Shown piece by piece: positions 1 through 42,877 of a stretch of DNA of 42,877 nt. The position numbers were made by a program, and so were the translations under genes. Source of the DNA: an uncultured Trueperaceae bacterium (GTDB taxonomy: Bacteria > Deinococcota > Deinococci > Deinococcales > Trueperaceae). Under the pieces are notes generated by a model. The model had not been told where the DNA came from. It saw only the letters and a program-made list of their open reading frames with translations, and searched no databases. Location: assembly GCA_913057685.1 (NCBI GenBank), contig CAJXOA010000017.1, positions 1-42,877 of the forward strand, in the 5' to 3' direction. Each line of letters begins with the position of its first letter. Position 1 is the stretch's first letter.

Positions 1-1196
1 TGGCGGAGGCGGTGGCGCGGCGCGCCCCCGCCGACCTTCGTTGGACGGTCGGGGGGCGCGACGCGGCGAAGCTCGCCGCGGTCGTGGCCGGCCTCCCGGA
101 GGGCACGACGGCGCCGCAGACGCCGGTCGTTGCCGACGCCCTCGACGCCGAATCGATGCGGGCGCTGGCGGGGCGCACGCGCGCGGTCGTCTCCACCGTC
201 GGGCCGTACGCGCGGTACGGCACGCCCCTGGTCGACGCCTGCGCGGCGGCGGGGACCGACTACGCCGACCTCACCGCGGAGGTCCCCTGGATGCGCCGGA
301 ACGTCGACGTCCTGCACGCGCGCGCCGGCGCGTCGGGCGCGCGCATCGTGCACGCCGCCGGCTTCGACTCCGTCCCGTCGGACCTGGGGACGTGGGCGCT
401 GCAGCGCGCCGCGCTGGCGCGCCACGGGCGCCCCTGCCGCGAGGTCGTGCACCTGGTGGGGCCGGCGTCGGGCGGCGTGAGCGGCGGGACGATCCAGTCC
501 GGCCTCGACCTGCTGGCGGCCGGCGCGGCGGACCCCGCGCAACGCGCGGCGTTGCGCGACCCGGACGTCCTCGCGCCGGGCGGGGTCGCGTCCCGCGACC
601 CGCTGGGGCCCGTCACGCCGCTGCGCCACCCCGAGGTCGGGGGGTGGAGTGCGCCGTTCGTGATGGCCGCCGCGAACGCGAAGGTCGTGCGCCGCACCCG
701 CTTCCTCGCCGGCGAGCCGTGGGGGGACGTCGGCTACCTGGAGCGGTTCGTGACGCCCACGTGGGCGCGGGCGATGGCGATCGGGGCGGCGACGGCGGGG
801 ACCGCCGCCGCCCTCGCGTGGGGCCCCGCGCGGCGCGCCGCGGCGCGGCTGCTGCCCGCGCCGGGCGACGGCCCGAGCGCCCGCCGGCGGGCCGGCGGCT
901 TCTTCCGCTCGACGCTGATCGGGACCTGCCCCGCAGGCTCGGGGCACACGGGCCCGGGGTACGCGGGGGCGGGGCGGACTTCGGAGGTGCGGGTGCGCGT
1001 CGCGGCGAACCTGGATCCCGGGTACGACGCGACCGCGCGGATGCTGGCGGAGATGGGGCTGCTGTTCGCGGCGGGCGAGAGCGACGCGGCGGGGGGCGTC
1101 ACGACGCCGGCGCTGGCGGGCGGCGAGGCGTACCTCGCGCGCCTCGCGGCGGTCGGCGTGCGGGTCTCCGTCCTCGAGGGCGACGACCGCCCCTGA
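1..1196 (+). CDS. Saccharopine dehydrogenase-like / trans-acting enoyl reductase family protein (5' truncated)
   Basis: The reading frame is open to the window edge, so the N-terminus is missing. The first in-frame GTG at 12 is probably internal, because the Rossmann dinucleotide-binding loop (GxTGxxG type) that begins this family should lie upstream. What remains is about 395 residues, including the VGGRD segment that follows the first beta-alpha unit, the VVSTVGPYARYGTPLVDAC stretch and an AGFDSVPSDLG motif. These are typical of the saccharopine dehydrogenase NADP-binding family that includes mycobacterial trans-acting enoyl reductases. The likely role is an NAD(P)-dependent oxidoreductase acting on lipid or polyketide intermediates, but the substrate cannot be told from sequence. 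The gene ends at TGA 1194-1196. A 174-bp spacer separates it from the next gene, so the two may be transcribed independently. Confidence 0.8.
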   Translation, partial: AEAVARRAPADLRWTVGGRDAAKLAAVVAGLPEGTTAPQTPVVADALDAESMRALAGRTRAVVSTVGPYARYGTPLVDACAAAGTDYADLTAEVPWMRRNVDVLHARAGASGARIVHAAGFDSVPSDLGTWALQRAALARHGRPCREVVHLVGPASGGVSGGTIQSGLDLLAAGAADPAQRAALRDPDVLAPGGVASRDPLGPVTPLRHPEVGGWSAPFVMAAANAKVVRRTRFLAGEPWGDVGYLERFVTPTWARAMAIGAATAGTAAALAWGPARRAAARLLPAPGDGPSARRRAGGFFRSTLIGTCPAGSGHTGPGYAGAGRTSEVRVRVAANLDPGYDATARMLAEMGLLFAAGESDAAGGVTTPALAGGEAYLARLAAVGVRVSVLEGDDRP

Positions 1197-1370
1197 GGAC
1201 GGGGCCGGAGCGGCGACGACGCATGCGCCACGCCGTCGATGCCGGACCGGGGCTACCCTCCCATCACGCTGGACGCGAAGGACGGAGCCGGGAGGGCGCG
1301 TCCGGACGTTGGGCTCGGCGATGGGCGCCGGGACCGGAGGCTCCGTCGCGACGAACCTAGGGAGGTTCCC

Positions 1371-2126
1371 ATGATCGACATGACCGGCAAGGCCGCCATC
1401 GTGACCGGAGCGGGCGGCGACATCGGCCGCGCCGCGGCGGTGAAGCTCGCCGAGCAGGGCGCGAAGGTGCTCGCCGTCGACGTCGACGGCGACGCGGTCC
1501 AGGCGACCGTGGACGCCGTCCGCGCGGCCGGCGGTACCGCGGAGGGCATGACCGCGGACGTGACCGACCCGGCGCAGGTGGAGGCGTACGCGCAGAAGGC
1601 GATCGAGGCGTTCGGCGCGATCGACCTGTTCTTCAACAACGCCGGCATCGAGGGGCCGGCCGCCCCGATCCCCGACTACCCGGTCGAGGACTTCATGAAG
1701 GTCTTCGAGGTCAACGTCAAGGGCGTCTTCCTGGGCCTCAAGAGCGTCCTGCCGAAGATGACCTCCGGTGGCGCGGTCGTGAACACCGCTAGCGTCGCGG
1801 GCCTCGTCGGCTCGCCCGGCCTGTCGGGCTACATCACGTCGAAGCACGCCGTCATCGGCCTGACGAAGACCGCGGCGCTCGAGCAGGCGGCGGCGAACGT
1901 CCGCGTCAACGCCGTCTGCCCCGCCCCGATCAAGGGCCGCATGATGGAGAGCATCGAAAGCAACGTCGGCGCGACCGAGGAGGACGCCTTCAAGGGCACG
2001 ATCCCGATGGGGCGCTACGGCACGCCCGACGAGGTCGCGAACCTCGCGGTCTTCCTGCTCAGCGACGAAGCGAGCTACCTGACGGGCAGCTGGTACACCG
2101 TCGACGGCGGCAGCACCGCCAGCTGA
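1371..2126 (+). CDS. SDR family oxidoreductase (glucose 1-dehydrogenase-like)
   Basis: This 251-residue classical short-chain dehydrogenase has a cofactor loop TGAGGDIG at residues 12-19, an NNAG motif and a catalytic Ser-Tyr-Lys set ending in YITSK. It closes with the usual C-terminal LTGSWYTVDGG segment. Classical SDRs of this length are NAD(P)H-dependent alcohol or ketone oxidoreductases; the substrate is unknown. The start ATG 1371 is chosen because a GGAGG ribosome-binding site lies at 1361-1365 and the protein then begins exactly as family members do. The longer in-frame extension back to 1239 has no homology-like features. It stands alone between two spacers and ends convergent to glutamate dehydrogenase, with a strong hairpin between them. 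Confidence 0.9.
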   Translation: MIDMTGKAAIVTGAGGDIGRAAAVKLAEQGAKVLAVDVDGDAVQATVDAVRAAGGTAEGMTADVTDPAQVEAYAQKAIEAFGAIDLFFNNAGIEGPAAPIPDYPVEDFMKVFEVNVKGVFLGLKSVLPKMTSGGAVVNTASVAGLVGSPGLSGYITSKHAVIGLTKTAALEQAAANVRVNAVCPAPIKGRMMESIESNVGATEEDAFKGTIPMGRYGTPDEVANLAVFLLSDEASYLTGSWYTVDGGSTAS

Positions 2127-2185
2127 CGCACGCCCCGCGCACTGCGCGGACGCCCGAACGTCCCCACCCTCGGACCCCACGAGGG

Positions 2186-2211
2186 CGCGCCCCGGCTCCG
2201 GCCGGGGCGCG
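2186..2211. terminator. GC-rich hairpin between convergent genes
   Basis: The arms CGCGCCCCGG (2186-2195) and CCGGGGCGCG (2202-2211) are perfectly complementary around a 6-nt loop. There is no T-tract. It lies between the ends of the SDR and glutamate dehydrogenase genes, so it may act as a bidirectional terminator or 3'-end stabiliser. Confidence 0.6.
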
Positions 2212-2256
2212 TGCGTGGAGCGTGCGGCGGGACGGTACGGGGCCCCGTGGGGGTGG

Positions 2257-3615
2257 TCAGACGACGCCCTGGTCGTGCATGGCGCCCGCCACCCGCTCGA
2301 AGCCGGCGACGTTGGCGCCCGCCGCCAGGTCGCCCGGCCGACCGATGCGCCGCGCCGCCTCGGTGCAGGCGGCGTGGACGTGCGCCATGACGTCGCGCAG
2401 GCCCTCGTCGGTGCGGTCCTCGGTCCACGTCTCGAAGCGGGCGTTCTGGCGCATCTCCAACCCCGACGTCGCCACGCCGCCGGCGTTCGCGGCCTTCCCG
2501 GGGCCGTAGGCGACGCCCGCCTCGCGGAAGGCGTCCACCGCGCCGGGCGTGCACGGCATGTTGGCGCCCTCCGCAACGAGCGTGACGCCGTGGGCGATCA
2601 GCGCCTTCGCGTCGCCTGCGTCCAGTTCGTTCTCCGTCGCGCAGGGGAACGCCGCGTCGCAGGGGACGTCCCACACGGTCGCGTCGGCCGTGAACGTCGC
2701 GCCGGGTCGGGCGTCGGCGTACGCCGCGAGGCCCTCGCGGCGTTCGTCCTTGACGGCGTCGAGCAGGTCGACGTCGAGGCCGGCCGGGTCGTGCACGCGG
2801 CCCGTCGAGTCGCTGCAGGCGACGACGTGCGCACCGAACGCCGCCAGCTTCCGCGCGGCGTAGCGCGCGACGTTGCCGGCGCCGGACACGACGCAGGTGC
2901 GCCCCTCGAGGGTGCCGCCGCGCGCGTCCATCATGCGTTCGGCGAAGTAGGCGAGGCCGTACCCGGTCGCCGACGCCCGGCCGGCGAGGCCGGCCCAGGC
3001 GGGCGGCTTGCCGGTGAGGACGCCGGCCTCGAAGCGGCCGGCGAGGCGCTTGTACTGCCCGAACAGGTAGCCGATCTCGCGCGCGCCGACCCCGACGTCG
3101 CCGGCGGGCACGTCGACGTCGTCGCCGAGGTGCCGATGGAGTTCGGTCATGAAGCTCTGCGCGAAGCGCATGACCTCCGCGTCGCTGCGGCCCTTCGGGT
3201 CGAAGTCCGCCCCGCCCTTGCCGGACCCGAGGGGGAGGCCGGTGAGGGCGTTCTTGAAGGTCTGTTCGAAGGCGAGGAAGGTGACGGTGTCCAGCGTGAC
3301 GCTGGGGTGGAAGCGCAGGCCGCCCTTGTACGGCCCCAGGGCGCCGTTGAACTGCACGCGGTAGCCGCGCTGGACGTGCACGCGGCCGGCGTCGTCGGTC
3401 CACGGCACGCGGAACGTCAGCACCCGCTCGGGTTCGGCGAGGCGGTCGAGGAGCGCGTGCGCGACGAGGTCGGGCTGCTGCGCGACGAGGGGGGCGAGGT
3501 CGGCGAAGACCTCGTCGACCGCCTGCAGGAAGGTGGGGAGGCCGGCGTTGCGGGCGTGGATGCGCTCGCGCGCCTCGCGCAGCGGCGCGGGCGCGTCGGC
3601 GGGGAACGTCGTCAT
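2257..3615 (-). CDS. gdhA: NADP-specific glutamate dehydrogenase
   Basis: This 452-residue protein has the full signature of the hexameric NADP-dependent glutamate dehydrogenase. It shows the PYKGGLRFHP segment, the LPLGSGKGGADFDPKG block carrying the catalytic lysine, and the GVGAREIGYLFGQYKR block. A Rossmann domain follows (VVSGAGNVARYAARKLAAFGA). It interconverts 2-oxoglutarate plus ammonia and glutamate in the cytoplasm, normally in the assimilatory direction. ATG 3615 is preferred over an in-frame ATG at 3723 because the protein then begins with the usual 'FL.AV.EV..DL' helix region at the normal distance. A TACGCT hexamer also sits 6 nt upstream of this ATG, suggesting a leaderless transcript. 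The gene is divergent from the radical SAM gene. Confidence 0.95.
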   Translation of the reverse strand: MTTFPADAPAPLREARERIHARNAGLPTFLQAVDEVFADLAPLVAQQPDLVAHALLDRLAEPERVLTFRVPWTDDAGRVHVQRGYRVQFNGALGPYKGGLRFHPSVTLDTVTFLAFEQTFKNALTGLPLGSGKGGADFDPKGRSDAEVMRFAQSFMTELHRHLGDDVDVPAGDVGVGAREIGYLFGQYKRLAGRFEAGVLTGKPPAWAGLAGRASATGYGLAYFAERMMDARGGTLEGRTCVVSGAGNVARYAARKLAAFGAHVVACSDSTGRVHDPAGLDVDLLDAVKDERREGLAAYADARPGATFTADATVWDVPCDAAFPCATENELDAGDAKALIAHGVTLVAEGANMPCTPGAVDAFREAGVAYGPGKAANAGGVATSGLEMRQNARFETWTEDRTDEGLRDVMAHVHAACTEAARRIGRPGDLAAGANVAGFERVAGAMHDQGVV

Positions 3616-3621
3616 GCGCCG

Positions 3622-3627
3622 AGCGTA
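3622..3627 (-). promoter_or_regulatory. TANNNT -10-like box, leaderless arrangement (gdhA)
   Basis: On the minus strand TACGCT is followed by 6 nt and then the ATG of gdhA. No Shine-Dalgarno sequence fits the gap. The same TANNNT-N6-ATG layout occurs before the two nuclease gene copies in this window. Leaderless mRNAs with this arrangement are established in Deinococcus; the assignment here is inference. Confidence 0.45.
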
Positions 3628-3716
3628 TCGCGGCGCGGTCCGCGCTCCGCGCGCGGCGTCGTCGGTGGGACGTATTGCCGTGGCCGGGCTCCGCCCCCGC
3701 GCGTCAGGGTGACGCC

Positions 3717-5450
3717 ATGGCACACGCGATGGACCTCCTCCTGCTGCACCCGCCGAGCGTGTACGACTTCCGCGAGCGGGCGACGCTCTACGGTCCCGTC
3801 AGCGACATGGTGCCCTCCTCGGTGATGTTCGAGCTGTACCCGATCGGCTTCCTGACGATGGCCGGGTACCTCGAGGACCACGGCAAGCGCGTCCGCATCG
3901 CCAACCTGGCGCTCAAGATGCTGCGCAGCCGCCGTTTCGACGTCCCGCGGTTTCTGTCCGAGCAACGCCCCAAGCTGATCGGCATCGACCTGCACTGGAT
4001 GCCGCACGCGCACGGCGCGATCGAGATCGCCCGCCTCGCGAAGGCCGCCCACCCCGACGTCCCCGTCGTGTTCGGGGGGCTGTCGAGCAGCTACTTCCAC
4101 CGCGACCTGTTGGCCTACCCCGAGGTCGATTTCGTGCTGCGCGGCGACAGCACCGAAGCGCCGCTGCTGCAGCTCCTGGAGCACCTCGAGGGGAGCGGTC
4201 CGGCGCTTCGCGACATCCCCAACCTGGCGTGGCGCGACGAGGCCGGGCGCATCCAGACGAACGCGCTGACGTACATGCCGTCGACCCTCGACGGCGTCGA
4301 CGTCCGTCCCGACGTCCTCGTCGAGATGGCGATGCGCTACCGCGACGTGCACGGCGTGTTGCCGTACGCCGGCTGGCTGAAGAACCCGACGACGATGGTG
4401 CTGCCGCTCAAGGGCTGCGTGTTCGAGTGCACGACGTGCGGGAGTTCCGCGACGGCGTGCACGCACGTCACGACGCGGCGGACGCCGGCCTTCCGCAGCC
4501 CCGCCAACCTGGCGGACAACGCCGCGATGATCGCCGCGTTGACGCGCGGGCCGATCGTGATCCCCGGCGACCTGCTGCAGAACGGCGAGGCGTACGCCCG
4601 CGAGGCGATCGACGCGATCGCGGCGCGGGGCGTCCGCAACGAGATCATGCTGGAGTTCTTCGACCTCCCGCCGCACGACTTCCTCGATCACGTCGACGCG
4701 ACCCTGTCCGCCTGGAGTTTCGAGTTGAGCCCCGAGAGCCACGACCCGAAGGTGCGGCACGCGCTCGAGGGGGAGGCGGGCTTCTCGAACGAGGCGATGG
4801 AGGCGACGTTGCGCCACGCGCTGACGACGAACGTCGCGCGCATCGACGTGTTCTTCATGATCGGCCTGCAGTACCAGGACCACGCGTCGGTGATGGACAC
4901 GGTCGCCTACTGCGAGCGGTTGTTCGCCTTCGGCGACCGGCGCCTCCAGGCGTTCATTTCGCCGATGGGCCCGTTCCTGGACCCCGGGAGCCACATCTTC
5001 CAGAACCCCGAGGCGTACGGCTACCGCACCTTCGCGCGGACGCTCGAGGAGCACCGGCGGCTGCTGACGCAACCGAGCTGGGAGCACATCCTGAACTACG
5101 AGACGCGGTGGATGACGCGGGCGCAGTTGGTGGACGCGACGTACGACGCCGCGGAGCGCCTCAACGAGGCGAAACGCCGCTACGGCTACCTGTCGGACGC
5201 CCGCGCCGACGCGGTGGCCGACGGCATCCACGGCGCCCGCGCGCTGCGCGCCCGCCTCGCCGCGGAGATCGGGGATGCGGGCGCCGCCCCCGCGGATGCC
5301 GCGGCGAGCGCGCCGTTGCGGGGGGACATCGCGCGCTTCAACCACTCGACGGTGTCGGACAAGGCGGAGCTGTTCTGGCCGACCCGCCTCGCGTCGTTCA
5401 AGCCGGGCGGGATGGCGCGCGCGGCCTGGCGGGCGCTGCACGCCGCCTGA
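3717..5450 (+). CDS. B12-binding domain / radical SAM domain protein
   Basis: The 577-residue protein begins with a Rossmann-like B12-binding domain (about residues 1-160; GIDLHWMPHAHG near 89-100, then VVFGGLSSSYF and VLRGDSTE). A radical SAM domain follows, with the cluster motif CVFECTTC giving Cys234, Cys238 and Cys241 (CxxxCxxC). The sequence resembles the Ta0216-type B12/radical SAM family, whose chemistry is unknown. Radical SAM enzymes with a cobalamin domain often methylate unactivated carbon or rearrange rings. ATG 3717 was chosen; a second ATG at 3729 (MDLLLLHPPS) would also fit. No maturation, methyltransferase or peptide-precursor gene is adjacent, so it is an orphan and no substrate can be proposed. 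A perfect 15-bp hairpin follows the stop. Confidence 0.85.
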   Translation: MAHAMDLLLLHPPSVYDFRERATLYGPVSDMVPSSVMFELYPIGFLTMAGYLEDHGKRVRIANLALKMLRSRRFDVPRFLSEQRPKLIGIDLHWMPHAHGAIEIARLAKAAHPDVPVVFGGLSSSYFHRDLLAYPEVDFVLRGDSTEAPLLQLLEHLEGSGPALRDIPNLAWRDEAGRIQTNALTYMPSTLDGVDVRPDVLVEMAMRYRDVHGVLPYAGWLKNPTTMVLPLKGCVFECTTCGSSATACTHVTTRRTPAFRSPANLADNAAMIAALTRGPIVIPGDLLQNGEAYAREAIDAIAARGVRNEIMLEFFDLPPHDFLDHVDATLSAWSFELSPESHDPKVRHALEGEAGFSNEAMEATLRHALTTNVARIDVFFMIGLQYQDHASVMDTVAYCERLFAFGDRRLQAFISPMGPFLDPGSHIFQNPEAYGYRTFARTLEEHRRLLTQPSWEHILNYETRWMTRAQLVDATYDAAERLNEAKRRYGYLSDARADAVADGIHGARALRARLAAEIGDAGAAPADAAASAPLRGDIARFNHSTVSDKAELFWPTRLASFKPGGMARAAWRALHAA

Positions 5451-5465
5451 CGCCACCCCCCTCCC

Positions 5466-5500
5466 CGCCCCCATGCGACGCTCTCCGTCGCATGGGGGCG
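5466..5500. terminator. Perfect 15-bp hairpin after the radical SAM gene
   Basis: CGCCCCCATGCGACG (5466-5480) pairs perfectly with 5486-5500 around a CTCTC loop. It starts 15 nt after the stop codon and lacks a T-tract. It is the longest perfect stem seen in the window and a probable transcription terminator. Confidence 0.7.
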
Positions 5501-5630
5501 GCATCGTACGGAGGTCGCACGCCCGCGTCCACCGGCCCGTCCGGCCGGACGCCCTGACGAGCCGCTGGAAAGCACGTGGTACGTTCGCGCCAGGCGGGCT
5601 GCCGCACCGTCTCAGCCGAGAGGAGCTCCG

Positions 5631-6785
5631 GTGATCCCAGCGAATCCGCGCATCGCATCCCCGTACCCCGCGCGGGACCGCCGCCCGCCGAGCATCGACG
5701 CCATCTTCACGCAGCTGCGGGACGCGGTCCCGGGCGCCTCGCTGCGCCCCGGTGCCGACGACGGCACCTGGCGTTGGCGGCCCCACCGACGGACCGTTCG
5801 TCTGCGCCACGCCCCCGCACCCCACGGCGTCGCGGAGGCGGTCGGCCCCACCCCACCCGACGGCAGCTTCCTCGACGCCACCGTCCCCATCGCCGAGGAG
5901 ATCCCCGTCGAGCACTACCTGGCCGCCCTCGCCCTCTTCGCGCAGGGCCAGGACACGCTCGGCACCCTGCGGCACGACGACGACCGCCGCCTCTCCCTCG
6001 ACGCGCGCTTCTGGCTGCCCGCCGACGCGGAGCACGACCCGGCGCGCCTCGCGGCGGTCGCCAACGGCCTGCTGGTCCTGGCGTGGAGCGCCGAATCGCT
6101 CCTGCACCAGATCGCGTCGGGTCCCCTCACCGAACGCCCCGACATGATCACCGCCCGCAACGCGCCGGTCCCCAACGACCTGCTCGCCGCGCTACGCGAC
6201 CTGGGCTCGCGCGGCCAGCGGGCGGTCGCGGACGTCGCGCTGCGCGGCACCAGCAAGCTCGGCCCCTGGTTCGTCGGCACCGAACAGGACGACATGCTCA
6301 CCGCCCACGTCGCCGACGGCTGGCGGCGGCGCCCCGACGCCGCGCACCACGCGGTCCGGCTCGACGCGCCGCCCGACGCGCACGGCCCGATCGAACGGAT
6401 CGAGATCCGCTGGGCCCACCAGGGGCCCGCGACCGGTCCCGCCCTGCACCTCGCCGTCGTCACCCGCCTGGAGGTCGGCGACGACCCGGCCGCCACCCTC
6501 CGCCGCCTGGCGGACGCCGTCGCGTGCAGCGACGGCCGCCGCGACCGGCTCGGGACCTGGCTGCCCGAACGCTGGCTCGACGGGGACGGTCTCCGCGAGG
6601 TCGCCCGCCGCGTCGAGCGCGGCGGGTTGGGCGCCGTCCGCCCCCCCGCCGAGGACGAGCGCGCCGCCTGGGTCGTGACGCTCCCCACCGCCGACGCCCG
6701 CGCGGGCTCGCTTGCGCGGGTGTGGCGCGCCGCGGAGGCGGAGGTCGTGGCGATGTCCGCCAAGCACGCACGGTCCGTCAACTGA
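5631..6785 (+). CDS. Conserved-looking hypothetical protein coupled to a WYL regulator
   Basis: I do not recognise this 384-residue protein. It starts at GTG 5631 with a good AGGAG ribosome-binding site at 5621-5625. It has no signal peptide, membrane segment or cysteine motif, and looks like a soluble alpha/beta protein rich in Arg, Asp and Ala. A central stretch around residues 165-220 (PNDLLAALRDLG, RGTSKLGPWFVGTEQDDML) looks the most structured. Its stop overlaps the start of the WYL regulator by one base (TGATG). The two proteins are therefore almost certainly made together, and this one could be a partner or target of the regulator. Nothing visible indicates an enzymatic activity. A candidate promoter (TACGTT at 5580-5585) is weak. 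Confidence 0.7.
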   Translation: MIPANPRIASPYPARDRRPPSIDAIFTQLRDAVPGASLRPGADDGTWRWRPHRRTVRLRHAPAPHGVAEAVGPTPPDGSFLDATVPIAEEIPVEHYLAALALFAQGQDTLGTLRHDDDRRLSLDARFWLPADAEHDPARLAAVANGLLVLAWSAESLLHQIASGPLTERPDMITARNAPVPNDLLAALRDLGSRGQRAVADVALRGTSKLGPWFVGTEQDDMLTAHVADGWRRRPDAAHHAVRLDAPPDAHGPIERIEIRWAHQGPATGPALHLAVVTRLEVGDDPAATLRRLADAVACSDGRRDRLGTWLPERWLDGDGLREVARRVERGGLGAVRPPAEDERAAWVVTLPTADARAGSLARVWRAAEAEVVAMSAKHARSVN

Positions 6786-7738
6786 TGACCCGCACGCGCG
6801 CCAAGGCGGCCCGCCTCAACGACCTCGTCGAGCGGCTCCGCCTCCGGCCGCACGGCGTCGCGGAGCTCGCGGCGTACTACGACACGACCCGGCGCACCAT
6901 CGAACGCGACCTCGAAGACCTCCGCGAACTCGGTTACCCCCTCGACGAGCACGACCACCGCTACGCCCTCCCGGGCGAACGCGCCTCGCTGAACGAGGTG
7001 GAGGCGCTCGCGGTGCACAGCGCGACGCGGCTGTTGCAGCACACGCGGGTCGGCGAACGGCACTACCGGCGGGCGATGGAGAAGCTCGCGCAGCAGGTGC
7101 CCGAACCGGCGCGAAGCATCCTGCTGCGCGGCGTCGAGGACCTCGGGACGTCGCCCGACGACCGCACCCTCGACCTCGTCGCGCAGGCCTGGTTCCAGAG
7201 TCGGGTGCTGAGTTGCATCTACCACGGTGCGCGCAGCGGCTCGGAGCGGCGGCTGGACCTCGAGGTGTGGTTCTTCGAGCTCAACCGCCGGAACATGGAG
7301 CCGTACGTCGTGGCGTTCGACCGGACGTACGCCCGCGAACTGCGCGTCTACAAGCTCTCCCGCATGGAGCAGGTCCGCCTCAAGGAGGACCGCTACACCG
7401 TCCCCGACGACTTCGACCCGCTCGCGCACATGAAGGACACCTGGGGCGTCGTCGTCGGCGAGCCGCTCACGGTCCGCGTTCGGGTGCAGCCCGCCGTCGC
7501 GTTCTGGTTCGAGGAGAGCGACGACCGCGACCAGGGGCTCGAGATCGTCGCGCGGCACGACGACGGCAGCCTCGACGTCGACGTCATCGGCCAGCGCGCC
7601 GCGGACGGCGACGCGCACGAACTCGTGTCGTTCCTGCTGAGTTGGGGGCCGCTGATCGAGGTGCTGGCGCCCGACGACGTGCGCAGCCGCATCGCCGAGG
7701 CGCACCGCGCCGCCGCCGCGGCGTACGCCGGCGACTGA
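6785..7738 (+). CDS. WYL-domain transcriptional regulator
   Basis: This 317-residue protein has an N-terminal winged helix-turn-helix (residues about 8-60: RLNDLVERLRLRPHGVAELA, then TRRTIERDLEDLRELGY). A long linker and a WYL-type ligand-sensing domain follow (LSCIYHGARSGSERRLDLEVW to about 230). The C-terminal WCX-like domain starts near VRVRVQPAVAFWFEES. WYL regulators bind small ligands or nucleic acids and control DNA-damage, phage-defence or metabolic genes. The open frame continues upstream to 5576, but that part is a shadow of the preceding gene; ATG 6785 gives a normal family N-terminus and a one-base overlap with the upstream stop. The gene converges on the TRAP permease with only 7 bp between stops and no visible terminator. 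Confidence 0.88.
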   Translation: MTRTRAKAARLNDLVERLRLRPHGVAELAAYYDTTRRTIERDLEDLRELGYPLDEHDHRYALPGERASLNEVEALAVHSATRLLQHTRVGERHYRRAMEKLAQQVPEPARSILLRGVEDLGTSPDDRTLDLVAQAWFQSRVLSCIYHGARSGSERRLDLEVWFFELNRRNMEPYVVAFDRTYARELRVYKLSRMEQVRLKEDRYTVPDDFDPLAHMKDTWGVVVGEPLTVRVRVQPAVAFWFEESDDRDQGLEIVARHDDGSLDVDVIGQRAADGDAHELVSFLLSWGPLIEVLAPDDVRSRIAEAHRAAAAAYAGD

Positions 7739-7745
7739 GCGGCGC

Positions 7746-9689
7746 TCAGCCGCCGGACAGGCGGGCGACGAGGTTCGGCAGCGCCTCGACCATGAACGGC
7801 GCGAACGTCACCAACAACAACGCCGCGAGCAACGCCGGCCACAACACCACCATCGCGCGGCTGGCCTGCTCGATGCGGATGTCGCCGATCGCGCAACCGA
7901 CGAACAACGCCGTCCCGACCGGCGGGGTGGTGAGGCCCAGCCCGAGGTTCATGAGCAGCATGATCCCGAAGTGCACCTCGCTCATGCCGATCACGGGGCC
8001 CGTGACGATCGGCAGCAGGACCGGCGTCAGGATCAGGATCAGGGGCGCCATGTCCATGATCGCGCCCAACACGATCAGCATCAGGTTGATCGTCAGGAGC
8101 AACAAGATGCGGTCGTCGGTGAGGCCCAAGAGGCCCTCGGCGAGGGTGCTGGGGATGCGCAGGTACGCCATCAACCAGGCGAAGGCGCTGGCGGTGGCGA
8201 TCAACAGCACCACGACCGAGATCGTGCGGACCGCCTGCAGCATCGCCGTCCAGAGGGTGCGCCACGTCAGTTCGCGGTGGACGAACGCCCCCACCAGCAG
8301 TGCGACGACGGTGCCGATGGCGGCCGCCTCGGTGGCGGTGAAGAAGCCGAAGGCGATCCCGCCGACGATCACCAGGCCGACCGACAGGCCGGGGATCGCT
8401 TGCAGCGTCGCGCGCCAGCCCTCGCGGGCGGGGGGCCGCGGTTCGCTCGGGTAGCCGCGGCGAAGCGCGATCACGAAGCTGGCGAGCATCAGCATCACGC
8501 CGATCAACAACCCCGGCAGGTACCCCCCGAGGAACAGCGCGCCGATCGACACCCCGCCCGCCGCGAGACTGTAGATCACGGCGTTGTGGCTGGGGGGGAT
8601 GATGAGGCCCTGCGTGGAGCTGGCGACCGTGATGCCGACCGAGAAGTCCGCGTCGTAGCCCTTGCGCTTCATCATCGGGATCAGGATCGAGCCGTTGGCG
8701 CTGACGTCCCCCACCGCGGAGCCCGACGCCCCCCCGAACAGCATCGAGGCGACGACGTTCACCATCGCCAACCCCCCGCGGATCGGTCCGACCAGGACGC
8801 GGGCGAAGTCGACGAGGCGTTGCGCGATGCCGCCGGCCGACATGAGTTGGCCCGCGAGGATGAAGAAGGGGATCGCCAGGAGCGGTGTGGCGTTGACGCC
8901 GTTCGCCATGCGTTGCGCCACGATCAACGGCGGCAGCGGACGGTCGAGGGCGAAGATCGCGGCGAGCGCCGCGAGGCCGAGCGCGAAGGCGATCGGGACC
9001 CCCGCCGCCAACGCCAGCACGAACGTCCCCAGCAGCACCCCGACGGGGCCGAACAGCGCGTCGGGCCCCAGCAGGGCGGCGGCGCCCGCGCCGACGACGA
9101 GGGCGAGGACGGCGACGGCGATGCGCATCACCGGATTCCGGGTGGGGGCGGCGCCCTGCGCCTCGCCGAGGTGCACCTCGGGCCGGCGCACGAGGTTGGT
9201 GACGCCGTAGAGCGCCATGAAGGCGCCGCCGGCGGGGATCGCCCAGTACATGAGGCCGATCGGGAGTTTCGTCGCGGAGAAGGTTTGCGACATCGTGCGC
9301 GAGGCGAGTTCCGCCCCGAAGATCGTCAAATAGACACCGAAGCCGGCGACCGCGAGCCAGACCGCCCAGAAGGCGAGGCGCTGCAGCGCGGGCGGCAGTT
9401 GGCGGACCACCAGGTCCATGGCGAGGTGTTCGGCGCGGCGGACCGCGAGGGCGCTGCCCACCAGCGACAACCACACCATCAGGATGAGGGCGACCTCCTC
9501 CGTCCAGCGGGGGACGGCGAGGCCGGGCACGTAGCGGGTCGCGACCTGCCACGTCACGATCGCGACGATGCTCGCGAGCAGCCCGACGGTGACGGCGCGC
9601 AACGCCGCCGCGAGCGCCCCGTCGAGCCGCGCGAGCACGGCGCGCGAAGGGGCCGGGGGCCCCTTCGCGTCGCCGAGGGAATCGTTCAC
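7746..9689 (-). CDS. TRAP transporter fused small and large permease subunits (DctQM)
   Basis: One uninterrupted 647-residue frame encodes both membrane subunits of a tripartite ATP-independent periplasmic transporter. Residues about 20-170 are the four-helix DctQ part (RWTEEVALILMVWLSLVGSA near 61-80). From about 188 comes the DctM part, with ten or more membrane segments and the typical PLLAIPFFILAGQLMSAGG, LFGGASGSAVGDVSANGSI and TTPPVGTALFVGC blocks. Together they import a carboxylated solute using an ion gradient. GTG 9689 is the chosen start, 17 nt after the dctP stop; the frame runs further upstream but only as a shadow of dctP. No stop or start separates Q and M, so this is a natural fusion of the SiaQM kind. 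Context points to hexuronate as substrate. Confidence 0.9.
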   Translation of the reverse strand: MNDSLGDAKGPPAPSRAVLARLDGALAAALRAVTVGLLASIVAIVTWQVATRYVPGLAVPRWTEEVALILMVWLSLVGSALAVRRAEHLAMDLVVRQLPPALQRLAFWAVWLAVAGFGVYLTIFGAELASRTMSQTFSATKLPIGLMYWAIPAGGAFMALYGVTNLVRRPEVHLGEAQGAAPTRNPVMRIAVAVLALVVGAGAAALLGPDALFGPVGVLLGTFVLALAAGVPIAFALGLAALAAIFALDRPLPPLIVAQRMANGVNATPLLAIPFFILAGQLMSAGGIAQRLVDFARVLVGPIRGGLAMVNVVASMLFGGASGSAVGDVSANGSILIPMMKRKGYDADFSVGITVASSTQGLIIPPSHNAVIYSLAAGGVSIGALFLGGYLPGLLIGVMLMLASFVIALRRGYPSEPRPPAREGWRATLQAIPGLSVGLVIVGGIAFGFFTATEAAAIGTVVALLVGAFVHRELTWRTLWTAMLQAVRTISVVVLLIATASAFAWLMAYLRIPSTLAEGLLGLTDDRILLLLTINLMLIVLGAIMDMAPLILILTPVLLPIVTGPVIGMSEVHFGIMLLMNLGLGLTTPPVGTALFVGCAIGDIRIEQASRAMVVLWPALLAALLLVTFAPFMVEALPNLVARLSGG

Positions 9690-9706
9690 GTCCGTAGGGT
9701 ACGCCG

Positions 9707-10687
9707 TCAGTCGACGGCCAGGATGCGGTCGACCAGGTCGCCGTACGCCGCGCCGTACTCCTCGTACAGCGGCGCCATGGCCTCCTGGAACTCCGAGACG
9801 TCGACGGTGATGATCTCGCTGCCCGCCTCGACGACCGCGGCGCGGCTCTCGTTCGACAGGTCGTCCCAGAGGGCGGCCTGGACGGTGGTCGACGCCAACG
9901 CCGCCTCGCGCACGATCTGCTGGTCGGCGGGGTCGAGCCCGCTCCAGGTCTGCTCGCTGATCATGACGACCTCGGGCACGCGGGCGTGACCGTCGAGGGT
10001 GAAGTACGGCGCGACCTCGTAGTGCCGCACGCCGAACGGGCCGTAGGAGGGGAAGTTGTTCTCCGCGCCGTCGATGACGCCGGTCTGCAGCGAGCTGTAG
10101 ACCTCCTCGAACGCCATGGGCACCGGCTCCGCGCCGAGCGCCTCCATCATGTCGAGCACGACCTGGCTCTGTTGGGTGCGCATGCGCAGGCCCTCGAGGT
10201 CGGCGGTGCTGCGGATGGGGACGTCGGTCGTGTAGAAGTTCCGGCTGCCGGAGTCGTAGTACGCCAGGCCGCGCAGGTCGGCCTCGGCGAGGCCGTCGAG
10301 CAGTTCCCGCCCGATCGGGCCGTTGACGACCTTCCACATGTGCGTCTCGCCGCGGAAGATGTAGGGCAGGCTGAAGACGCCCATGGGCGCGTGGAACTCA
10401 CCGACCGGGCTGGTGCTGGTGCGCACGACGTCGATCACGCCGAGCTGGACCTGCTCGATCGTCGAGCGCTCGTCACCGAGCTGCCCGCCGGGGAAGACCT
10501 CCATGACGATGCGACCGTCGGTGGCGGCCTCGATGTAGTCGGCCATGAAGTAGAGGCCTTGCACGGTCGGGTAGTCCTCCGGCTGGTTGTCGGCGGCGCG
10601 GAGGACGACCTCCTGCGCCGTCGCGCCGAAGGCGAGGGCGAGGGCGAGCGCGAGGGCGAGGCTGCGAACGAAGCGAAGGGTGGGCAC
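9707..10687 (-). CDS. TRAP transporter solute-binding protein, DctP family (probable hexuronate binder)
   Basis: The 326-residue protein starts with a secretion signal (hydrophobic run LALALALALAFG, cleavage near AQE). The DctP fold follows: ATDGRIVMEVFPGGQLGDE, then the conserved ligand-carboxylate arginine region GLRMRTQQSQ, and FEEVYSSLQTGVIDGAENN. It captures an acidic sugar or other organic acid outside the membrane and delivers it to the DctQM permease just downstream. The GTG start at 10687 is supported by a perfect AGGAGGT site (complement of 10693-10699) 5 nt before it. The gene is divergent from a LacI-led uronate operon; its leader, over 200 nt long, contains a LacI-type operator. 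The uronate assignment rests on context. Confidence 0.9.
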   Translation of the reverse strand: MPTLRFVRSLALALALALAFGATAQEVVLRAADNQPEDYPTVQGLYFMADYIEAATDGRIVMEVFPGGQLGDERSTIEQVQLGVIDVVRTSTSPVGEFHAPMGVFSLPYIFRGETHMWKVVNGPIGRELLDGLAEADLRGLAYYDSGSRNFYTTDVPIRSTADLEGLRMRTQQSQVVLDMMEALGAEPVPMAFEEVYSSLQTGVIDGAENNFPSYGPFGVRHYEVAPYFTLDGHARVPEVVMISEQTWSGLDPADQQIVREAALASTTVQAALWDDLSNESRAAVVEAGSEIITVDVSEFQEAMAPLYEEYGAAYGDLVDRILAVD

Positions 10688-10822
10688 GGGGGACCTCCTG
10701 GAGGTCGCGTCGGAGACCGACGCCTGGATGACGTGCGCGCCGGGGCGCGCGGAAGCGGGACGTGCGACGGCCCTCCTTCCCGATCGTCGCGTCGGCGTCG
10801 GTGGCTCGAAACCGTCCGGAAG

Positions 10823-10838
10823 ACGTTAGCGTTACCGT
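10823..10838. promoter_or_regulatory. LacI-family operator candidate in the dctP leader
   Basis: The core TAGCGTTA (10827-10834) extends to CGTTAGCGTTACCG. This resembles the typical LacI-family palindrome built on a central CG with flanking TAA/TTA; the right half CGTTACC is perfect. It lies about 70 nt downstream of the predicted TRAP promoter, so bound repressor would block elongation. A second copy precedes the lacI gene. Confidence 0.5.
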
Positions 10839-10903
10839 TCCGACATCGAAGCGGGCAAACCCACTCGTGGGCGCCGCGCGACGTTCGCTGATGCGTTGCG
10901 CGG

Positions 10904-10933
10904 ACGCTAGCACGCCGTTCAAAACGGCGTCAA
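10904..10933 (-). promoter_or_regulatory. Sigma-70-type promoter of the TRAP operon
   Basis: On the minus strand TTGACG (10928-10933) and TAGCGT (10904-10909) are separated by 18 nt. The -35 box matches the consensus at five of six positions and the -10 box at the key TANNNT positions. An 8-bp perfect inverted repeat overlaps the -35 box and spacer. Confidence 0.55.
10912..10930. promoter_or_regulatory. Perfect palindromic operator candidate over the TRAP promoter
   Basis: ACGCCGTT (10912-10919) and AACGGCGT (10923-10930) are perfect inverted arms around CAA. The element covers the spacer and part of the -35 box of the predicted dctP promoter. Its sequence differs from the TAACGTTA-type sites, so it may be bound by a different regulator. 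Confidence 0.45.
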
Positions 10934-10996
10934 CGCGCCCTCGCCCGCCTCGCGCCCCACGGCCCGCCCCGCGTACCCTGCGGCGCACGCCCGCCC

Positions 10997-11025
10997 TTGC
11001 GACCCCCCGATCCGGGGGATAGACT
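10997..11025 (+). promoter_or_regulatory. Promoter of the lacI-uxaE-uxaC operon
   Basis: TTGCGA (10997-11002) and TAGACT (11020-11025) are 17 nt apart. The spacer holds a CCCCCG-ATC-CGGGGG stem. A LacI-type operator begins about 10 nt after the -10 box, at the expected transcription start, so the operon is probably autoregulated. Confidence 0.5.
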
Positions 11026-11034
11026 GGCCGGACA

Positions 11035-11050
11035 CGGTTAACGTTATCGG
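11035..11050. promoter_or_regulatory. LacI-family operator at the operon start
   Basis: A perfect TAACGTTA core (11039-11046) sits in CGGTTAACGTTATCGG just downstream of the predicted -10 box. This is the classic central-CG palindrome recognised by LacI-family repressors. The first gene of the operon encodes such a repressor. Confidence 0.6.
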
Positions 11051-11096
11051 ACCGCCGCCTCCCCTCCGGGAGCGGCCCCCTTCGGAGGCCCCCCTC

Positions 11097-12197
11097 GTGC
11101 CCGACCCGACCGCCCGCCGCGCACCCGACCCCAGCACCCGCGACCCCAGCAGCCACGACCCCGGCACCCACGACCCCGGCTCCCGCGAGCACGTCACCCT
11201 CGCCGACGTCGCCGCCCGGGCCGGCGTCTCCCCCATGACCGTCTCGCGCGTCGTCAACGAGCGCCCCGGGGTGGGCGACGCCACCCGCGCGCGGGTCCGC
11301 GACGCGGTCGCCGCCCTCGGCTACCGCCCCAACGTCGTCGCCCGCAGCCTCAAGCGATCGCGCTCGCACACCCTCGGCCTGCTCGTGCCCGACGTCACCA
11401 ACCCGTACTTCCCCGACCTCGTGCGCGGCGCGGAGGACGTCGCCTTCGAGGCCGGCTACACCCTGCTGCTCCACAACGTCATCGAGGACGCCGAACGCGA
11501 AGCGGCCGCCCTCGCCCTGTTCGAGGAACGCCGCGTCGACGGCGTCATCGCCGCCTCCCCCCGCCTCCCCGAGGACCGCCTGCACGCCCACCTCGCCCGC
11601 CACGGCGCCGCGGTCGTCGTCAACCGCCGCGCCCCCGCCGCCCTCGCCGGCTCGGTCCGCGTCGACCACGAGGCCGGCGCGGAGGCGGCGCTCCACCACC
11701 TGGTGCGCGGTGGGGCCCGCACCCTCGGGCTGCTCGCCGGCCCCGCCACCTCCCACGCCGGACGGGAACGCCGCCACGGCGTCGCCCGCGCCCTCGACGC
11801 GACCGGCGCGACGCTCCCCGACACGCGCATCGTCGAGGGTCCCCCGACGATCCCGGGCGGCGAAGCCGCCGCCCGCGACCTGCTCACGCGCCACCCCGAC
11901 GTCGACGGGCTCGTGTGCTTCAACGACCTGGTCGCCGCCGGCGCGCTGCGCGCCGCCGCCGCCCTCGGCCGCCGCGTCCCCGACGACATCGCCGTCGTCG
12001 GCTACGACGACATCGCCTTCGCCGCGATGTTCACGCCCGCCCTCACGACGCTGCGCGTCCCCACGTACGCCATGGGCGGGCACGCCATGCGGATGCTCCT
12101 CGACCGGATGGACGGCCGCCGACGCGACGTCGGCATCGTCGTCCAACCCGAACTCGTGATCCGCGACTCCACCCGCCCCGAGGAGGACCGCGCGTGA
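11097..12197 (+). CDS. LacI-family transcriptional regulator of the hexuronate locus
   Basis: The 366-residue protein has an unusual N-terminal leader of four five-residue repeats (DPSTR, DPSSH, DPGTH, DPGSR; DNA 11127-11186). The LacI helix-turn-helix (VTLADVAARAGVSPMTVSRV) and hinge helix (YRPNVVARSLK) follow. A periplasmic-binding-protein-like sensor domain begins at TLGLLVPDVTNPYFPDLVRG. The GTG start 11097 has a GGAGG site at 11084-11088. Its stop overlaps the GTG of uxaE by two bases, so it is the first gene of the catabolic operon. Two LacI-type operators in the divergent region would let it control both the TRAP genes and its own operon. The inducer is unknown; a ketouronate or aldonate of the pathway is plausible. 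Confidence 0.9.
   Translation: MPDPTARRAPDPSTRDPSSHDPGTHDPGSREHVTLADVAARAGVSPMTVSRVVNERPGVGDATRARVRDAVAALGYRPNVVARSLKRSRSHTLGLLVPDVTNPYFPDLVRGAEDVAFEAGYTLLLHNVIEDAEREAAALALFEERRVDGVIAASPRLPEDRLHAHLARHGAAVVVNRRAPAALAGSVRVDHEAGAEAALHHLVRGGARTLGLLAGPATSHAGRERRHGVARALDATGATLPDTRIVEGPPTIPGGEAAARDLLTRHPDVDGLVCFNDLVAAGALRAAAALGRRVPDDIAVVGYDDIAFAAMFTPALTTLRVPTYAMGGHAMRMLLDRMDGRRRDVGIVVQPELVIRDSTRPEEDRA
11127..11186 (+). repeat. Four 15-bp in-frame tandem repeats in the lacI N-terminus
   Basis: Four units of the form GACCCC(A/G)GC followed by six variable bases encode DP(S/G)(T/S)(R/H). They add a disordered 20-residue leader before the DNA-binding domain. Confidence 0.8.
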
Positions 12198-13750
12198 ACG
12201 ACCGACCGCCCCCCGACGACCCCCTGCTCCGCCGCGCTGCGCCCCACGCGGCGGCCGGGTATCCGCCCTCCCTCCGGCCCCTCCCCGGCGCGGACGGCGT
12301 CCGCCTCGCCGCGTGGCTGGAGGGCCCCGCCGACGCCCCCCGCCTCGCCGTGCTCGCCGGCGCCGACGACCCCGCCCTCGACGGCGGCGCCTGGACCGAA
12401 CGCCACCCCGACGGGGACGACCACGTCGTCGTGCGCGGCGCTGCGAACGCCGCGAACGCCGCCTGGCTCCGCGCCACCTGGGACGCCCTCCGGCCCCGCC
12501 CGCTCGGCACGTACGCCAGCGCGGGGTTCGGCGACCGGCTCGGGCTCGCGACCCCCGGGCACGTCCGCGCCCTCCGCACCGCCGACCCGAACGGCACGAT
12601 CCACCCGATCTACGCCCAACAGTCGATCCGCGAGATGGGGCGCACCGGCCGCACCCCGCAGGAGGTGATGGACGACGCCACCTGGGGCGCCTTCGAGGCG
12701 GGCCACGACGGGCCCCTCGGCGCGGACGCCGACCACCTCAAGACCGCCGACGACGTGCGTGCCACCGCCGCCGCGGGCTTCACCCTGTTCACGTTCGATC
12801 CCGGCGACCGCGTCGACGACGCCGCGGACGTCGCGACCGGCGGCGACCTCGACGCGAAGCTCGACGCGCTTCCCTGGGACGCCCTCGCGACGACGAAGGA
12901 CGACCTGCTGCGCCGCTACGGCGGCCGCACCCTCGATCTCGGCGACGTCGCGCTCAAGATCACGCACGAGGACGCCGCCCGCGCCGCCGCGAAGTACGGC
13001 GCCGCCCTCGCGCACGCCACCCACCTCCACGCCGCGCTGGAGGCGACCGGCGCACCGCACGAGATCGAAATCTCCGTCGACGAGACCGGCACCCCCACCC
13101 GCCCGGTCGAGCACGCGATCCTCGCCCTGGAGCTCGACCGCCTGCACCTCCCGGTCGTCTCCCTCGCCCCGCGCTTCCCGGGCCGCTTCGAGAAGGGCGT
13201 CGACTTCCGCGGGGACCTCGGCGAGCTCCGCGCCGCCCTCGCGCTGCACGGCGCCATCGCCGTGCACCTCGGGGGGTACAAGCTGTCGCTGCACTCCGGC
13301 AGCGACAAGTTCTCCGTCTACCCCCTCCTCGCCGAGGCGGCCGACCGCCGGATCCACCTCAAGACCGCCGGCACCTCCTACCTCGAGGCGCTCCGCGTCG
13401 CGGCCACGCGCGCCCCGGACCTCTTCCGCCGCATCCTCGCGACCGCCCACGCGCACTTCGAGCGCGACCGCGCCAGCTACCTGATCGGCGCCGACCTCGC
13501 CCGCGTGCCCGCCCCCGACGCCGTGGACGACGCGGCGCTGCCCGCCCTCCTGGACGACGACGACGCCCGCCAGGTGCTGCACGTCACCTACGGCTCCGCC
13601 CTCGACGCCCACCGCGACGCGCTCCGCGCGCTCCTGCACCGCGAACGCGAGGCGCACGCCGCCACCCTCGAACGCCACTTCGTCCGCCACCTCACGCCGT
13701 TCGTCGGCCCGACCGACGCCCCCGCGCCGCCCGCGAAGGAGTCCCCATGA
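12194..13750 (+). CDS. uxaE: Tagaturonate/fructuronate epimerase
   Basis: This 518-residue protein matches the UxaE family first assigned in Thermotoga maritima, which converts D-tagaturonate to D-fructuronate so that galacturonate and glucuronate share one downstream route. Recognisable family segments are NGTIHPIYAQQSIREMGRTG near residue 135, a KITHE block, the EIEISVDETGTPT stretch, FEKGVDFRGDL, and the strongly conserved YKLSLHSGSDKFSVYPL near 355-372. GTG 12194 overlaps the lacI stop and has AGGAGG at 12181-12186. The gene product acts in the cytoplasm after UxaC, encoded at the end of the same operon. The stop overlaps the next start as ATGA. Confidence 0.85.
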   Translation: MNDRPPPDDPLLRRAAPHAAAGYPPSLRPLPGADGVRLAAWLEGPADAPRLAVLAGADDPALDGGAWTERHPDGDDHVVVRGAANAANAAWLRATWDALRPRPLGTYASAGFGDRLGLATPGHVRALRTADPNGTIHPIYAQQSIREMGRTGRTPQEVMDDATWGAFEAGHDGPLGADADHLKTADDVRATAAAGFTLFTFDPGDRVDDAADVATGGDLDAKLDALPWDALATTKDDLLRRYGGRTLDLGDVALKITHEDAARAAAKYGAALAHATHLHAALEATGAPHEIEISVDETGTPTRPVEHAILALELDRLHLPVVSLAPRFPGRFEKGVDFRGDLGELRAALALHGAIAVHLGGYKLSLHSGSDKFSVYPLLAEAADRRIHLKTAGTSYLEALRVAATRAPDLFRRILATAHAHFERDRASYLIGADLARVPAPDAVDDAALPALLDDDDARQVLHVTYGSALDAHRDALRALLHREREAHAATLERHFVRHLTPFVGPTDAPAPPAKESP

Positions 13751-14277
13751 CCACGACCGCCACCACCCCCCTCGTCCGCCGCCTCGGTGCGGTCGGGATC
13801 GCCCTCGCCGTCGGCATGGCGCTCCCGTTCGCCGTGCACCTCGTCCCCGTCGAGGCCGGCCCGCCGATGGGCGCCCGCCTACTCCCGATCTTCCTCGCCG
13901 CCGGCCTCGCCGCGATGCGCCTCGACGCGATCTCCGCCCTGTCGATCGCGATCCTCACGCCGCTCGCCAACCGCCTCGTGACCGGCATGCCGGCCGGACC
14001 GATGCTGCCCACCGTCCTCCTCGAACTCGTCCTCGTCGTCGCGACGATCCTCGCGCTCCGCTACGGCCTCCCGCCCGCCGCCCGCACCCTCGCGCTGCGC
14101 CTGGCGCTGGCGCCCGCCTACCTCCTCGCGGCGGTCGTGACCGGCCTGGTGCTGGCCGGCGACGCGCCCGCCGCCACCCTCGCCTTCGCCTGGCAGTGGT
14201 CGTGGCCCGGCCTCGCGACCCTCGCGGTCGCCGGCGCCCTGTTCGCCCCCCGGCGGGGCGGAGCCCGCGCGGCGTGA
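13747..14277 (+). CDS. Small integral membrane protein, ECF S-component-like
   Basis: The 176-residue protein has five or six predicted membrane helices and little else. The pattern in the middle (LPIFLAAGLAAMRLDAISAL, then a loop with TGMPAGPMLPTVLLELVLV) resembles substrate-binding S-components of energy-coupling-factor transporters, where a PLxxxLxTGMPxxPM loop is common. It could bind a uronate or vitamin, or supply nickel or cobalt for the LarA-family enzyme two genes downstream; all of these are inference. No ECF ATPase or T-component lies nearby. It is coupled by ATGA to uxaE and by GTGA to the SDR, so it is a regular member of the operon and unlikely to be a chance ORF. Confidence 0.6.
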   Translation: MTTTATTPLVRRLGAVGIALAVGMALPFAVHLVPVEAGPPMGARLLPIFLAAGLAAMRLDAISALSIAILTPLANRLVTGMPAGPMLPTVLLELVLVVATILALRYGLPPAARTLALRLALAPAYLLAAVVTGLVLAGDAPAATLAFAWQWSWPGLATLAVAGALFAPRRGGARAA

Positions 14278-15095
14278 GCGGCGCCCCCTCCTTCGACCTG
14301 CGCGGACGAATCGCGGTCGTGACCGGCGGCACCGGGGTGCTGGGCGGCGCGATGGCGCACGCCCTCGCCGCCGCCGGCGCGCGCGTCGCGGTGCTCGGTC
14401 GCCGCGCCGACGTCGCGGAGCGCGTCGCGGGGGAGCTCACCGACGCCGGCGGGACCGCGATGGCGCTCCCCGCCGACGTCCTCGACGCGGACGCCCTCGA
14501 CGCCGCCGCCGCCACCCTCGCGGCCACCTGGGGCCCCGCCGACGTCCTCGTGAACGCCGCCGGCGGCAACCGCGCCGACGCGCTCGTGCACGGCGACGCG
14601 ACGCTGTTCGACCTCGACCCCGAGGCGTTCCGCGCGGTCGTCGACCTCAACCTGACCGGCACGCTCCTGCCGACCCGCGCCTTCGCGCGCGGCATGGCGG
14701 ACGGCGGCCGCGGCAGCATCGTCAACGTCTCCAGCATGGCCGCCCAGAAACCGCTCACGCGCGTCATCGGCTACGCCGCGGCGAAGGCCGGCGTCGACAA
14801 CCTCACGCAGTGGCTGGCGACGTACGCCGCGACCACCTGGGGCCCCGGCGTCCGCGTCAACGCCATCGCGCCCGGCTTCTTCCTCGGCGAGCAGAACCGG
14901 GCGTTGCTGACCGAGGCGGACGGCAGCCCCACCCCCCGCGGCCGGCAGATCCTGGACCACACCCCCATGGGGCGGTTCGGGGCCCCGGACGACCTCGCCG
15001 GCACCCTGCTGTGGTTGGCGTCCGACGCCAGCGCCTTCGTGACCGGCGTCATCGTGCCGGTCGACGGCGGGTACGCGGCGTTCGGGGGGGTGTGA
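14274..15095 (+). CDS. SDR oxidoreductase, probable fructuronate reductase (mannonate-forming)
   Basis: This 273-residue classical SDR has TGGTGVLGG as its cofactor loop, an NAAGG motif and the catalytic YAAAK. Proteins of this type, with the TGGTGVLG loop and a loop carrying LGEQNR before the C-terminal helices, include the SDR form of D-mannonate oxidoreductase. That enzyme reduces D-fructuronate to D-mannonate with NAD(P)H, and its position between uxaE and uxaC fits the step. The GTG start overlaps the upstream stop (GTGA) and gives a normal SDR N-terminus; the open frame upstream of it is a shadow. Substrate assignment comes mainly from context, and an altronate-forming activity cannot be excluded. 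Confidence 0.8.
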   Translation: MSGAPSFDLRGRIAVVTGGTGVLGGAMAHALAAAGARVAVLGRRADVAERVAGELTDAGGTAMALPADVLDADALDAAAATLAATWGPADVLVNAAGGNRADALVHGDATLFDLDPEAFRAVVDLNLTGTLLPTRAFARGMADGGRGSIVNVSSMAAQKPLTRVIGYAAAKAGVDNLTQWLATYAATTWGPGVRVNAIAPGFFLGEQNRALLTEADGSPTPRGRQILDHTPMGRFGAPDDLAGTLLWLASDASAFVTGVIVPVDGGYAAFGGV

Positions 15096-15096
15096 C

Positions 15097-16392
15097 GTGC
15101 CCCTCCCCGCCGGCGACCCGAACGCCCTCTACGCCCGCGCCGTCGCGGAGGCCGGCACCCTGCCGCCGGACACCGTCCGCGCGACCCTCGAAGCGGGCCT
15201 CGCGGGCCGCTTCGCCGGCCAGCACCTGCTGATCCTGATCCCCGACCACACCCGCAGCCTGCCGCTCCCGCAGCTGTTCGACGCCGCCGTCGACCTGCTC
15301 GACGACGCCGCGTCCCTGACCTTCATGGTGGCGCTCGGCACCCACCCGCCGCTCGACCCCGCCCGCCTCGCCCGCCTCGTCGGGCGCAGCGAGGCGGACC
15401 TCGCGGCGCTCGCGCCGCGGGTCCGCGTCGTCAACCACGATTGGGCGAACCCCGACGCGCTCGTGACCCTCGGGACGCTGTCCCGCGAGCGCATCCAGGC
15501 GATCGCCGGCGACCGCTGGCACCCGACGCTCGGCGACGGCGCGACCGTCCGCATCCAACGCGCGGTCCTGGAGCACGACGCGGTCCTGATCCTCGGTCCG
15601 ACCTTCCCGCACGAGGTCGTCGGCTACTCCGGCGGCCACAAGTACTTCTTCCCCGGCGTCAGCGACGGCGACATGATCGACGTCACGCACTGGCTGGGGG
15701 CGCTCGCCGGGGTGCGCCGCACGATCGGCGTGGCCGACACGCCCGTCCGCGCCATGATCGAGGCCGCCGCCGAGCTCGTCCCCACCCCGACGACGCTCGC
15801 GTCGATGGTCGTCGAGGGCGGCGACCTCGCCGCCCTGTTCGTCGGGCCGCCGTTCGACGCCTGGCGCGCCGCGGTGGCGGTGTCGTCGCAGCGGCACGTC
15901 CGCTGGGTCGACCGGCCGTTCCACACCGTGCTCTCGACCGCCCCCCCGATGTACGACGAACTGTGGACGGCGGGCAAGGCGATGTACAAGCTCGAACCCG
16001 CCCTCGCCGAAGGCGGCGAACTCATCATCTACGCCCCCCACCTCGAGGTCGTCAGTCACGTGCACGGCCGCTGGATCGAGGAGGTCGGCTACCACGTCCT
16101 GCCCTACTTCCTGGAGCAGTGGGACCGCTTCGCGCACGTCCCCCTGGGCGTCCTGGCGCACAGCACCCACGTGCGCGGCGACGGCGCGATGGTGGACGGC
16201 GTCGAGGTGCCGCGCGCAACGGTGACGCTCGCCTCGAAGATCCCGCCCGAGACCTGCGCGGCGTTGAACCTCGGCTACCGCGACCCCGCCGGCATCGACC
16301 CCGCCGCCTACCAGGGGCGCGAGGACGAGGGCGTGCTGTACGTCGAGAAGGCCGGCGAGACCCTCTACAAGTTGCGGGAGGACGCCGCGTGA
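15097..16392 (+). CDS. LarA-family nickel-pincer racemase/epimerase, candidate gluconate/mannonate 2-epimerase
   Basis: The 431-residue protein belongs to the lactate racemase (LarA) superfamily. PDHTR is at 49-53 and GTHPP at 81-85. The block from Pro171 to His198 contains His172, Lys182 and His198. Their spacing (10 and 16 residues) is the same as His174, Lys184 and His200 of Lactiplantibacillus LarA, where Lys184 tethers the nickel-pincer nucleotide; His83 would correspond to His108. The family includes characterised D-gluconate 2-epimerases besides lactate and malate racemases. Here it sits between a mannonate-forming SDR and a gluconokinase, so a mannonate-to-gluconate epimerase is the simplest role. 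It would need LarB, LarC and LarE, which are not in this window. It starts at GTG 15097, one base after the previous stop. Confidence 0.85.
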   Translation: MPLPAGDPNALYARAVAEAGTLPPDTVRATLEAGLAGRFAGQHLLILIPDHTRSLPLPQLFDAAVDLLDDAASLTFMVALGTHPPLDPARLARLVGRSEADLAALAPRVRVVNHDWANPDALVTLGTLSRERIQAIAGDRWHPTLGDGATVRIQRAVLEHDAVLILGPTFPHEVVGYSGGHKYFFPGVSDGDMIDVTHWLGALAGVRRTIGVADTPVRAMIEAAAELVPTPTTLASMVVEGGDLAALFVGPPFDAWRAAVAVSSQRHVRWVDRPFHTVLSTAPPMYDELWTAGKAMYKLEPALAEGGELIIYAPHLEVVSHVHGRWIEEVGYHVLPYFLEQWDRFAHVPLGVLAHSTHVRGDGAMVDGVEVPRATVTLASKIPPETCAALNLGYRDPAGIDPAAYQGREDEGVLYVEKAGETLYKLREDAA

Positions 16393-17399
16393 GCGGCGGC
16401 GAGGGCGGCCCGCCCGGCGGGGTGGACCTGCCCATGCGCCGCATCGCCGAACGCCTTCGCGGCGCGGACCTGCCCGACCCCGCGGACGTCGACGCGGTCG
16501 TCGCCGTCGCGCGGGGCGGCGTCACCCCCGCCGCGCTGGTCGCCTACGAACTCGACGCGCCGCTGCGGCGGCTGGCGCTCAACTACCGCGACGACGCGAA
16601 CGTCCCGCGCTACGACGCCCCGACCCCACAGGCGGACGTCCCCGACGTCGCCGGCCTACGCGTCGTGCTGGTGGACGACGTCTCGGTCAGCGGCGCGACG
16701 CTGCGCCGCGCCGCGGAGCTGCTGAACGCCGCGCACGTCACCACCGTCGCCTTCAAGGGGCGGCCCGGCGCGGCGGACGTCGTGCTGTTCCCCGACGTGC
16801 CCGACTGCGTCCGCTGGCCGTGGTTCGAGGACGTCGCGAGCGACGTCGACGCCCGCCCCCCCGGCGCGGACGGACCGCCCCGCGCGATCCTGCTGGCGGG
16901 CGTCTCGGGATCGGGCAAGACGACGGTCGGTCGCGCCCTCGCCGCGCATCTGGGGTGGGCGTTCGTCGAGGCGGACGACCACCACCCGCCGGCGAACGTC
17001 GCGAAGATGGCGCGCGGCGAACCGCTCGACGACGCCGACCGCGAACCGTGGCTCGCGTCGCTCCGCGCGGAGCTCGACGCGCACCTGGCGCGCGGCGAGG
17101 GGGTCGTCCTCACCTCGAGCGCCCTGAAGCGCCGCTACCGCGAGCGCCTGACCGGCGGCCGGAGCGAGGTCGCGACGATCCTCCTGCACGGCTCCGAGGC
17201 GCTCCTCGCCCGCCACCTGGCGGAGCGCACCGACCACTTCTTCGACCCCGCCCTGCTGCACAGCCAGCTCGCCACCCTCGAGCTGCCGGGGCCGGGCGAA
17301 CCGGCGCGCGTCCTCGACGCCGCCCCACCCCCCGACGTGCTCGTCGACCGCATCGTGCGCGAGCTCGGTCTCGCCCTCACGGAAGGAGACGCCCCGTGA
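16389..17399 (+). CDS. Phosphoribosyltransferase-gluconokinase fusion protein
   Basis: A single 336-residue frame holds two domains. Residues about 15-150 are a phosphoribosyltransferase, with the PRPP-binding loop VVLVDDVSVSGAT at 92-104 and an ARGG motif at 41-44, most like xanthine/hypoxanthine-type enzymes. Residues about 166-334 are a GntK-type gluconokinase. Its Walker A is GVSGSGKT at 171-178, followed by the substrate region DDHHPPANVAKMARGEPLDD, the TSSALKRRYRERL segment and HFFDPALLHSQLATLE. The kinase makes 6-phosphogluconate from gluconate. The linker (about 151-165) is Pro- and Asp-rich. The GTG start overlaps the LarA stop (GTGA) and the stop overlaps the uxaC GTG. I know of no established reason to join these activities. 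Confidence 0.85.
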   Translation: MSGGEGGPPGGVDLPMRRIAERLRGADLPDPADVDAVVAVARGGVTPAALVAYELDAPLRRLALNYRDDANVPRYDAPTPQADVPDVAGLRVVLVDDVSVSGATLRRAAELLNAAHVTTVAFKGRPGAADVVLFPDVPDCVRWPWFEDVASDVDARPPGADGPPRAILLAGVSGSGKTTVGRALAAHLGWAFVEADDHHPPANVAKMARGEPLDDADREPWLASLRAELDAHLARGEGVVLTSSALKRRYRERLTGGRSEVATILLHGSEALLARHLAERTDHFFDPALLHSQLATLELPGPGEPARVLDAAPPPDVLVDRIVRELGLALTEGDAP

Positions 17400-18841
17400 C
17401 CCCCACCCCACCCGCTTCCGGCGGCCTCCACCCCGACCGGGTCCTGCCCGCCGATCCCGGCGTCCGCGCGCTGGCGCGCGAGCTGTACGACGGCGTCCGC
17501 GACCTGCCGATCGTCGCGCCGCACGGGCACGTCCCACCCGCCCTGCTCGCCGACCCGGACGCCCGCTTCGGGACGCCCGCCGACTTCTTCATCGTGCCCG
17601 ACCACTACGTCTTCCGCATGCTCTACAGCCAGGGGGTGCCGATGGAGGCGCTGGGGGTCCCGACCCGCGACGGAACGGCGGTCGAAACCGACCCGCGCGC
17701 CATCTGGCGGACCTTCTGCGCGCACTTCCACCTGTTCCGTGGCACGCCGACGGGGCTGTGGATCCGAGCGGAACTGCGCGACCTGTTCGGGGTGGACGAC
17801 GCCCCGACCGCGGAGAACGCCGACCGGCTCTACGACGTCGTCGAGGCGGCCCTCGCGAGCGACGCCTTCCGGCCGCGGGCGCTATTCGAGCGGTTCGGCG
17901 TCGAGGTGCTCGCCACGACCGACGCGGCGAGCGACGACCTGACGCCGCACGCCCGCCTGCAGGCCGACGGCCTCCCGGTCGTCCCGACCTTCCGCCCCGA
18001 CGCCGCGATGCACCTGCACGCCCCCGGCTGGCGCGAGGAGGTCGACCGCCTGAGCGCCGCGGCGGGCGTCCCCATCGACGATCTGGACGGCTTCCGGACG
18101 GCGCTCGCGACGCGCCGGACGCAGTTCCGGGCGCGGGGCGCGCGCGCCAGCGACCACGGGATCGCGCAGCCGCACGTCGAGCCGCTCGACCCGGCGGACG
18201 CCCGCGCGATCTTCGGGCGCGGCCTCGCCGGCACCGCGACCGAGGCGGACGGGGCGGCGTTCCACGCGCACATGCTGTTCGAGATGGCGGGCATGGCGCT
18301 GGACGACGGGCTGGCGATGCAGCTGCACGTCGGCAGCTTCCGCAACCACCACGCGTCCGTGTTCGACCGCTTCGGGCTCGACAAGGGCGCGGACATCCCG
18401 GTGGCGGTGGATTGGACGCGGGGGCTGCACACCCTCCTGAACGCGTACGGGCGCGAGCCGGGCTTCCGCCTGATCCCCTTCACCCTCGACGAGGCGACGT
18501 ACGCCCGCGAGCTCGCGCCGCTCGCGGGGCACTACCCCGCCCTCCGCCTGGGGGCGCCCTGGTGGTTCTTCGACAGCGTCCTGGGGATGGAGCGCTACTT
18601 GGACCGCACGGTGGAGACGGCGGGGATCTACAACCTGGCGGGCTTCAACGACGACACCCGCGCCTTCGCCAGCATCCCCACCCGGCACGACGTGTGGCGG
18701 CGGGCGGTCGCCGCCTGGCTGGCGGGGCTGCAGGCCCGCCACCTGATCGACGACGCCGACGCCCCCGCGATGGCGCGCTGGTTGGCGTACGACGCGGCGA
18801 AGGCCGCCTACGGATTCGGCGAGGCCGCAGACGGAGCGTAG
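17396..18841 (+). CDS. uxaC: Uronate isomerase
   Basis: The 481-residue protein is the amidohydrolase-fold uronate isomerase that converts D-glucuronate to D-fructuronate and D-galacturonate to D-tagaturonate. Visible features are the metal-binding PHGH motif at 42-45, an FFIVPDHYVFRMLYSQG segment, EVLATTDAASDDL, and a C-terminal LGAPWWFFDSVLGMERYLD block, all characteristic of UxaC. The GTG start overlaps the kinase stop and is preceded by GGAAGGAG at 17381-17388. The longer open frame upstream is a shadow of the fusion gene. It performs the first intracellular step for imported hexuronates but lies last in the operon. A 9-bp stem begins at its stop codon. Confidence 0.93.
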   Translation: MTPTPPASGGLHPDRVLPADPGVRALARELYDGVRDLPIVAPHGHVPPALLADPDARFGTPADFFIVPDHYVFRMLYSQGVPMEALGVPTRDGTAVETDPRAIWRTFCAHFHLFRGTPTGLWIRAELRDLFGVDDAPTAENADRLYDVVEAALASDAFRPRALFERFGVEVLATTDAASDDLTPHARLQADGLPVVPTFRPDAAMHLHAPGWREEVDRLSAAAGVPIDDLDGFRTALATRRTQFRARGARASDHGIAQPHVEPLDPADARAIFGRGLAGTATEADGAAFHAHMLFEMAGMALDDGLAMQLHVGSFRNHHASVFDRFGLDKGADIPVAVDWTRGLHTLLNAYGREPGFRLIPFTLDEATYARELAPLAGHYPALRLGAPWWFFDSVLGMERYLDRTVETAGIYNLAGFNDDTRAFASIPTRHDVWRRAVAAWLAGLQARHLIDDADAPAMARWLAYDAAKAAYGFGEAADGA

Positions 18842-18861
18842 CGGGGGCGTCCCGCCCCCGC
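18841..18861. terminator. Hairpin after uxaC
   Basis: GCGGGGGCG (18841-18849) and CGCCCCCGC (18853-18861) form a perfect 9-bp stem with a TCC loop directly at the uxaC stop. It separates uxaC from the convergent glucosidase gene and probably serves both. Confidence 0.65.
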
Positions 18862-18901
18862 GCCTCCCCCGCCCGGGCGTCCCGCTCCCGGCGGGGCGCC
18901 C

Positions 18902-21667
18902 TCAGTCGCCGGTGCGCACCACCTCGAGCGGCACCGCGGTCGCCGCGTCGTCGCGGTCCCACCAGGGGCGGTCGGGGTCGACGGCGGGCGGACCGGCGGC
19001 CGGCGGGTCGCTCGCCGGGGCGGCCGGAGGGGTGAGGAGGCGCATGGGCGGCACCCCCAGGTCGGTGCGGACCTGCGCGCGGACCTCCGCGCGCGGGGCG
19101 GCACCGGGTCCACCGTTCGGTGCACCGTCCGGTGCGGCGACGGAGAGGGTGTAGCGGTCGACGACGCCGCGCTCGTGGGCGCGACTCACCCCGTCGTCCC
19201 ACGAAAGCTCCCCCGTGAGGCACCCATCGTCGTCCGGTAGGCCCCACCAGTCGACGCGGCTCCCCTCCGGCCACCCAGCGCCCCCACGCACGAGCGCTTC
19301 GCGGCCGTCGGGCCCGACGAGCGGGAGGGCGACGCCGGCCCGCAGGAACCAGGCGGGCGTCCCCAGTGGAGCCGCGGCCGTCACCCAGCCGTCGCTGCCG
19401 TCCACCCCGTCGCCGGCGTGCACGCGGCCGGTGGCGAGCTCCCACCAGCGGCCGGGCGGGAGGCGCACCGGGCGCTCCGTGACGCCGGGCTCGACGACCG
19501 GCGCGACGAGCAGCGCCGGCCCGAGCAGGTGCACGAGGTCCTCGCGGTGGCCGGGCCGCCACTCGGGGAAGGCGTAGGCGAGCGGGCGGACGAGGGGCGT
19601 GCCGTCGGTCGCCGCGGCGCGGAACGCGGTCGCGAGGTACCCGACCAGGCGGTCGCGGAGCGCCAGAAGCCGCCGCACCCGGGGTAGGACCTCGGGGTGG
19701 CTCCACGGTTCGGTGACGCTGCCGTCCTCGTTCCAGGAGTGGATGGTGAAGCGCGGCATGGTGACGCCGTGCTCGATCCAGCGCACGAGGAGGTCCGCGT
19801 CGGGCATCGGTCCGGCGAACCCGCCGACGTCGTGCCCGTACGATACCCAGCCCGACAGCGACAGGTTCAGGCCCTGCGGGACGTTGTAGCGCAGGGTGTG
19901 CCAGTCGGTGTGGTTGTCGCCCGTCCACGTCTGCGCGTACCGCCAGGTGCCCGGCATGCCGCTGCGCGTCAGCGTCCAGGGGCGGGCGTCGGGCGCGTGC
20001 TCCGCCTGCGCCTCGAACGACGCCTTGTTCATCAACGTCGCCAGGACCGGTCGCAGGCCGCGGGTCGGCCCGAGAGCGCTGCGCGCCCCGGGGTCCCAGA
20101 TCTGGTACTCGTTGTTGTCGTTCCAGGCGATCGTCGTGCCGACCTCGAGGATGCGTTCCTTGACGCGGGCCTTCCACCAGGCGACCGCCTCGGGGTGGCC
20201 GAAATCGAGGTAGCCGCCCTCGCCCCCCCAGAAGCGCGACAGGTACGGCCCGTCCGGATCGACGTCGTCGTCGTCGTCGAGTGGGATCCCGTCGCGCCGG
20301 CGGGTCCCGAGCGCCGCGGCGTTGCGGACCAGCAGCCCGCGCGCGGCGAGGTCGTCGAACTCCGGGTGGGTGGTCAACAACGCCGGTTTGAGGTTCGCGA
20401 TGCTGCGGATGCCCGCGTCGTTCAGGACGTCCAGGAGGGCGGTGGGGTCGGGGACGCGCCGGTCGTTCCAATGGAAGACGTAGCGCAGGCCGTCGTCGTG
20501 CAGCGAGTAGCCGCTGCTCAAATGGAGCGCGGCGGCGTGGATCTCGTGGCGTTCGAGGTCGGCGACGAACCCGCGGAAGGCGGCGACGGGGTCCTCGGCG
20601 TCGGTGTAGTGCATCGTCGACGCCAGGTACCCCAGCGTCCAGCGGGGCGGGACGGGCGGCGTGCCGGTCAGGTCCGCGAGGCGGTGCGCGACGTCCCCTA
20701 GGTGCGGGCCGGCCAGGAACCAGGCGTCCAGGCTCTCCTCCATCACCTCGAGGTGGCGGTAGGGCCCGTGGTAGTTGTCGACCTCCGCCCCGAGGTCGGC
20801 GAGGATGACCGCGCCGGAATCCACCAGCCACGACGACGCCCGCCCGTCCGGCGCGAGGGTCGTGAGGACCGGCAGGTGCTTGTACAGCGGGTCGCCGGTC
20901 TCCGCGTCGTACGCGAGGGCGTCGAGCGGGCGGAGGCGGAAGCGGCGGCGGGCGCGGTCCAGCGGGCCGGCGGCCTCACCGAGCCCGTAGAGGACCTCGT
21001 CGTCGTCGCGGCGCCAGTGCCAGCGGACGCCGCGGCCGGGCAGGTGCCCGTGCGCGCCGGTCGGCAGGTCGCGCCAGACGAGGGTGCCGTCGGCCCGGTG
21101 GATCGTGAGGGCGAAGGGGGCGAGGTCGACGCGGACCTCGAGCGCTGCGCTGCGCAGCGTGACGTGCGGGCGGCCCTCGCTCGGGTCGAGGTCCGCGTCG
21201 CGCGCGTCGAGGATCACGCCGTCCCCGTCCCCCTCCCCCGCGTGGATGGCGGGACGCGGGAAGCGCGTGAGGTCGTCGCGGTCGCGGCCCTCGTACGGCA
21301 CGTCGCCGCCCTCGCCCACGACCGTCCAGGTGCGCGCCTGCGCGGGCGTACCGGTCGGGTGGACCTCGAGGCGCAGCAGGTCGTGGTCGGCGAAGGTCAG
21401 CGCGGCGCGGGCGGGCCCGCTACGGGCGGCGAAGCGGATGGTGGCGCCGTCCACGCCCTCGACACGCAGGTGGCGGGTGGGGAGGCGGGCGCCGTGCACC
21501 CCCTCGCGGGGGGGCGGCCCGAGGCCGGTGGCCTCGGGCGCGCGCTCGCGCGCCCACTGGCGCGCGAGGCGCGCCGCCTCGTCGCTGGGACCGTCGCCAG
21601 GACCGTCGCCAGGACCGTCGCTGGGAGCACCGATGGGGTCGTCGCGGCGGGTCGGGTCGTCGTTCAT
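18902..21667 (-). CDS. Glycoside hydrolase family 31 alpha-glucosidase
   Basis: The 921-residue protein is a GH31 enzyme. After a disordered N-terminal 50 residues with GPGD repeats come the N-terminal beta-sandwich and the barrel (PPRWTLGYLASTMHYTD near 341-356). The nucleophile motif AWNDNNE has its aspartate at about residue 517. The downstream GHDVGGFAGP block is typical of GH31, and C-terminal beta domains follow (LLVAPVVEPGVTERPVRLPPG). It releases glucose from the non-reducing end of alpha-glucosides. There is no signal peptide, so it acts inside the cell on imported oligosaccharides. It is the last gene of an operon with two sugar permeases and their binding protein, 16 bp after the second permease. 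The exact linkage preference is not visible. Confidence 0.93.
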   Translation of the reverse strand: MNDDPTRRDDPIGAPSDGPGDGPGDGPSDEAARLARQWARERAPEATGLGPPPREGVHGARLPTRHLRVEGVDGATIRFAARSGPARAALTFADHDLLRLEVHPTGTPAQARTWTVVGEGGDVPYEGRDRDDLTRFPRPAIHAGEGDGDGVILDARDADLDPSEGRPHVTLRSAALEVRVDLAPFALTIHRADGTLVWRDLPTGAHGHLPGRGVRWHWRRDDDEVLYGLGEAAGPLDRARRRFRLRPLDALAYDAETGDPLYKHLPVLTTLAPDGRASSWLVDSGAVILADLGAEVDNYHGPYRHLEVMEESLDAWFLAGPHLGDVAHRLADLTGTPPVPPRWTLGYLASTMHYTDAEDPVAAFRGFVADLERHEIHAAALHLSSGYSLHDDGLRYVFHWNDRRVPDPTALLDVLNDAGIRSIANLKPALLTTHPEFDDLAARGLLVRNAAALGTRRRDGIPLDDDDDVDPDGPYLSRFWGGEGGYLDFGHPEAVAWWKARVKERILEVGTTIAWNDNNEYQIWDPGARSALGPTRGLRPVLATLMNKASFEAQAEHAPDARPWTLTRSGMPGTWRYAQTWTGDNHTDWHTLRYNVPQGLNLSLSGWVSYGHDVGGFAGPMPDADLLVRWIEHGVTMPRFTIHSWNEDGSVTEPWSHPEVLPRVRRLLALRDRLVGYLATAFRAAATDGTPLVRPLAYAFPEWRPGHREDLVHLLGPALLVAPVVEPGVTERPVRLPPGRWWELATGRVHAGDGVDGSDGWVTAAAPLGTPAWFLRAGVALPLVGPDGREALVRGGAGWPEGSRVDWWGLPDDDGCLTGELSWDDGVSRAHERGVVDRYTLSVAAPDGAPNGGPGAAPRAEVRAQVRTDLGVPPMRLLTPPAAPASDPPAAGPPAVDPDRPWWDRDDAATAVPLEVVRTGD
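21588..21623 (-). repeat. 12-bp in-frame tandem repeat in the glucosidase N-terminus
   Basis: Three units of GGACCGTCGCCA (the last one partial) encode repeated GDGP residues before the folded part of the GH31 protein. Confidence 0.75.
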
Positions 21668-21683
21668 CGTGCGCCCCCTCGGG

Positions 21684-22757
21684 TCACTGCTTGACGCCGC
21701 TCGAGGCGATGCCGGTCGTGATGAAGCGCTGCAGGAAGGCGAACACCATCGTGATGGGCAGCAGCGTCAGGACGGTCATGGCGAGGACGTAGTGCCACTG
21801 GACGTTCAGTTCGCCCTGGAAGGCGTTCAGGCCGACCTGGAGGGTGAACAGTTCGCTGCGGGTGAGGACGATCAACGGCCACAGGAAGTCGTTCCAGCGC
21901 CACATGACGGAGAAGATCGCCAGGACCGCCATCGCGGGGGCGGAGAGGGGGAGGACGATCTGCCAGTAGAGGCGCCACTCCGACGCGCCGTCGATGCGGC
22001 CCGCGTCGAGGAGTTGGTCGGGGATCGTGAGCATGTACTGGCGCAACAGGAACACGCCGGTCGGGGTCGCGGCCCCGGGGATGATGACGCCCCAGAGGTT
22101 GTTGACCCACCCGACCTCGGTGATGACGAGGTAGACGGGGACGAGGATCACGCTGAGCGGGATCATCAACGTCCCGATGATCAACAGGAACACCGCGTTG
22201 CGGCCCCGGAACTTGTACTTCGACAGCCCGAACGCCGCCATGCTGTTCGCGATCAACGTCACGATCGTCGCGACGACGGTGACGACGACGCTGTTGCGGA
22301 GGTAGGTCAGGAAGTTGAAGCGCTGCAGCGGATCGACGTAGTTCTCCCACGCGAGCCGCAGTTCGCGGACCTGTTCGCGCTGGTCGATGTTGACGGTGAT
22401 CGGCTCGCCCGGCGCGTCGGGATCCACCATCTGCGCTTCGATGCCGATGCGGCGGACCTGCGCCATGCGTCGTTCGGTGCCGTCCTCGAAGGTGACGTCG
22501 AACAGCGGGAGCGGTTCGTCGTACCCCTCGACCGGGACGGTCGTCTGGGCGTAGGGGAGCGCCGTCGGGGGGAACTCGAGGAGGCCGGCGGGGGTCTTGA
22601 AGCTGGAGGCGACCAGCCACAGCACGGGCCCGAACATCACGACGATGCCGATGGCGAGGTAGCCGTACGCCAACCAGTCGGTCAGGTGCATCTTGCGGCG
22701 GCCGTCCGGCCCTTTGCGGCCGCGCCGGAGTTTGAGGATCGCGCCGAGGCTACGCAA
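21684..22757 (-). CDS. Carbohydrate ABC transporter permease, MalG type
   Basis: The 357-residue inner-membrane protein has six predicted helices and the EAA loop LLDAGRIDGASEWRLYWQIV that contacts the ATPase. Compared with plain MalG-type permeases it has an extra external segment of about 60-70 residues between the first two helices (roughly 60-130, rich in Asp, Glu and Pro). It pairs with the MalF-type permease encoded just upstream. The TTG start at 22757 overlaps the upstream stop by 8 bases and gives the basic leader MRSLGAILKLRRGRK. An alternative ATG at 22691 (MHLTDWLAYG) is possible. No ATPase gene is in this operon, so a shared MsmK-type ATPase elsewhere is probably used. Confidence 0.9.
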   Translation of the reverse strand: MRSLGAILKLRRGRKGPDGRRKMHLTDWLAYGYLAIGIVVMFGPVLWLVASSFKTPAGLLEFPPTALPYAQTTVPVEGYDEPLPLFDVTFEDGTERRMAQVRRIGIEAQMVDPDAPGEPITVNIDQREQVRELRLAWENYVDPLQRFNFLTYLRNSVVVTVVATIVTLIANSMAAFGLSKYKFRGRNAVFLLIIGTLMIPLSVILVPVYLVITEVGWVNNLWGVIIPGAATPTGVFLLRQYMLTIPDQLLDAGRIDGASEWRLYWQIVLPLSAPAMAVLAIFSVMWRWNDFLWPLIVLTRSELFTLQVGLNAFQGELNVQWHYVLAMTVLTLLPITMVFAFLQRFITTGIASSGVKQ

Positions 22758-23781
22758 GGTGGGACTCGCTTCCGCGCGTGAGGCGCAACTGGATGAGGGT
22801 GATGATCAACAGCACGACGCCCAACGTCACCGACGCCGACGCCGCCAGCCCGAAGCGTTGGATCTGGCTGGCGAAGCCGACCTCGTAGATGTACTGCACC
22901 ATCAACAGCGTCGCGCTGCCCGGCCCGCCGCCGGTCAGGACGTACACCAGGTCGAACATCTGCACCGCCCGGATCATGGCGAGGACCAGCACGACGACGA
23001 CGTTCGGCATCAGGAGCGGGAGGGTGATGTGCCAGAAGCTCTGCAGCGGCCCGGTGCCGTCGATCGACCCGGCGTCGTACAGCTCCTTCGGGATCGACTG
23101 CAGGCCCGCCAGGAGGATGAGGGTGTGGAAGCCCATGTTCGCCCAGATGGTGACGACGATGATCCAGAACATCGACCAGTCGGCGTTCAACAGGAACAAC
23201 GTCCGGTCGAACCCGAGGCTGACGAGGATGCCGTTGAGGACCCCGTCGCGCTGCAGGATCCACTTCCAGATCAGACCCACGACGACGGGCGAGAGGAGGA
23301 CGGGATAGAAGTAGACGCTTCGGAAGAAGCCGCGCGCGACGATGCGGGCGTTGAGGACCAACGCGGTGATGAGGGCGAAGAACACGAGGCCGGCGACGTG
23401 GAAGGCGACGAAGGTGAAGCTGTTCCACACCGCCCGCCAGAAGAGGTCCTCGTTGCACGTCGCGGGATTCAGATAGTTACCGCAGGCGTAGATCTGTTCG
23501 AAGTTCTGCGTGCCGACGAACGGCCGCTCGAGCGGGTAGAGCGCCGTCCCGCCGGTGAAGGCGTAGTAGAAGTTCATCACCATCGGGAACAGGATGAACA
23601 CGCCGAAGATCGCAAGATTGGGGAGCAGGAACACCCACGGCATGCGGCGCACGCCGATGAGGCGTTGGATGGGTTCGATCACCCACCCGATGACCGTCAT
23701 GACGACGGCGAAGACCCCGAAGGCGGCGCGGCCCGGCGTGTACCGGCGCGGTCGCGGGGCGGGGGCGGCGGAGCGGTTCAA
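22750..23781 (-). CDS. Carbohydrate ABC transporter permease, MalF type
   Basis: This 343-residue permease has a long N-terminal region with one additional hydrophobic stretch (FGVFAVVMTVIGWVI). Six core helices follow, starting at WVFLLPNLAIFGVFILFPMV. It has the EAA loop ELYDAGSIDGTGPLQSFWHI and the conserved VYVLTGGGPGSAT turn of MalF/UgpA proteins. It forms the transmembrane channel with the MalG-type partner. The chosen start is TTG 23781, with a weak purine-rich site upstream. A short cysteine-containing external loop (ACGNYLNPATC) lies between helices, where a disulfide could form. Spacing to the binding-protein gene is 113 bp and holds a large hairpin. Confidence 0.9.
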   Translation of the reverse strand: MNRSAAPAPRPRRYTPGRAAFGVFAVVMTVIGWVIEPIQRLIGVRRMPWVFLLPNLAIFGVFILFPMVMNFYYAFTGGTALYPLERPFVGTQNFEQIYACGNYLNPATCNEDLFWRAVWNSFTFVAFHVAGLVFFALITALVLNARIVARGFFRSVYFYPVLLSPVVVGLIWKWILQRDGVLNGILVSLGFDRTLFLLNADWSMFWIIVVTIWANMGFHTLILLAGLQSIPKELYDAGSIDGTGPLQSFWHITLPLLMPNVVVVLVLAMIRAVQMFDLVYVLTGGGPGSATLLMVQYIYEVGFASQIQRFGLAASASVTLGVVLLIITLIQLRLTRGSESHLA

Positions 23782-23838
23782 GGGGGGCCCTTTCGGCGCG
23801 GCCGGGACGGTCGGTCCCGCGGGGGGCGCACGGGGAGG

Positions 23839-23877
23839 GCCGGAGGCCCGCCCCCTCGCGGGGGGCGGGCGTCCGGC
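23839..23877 (-). terminator. Intra-operon stem-loop between binding-protein and permease genes
   Basis: An inner perfect 10-bp stem (23846-23855 with 23861-23870) is extended by a 6-bp outer stem (GCCGGA 23839-23844 with TCCGGC 23872-23877). It follows the binding-protein stop and precedes the permeases. Such structures commonly lower downstream expression or protect the upstream message, giving excess binding protein. Confidence 0.6.
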
Positions 23878-23894
23878 CGGCGGTCGTCGTCAGT

Positions 23895-25169
23895 TTACTG
23901 GGCTTCGGCGATCTGTTCTTCGATGTCGCGTTGCATGCGATCGATCGCCTCGTCGAGCGTCAGCTCCCCGACGAACACCTGCGTGAGGCGGTCGCGGGTG
24001 GCGTCGAACACGACGCGGTTGTACTGGTAGCCCTGCAGCGCGTACGCCGCGTCGGCGAGCTTCGGCACCTCCGCCGCGAACTGCGACAGCGCCTCCTGCG
24101 TCGCGGGCAGGTCGGCGTCGAAATCGACGCCGCTCTCGGCGAGGCCGAGGTGACCGGGGATGAACAGCGTGCGGCCGTAGAACTCGCCGAGCTGCTCCTC
24201 CTGCGCCAGGAAGTCCATGAGGCGCGCGACCTCCTCGGGGTGGTCGGTGTCGGCGATGCCGACGAGCGCCGCGCCGCCGGGCATGCCGGTGCAGGTGCCG
24301 TCCGGCCCGCAGGGGTTCGGCACGGCCTTCCAGTCGAAGGCGTCCCCGATCAACTCGGTGAACTGCCCGATCTGCCAGCTGCCGGACATGTAGAGCGCCA
24401 CCTGGCCGTTGACGAACTGTTCGTTGCCGGCGACGTAGCTGCCCTGCGAACCGATCCACACGTCGGGGATCATGGTGCCGTCGGCGTGCCAGTCGACCAT
24501 GAGTTCCGCCATGCGGCGGAAGCCGTCGTCGGTGACGATGGGGTCGCCGTTCTCGTCGAAGTACTGCGCGCCCATGCTGATCGCGGGGCCGGCCAGGCGG
24601 TGTCCGGTGCGGTCCATCGCCATCGCGAAGACGCCGGTCGCCTCGGCCACCTCGTTGGTGGCTTCGGCCCAGTCCTCCCACGTCGCGCCCTCGCCGGGCA
24701 TCTCGACGCCGGCCTGCTCGAACAGGGTGGCGTTGACGTAGGGGCCGGTGACGGTCAACTGCGTCATGAAGCCGGGGATGGCGTCGGAGCCGTCGGCGCG
24801 CATCCAGTCGTGGAACGGCCCGAAGTTGGCGTCCCAGTAGGCGGGGTCGTCGAGGTACGGCCGCAGGTCCAGGAAGTACTCCTGCAGGCCGCCCAAGTCC
24901 GTGACGCGGGCGATGTCGGGGCCCTGCCCGCTGGCCAGCTGCAGCGGCAGCGACTCGAGGATGCCGCTCGAGTACGGCACGACGTCGATGACGACGTCGA
25001 TGTCGGGGTTTTCGGCCTCGAAGCGTTCGACGAGTTCGCTCATGACTTCGGATTCCGAGCCGTCGTCGTACCAGGTCATGCGCAGTTCGGTCTGCGCGAA
25101 GGCGGCGCCGGCCGCCAGGGTCAGGGCGGCGAGGAGCGCGGCGAGAAGACGTCGGGCGGACTGGGTCAT
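23895..25169 (-). CDS. Sugar ABC transporter substrate-binding protein
   Basis: The 424-residue secreted protein has a clear signal peptide (RRLLAALLAALTLAAGAAFAQ) and the family-1 solute-binding pattern: LVERFEAENPDIDVVIDVVP, LASGQGPDIARVTDLGG and a C-terminal helical region. It captures a sugar, presumably alpha-linked oligosaccharides given the GH31 gene in the same operon. ATG 25169 is preceded by GGAGG (complement of 25175-25179). The long open frame upstream to 26186 is a shadow of the nuclease gene. Two cysteines in PNPCGPDGTCTGMPGG may form a disulfide. It ends with TAA, unusual among its TGA/TAG neighbours. A good promoter is found 148 bp upstream. Confidence 0.92.
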   Translation of the reverse strand: MTQSARRLLAALLAALTLAAGAAFAQTELRMTWYDDGSESEVMSELVERFEAENPDIDVVIDVVPYSSGILESLPLQLASGQGPDIARVTDLGGLQEYFLDLRPYLDDPAYWDANFGPFHDWMRADGSDAIPGFMTQLTVTGPYVNATLFEQAGVEMPGEGATWEDWAEATNEVAEATGVFAMAMDRTGHRLAGPAISMGAQYFDENGDPIVTDDGFRRMAELMVDWHADGTMIPDVWIGSQGSYVAGNEQFVNGQVALYMSGSWQIGQFTELIGDAFDWKAVPNPCGPDGTCTGMPGGAALVGIADTDHPEEVARLMDFLAQEEQLGEFYGRTLFIPGHLGLAESGVDFDADLPATQEALSQFAAEVPKLADAAYALQGYQYNRVVFDATRDRLTQVFVGELTLDEAIDRMQRDIEEQIAEAQ

Positions 25170-25299
25170 GCCAAACCTCCAGGGGACGTTGTCGCCACGG
25201 GAAGGGGATCGTCCCCGCACGCCACCCCGTGGCGGTGGCGCGAGGGGCAACGGTCCACGACGCCAAGGGCCCGGGCGGACCCGGGAAACGACGTCTCGA

Positions 25300-25315
25300 C
25301 GCGTTGCGTTGAGGG
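25300..25315. promoter_or_regulatory. Operator-like imperfect palindrome near the binding-protein transcription start
   Basis: CGACGCGTTG lies within a 14-bp stretch that matches its own reverse complement at 10 of 14 positions with a central CG. It sits just downstream of the predicted -10 box. A LacI-family site is possible; the evidence is weak. Confidence 0.3.
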
Positions 25316-25316
25316 A

Positions 25317-25345
25317 AGTATCGTCCTTGGCGGCCGCCGCGTCAA
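25317..25345 (-). promoter_or_regulatory. Sigma-70-type promoter of the alpha-glucoside operon
   Basis: On the minus strand TTGACG (25340-25345) and GATACT (25317-25322) are separated by 17 nt. The leader to the binding-protein ATG is about 140 nt and includes a CCCGGG-CGGA-CCCGGG stem at 25270-25285. Confidence 0.6.
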
Positions 25346-25378
25346 GCACCGGCGACCGGGGAGGCGAACGGGGGTCCC

Positions 25379-27385
25379 TCAGTCGGGAGCGCGCCCTCCG
25401 TCGAAGGCGAGCCCGACCCGGACCGGGTCGTGGTCGCTGGCGCGGAAGGGGTCCGGGGCGTACAGGTCCGCCTCGGCGGGGCCCTTGTAGGAGAGGTCGT
25501 AATCGATCAGGTCGACCTCGGGGGCGTTGATGGGCCACACCGCCGCCCCCGTCACGCGCGGCCCGCCGGACCGGGTCACCAGGTCGGGGTGCGCGACGGC
25601 GTGATCGAGCCGCCCGAAGCGCCCGTCGAAGACGAACGTCGTGACCCGGTCGACGCCCTCCCCCGCGAGGAGGTCGACCGGGTCGTCGGCGGTGGCGGGC
25701 GCCCCGTCCGGCCCGGCGAGGAGGGCCGCGATGGGGTCCTCCTTCGGGTAGGCGTTCAGGTCGCCCAGCACCAGCCAGGGGGCGTCGACGCCGGTGGGGT
25801 CCTGCGCGAGCCACGCGAGGAGGGCGCGGACGCCGTCGGTGCGGGTCCCGGCGCAGGACCCTTGGAGCGGCCCGTCGTCGCCGGGCCCGCAGGAGGACCC
25901 CTTGCTCTTGAGGTGGTTCACGACGATCGTGACCGCGGCCTCGGCCGCGGCATCGCTTGCGGGGTCGAGGGCGGGGTCGGGGTCGGATTCGTGCCCGTCC
26001 CGGGCGGGCGCGAAGCTCCAGGCGAGGGCGGGGCGGTTCTTGCCCCGACCCGTAGCGCGCGGGTCGGTGAAGCGGACGTCGTCCAGGACCGCGGGCGTGC
26101 CGACCGGAGCGACGACGTCGGGGCGGTAGAGGATCGCCTGCGCGATCGCGTCGGTCCCCATCGCGCCGACCGCGACGTGCCGCCACGGGGCGCCGGTCGC
26201 GGCCCGCAGGCCGGCGGCGAGGTCGGCGGCGGCGCGGTCGTCGGGGGCGTTCTGCAGCTCGACGAGGGCGAGGACGTCGGCGTCGAGGGCGGCGAGGGCG
26301 GCGACGAGCTTCGCGCGTTGCCGGTCGAGCTCGCGCGCGTCGTCCGCGCCGCGGCAGTCCATCCCGCCGCTCGGGCCGCAGTCGTCACCGACGTCGACGA
26401 AGTAGTTCTGGACGTTCATCGCGGCGACGACGACGTCGGGGGGCGTCCCGTCGGCCGCACCGACGGCGGGGGGTACGGAGGGGGTACGGGCGCGCGGGAG
26501 GTGCTCGGCGGGGGCGGTCGGGTGGACGCGCCAGTCGCCGTAGGCGTAGTGCAGCATCCCGGTCGCGTCCCGGACGACGTCCCCGCCGCGGAAGCGGTTC
26601 TCGAGGGTGAAGACCTCGCCGTTCGGATGCCGGACGGGGCTGGGGTTCTGGTCGTTGCGGCCGTCGTCGAGGACGATGCGGCGGCGGTCCTGCGCCGCCT
26701 CCCAGGCGGCGGCGCGGGGGTCGGTCGGCGCGAACCGCTGCGTCGCCTCGAGCGGCCGGTCGAGCCCGTCCTGCGGCAGCGCGAGGACGATCTCGCCGAA
26801 CCGGTCGTAGTCGAAGTACTCCGCGATCACGAGCGCCTGTGGGAGGCGAACGGGCATGCCCTCGAGGGCCTCGAGGTCGGCCGGGTCGACCGGAAGGCGA
26901 AGGGCCGTCGGGGCGGGCGGGCCTGGGCGGACGCCGCAATCGACGACCTCGCGGACGCCGGTGAGGGTCGTCATGCCGTACGCCTCGACGACCGTGCCGG
27001 ACACGCGCACGAGCGCACCGACGGGGGCGGGGGCTGGGGCGCGGGTCTCGACGAATAGTCCCTCCGACGTCGCGGGGTCGCCGTCGTCCTCGCCGCCCGG
27101 CGTGTGCAGGTAGATCCCGCCGAGGTCGCGCCGGAACGGGTCCGCGGGGTCGCCCTGGAAGGCGGCGGTCACGACCCCCTGGACGGTGGTGCGGCGGTTC
27201 TCGAGGGGGGAGGTGGGGCCGTCGCCCTGGACGGCGTGGATCGCCGTGGCGCCCGCCTCGCAGCGCGGGTCGAGGGCGGGGGGATCCTGCGCGCAGGCGC
27301 TGGCGAGGAGCACGACGACCCAAAGGGCAACGAGGCCGTGGAGCCCGACGGAGCGGCCTCGTTGCGGACGTTGCACAACGAGCAT
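25379..27385 (-). CDS. Secreted endonuclease/exonuclease/phosphatase-family lipoprotein (ExeM/NucH-like)
   Basis: The 668-residue protein begins with a lipoprotein signal whose lipobox LASAC places the lipidated cysteine at residue 31. Residues about 45-150 look like an OB-fold-type domain (TVQGVVTAAF, ALVRVSGTVVEAYGMTTLTG). From about 305 the endonuclease/exonuclease/phosphatase domain shows NVQNYF, the catalytic ELQN, NHLKSKGSSCG, LGDLNAYPKEDP, LDHA and SDHDPV. These are the hallmarks of ExeM/NucH extracellular DNases that digest environmental DNA. ATG 27385 is preceded at 6 nt by TAGCAT, the leaderless layout. Its 5' part is duplicated 9.5 kb away in a broken copy with a 127-bp identical stretch. 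It lies outside the neighbouring transport operons. Confidence 0.88.
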   Translation of the reverse strand: MLVVQRPQRGRSVGLHGLVALWVVVLLASACAQDPPALDPRCEAGATAIHAVQGDGPTSPLENRRTTVQGVVTAAFQGDPADPFRRDLGGIYLHTPGGEDDGDPATSEGLFVETRAPAPAPVGALVRVSGTVVEAYGMTTLTGVREVVDCGVRPGPPAPTALRLPVDPADLEALEGMPVRLPQALVIAEYFDYDRFGEIVLALPQDGLDRPLEATQRFAPTDPRAAAWEAAQDRRRIVLDDGRNDQNPSPVRHPNGEVFTLENRFRGGDVVRDATGMLHYAYGDWRVHPTAPAEHLPRARTPSVPPAVGAADGTPPDVVVAAMNVQNYFVDVGDDCGPSGGMDCRGADDARELDRQRAKLVAALAALDADVLALVELQNAPDDRAAADLAAGLRAATGAPWRHVAVGAMGTDAIAQAILYRPDVVAPVGTPAVLDDVRFTDPRATGRGKNRPALAWSFAPARDGHESDPDPALDPASDAAAEAAVTIVVNHLKSKGSSCGPGDDGPLQGSCAGTRTDGVRALLAWLAQDPTGVDAPWLVLGDLNAYPKEDPIAALLAGPDGAPATADDPVDLLAGEGVDRVTTFVFDGRFGRLDHAVAHPDLVTRSGGPRVTGAAVWPINAPEVDLIDYDLSYKGPAEADLYAPDPFRASDHDPVRVGLAFDGGRAPD
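27157..27283. repeat. 127-bp direct repeat, copy 1 (inside the intact nuclease gene)
   Basis: This stretch is base-for-base identical to 36649-36775 in the same orientation, by direct reading. Similarity continues beyond it with one and then two substitutions. The two copies bracket the 27457-36570 catabolic cluster. Confidence 0.9.
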
Positions 27386-27391
27386 GGAGCG

Positions 27392-27397
27392 ATGCTA
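27392..27397 (-). promoter_or_regulatory. TANNNT -10-like box, leaderless arrangement (nuclease)
   Basis: On the minus strand TAGCAT is followed by 6 nt and the ATG of the nuclease lipoprotein gene. No Shine-Dalgarno sequence is present. Confidence 0.45.
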
Positions 27398-27456
27398 GCC
27401 CGAACTGGCGTCGGACCCCCGGGTGACCGCGGCTTCGGCCCCCGAGACGCGGGACG

Positions 27457-28320
27457 TCACCCGTCGCTGCGCACGTCGAGTGCGTCCCGGAGCCCATCCC
27501 CGAGAAGGTTGAAGCTCACGACCACCAAAGCGATGGCGATGCCGGGAATGAGGGCGATGTGCGGTGCGCTCGTGATGTAGTCGCGGCCCGCAGCGATCAT
27601 GCCCGCCCACGTCGGGGTGGGAGGCTGGACGCCGAGGCCGAGGAACGACAGAGCGGACTCCATCAGGATGGCGTAGGCGAGGTACAGGCTGCCGTACACC
27701 AGGAGCGTGGCGACGAAGTTGGGGACGACGTGCCGACCGACGACGCGCGCGTCGTTCGCGCCGAGCGCACGCGCCGCCCCGATGAAGTCCCGTTCGCGGA
27801 GAACGACGACCGAACCCCGCGAAATGCGCGCGAAGGCGGGCACCGTCCAGATGCCGATGGCAACGATGGTATTCGTGAGGCCCGGCCCCAAGGCGCTGAC
27901 GATGATGATCGCCAACAACAGGTAGGGAAAGGCGAGCAGCACGTCCATGAGGCGCATGACGACGGTATCGATCCAGCCGCCGAAGTACCCCGCGATCGTC
28001 CCGAGTGCGCCCCCGACCGCCACGCCGATCCCCACCGACGTGAGGCTGACGAGCAGCGTAATCCGAGCGCCGAAGATGATGCGCGACAGAATGTCGCGAC
28101 CGAACGCATCGGCCCCGAGGAGGTAGTCGGCTCCGGGAGCCGCGCGACGGTCGAACAGGCTCTGCGCCGCGGGGTCGTAGGGAGCGATCCACGGCGCGAA
28201 GACGGCGGCGAACACCGTCAGCAGCACGACCCCGAGGGCCAGTACCGCCAGTCGGTTGCGTCGGAACCGCTTCCACGTTCCCCGCGTTGGGGCGTTCGCA
28301 TCGGTGGTGGGGGCGCTCAT
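27457..28320 (-). CDS. Dipeptide/oligopeptide-type ABC transporter permease, DppC family
   Basis: The 287-residue membrane protein has an N-terminal helix followed by the LLGADAFGRDILSRIIFGAR motif typical of DppC/OppC. It has five further helices and the EAA region FIGAARALGANDARVVGRHV. With its DppB partner, encoded upstream and overlapping by 4 bp (ATGA), it forms the channel for a peptide-like or opine-like solute. No DppD/DppF ATPase genes accompany it, which is unusual for this transporter class; either they are elsewhere or the system borrows ATPases. Base usage in this and the following genes through 36570 appears less extremely GC-rich at third positions than in the flanks, by inspection only. 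Confidence 0.92.
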   Translation of the reverse strand: MSAPTTDANAPTRGTWKRFRRNRLAVLALGVVLLTVFAAVFAPWIAPYDPAAQSLFDRRAAPGADYLLGADAFGRDILSRIIFGARITLLVSLTSVGIGVAVGGALGTIAGYFGGWIDTVVMRLMDVLLAFPYLLLAIIIVSALGPGLTNTIVAIGIWTVPAFARISRGSVVVLRERDFIGAARALGANDARVVGRHVVPNFVATLLVYGSLYLAYAILMESALSFLGLGVQPPTPTWAGMIAAGRDYITSAPHIALIPGIAIALVVVSFNLLGDGLRDALDVRSDG

Positions 28321-29237
28321 GCGTACCTCACGCGGGGGTCGAGGAAGCCGTAACTGATGTCGACGAGCAGGTTGACGCTGACGTAGATCGTCGCGAGCAC
28401 GAGGACGACCCCTTGGACGAGCAAGTAGTCACGATTGAAGATGGCGAAGACGGTGAGGCGCCCGAGACCGGGCCAGGAGAAGACGGTCTCGGTGAGCACC
28501 GCGCCGCCCAGCATCTGGCCCAACTGCAAACCAAGTGCGGTGATGACGGGGATGAGGGCGTTGCGGAGGGCGTGCTTGTACAGGATCCGAAGCGACCCGA
28601 CGCCTTTACTTCGCGCCGTTCGGACGTAGTCCTCCTGGAGCACCTCGAGAAGGCTGGCGCGGGTCATGCGCGCGAGGATCGCGATCGATGGGAGCGCCAG
28701 GGTGATCGACGGGAGAACGTAGTGCCGCCACGAGCCGCGTCCCGCGACGGGGAACCAGCCGAGCTCGACGCTGAAGATCACGATGAACACGAGTCCGGTC
28801 CAGAACACCGGCATGGAGAGGCCCGCCAGCGAGAGGACGCGCACGGCGTTGTCGACGACGCCGTGGGGACGAGCGGCGGATGCGACCCCGAGGGGGAGGC
28901 CGACGGCGAGCGCGACGAGGATCGCGACGCCAGCCAACTGCGCGGTGGCGGGCAGCGTCTCCCCGATGATCGTCGCGACGGGACGGCGGTCCTTGATCGA
29001 CGTCCCCAAGTCCCCCTGAAAGACGTTCGCGATGTACTCGACGTACCGTACGAGGAGGGGACGGTCCAAGCCGAGGTCGGCGCGTGTGGCCTCGATCGAT
29101 TCCGGGGTGGCGAACTCGCCGAGCATCAACGCGACGGGGTCGCCGGGCACGATCTCGAGCGAGATCACGACGACGGCGACGACGCCCAGCAGGATCGGGA
29201 CGGCAAGCAAGATTCGGCGGATGAGATAGGCCAGCAT
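28317..29237 (-). CDS. Dipeptide/oligopeptide-type ABC transporter permease, DppB family
   Basis: The 306-residue permease begins with the typical MLAYLIRRILLAVPILLGVV helix. The PGDPVALMLG segment follows, then the DLGLDRPLLVRYVEYIANVF region and five more helices. Its EAA loop is YVRTARSKGVGSLRILYKHA and it ends in the family signature FLDPRVRYA. It pairs with DppC. The gap to the binding-protein gene upstream is about 50 bp, so one transcript from the divergent promoter near 31000 is likely. Length and motifs are complete. Confidence 0.93.
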   Translation of the reverse strand: MLAYLIRRILLAVPILLGVVAVVVISLEIVPGDPVALMLGEFATPESIEATRADLGLDRPLLVRYVEYIANVFQGDLGTSIKDRRPVATIIGETLPATAQLAGVAILVALAVGLPLGVASAARPHGVVDNAVRVLSLAGLSMPVFWTGLVFIVIFSVELGWFPVAGRGSWRHYVLPSITLALPSIAILARMTRASLLEVLQEDYVRTARSKGVGSLRILYKHALRNALIPVITALGLQLGQMLGGAVLTETVFSWPGLGRLTVFAIFNRDYLLVQGVVLVLATIYVSVNLLVDISYGFLDPRVRYA

Positions 29238-29287
29238 GATGCAGGCGGGACCGGGGGGCGAACGCCCCCGGTCCCGTCCGGTTCCTC

Positions 29288-30856
29288 CTACTCGGCCTTG
29301 GAGACCGGGTACAGGTCGAGGTTGTACTCGATGGGGTGGGCTTCGAAGCCTTCGACGTCGGAGCCGACGACGGTCACTTCGATGGTGTTGTAGATCGGCA
29401 CGGCGGGCAGGTCCTCGGCGAGGATCGCTTGCACCTCCGCGTAGAGGTCTTCGCGCGTCGCGACGTCGGTTTCCTCACGCGCCTGCGTGAGCAGCGCGTC
29501 CACCTCGTCGTTCGCGTAACGCCAGCTGTTCCAGCTGTCGGGCGGGAACTGGTCGCTGCGGAAGTTCGAGTACATCGTGTAGTCGGCGTCGGCGGTCGTC
29601 GTGAGCCACCCGAAGCTGAACATGTCGTACTGCAGGGGGTCTTCACGCAGCTGCGTGAACGTCGTCGCCCACTCGAACACGTTCAACTCGACCTGAATGC
29701 CGACCTGGCGCAGGAACTCCTGGATGACTTCGGCGACCTCCTGGTCTTGAAGGTAGCGGCCCGCCGCAGGAAGCATCTGCAGGGTGAGCGGCTCACCGTC
29801 GCGTTCCATGATCCCGTCGTCGTTCTGCGTAAAGCCAGCCTCCTCGAGGAGGGCGATGGCGGCGTCTGGGTCGTAGGGGTAGCGTTCGTCGAGGTTCATG
29901 TCGGCGTAACCGAGCACCCCAGGCGAAATCACGCTCGTCGGGACCGTCGCGGCATCCTCCAAGAGGTTCTCGACGATGCCGGGCACGTCGATGGCGTGCG
30001 CGATCGCTTGGCGCACCAGCGGCTCGTCGAGCGGGCTCCGCTCGAGGTTGAAGCCGAGGTAGAACACCCGCAATCCGGTCGCGGCAAGCACGTCGAATTC
30101 GTCACTGGACTCGAACGAGGCCAGGTCGGCGGGATTGGGCTTGAGGAGCATGTCCGCCTCCCCCGACTGCAACGCCAGGGTGCGGGCACCGGCCTCGGGG
30201 ACGGTCCGGAAGACCACGCGGTCCAGGTCGGGGCGGCCCCGCCAGTAGTCGTCGTTCGCTTCCAGCGTGATGCTCTCGTTGGTGCGCCACTCGACGAACT
30301 CGAACGGGCCCGTCCCGACGGGATTCCGAGCGTAGTCGTCGCCGAGTCGTTCGACGGCGGCCGGGCTCACGACTCCGGTGTACACCATCGTGCTGGTGAG
30401 GAGGAGGGGGCCGTAGGGCCTCTCCGCCACGATGTCGACGGTGTACTCGTCGACGACCTCGACCGCCGCGATCGGTCCGGCGAGGCTGGCCCAGCGGCCG
30501 GGAGGGTCGGAGAACAACGCGCGATCCCACGTGAACTTCACGGCGTCGGCATTGAACGGCGTTCCGTCATGGAACTCGACGCCTTCGCGGAGGTAGAAGC
30601 GCAGGCGCGTGTCGTCGACGAATTCCCACCGCTCCGCGAGGCGCGGCTCGATCTCCATGTCGGCGTTCAGCGTGATGAGGGGCTCGATGACGTTGCCGAA
30701 CACCCAGGCGCCCGGAGCGGTGGTTTCCTCTTGCGCGTCGAGCGAGACCGGATCCGAGGGACGTACGATCACGAGCTCGTCGGTGGACTGCGCCCAGACC
30801 GCCGCACCGCTCGAGATTCCGAGTAGAGCAACGAGCGACAGAATTCCGCGTTTCAT
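29288..30856 (-). CDS. ABC transporter substrate-binding protein, peptide/nickel/opine family (DppA-like)
   Basis: The 522-residue secreted protein has a short signal peptide (MKRGILSLVALLGISSGAAVWAQ split at about Ala22) and the family-5 solute-binding pattern. This comprises IEPRLAERWEFVDDTRLRFYL, VEFHDGTPFNADAVKFTWDR, NPVGTGPFEFVEW and a C-terminal QLREDPLQYDMFSFGW segment. ATG 30856 is selected because AGGAGG lies just upstream (complement of about 30862-30868); the in-frame ATG at 30910 would put 18 hydrophilic residues before the signal. It binds a peptide-like compound. The divergent GntR-led operon encodes amide- and peptide-cleaving enzymes, so the ligand is probably their substrate. 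Confidence 0.92.
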   Translation of the reverse strand: MKRGILSLVALLGISSGAAVWAQSTDELVIVRPSDPVSLDAQEETTAPGAWVFGNVIEPLITLNADMEIEPRLAERWEFVDDTRLRFYLREGVEFHDGTPFNADAVKFTWDRALFSDPPGRWASLAGPIAAVEVVDEYTVDIVAERPYGPLLLTSTMVYTGVVSPAAVERLGDDYARNPVGTGPFEFVEWRTNESITLEANDDYWRGRPDLDRVVFRTVPEAGARTLALQSGEADMLLKPNPADLASFESSDEFDVLAATGLRVFYLGFNLERSPLDEPLVRQAIAHAIDVPGIVENLLEDAATVPTSVISPGVLGYADMNLDERYPYDPDAAIALLEEAGFTQNDDGIMERDGEPLTLQMLPAAGRYLQDQEVAEVIQEFLRQVGIQVELNVFEWATTFTQLREDPLQYDMFSFGWLTTTADADYTMYSNFRSDQFPPDSWNSWRYANDEVDALLTQAREETDVATREDLYAEVQAILAEDLPAVPIYNTIEVTVVGSDVEGFEAHPIEYNLDLYPVSKAE

Positions 30857-30972
30857 GGAACCTCCTCCTTGGAGTCCCGACCCCGGCGTACCCGCGTGGG
30901 CCGACGGCAATCGGATCGAAGATGAACACGCCGGGCCTCGAAGACGAACTTCGCACCCAGAGTGTTAGCGCC

Positions 30973-31030
30973 GAGTGTAACGGCATGCATTTTCCTACGT
31001 CAACAATGCAAGGATTTTCCTGTTACACTC
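30973..31030. promoter_or_regulatory. Divergent promoter region with inverted and direct repeats (GntR operator candidate)
   Basis: GAGTGTAAC (30973-30981) and GTTACACTC (31022-31030) are perfect inverted arms, each containing an outward-facing TACACT -10 box. Between and beside them lie direct repeats of ATTTTCCT and CATGCATT. The forward promoter for gntR would use TACACT 31024-31029 with TCAACA 31000-31005. Any of these repeats could be the operator of the adjacent GntR protein. Confidence 0.5.
30974..31003 (-). promoter_or_regulatory. Promoter of the dppABC-like operon
   Basis: On the minus strand TTGACG (30998-31003) and TACACT (30974-30979) are separated by 18 nt in an unusually AT-rich stretch. 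The -10 box lies in one arm of an inverted repeat shared with the divergent gntR promoter. Confidence 0.6.
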
Positions 31031-31076
31031 GCTTCATGCATTCCGCCGTATCACTTGCTCTGTACGGTAGGGCCGT

Positions 31077-32102
31077 ATGAAGCCCACGGAGGTCCCGCCC
31101 CCCCTTCCCCTCCACGTCGATCGCGACCTGCCCGTCTCTCTCCACGCGCAACTCGTCGGGCAAATCGAGTACGGCATCGCGACGGGGCGGCTCGCAGCGG
31201 AGAGCCGCCTTCCCTCGGTCCGGGAGTTGGCCGACCAGCTCTCGCTCTCGCCCGTAACGGTGTCCAACGTCTTCAAGGCCCTGCGCGAACGGGAACTCAT
31301 CGAAACCGTTCCCGGACGCGGAACCTTCGTCGCACGCCGCGACGGCGACGCGACCCCGAACCTCCGCCTTCCCGCCATCCATCGCGCCATCGACGAACTC
31401 GTTCGGCTCTCCGAGCGCAGCGGCATGACACGCGACGAACTCGCCGCCCTCTTCGCCATCCGCCTCCGATCGGAGGACCGGCACACGCGGGTGAACGTTT
31501 ACCTGGTGGGGGTCTTCGACGAGGCAACCGCCCGCTACGGACGCACCCTCGCCGAGCGCCTCGGTCCAAGCTGCCAGGTCTCCACAACGACGTTCGAACG
31601 GCTTCACGGCGACACGCTCGAGAACGTGTCGCGTGCCGACCTCGCACTCACGTTCGCCTACCGCCGACGCGAGCTGCAGACGCGCCTAGCCGGGCGGGGT
31701 CCGCGTGTGACGTCACTCCGGTTCCTCCCGCAGTCCAGCGTCCGCAGCGCCCTCGCGACCCTGTCCCCCTTCAGCAGGGTGGGTGTCGTCTCGGCGTTAC
31801 CGTCGTTCCTGCCCACGTTCCTGGACGGCGTGCGCTCATACGCAGGCCACGTCGCCGACGTTCGGGGCACCGTCCTGGACGCCCCCGACGTCGACGCTCT
31901 CGTCGCAACGAGTGACGTCATCATCTACTCGACCGGCGCGGACGCCGTGTTGGAACGACTCCCTCCCGACCTGTACGCGTTCGAATACCGACACGATCCG
32001 GACCCCGTCTGGATCGAGGAGAACATCGTCCCCGAGGTGCACGCAGCGACGTCCGCGGCACCGACCCCGCCGAAGGAGGCCACATGCACGTCCACGACAT
32101 GA
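31077..32102 (+). CDS. GntR-family transcriptional regulator
   Basis: The 341-residue protein has a GntR winged helix at residues about 18-86 (LHAQLVGQIEYGIATGRLAA, then LPSVRELADQLSLSPVTVSN and ETVPGRGTFVA). The remaining 250 residues form an alpha/beta sensor domain with repeated strand-helix units (VNVYLVGVFDEATARYGRTL, SRVGVVSALPSFLPTF, SDVIIYSTGA). This looks more like a sugar- or amine-binding sensor than an FadR or aminotransferase-like domain. It stands divergent to the transport genes and first in the catabolic operon, whose next gene it overlaps by 19 bp, so it is the likely local regulator. The ligand is unknown. An alternative TACGGT hexamer 8 nt before ATG 31077 could serve as a short-leader promoter. 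Confidence 0.88.
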   Translation: MKPTEVPPPLPLHVDRDLPVSLHAQLVGQIEYGIATGRLAAESRLPSVRELADQLSLSPVTVSNVFKALRERELIETVPGRGTFVARRDGDATPNLRLPAIHRAIDELVRLSERSGMTRDELAALFAIRLRSEDRHTRVNVYLVGVFDEATARYGRTLAERLGPSCQVSTTTFERLHGDTLENVSRADLALTFAYRRRELQTRLAGRGPRVTSLRFLPQSSVRSALATLSPFSRVGVVSALPSFLPTFLDGVRSYAGHVADVRGTVLDAPDVDALVATSDVIIYSTGADAVLERLPPDLYAFEYRHDPDPVWIEENIVPEVHAATSAAPTPPKEATCTSTT

Positions 32103-32791
32103 CCTGGTTCGACATCGAGTCGTACCTGCAGCACGACGATCGCGTCGTCGTTCCGCTTGGAAGCCTCGAACAACACGCCTACCTGAGCCTCGGCGTGGAC
32201 AACATCCTGTCGCAGAGGGTCGCTCTCGAGGCCGCCGAACCGCTCGGGGTGCCGGTCATGCCCGGCGTCAACTACGGCCTCACGCCGTACCAGACCGCGT
32301 GGCCCGGCACCCTGACCTTGCGCATGGACACGTACCTTTCCCTTCTCCGCGACCTGATGGACGGCCTCGCGCGGCAGGGGTTCCGGCGAATCCTCTTCGT
32401 GAACGGCCACGGCGGCAACGCGGGCGTACGCGGCCTGTTGCAGGAATGGATGATGGACCACCCCGGAACGAGCGTGCGCTGGCACGACTGGTGGAGCGCC
32501 CCACGGACGTGGGCGAAGGTGCAATCGATCGACCCGGCCGCTTCGCACGCCTCGTGGATGGAGACGTTCCCGTGGACGCGGGTCGACGGGGAGCGCGACG
32601 TCCCCACCACCGCGAAGCCTATGGTCGACTTCGACGTCCTCCGCGCCCTCGCGCCCAACGACGTACGCACCTACGTCGGGGACGGCAACATGGGAGGCGT
32701 CTACGCCAAGGCCGACGAGGTGATGCTGGAACTCTGGGAGGTCGGCGTCGCGGAAACCCGCGACGCCATCGAAGGACCGTGGAGCGCATGA
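32084..32791 (+). CDS. Creatininase-family metal-dependent amidohydrolase
   Basis: The 235-residue protein shows the creatininase fold motifs: PLGSLEQHAYLSLGVDN with Glu29, His31 and Asp39, NGHGGN with His109, and a later SWMET with Glu160. These match the two-metal site of the family. Members open cyclic or linear amides (creatinine, dehydro-inosose products, formamidopyrimidine-type compounds), so the exact substrate is open. ATG 32084 has GAAGGAGG shortly upstream (about 32071-32078) and overlaps the gntR end. The gene is followed with ATGA overlap by the reductase. Together with the M20 hydrolase it suggests that the imported solute contains an amide or lactam bond. Confidence 0.88.
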   Translation: MHVHDMTWFDIESYLQHDDRVVVPLGSLEQHAYLSLGVDNILSQRVALEAAEPLGVPVMPGVNYGLTPYQTAWPGTLTLRMDTYLSLLRDLMDGLARQGFRRILFVNGHGGNAGVRGLLQEWMMDHPGTSVRWHDWWSAPRTWAKVQSIDPAASHASWMETFPWTRVDGERDVPTTAKPMVDFDVLRALAPNDVRTYVGDGNMGGVYAKADEVMLELWEVGVAETRDAIEGPWSA

Positions 32792-33807
32792 GGACCCTCA
32801 TCTGGGGGGCGGGCGCGATCGGCGGAACGATCGGGGCGTACGCCCATGCCGCCGGGCACACCGTGACGCTCGTGGACACCGCAACGGACCACGTCGATGC
32901 GATTCGCCACGATGGCCTGTCGATCGAGGGGCCCGTCGACACGTTCGACGTACGGCTCCCCGCCTTCACCCCCGACGAACTCACCGGCACGTACGACGCG
33001 ATCCTTCTCTGCACCAAGGCACAGCACACCTCCGACGCACTGGACGCCCTGGAACCGTTCCTCCACGAGCACGGGTACGTCGCCTCGTTCCAGAACGGCT
33101 TGAACGAATGGACGATCGAGAAACGCGTCGGTCGCGAGCGTACCGTCGGTGCCTTCGTCAACTTCGGGGCCGACTACCTGGAGCCGGGACGGATTCACTT
33201 CGGGGGTCGGGGCACCGTGGCGATCGGCGAACTCGACGGTCGCACGACCGACCGCCTCATCGCCCTTCACGCCCTCGTGCGCACCTTCGATCCGGACACG
33301 CGGATCACCGACAACGTGTGGGGCTACCTGTGGGGCAAGATGGGGTACGGCGCGATGCTGTTCGCAAGTGCGCTCACCAACGAAAGCATCGCCGACGTCC
33401 TCGAGGCGCGCGACGTCCGCCCCCTCTTGGACGCCCTGGCCGACGAAGTGCTTCGGGTCGCGCACCACGAGGGGGTCATCCCCCTCGGCTTCAACGGCTT
33501 CGATCCCGTGGCCTTCGGTCCAGCGGGAACGACCTCCAGCCGAGCGGCCTCCTACGACGCGATGGTGAGGCACAACCGGGGCTCCGCCAAGACCCACAGC
33601 GGCGTGTGGCGCGACCTGGCGGTGCGCAAGCGCCGGACCGAAATCGACGCCCAGTTCGGTCCGATCGTCGCCCGCGCGAACGCCGCGGGGCTCCCCACGC
33701 CGACCCTGGAGCGCCTCGTCGCCCTGATCCACGACGTCGAGGAGGGGCGGCGCCCCCAGGCGTGGGACACGTTGCGCGCACTGACGGACGCCGCGGAGTT
33801 GGCATGA
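32788..33807 (+). CDS. Ketopantoate reductase-like (PanE/ApbA family) oxidoreductase
   Basis: The 339-residue protein starts with a Rossmann loop GAGAIGGTIG at residues 7-16, followed by LLCTKAQHTSDAL and SFQNGLNEW. The C-terminal helical domain contains the lysine in WGKMGYGAMLFASALTN and the HSGVWRDLAVRKRRTEIDAQ segment typical of the family. These enzymes reduce or oxidise 2-keto/2-hydroxy acids with NADP(H). A role in pantothenate synthesis is unlikely given the catabolic context; it more probably acts on a hydroxy acid released by the hydrolases. It is coupled by ATGA on both sides. The open frame further upstream is a shadow. Confidence 0.88.
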   Translation: MRTLIWGAGAIGGTIGAYAHAAGHTVTLVDTATDHVDAIRHDGLSIEGPVDTFDVRLPAFTPDELTGTYDAILLCTKAQHTSDALDALEPFLHEHGYVASFQNGLNEWTIEKRVGRERTVGAFVNFGADYLEPGRIHFGGRGTVAIGELDGRTTDRLIALHALVRTFDPDTRITDNVWGYLWGKMGYGAMLFASALTNESIADVLEARDVRPLLDALADEVLRVAHHEGVIPLGFNGFDPVAFGPAGTTSSRAASYDAMVRHNRGSAKTHSGVWRDLAVRKRRTEIDAQFGPIVARANAAGLPTPTLERLVALIHDVEEGRRPQAWDTLRALTDAAELA

Positions 33808-34577
33808 ACGTACGGTTCGACGGCGACGTCGTCCTGGTGACGGGCGCCGCGCACGGCTTCGGACGGGCGATCGCCCTCGCGTTCGCGGACGCCGGCGCGA
33901 ACGTGTTCGCCGCCGACGTCGCCGCTGACGGCCTCGCGCACACCGCGGAGATGGCCGACGCACGGGGGACCCACGTCGACGTCGCCGAGGTCGACGTCAC
34001 GCGCCGTGAAGCAGTCTCGGCGTGGATGGAGGGGGCCGCGGAGCGCCACGACCGCCTCGACGTGGTCGTCAACAACGCGGGCGGGGTCCTGGGCCAGACG
34101 GGACGCCCCGTCGAAACCGTGCCCGAATCCGACTGGCAGGCGATCTACGCCGTCAACGTGGATGCGGCCTTCCACACGACGTCGGTCGCCGCCCCCTGGT
34201 TCAAGCGTGCCCGGTCGGGTCGCATCGTCAACATCGCCAGCGGCGCAGGGCTCGGCGTCAGCCTCACCGGCATCCAAGCGTATGCCTCCGCGAAGGCCGC
34301 GCTCATCGGATTCACGCGCCAGATGGCGCACGAACTCGGGCCGTGGGGGGTAACGGTAAACGCCATCGCCCCCGGCTTCGTACGGTCCAACCCCACGACC
34401 GAACGGCAGTGGAACGACCTCGGAGAGGAGGGGCAGGCAAACCTCGTGGATTCCATCGCGCTCAAACGCCTCGGCACGGCGGAGGACATCGCACACGGCG
34501 TGCTCTTCCTCGCAAGCACGCAGAGCGCATGGATCACGGGGCAGGTCCTCTCGATCGACGGAGGTCACCGGCGATGA
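33804..34577 (+). CDS. SDR family oxidoreductase of the GntR cluster
   Basis: This 257-residue classical SDR has TGAAHGFGRA as cofactor loop (about 13-22), the NNAGG motif and a catalytic YASAK. The C-terminal WITGQVLSIDGG is typical of the FabG/2-hydroxy-acid type. It is a probable NAD(P)-dependent alcohol dehydrogenase working in the same pathway as the neighbouring ketopantoate-reductase-like enzyme. Start ATG 33804 overlaps the previous stop and the stop overlaps the next start, so it is produced as part of a coupled series. The substrate is not deducible from sequence. Confidence 0.9.
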   Translation: MNVRFDGDVVLVTGAAHGFGRAIALAFADAGANVFAADVAADGLAHTAEMADARGTHVDVAEVDVTRREAVSAWMEGAAERHDRLDVVVNNAGGVLGQTGRPVETVPESDWQAIYAVNVDAAFHTTSVAAPWFKRARSGRIVNIASGAGLGVSLTGIQAYASAKAALIGFTRQMAHELGPWGVTVNAIAPGFVRSNPTTERQWNDLGEEGQANLVDSIALKRLGTAEDIAHGVLFLASTQSAWITGQVLSIDGGHRR

Positions 34578-35971
34578 GGCCCGCCGCGCTCGACGCCGTC
34601 CTCGCCGACCTCCGCCAGCACGCCGCATCGCATCGTGCGTCGCTCACCGAATTCGTCGCCATCCCCTCGGTGTCGACCGATCCCTCGCACGCCGCAGACG
34701 TACGCCGTGCCGCGGAATGGGTTGCGGGACGCCTCGAACGCACCGGCGCGATGGACGTCAAGGTCGTCGAGACCCCTGGGCATCCCGCCGTCGTCGCGGA
34801 ATGGAACGGCGCCCCCGGTGCGCCGACCGTGACGGTCTACGGACACGCCGACGTCCAACCCCCGGACCCGTGGGAGGCCTGGGCGTCGCCGCCGTTCACC
34901 TTGAGCGAACGCGACGGACGCTGGTACGCCCGCGGGATCTCCGACGACAAGGGCTCCGCCCTCATCCCCCTCCTCGTCGCCGAGGCGTTCTTCCGTCACG
35001 GCGATCCCCCGGTCAACCTGCGCTTCCTGATCGAAACCGAGGAGGAGATCGGTAGTCCGCACCTCGGCGACGTGGTGCGGCGACACGCCGACCGCCTGGC
35101 GTGCGACATGGTCCTTTCCGCCGACGGTGGCATGTGGCGCGCAGACGTCCCGACGATTACGACGAGCACGCGCGGAATGGTCGGTCTGGAGGTTCGCGTG
35201 GACGGTCCGACGCAGGACCTACATTCCGGCCGACACGGCGGGGCGGTCCAGAATCCGCTGCACGCCCTCGCTGCCCTCGTCGCCGGCCTGCACGAGGACG
35301 GCCGCGTCGCGGTACCGGGGTTCTACGACGGCGTCGTGCCCCTCTCCCCCGAGCGAGCGACGCGACTCGGTACGCTTCCGCACGACGACGACCGCTACGC
35401 CGACGCGGTCGGAGTACCCGCCCTCCACGGCGAGCCGGGGTTCGGCACGCTGGCCCGCCAGTGGCACCGACCTACGCTGGAGGTCAACGGTATCGGTGGG
35501 GGCTACCAAGGCGCCGGAACGAAAACGATCGTCCCAGCTTCGGGATTCGCGAAACTGACCGCTCGGTTGGTGCCCGACCAGGATCCCGATCGCGTGGCAC
35601 GCGCTATCGAAAACCACCTCCAGGCGCGAGCTGGTGAGGGCGTGCGCGTGAGCGTCCAGCGGTCGGGTCCGGGCGCCCCTGCGTACGCCGTACGGGCCGA
35701 CCACCCCGGGCTGAGCATCGCCCGCGAGGTCCTCGAAACGGTCTTCGGGCGTCCCGCGGAGACGGTGGGGATGGGGGGCAGCGTTCCGATCGTCACGACC
35801 TTCCGCGACGTGTTGGGGGCCGATACCCTCTTCTTCTCCTTCAGCACGGCCGACGAGAACATCCACGCTCCGAACGAGTTCTACCGCCCCGAGCGGTTCG
35901 AGCTCGGCCTCGAGGCGTGGGCTCGGCTCTGGCACCGTCTCGCGGAATCGCCGTCCTCAACGTCGCCATGA
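34574..35971 (+). CDS. M20-family metallopeptidase / dipeptidase
   Basis: The 465-residue protein carries all five metal-ligand motifs of di-zinc M20 hydrolases. These are His91 in YGHADVQPP, the bridging Asp in ISDDKGS (about 124), Glu156-157 in ETEEEIGS, Asp184 in SADGG, and a C-terminal His in ENIHAPNEF. The inserted dimerisation domain lies around 200-330. It resembles the dipeptidase/carnosinase branch (PPDPWEAWASPPF). It would cleave a dipeptide or acyl-amino acid in the cytoplasm after import by the Dpp-type transporter. It starts at ATG 34574 overlapping the SDR stop and ends overlapping the RraA start. Confidence 0.92.
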   Translation: MRPAALDAVLADLRQHAASHRASLTEFVAIPSVSTDPSHAADVRRAAEWVAGRLERTGAMDVKVVETPGHPAVVAEWNGAPGAPTVTVYGHADVQPPDPWEAWASPPFTLSERDGRWYARGISDDKGSALIPLLVAEAFFRHGDPPVNLRFLIETEEEIGSPHLGDVVRRHADRLACDMVLSADGGMWRADVPTITTSTRGMVGLEVRVDGPTQDLHSGRHGGAVQNPLHALAALVAGLHEDGRVAVPGFYDGVVPLSPERATRLGTLPHDDDRYADAVGVPALHGEPGFGTLARQWHRPTLEVNGIGGGYQGAGTKTIVPASGFAKLTARLVPDQDPDRVARAIENHLQARAGEGVRVSVQRSGPGAPAYAVRADHPGLSIAREVLETVFGRPAETVGMGGSVPIVTTFRDVLGADTLFFSFSTADENIHAPNEFYRPERFELGLEAWARLWHRLAESPSSTSP

Positions 35972-36570
35972 CCGGACGGACACTTGGCGTGGAAGCGGTC
36001 GGCGACGCGCTCGTCGATGCGCTTCGTCCACACCTGGGGGACGGTGACCTCACGTGCATCCTCAGCGACCACGCCGACGTCCGCGTACTGGACGTCGACT
36101 GGAAGGCGCGGTTCGGCGCCCCCACCTTCGTGGGGCGCGCGCGGACGGTGCACACGAACGGCGGGGTCGCGCCGATTCGCACGATCGTTCCCACGTTGCG
36201 GCGCGGTGACGTCCTGGTCGTGCGCTCGAACCACCCTTCCGTCGCGGTGTTCGGCGACCGCCTCGCAGCCGCGGCGACCACTCGGGGCGTGGCGGGCGTC
36301 GTCATCGACGGCATGGTGCGCGACGTCGCCGCCCTGGAGGCGGGCACGCTTCCAGTGGTGGCGCGCGGCGTGCGACCGAACCGTAGCGACGCCGCTGCGG
36401 TAGGGACGCACGACACCAGACTCGCCATCGGCTCGACCTGGCTTGCGCCGCACGACCTCGTCGTCGGCGACCGCAACGGGGTCGTCGGGATTCCGGCGTC
36501 GTCGTTCGAGGCAATCTTCGACGGCCTGGACGGGTGGATCGATGCGGAGCAAACCGCTAGCGAGCGCTAA
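35968..36570 (+). CDS. RraA-like / HMG-aldolase family protein
   Basis: The 200-residue protein has the RraA fold signature: a GDVLVV strand, the FGDRLAAAATTRGVAGVVIDG helix-strand unit (residues about 98-118) and the catalytic MVRD with Arg and Asp. VVARG follows. Characterised members are 4-hydroxy-4-methyl-2-oxoglutarate/oxaloacetate aldolases or inhibitors of RNase E; in a catabolic operon the aldolase/decarboxylase role is more likely. It could split the keto acid made by the two dehydrogenases. It is the last gene of the coupled GntR operon. Its stop (TAA 36568-36570) directly abuts the truncated 3' end of the broken nuclease copy, an abrupt boundary. Confidence 0.85.
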   Translation: MTGRTLGVEAVGDALVDALRPHLGDGDLTCILSDHADVRVLDVDWKARFGAPTFVGRARTVHTNGGVAPIRTIVPTLRRGDVLVVRSNHPSVAVFGDRLAAAATTRGVAGVVIDGMVRDVAALEAGTLPVVARGVRPNRSDAAAVGTHDTRLAIGSTWLAPHDLVVGDRNGVVGIPASSFEAIFDGLDGWIDAEQTASER

Positions 36571-36877
36571 CGCCCGTCGACCTCGATGACCTCCAGGTCG
36601 GCCGATTCGACGGGGAGGCGAAGGGCCGTGGGGCGGGCGGGTCGACCCGGAAGGCGGCGGTCACGACCCCCTGGACGGTGGTGCGGCGGTTCTCGAGGGG
36701 GGAGGTGGGGCCGTCGCCCTGGACGGCGTGGATCGCCGTGGCGCCCGCCTCGCAGCGCGGGTCGAGGGCGGGGGGGTCCTGCGCGCAGGCGGCGGCGAGG
36801 AGGAGGCCGAGGGCGGCGGCGAGGACGGGTGGGGTGCGGTGCAGGGCGGTGCGGTGCGGTGGGGCGGGCCGCGGCAT
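36571..36877 (-). pseudogene. Broken copy of the nuclease lipoprotein gene
   Basis: This 5' fragment keeps a different signal peptide (LGLLLAAACAQ, lipid cysteine at residue 31). It then has about 45 residues identical to the intact gene at 25379-27385 (PPALDPRCEAG to VVTAAF). An internal deletion of about 230 bp then joins it, out of frame, to sequence matching 26871-26918 of the intact gene at lower identity. The rest of the gene, including the whole catalytic domain, is missing; homology stops where the RraA gene ends. It cannot make an active nuclease. A leaderless-type TACCGT box still precedes the ATG, so a short secreted peptide could still be expressed. Confidence 0.85.
36649..36775. 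repeat. 127-bp direct repeat, copy 2 (inside the broken nuclease copy)
   Basis: Identical over its whole length to 27157-27283, in the same orientation. It forms the right-hand bracket of the accessory catabolic cluster. Confidence 0.9.
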
Positions 36878-36883
36878 GGGGCG

Positions 36884-36889
36884 ACGGTA
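36884..36889 (-). promoter_or_regulatory. TANNNT -10-like box, leaderless arrangement (broken nuclease copy)
   Basis: TACCGT on the minus strand, then 6 nt, then ATG. This is the same geometry as before gdhA and the intact nuclease gene. Confidence 0.4.
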
Positions 36890-36977
36890 CCGCGCGGTCC
36901 GGCGGCCCGGGGCGACCCCTCGGCCGAGGTCACGTCGGAACGGGTCGATGTCCCTGGGCGGGGGGAGGCGCGGGTGC

Positions 36978-37008
36978 TACCCTGCCGGCGCATACCCCCA
37001 AGGGGTAT
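36978..37008 (+). promoter_or_regulatory. CsoR/CstR-like operator and candidate -10 box upstream of peroxiredoxin
   Basis: ATACCCC (36992-36998) and GGGGTAT (37002-37008) are perfect inverted arms around CAA. This G/C-tract flanked by ATA/TAT is the known shape of CsoR-family (copper or persulfide sensor) operators. A TACCCT -10-like box lies at 36978-36983; the -35 is poor. A 7-bp stem (37010-37016 with 37024-37030) follows before the ribosome-binding site. Confidence 0.55.
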
Positions 37009-37042
37009 CGGCGGGGTCGTTCCCCCCGCCCGAAAGGCCACC

Positions 37043-37738
37043 ATGTCCGATGCCACGTCCGATCCCATGTCCGATCCCCACGCCACGCCCGACGCGTCCC
37101 ACGGGCCGACCCTCCCGCGCCTGAACGAACCGGCGCCGGCGTTCACCGCCACGACCACGCAGGGCCGGATCGCCCTCTCCGACTACCGGGGGCACTGGGT
37201 CGTGCTGTTCAGCCACCCCGCCGACTTCACGCCCGTCTGCACCACCGAGTTCCTCGCCTTCGCCCGCGAAGCGAGCGCCTTCGAGGCGCGCGGCGCGAAG
37301 TTGATCGGGCTGTCGATCGACTCCGTCCACGCGCACCTGGCGTGGCTGAACGACCTCGAGCAGATGACCGGCGAGGAGGTCCCCTTCCCCGTCATCGCCG
37401 ACCTCGACATGAAGGTCTCGAACACGTTCGGCATGATCCACCCCGGCGCGTCGGAGACCGCCGCGGTCCGCGCGGTCTTCCTCATCGATCCCGAGGGGGT
37501 CCTGCGCGGCATGCTGTACTACCCGCTCAACGTCGGGCGCAGCATCCCCGAGGTCCTGCGCTTCCTCGACGCGCTGCAGTTCTCCGACGCGCAGGCGATG
37601 TCGACGCCCGCCGACTGGACGCCGGGCGACCCGGCGATCGTCAAGGCGCCGGCCACGATGGAGGAGATCCGCAACGACGACCCGTCCAAGTACCACGACT
37701 ACCGCCGCTGGTACCTGCGCCTGAACGAAGCCGGCTGA
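37043..37738 (+). CDS. 1-Cys peroxiredoxin (Prx6 type)
   Basis: The 231-residue protein has the thioredoxin-like peroxiredoxin core with the peroxidatic motif HPADFTPVCTTEF (Cys66). The Prx6-type C-terminal extension follows (IRNDDPSKYHDYRRWYLR). Cys66 is the only cysteine, so no resolving cysteine is present and an external thiol must recycle it. It reduces hydrogen peroxide and organic peroxides in the cytoplasm. ATG 37043 has AAAGG at about 37033-37037. The first 20 residues contain repeated MSD/TSDP units, and an internal ATG at 37067 is a possible alternative start. The CsoR-like site upstream suggests control by copper or reactive sulfur. An 11-bp terminator hairpin follows. Confidence 0.9.
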   Translation: MSDATSDPMSDPHATPDASHGPTLPRLNEPAPAFTATTTQGRIALSDYRGHWVVLFSHPADFTPVCTTEFLAFAREASAFEARGAKLIGLSIDSVHAHLAWLNDLEQMTGEEVPFPVIADLDMKVSNTFGMIHPGASETAAVRAVFLIDPEGVLRGMLYYPLNVGRSIPEVLRFLDALQFSDAQAMSTPADWTPGDPAIVKAPATMEEIRNDDPSKYHDYRRWYLRLNEAG

Positions 37739-37767
37739 CGCCGGCCCCCGCGACGACGCACCATGGC

Positions 37768-37793
37768 GACGGCCGCCCACCGGGGCGGCCGTC
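37768..37793. terminator. Hairpin between peroxiredoxin and livF
   Basis: GACGGCCGCCC (37768-37778) pairs perfectly with GGGCGGCCGTC (37783-37793) around ACCG. The two genes converge here, so it may terminate both. Confidence 0.7.
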
Positions 37794-37825
37794 TCCGTCG
37801 GGCGGGAGGGGGCGTGCGGCGCGCC

Positions 37826-38557
37826 TCAGACGTCGCCCAGGTACGCCTTCTTCATCGCCTCGTTGTGCAGCAGTTCCTGCGCCGGTCCGCTGAGCACCAC
37901 CTCGCCGGTCTGCAGCACGTAGCCGCGGTCGGCGATGGACAGCGCGACGTTCGCGTTCTGCTCGACGACGAAGACGCTGATCCCTTCGTCGTTGACGGTC
38001 TTGATGATCTCGAAGATCTTCTCGACGAACAGCGGCGCGAGGCCCATCGACGGTTCGTCCATCAGGATCAGTTTCGGGCGGCTCATCAACGCCCGCCCCA
38101 TCGCCAACATCTGTTGCTCGCCGCCGGACATGGTGCCGCCCTGCTGGTTCAGGCGTTCCCCGATGCGGGGGAACAGGTTCACGACGTAGTCGACGTCCTC
38201 GCGGATGCCCTTGCGGTCGTTGCGGAGGTACGCCCCCATCTCGAGGTTCTCGCGCACGGTCATCTTCGGGAAGATCCGCCGGTTCTCCGGCACGACCGCC
38301 ATGCCCCGCTCGATGCGTTGCGCGGTCGTGAGGGTGTCGGCCCGCTCCCCGCGGAACACCATCTCCCCCTCCGACACCCGCACGATCCCGAGGATCGTCT
38401 TGAGCGTCGTCGACTTGCCCGAGGCGTTCCCCCCGAGCAGGCACACCATCTCGCCGGGGTGGATGACCATGTCGACGTCGTGCAGCACCCGGATCGGCCC
38501 GTAGTGGGTGGTGACCTTGCGCAGCTCGAGCAGGGTCTCCTGCGCCGCGTCGCTCAT
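37826..38557 (-). CDS. livF: Branched-chain amino acid ABC transporter ATP-binding protein LivF
   Basis: The 243-residue ATPase has Walker A GGNASGKST (the usual P is N here), the LivF-type Q-loop region PENRRIFPKMTVRENL, signature MSGGEQQMLA and Walker B LILMDEPSMGLAP. The H-loop position is VVEQN, with Gln in place of the histidine, as is common in LivF. It powers uptake of leucine, isoleucine, valine or related solutes together with LivG. ATG 38557 overlaps the livG stop (ATGA). It is the last gene of the operon. Confidence 0.93.
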   Translation of the reverse strand: MSDAAQETLLELRKVTTHYGPIRVLHDVDMVIHPGEMVCLLGGNASGKSTTLKTILGIVRVSEGEMVFRGERADTLTTAQRIERGMAVVPENRRIFPKMTVRENLEMGAYLRNDRKGIREDVDYVVNLFPRIGERLNQQGGTMSGGEQQMLAMGRALMSRPKLILMDEPSMGLAPLFVEKIFEIIKTVNDEGISVFVVEQNANVALSIADRGYVLQTGEVVLSGPAQELLHNEAMKKAYLGDV

Positions 38558-39354
38558 GCCGCCCCCTCCTCGCTGGCGTCGTCGCTGCGCTTCCCGAGGT
38601 ACGCCTCGAGCACCGCGGGGTCGTTCACGACGTCCTCGTAGGCGCCTTCGGCGATCTTGCGGCCGTAATCGAGGACGATCACCCGGTCGCTGATCTCCCC
38701 GACGAGGTTCATCTTGTGCTCGACGAGCAGGATCGTGTAGCCGCCCTCGTCGCGCATGCGTCGGATGATCTGGGTGATCTCCTTCGTCTCCTTCGGGTTC
38801 ATGCCGGCGCTGGGCTCGTCGAGCAACAGCATCTTCGCGCCGGTCGCCATCGCGCGCGCCATCTCGGTCCGCCGCCGGTTCGCGTACGACAGCACGTACA
38901 CCGGTTGGTGCAGGCGGAAGCTCATCAGGCGCGGCCCGAAGAACGACAGCGCCTCGAGGGCGCGCTCGTGCATCACGCGTTCCGCCTCGCGGTAGCTGCG
39001 CGTCCGCAGGACCGCCTGCCACCACGGCACGTGCCGGCGGCGGTGCTGCGGGATCAGGACGTTCTCGAGGACCGAGAGGTTCGTGAACAGGCGCAGGTTC
39101 TGAAACGTCCGCGCGATGCCCGCGCCGACCACCTGGTCGGGCGACCGCCCGACCAGCGAGGTGCCTTCGAGTTGGATGTCGCCCTCGTCGGGCGTGTAGA
39201 CGCCGGTGATCAGGTTGAACAGGGTGGTCTTCCCCGCCCCGTTGGGCCCGATGACGCTGACGATCTCGCCGGGCTCGACGTCGAAACTCAGCTGGTGGGT
39301 GGCTTGCAGCCCCCCGAAGCTCTTGCTGACGTCGCGTACGCTCAACATCGACAC
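38554..39354 (-). CDS. livG: Branched-chain amino acid ABC transporter ATP-binding protein LivG
   Basis: The 266-residue ATPase shows Walker A GPNGAGKTT, a Q-loop with ARTFQNLRLF, a signature region written LSYANRRRTEMARAMA, which departs from the usual LSYGxQRRLE, and Walker B MLLLDEPSAGMNP with EHKM after it. It energises transport with LivF. GTG 39354 is preferred because GGGAGGG lies about 7 nt before it; ATG 39348 two codons later is the alternative. The open frame upstream is a shadow of the livM tail. The altered signature (Ala-Asn in place of Gly-Gln) is seen in some LivG proteins and need not be inactivating. Confidence 0.92.
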   Translation of the reverse strand: MSMLSVRDVSKSFGGLQATHQLSFDVEPGEIVSVIGPNGAGKTTLFNLITGVYTPDEGDIQLEGTSLVGRSPDQVVGAGIARTFQNLRLFTNLSVLENVLIPQHRRRHVPWWQAVLRTRSYREAERVMHERALEALSFFGPRLMSFRLHQPVYVLSYANRRRTEMARAMATGAKMLLLDEPSAGMNPKETKEITQIIRRMRDEGGYTILLVEHKMNLVGEISDRVIVLDYGRKIAEGAYEDVVNDPAVLEAYLGKRSDDASEEGAA

Positions 39355-39355
39355 G

Positions 39356-41077
39356 TCAGGCCCTCCCCTCGTCGTCGCGTTCGTCCTGGTGTTCGTCCTG
39401 GCGTTCGTCCCCGCGCGCGTCGCCCGCTGCGCCGTCCGCGTCCTCGGGGTCGGGTCCGGACGCGGCACCCTCCGGTACGCCCTCGGGGGCGCCCTCGGAA
39501 CCGTCCTCGTGGAAGGCGGGGTCGCCCGCGCTGCCGTAGCGTTGGACGTCGCGGGGTTTCGACCCCCGCTCGAGGAGCGGGTGCGCGCCGGGTCCGTCCT
39601 CGTCCAGCAGCGCCCGCGGGAGCGGGTCGCCCTGCGCGCTCGGGTGGTCGGAGGCGTAGTCGTAGCGCCCCACCGCGGTCGACGCCGCGTCCCCTGCGTC
39701 CCCTGCGCCCCCCGCGTCCGCCGCCCCGCCGGGACGGTTCAGGTCGGGGTTGGAGAGCCAGGCGTCCTGCGCGCGTTCCTCGTCGCTGGGTTCCGCCGTG
39801 CGTTCGCGCAGCAGCCACGCCCAACTGAACTCCGCGCGGCTCATGATCCCCTCGGGGCGGAGCGCCATGATGGTGATCAACAACACCGCGAGCAGGATGC
39901 GGCGCATCCCGAACGCCTGGAAGGTGCCGTCGAACGGCGCCCAGTTCGGGGCGAGGAGGGCGACGGCCAGGACGACCGCGCCGATCGCCGCGAGGATCAC
40001 CGTGAGGGGGTGCCAGACCGGCCGGAGGCGGGTGCGGCGACGGAACCAGGCGCCGCCCAGCCCCGCGGCGAGGACCAACGCCCCCACCAGCGCGAACCAG
40101 GTCTCGAGCGGGTACGTCTGCTCCAGCGGGTCGCCGTACTGCTGGACGAACACGACGACCGCGGTGCCCATCAGCACGCCGGTGTACGACCCCGTCCCCC
40201 CGACGCTGATCGCGACGAGGAAGAAGAAGGTGAGGAAGAACAAGAAGAAGTCCAGGCGGGCGGCGGAGAGGTACGACACCCACAAACCGCCGGCGATGCC
40301 GGCGAAGAAGGCGCTGATGGCGAACGCCATCACCTTGTGGCGGGCCAACGCCACGCCCATCGCCTCCGCGGCGATCTCGTCCTCGCGGATCGCCTGCAGC
40401 GCCCGCCCGTGACTGGAGAACTTCAGTTTCGTCAGGACGAACAGGGTGATCCCGAGCAGCGCGAACGTCCACCCGAGCGACTTGCCGAACTCGCTGGGGA
40501 CGCCGGCGTACCCGAGCGCGCCGTTCGTGAACGGCGCGAACAGGCTGGTGGAGGCGGTGAGGCGGATGATCTCCCCGAACCCGAACGTGACGATCGCCAG
40601 GTAGTCGCCCTTGAGGCGGAGGCTGGGGATGCCGACGATCAGGCCGAACACCATCGCCACCAGCCCCCCGACCAGCAGCGCGACGAGGAACCGCACCCAG
40701 AGGGTGCCGGGGGTCGTGAGCGCCTGGAGGCCGAGGGCGGCGAACGCCCCCTCCACCGACAACCCCAGGGTGAACGGCGTCATGGCGCTGCGCGCGCTGG
40801 AGGAGATCTGCTGGCGGGCGGAGTCGGGCAGGATCAACAGGGCGGTGACGTACCCGCCGATCAGCATGAAGCCGTGGTGCCCGAGCGAGAGGATGCCGGT
40901 CGTGCCGTTGACGAGGTTGAGCGACAACGCCGCGATCCCCCAGATCGCGAACAGGGCGAGGGTGTCGTTCAGCTTCGCGCCGCCCACCCCCTGCGCCCAG
41001 GCGAGGAGCAGCCCGACGATCGCGACGACGCCGAGGGTCAACAGGGTGTTGCGGGCGATGGGCCGTTCGCCGGGCAT
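39356..41077 (-). CDS. livM: Branched-chain amino acid ABC transporter permease LivM with long acidic tail
   Basis: The 573-residue protein has about ten membrane helices and the LivM blocks LNLVNGTTGILSLGHHGFML, LRLKGDYLAIVTFGFGEI and the EAA-like region ALQAIREDEIAAEAMGV. Residues from about 440 onward (after RPEGIMSR) form an unusual hydrophilic tail of some 130 residues, rich in Asp, Glu, Gly and Ala. It ends in repeated DERQDEHQDERDDE encoded by short tandem repeats. The tail has no recognisable domain and is predicted to be cytoplasmic and disordered. The ATG overlaps the livH stop by one base. The long open frame upstream is a shadow of livH. Confidence 0.92.
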   Translation of the reverse strand: MPGERPIARNTLLTLGVVAIVGLLLAWAQGVGGAKLNDTLALFAIWGIAALSLNLVNGTTGILSLGHHGFMLIGGYVTALLILPDSARQQISSSARSAMTPFTLGLSVEGAFAALGLQALTTPGTLWVRFLVALLVGGLVAMVFGLIVGIPSLRLKGDYLAIVTFGFGEIIRLTASTSLFAPFTNGALGYAGVPSEFGKSLGWTFALLGITLFVLTKLKFSSHGRALQAIREDEIAAEAMGVALARHKVMAFAISAFFAGIAGGLWVSYLSAARLDFFLFFLTFFFLVAISVGGTGSYTGVLMGTAVVVFVQQYGDPLEQTYPLETWFALVGALVLAAGLGGAWFRRRTRLRPVWHPLTVILAAIGAVVLAVALLAPNWAPFDGTFQAFGMRRILLAVLLITIMALRPEGIMSRAEFSWAWLLRERTAEPSDEERAQDAWLSNPDLNRPGGAADAGGAGDAGDAASTAVGRYDYASDHPSAQGDPLPRALLDEDGPGAHPLLERGSKPRDVQRYGSAGDPAFHEDGSEGAPEGVPEGAASGPDPEDADGAAGDARGDERQDEHQDERDDEGRA

Positions 41078-42282
41078 CACACCTTCTCCGACAGGTCCTC
41101 CCCGACGATGCCGGAGGGACGGATCAGCAGCACGACGATCAACAGCGCGAAGGCGAAGGTGTCCTTGTACTCCGTCAGGCCGGGGAAGTCCCCGGTGCGG
41201 GGGAAGAGGGCGGTGACGAAGTTCTCCAGGAAGCCCAGCAGCACCCCGCCGATCACCGCGCCGGGCAGGCTCCCGATCCCCCCGATGACCGCGGCGGCGA
41301 ACGCCTTGATGCCGGGCAGGATGCCGAGGACGGCGGGTTGGTTGAGGCTCCCGAAGTTCAGGCCCCACAGCACGCCGCCGGCGGCGGCGAGCATGGAGCC
41401 CAGCAGGAAGGTCGTGGCGATGACGCGGTTGACGTTGACGCCCATCATCTGCGCGGTTTCCGCGTCCTGGGCGCTGGCGCGCATCGCTTTGCCGAGGCGG
41501 GTGCGGGTGACGAACAGCGTCAGGGCCGCCACCAGGATGGCGGTGACGATCGGGATGAGGAACACCAGGCGGCTGGTGTAGACCGTGCCCGCCGCGACGT
41601 CGAACTGCAGGAACTCCGTCCAGGAGGTCCCGGGGCGGTAGGGGGTCTGGTTGCGGGTGAAGAGGATCAGGCCGGTGTTCTGCAGCAGGAACGACACCGC
41701 GATGGCGGTGATCAGGAGGCTGATGCGCGGCGCGCCGCGGAGGGGCCGGTACGCCACCCGGTCGATGACGACGCCCAGCACGCCGGTCGTGAGCATCGCC
41801 AGCAGCATCGCCGCCAACCAGTTCAGGCCCGACGTGCTCAGGACCGCCGCGAAGGCGACGAACGCCACCCCACCGCCGGCCAGCACGAGCGGGTCGCGCA
41901 TGGAGCCGCGCCACAGGTTGAGCACGAACGTCACGCCCCACGCGAGCAGGGCCGACCACAGCAGCGCCCAGGGGAGCGCGAACGGCGCGAGGGTGAACAG
42001 GAAGTAGCTGGTGAAGGCGCCCACCATGAACACCTCGCCGTGCGCGAAGTTGATGAGGCGGATGATGCCGTACACCATCGTGTAGCCCAACGCGATCAGC
42101 GCGTAGAGGCTGCCGAGCTGCATGGCTTGCAGCGCCGCGCCGAGGAAGAACGCCAGATCGCGTTCGCCGGCGACGGCGACGAGGTAATAGATGCGAACGA
42201 AGATAAGGGCGGGGATGCCGAGACCGAGGATCCATCCCCATGGGATCCGGCGCGCGGCCGCGCGGGTCGTGACGAGGGACAC
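41077..42282 (-). CDS. livH: Branched-chain amino acid ABC transporter permease LivH
   Basis: The 401-residue permease has the LivH signature [34 protein letters not shown] split over helices 1-2. It also shows [20 protein letters not shown], the EAA-like [16 protein letters not shown] and the C-terminal [16 protein letters not shown] 42282 is chosen: AGGAG (complement of 42287-42291) precedes it by 5 nt and the residues before it in the open frame are shadow. It carries an extra helix near the N-terminus and inserts between helices, making it longer than the usual 290-310 residues. A periplasmic binding protein gene would be expected next upstream but the window switches to foreign sequence. 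Confidence 0.9.
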
Positions 42283-42332
42283 GGGAGCTCCTATGCGGCG
42301 ATGCAGGGGGGCGCGGGGGGCTTCGGGCGGGC

Positions 42333-42356
42333 GGGGGGACGGCGGGCCGTCCCCCC
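42333..42356. terminator. Hairpin upstream of livH, last host-like sequence
   Basis: GGGGGGACGGC (42333-42343) and GCCGTCCCCCC (42346-42356) are perfect 11-bp arms with a 2-nt gap. Its place resembles the stem-loop between binding-protein and permease genes at 23839-23877, so a binding-protein gene probably lay beyond it originally. Sequence style changes immediately after. Confidence 0.55.
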
Positions 42357-42463
42357 ACGCCGCGGCGCGGGCGCGCGGGCGGAAGGGCGGGCGAAAGTTC
42401 GCGCTCACCAAGGCCCAAGTCCGGTTGGCCGCCGCGGCGATGAGGGACCGGGACACCAGCGTG
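42357..42463 (+). pseudogene. C-terminal fragment of a serine recombinase (resolvase)
   Basis: The translation [16 protein letters not shown] followed by [19 protein letters not shown] matches the region just before and into the C-terminal helix-turn-helix of proteobacterial serine recombinases. There it normally continues with SELCRELGV-type residues. Here, after DTSV, the frame changes without a break into GAPDH sequence. The catalytic N-terminal domain is absent. The left boundary is placed where the livH-side hairpin ends and is approximate. Confidence 0.6.
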
Positions 42464-42706
42464 GAGGAGGTGAACGCGCTGCTCAAGACCGCCGCCGAGG
42501 GGCCGTTGCAGGGTATCCTCGGCTATGAGGAGCGGCCGCTGGTCAGCGCGGATTACACCAATGACACGCGCTCGGGGATTGTCGATGCGCCCTCGACCAT
42601 GGTGGTGAACGGCACGCAGGTGAAGCTTTACGTCTGGTATGACAACGAGATGGGCTATGCCCACCGGCTGGTCGACGTGGCGCTGATGCTGGGCGCGGCC
42701 CCATGA
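42464..42706 (+). pseudogene. C-terminal fragment of an arsenic-operon glyceraldehyde-3-phosphate dehydrogenase
   Basis: Eighty residues match the C-terminal end of the GAPDH partner of Ars[21 protein letters not shown], the [19 protein letters not shown] block and [11 protein letters not shown]. In arsenate resistance this enzyme makes 1-arseno-3-phosphoglycerate, which ArsJ exports. The NAD-binding domain and the catalytic cysteine are missing, so this copy is inactive as seen. It is joined in frame to the recombinase fragment. Its stop overlaps the arsJ ATG. Base and codon use (tat, gat, ttt codons) differs from the rest of the window. Confidence 0.75.
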
Positions 42707-42877
42707 GCGATACCGCGCGGCCCGAGGGGTTCGCGGCCTATGTCGCAGTAACGGCGGCCTATTGGGCCTTCATGCTGACCGATGGCGCGCTGCGCATGTT
42801 GGTCTTGCTGCATTTTCATACGCTGGGGTTTTCCCCGGTGCAGTTGGCCTACCTGTTTCTTCTATATGAACTTGCCG
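42703..42877 (+). CDS. arsJ: Organoarsenical efflux MFS permease ArsJ (3' truncated by window end)
   Basis: The first 58 residues are visible and read through the window end. The segment [20 protein letters not shown] followed by [19 protein letters not shown] is the conserved start of ArsJ, the major-facilitator permease that exports 1-arseno-3-phosphoglycerate. The ATG overlaps the GAPDH-fragment stop (ATGA), as expected for a native gapdh-arsJ pair. Lower GC at third positions than the host genes supports an origin in another genome, probably an alphaproteobacterium. It cannot be decided here whether it is a real transferred gene or a misassembly. Confidence 0.85.

Follow-up and report, generated by a model that had tools for sequence, protein, structure and literature searches.

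A phosphoribosyltransferase-gluconokinase fusion in a Trueperaceae hexuronate operon and a possible cofactor-nucleotide role for its phosphoribosyltransferase family

Enzymes of the LarA type need a nickel cofactor, the nickel-pincer nucleotide (NPN), which is a pyridinium mononucleotide. The only route to this cofactor that we know of is the LarB-LarE-LarC pathway. Salvage from base to nucleotide is usually laid out as an importer-like membrane protein together with a PRPP-dependent enzyme. Within the LarA superfamily, an HEV loop and HW have been described for groups 18-20, and members of groups 19 and 20 convert D-mannonate and D-gluconate into each other (Desguin et al., PMC7583248). LarA also shares a Pfam clan, CL0471, with the DUF362 proteins (PMC11770544). 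Here we analyse a stretch of 42,877 nucleotides from an uncultured Trueperaceae bacterium, referred to as the window, in which a phosphoribosyltransferase (PRT) domain is fused to a gluconokinase (GntK) downstream of a LarA homolog.

The fusion protein is encoded by one uninterrupted frame, whose GTG start overlaps the stop of the LarA homolog gene as GTGA (Table 1). The original prediction had recognised a PRPP-binding loop and a complete GntK domain with its own Walker A motif in this frame, and both are borne out by curated profiles: the Pfam match (PF00156) covers residues 18-120 and lies above its cut-off, and the NCBIfam match (TIGR01313) covers residues 167-306 with 142 bits against a cut-off of 113.75. 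The PRPP loop reads VVLVDDVSVSGAT. An AlphaFold model of the fusion (pLDDT 87) matches the solved gluconokinases 4eun, 3t61 and 1knq (E ~1e-15), while its other half matches XGPRT/HGXPRT (E ~1e-8). From the profile score, the Walker A motif and the structural match, the C-terminal half is predicted to be a GntK-type gluconokinase that phosphorylates gluconate; by its PRPP-loop motif and fold the N-terminal half is a type I PRT, presumably a catalytic one.

Table 1. Features of the uronate operon and of the fusion protein, with positions in the window.
Feature	Position	Strand	Basis
LacI-family regulator	11097-12197	+	PF00356/PF13377
UxaE, tagaturonate epimerase	12194-13750	+	PF16257 9e-128
ECF-S-component-like membrane protein (Mem)	13747-14277	+	Homologs directly upstream of PRT genes; AF2 fold
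SDR, D-mannonate oxidoreductase (UxuB function)	14274-15095	+	NF006132 5e-109, over cut-off; GTG start overlaps stop of the Mem gene
LarA homolog, probable D-mannonate/D-gluconate 2-epimerase, group 18/20-like, HEV loop, HW	15097-16392	+	PF09861; closest solved structure 4nar
PRT-GntK fusion protein, 336 aa	16389-17399	+	Single open frame; same fusion in G001-G004 and G035
PRT domain, XGPRT-like family, residues 12-149	16422-16835	+	PF00156 7e-15; profile A1; PDB alignment to XGPRT; 57-member alignment
GntK-type gluconokinase domain, residues ~165-325, Walker A GVSGSGKT	16881-17363	+	TIGR01313 1e-41; closest solved structures 4eun, 3t61, 1knq
UxaC, uronate isomerase	17396-18841	+	PF02614 4e-71; NF002794 over cut-off

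A frameshift or assembly error as the source of the fusion is ruled out, since the frame is open and the same fusion is found in six genomes. All five genomes examined of the window's genus carry it, and G035, from another genus, carries it twice; these further copies are 64-89% identical to the window protein and free of internal stops. The fusion is narrowly distributed, and in a literature search of incomplete coverage no published description of the PRT-GntK combination was found, in keeping with the original prediction, which had named no established function for it. The same prediction had considered a regulatory relic. A relic PRT is excluded by residue conservation and by dN/dS values of 0.15-0.48 for the PRT half and 0.18-0.44 for the GntK half, with the LarA part alike, all of which indicate purifying selection. 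In the related genomes G016, G011 and G021 and in the f4 genomes, unfused PRT and GntK genes lie side by side; as part of our best explanation, the fusion would have arisen when two genes adjacent in an operon for uronate catabolism were joined, giving a bifunctional protein. By itself the fusion is a modest curiosity, and the association of the PRT with a transporter and with LarA is the more interesting finding.

The operon runs on the forward strand from the LacI-family regulator to UxaC in the order of Table 1, with several starts and stops overlapping. UxaC and UxaE would convert hexuronates to fructuronate, from which the UxuB-like SDR would form D-mannonate; the LarA homolog would then epimerise D-mannonate at C2 to D-gluconate, as its family and the published activity of GntE suggest, and the GntK half would, judged by its family, yield 6-phosphogluconate. 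The LarA homolog matches the hexonate epimerase model NF052594 with 1.6e-39 and 135.8 bits, below the cut-off of 500. The residues for NPN binding and catalysis (DxTR, GTH, H-SGGxK-H) are kept in 25/25 LarA homologs, one having GSH for GTH with the His retained. GntK belongs to the hexuronate route with or without the PRT, because it follows the LarA homolog in four loci that have no PRT there (L038, L040, L112, L113). A GH31 alpha-glucosidase-like protein (18902-21667, reverse strand) adjoins the operon, and an ABC sugar transporter lies beyond it (21684-26186).

Run against 111 Deinococcota genomes, a profile of the PRT gives E <1e-40 for family members and ~1e-11 for every other PRT, and so separates the two. 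The family is present in 22 of these, 16 belonging to the window's family and six to another, and in 35 of the 373 genomes from the order to which the Opitutae MAG L001 belongs; the plasmids searched held no relative. In 17 Deinococcota loci, from two families, the gene immediately upstream of the PRT encodes a LarA homolog, a different LarA group is found near it in G028 and G109 (L030 and L105), and a LarA homolog adjoins it in two genomes of the Opitutae order (L159, L169). GntK partners the PRT only in the hexuronate operon, fused or adjacent in about 15 loci, and PRTs lacking GntK stand beside LarA homologs in G029, G012, G028/G109, G477 and G115. In G029 the order is LarA-PRT-UxaC (L029), and this PRT is nested in the fused clade of the PRT tree, which means that GntK was lost here and the PRT retained. 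In six more genomes of the Opitutae order (L181-L186) genes for DUF362 proteins, some with TAT signals, follow the PRT directly, and they are nearby in three more loci.

The second recurrent neighbour is the small membrane protein. A gene of about 175 codons of the Mem type lies directly upstream of the PRT in L001, L030, L037 and L105; in the Opitutae order this holds for at least 26 of 34 loci. In the window, as in several related genomes, Mem is part of the PRT's operon. The AF2 model of Mem (pLDDT 89) has the ECF S-components ThiT, RibU and PanT as its nearest solved folds, with probabilities of 0.98-1.0 and modest scores (E 0.07-0.3, TM ~0.53), and the Pfam ECF S-component model gives a single weak match, at best E=0.005. 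In eight loci (L153, L157, L171, L173-L176 and L178) genes for TonB-dependent receptors lie at distances of up to about 4 kb from the Mem-PRT pair. In G028 and G109 a gene for an NMT1/THI5-like periplasmic binding protein (L030 3361-4344, and L105) is placed between LacI and the Mem-PRT pair, near a second LarA homolog. Taken over all these contexts, the functional partner of the PRT is probably the LarA enzyme together with the transporter, rather than GntK.

Across the whole bacterial family intact LarA homologs occur, and LarB and LarC are almost missing. Profile searches found LarA homologs in 30 of 61 relatives and LarC in two. LarB exceeded its cut-off in 2/111 Deinococcota genomes, G007 and G020, the same two that have LarC; in both, LarB, LarE and LarC are encoded in one operon. 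Both genomes are without the PRT, and G007 has LarA. All 22 Deinococcota PRT genomes carry a LarA homolog, and in none of them was LarC, or LarB above its cut-off, found, although control genomes gave matches. This absence applies to the Deinococcota carriers; in the Opitutae order the search covered LarC in G111 alone. In the 61-genome set LarA is present in 15/15 PRT genomes versus 15/46 others (Fisher, p = 2e-6, with independence inflated by kinship and shared operons), and in the Opitutae order in 19/35 versus 8/45 (Fisher, p = 8e-4, with shared ancestry ignored). A single inherited operon underlies much of the co-occurrence, so the Fisher tests overstate independence.

Neither is the association strict. 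Fourteen Trueperaceae genomes have LarA homologs and neither LarB/LarC nor the PRT, which rejects a strict requirement of LarA for the PRT: the PRT is not present wherever LarA lacks LarB and LarC. These genomes must therefore have another NPN source, or LarA homologs that need no NPN made in the cell. A strict tie of the PRT to LarA is likewise rejected in the Opitutae order, where 16 of the 35 PRT genomes have no LarA homolog and DUF362 neighbours account for only some of them. No larBEC genes were found near LarA in PRT-bearing or PRT-less genomes of that order, which makes the comparison uninformative, and no recurrent gene that would replace the PRT was recognised next to LarA in genomes without it. 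Across G000-G036, LarA homologs whose NPN residues are intact have a wide distribution that includes PRT-less genomes, and LarB/LarC occur in two.

We propose that the PRT serves nucleotide cofactor salvage. Mem would import a base, and the PRT half, acting independently of the GntK half, would join it to PRPP; the resulting mononucleotide would serve LarA-superfamily enzymes as a cofactor or its precursor, with NPN as the prime candidate. That the PRT has a cofactor-nucleotide role of this general kind is a plausible reading, though one we hold short of conviction. The more specific version, in which Mem and the PRT take up the base of NPN or of a precursor and rebuild the mononucleotide for LarA-type epimerases, and perhaps for DUF362 proteins, is offered tentatively. 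It is the simplest reading because the PRT's partners are of the LarA type, for which NPN is the cofactor, and the Deinococcota hosts lack LarB and LarC of the known NPN pathway; the Mem-PRT module would then be an NPN salvage system in genomes without LarB and LarC, and in the window's genus the PRT would have become fused to the gluconokinase of the pathway that it serves. An Rfam search gave no riboswitch as a clue to the ligand. NPN salvage was not found described, nor was an ECF-plus-PRT salvage pair of the Mem-PRT kind, in our incomplete search of the literature.

The product could instead be a nucleotide-type compound other than NPN that the PRT makes or salvages, either for uronate metabolism or for proteins of the LarA/DUF362 superfamily. 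In the bacterial family, genomes with LarA homologs and no LarB/LarC are common even where the PRT is absent. In addition, the well-supported DUF362-linked PRT clade (L181-L186) has Lys100 in place of Val or Asp and Asn123 in place of the base-contact Lys, a pattern that suggests another ligand for that clade and hence more than one ligand for the family. Against this, none of the listed NPN residues is missing from the LarA homologs. NPN is moreover the sole superfamily cofactor described in PMC7583248 and PMC11770544, and we consider a different product unlikely, though the strongest of the alternatives to NPN salvage.

In a second alternative, the PRT would salvage purines or xanthine, would have an importer of its own for the base and would lie in the uronate operon by chance. 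Purine PRTs and XGPRT are its closest solved structures, and coupling to an ECF-S-like importer would suit base salvage. The window's genome (G000, 98% complete) also has no protein with an AIRC domain (PurE or LarB) that we could find; de novo purine synthesis may be incomplete there, and purine salvage could matter. Among 57 aligned PRTs, Gly43, Arg67, Pro73, Asp97, Gly124, Cys140 and Pro144 are invariant. The PRPP loop (residues 92-104) is intact, with D97 in 57/57 and D96 in 56/57 members, and the base-contact Lys, K115 of XGPRT, is retained as K123 in 50/57; the fusion PRT itself has K123-G124 and P144-W145. Yet the general-base position of 6-oxopurine PRTs (D92 of XGPRT) is V100, being Val in 50 members and Lys in six, all of the latter one clade, and the position of the base-site Trp of XGPRT is the invariant Cys140 in every member. 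To the question raised at the outset, whether the PRT site is intact, the answer is thus divided: the PRPP loop is, and the general-base Asp is replaced. The pattern is that of a PRT which has kept PRPP binding and a base pocket and is, as far as its residues indicate, not a 6-oxopurine PRT. Because that Asp is Val, the loop motif alone is no proof of purine salvage, and the case from plain homology is weakened by the loss of both Asp and Trp. The window PRT reaches only 35 bits against a cut-off of 138 in the NCBIfam xanthine-PRT model, and the recurrent partners are LarA and DUF362 genes rather than purine genes. Purine salvage is on this evidence rather unlikely. With NPN salvage the missing general base would be compatible, because a pyridine nitrogen needs no deprotonation.

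A third possibility builds on the original prediction: the PRT domain would sense PRPP or a nucleotide and thereby control the kinase to which it is attached, or would link purine salvage with sugar-acid flux and pentose supply. The gluconokinase product feeds an established route to PRPP, the PRPP loop is intact and under selection, and the fused or adjacent arrangement recurs, all of which speak for this idea. It does not account for PRTs that stand, with no GntK, next to LarA or DUF362 proteins in several contexts independent of one another, for GntK beside LarA homologs in the four loci without a PRT, or for G029, which kept the PRT and has no GntK. PRPP sensing therefore finds no support, and neither does a coupling to purine salvage, given that the base-site residues of purine PRTs are not conserved. 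We regard this possibility as improbable, and the two halves presumably do not regulate each other. That the fusion is an accidental, neutral joining of operon neighbours whose PRT half is being lost is very improbable, for although the unfused adjacent genes show the fusion's origin, purifying selection acts on the PRT half as strongly as on GntK and LarA, and this half keeps the family-invariant residues.

If Mem and the PRT do salvage NPN, this would be the first case of salvage for the cofactor. It would explain how LarA functions in genomes without LarB and LarC and would suggest that DUF362 proteins, too, use a related cofactor. Even with another ligand, the family would represent a new and testable PRT specificity.

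With XGPRT (E. coli Gpt, 1a95-1a98) and the archaeal purine PRTs (1vdm, 4trb, 4z1o) the window PRT shares the type I fold, a PRPP loop with DD, the base-contact Lys and a C-terminal PW; it differs from them in the Val for Asp and Cys for Trp exchanges, in its genomic partners and in its sub-cut-off xanthine-PRT score. GntK/IdnK-type gluconokinases (1knq, 3t61, 4eun) have in common with the window protein a complete domain that includes the Walker A and GntK motifs, but normally stand alone at 160-200 aa, whereas here the kinase is C-terminal to the PRT. The D-gluconate 2-epimerase GntE of T. maritima (LarA superfamily groups 18-20, PMC7583248) has the same HE(V/S) loop, HW and NPN Lys and His; 4nar is the closest solved structure to the window's LarA homolog and the mannonate-to-gluconate step suits the operon, although the homolog scores below the NCBIfam equivalog cut-off and its genome has neither LarB nor LarC. 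ECF vitamin transporters with their salvage enzymes likewise place a small S-component-like membrane protein beside a one-step activation enzyme, as in the Mem-PRT pair, but the Pfam S-component score of Mem is weak. Finally, LarB-LarE-LarC works de novo from NaAD and was found among the Deinococcota searched only in G007 and G020, the two genomes noted above as lacking the PRT, yet this pathway, too, ends in a pyridinium mononucleotide for LarA, as we propose for the PRT.
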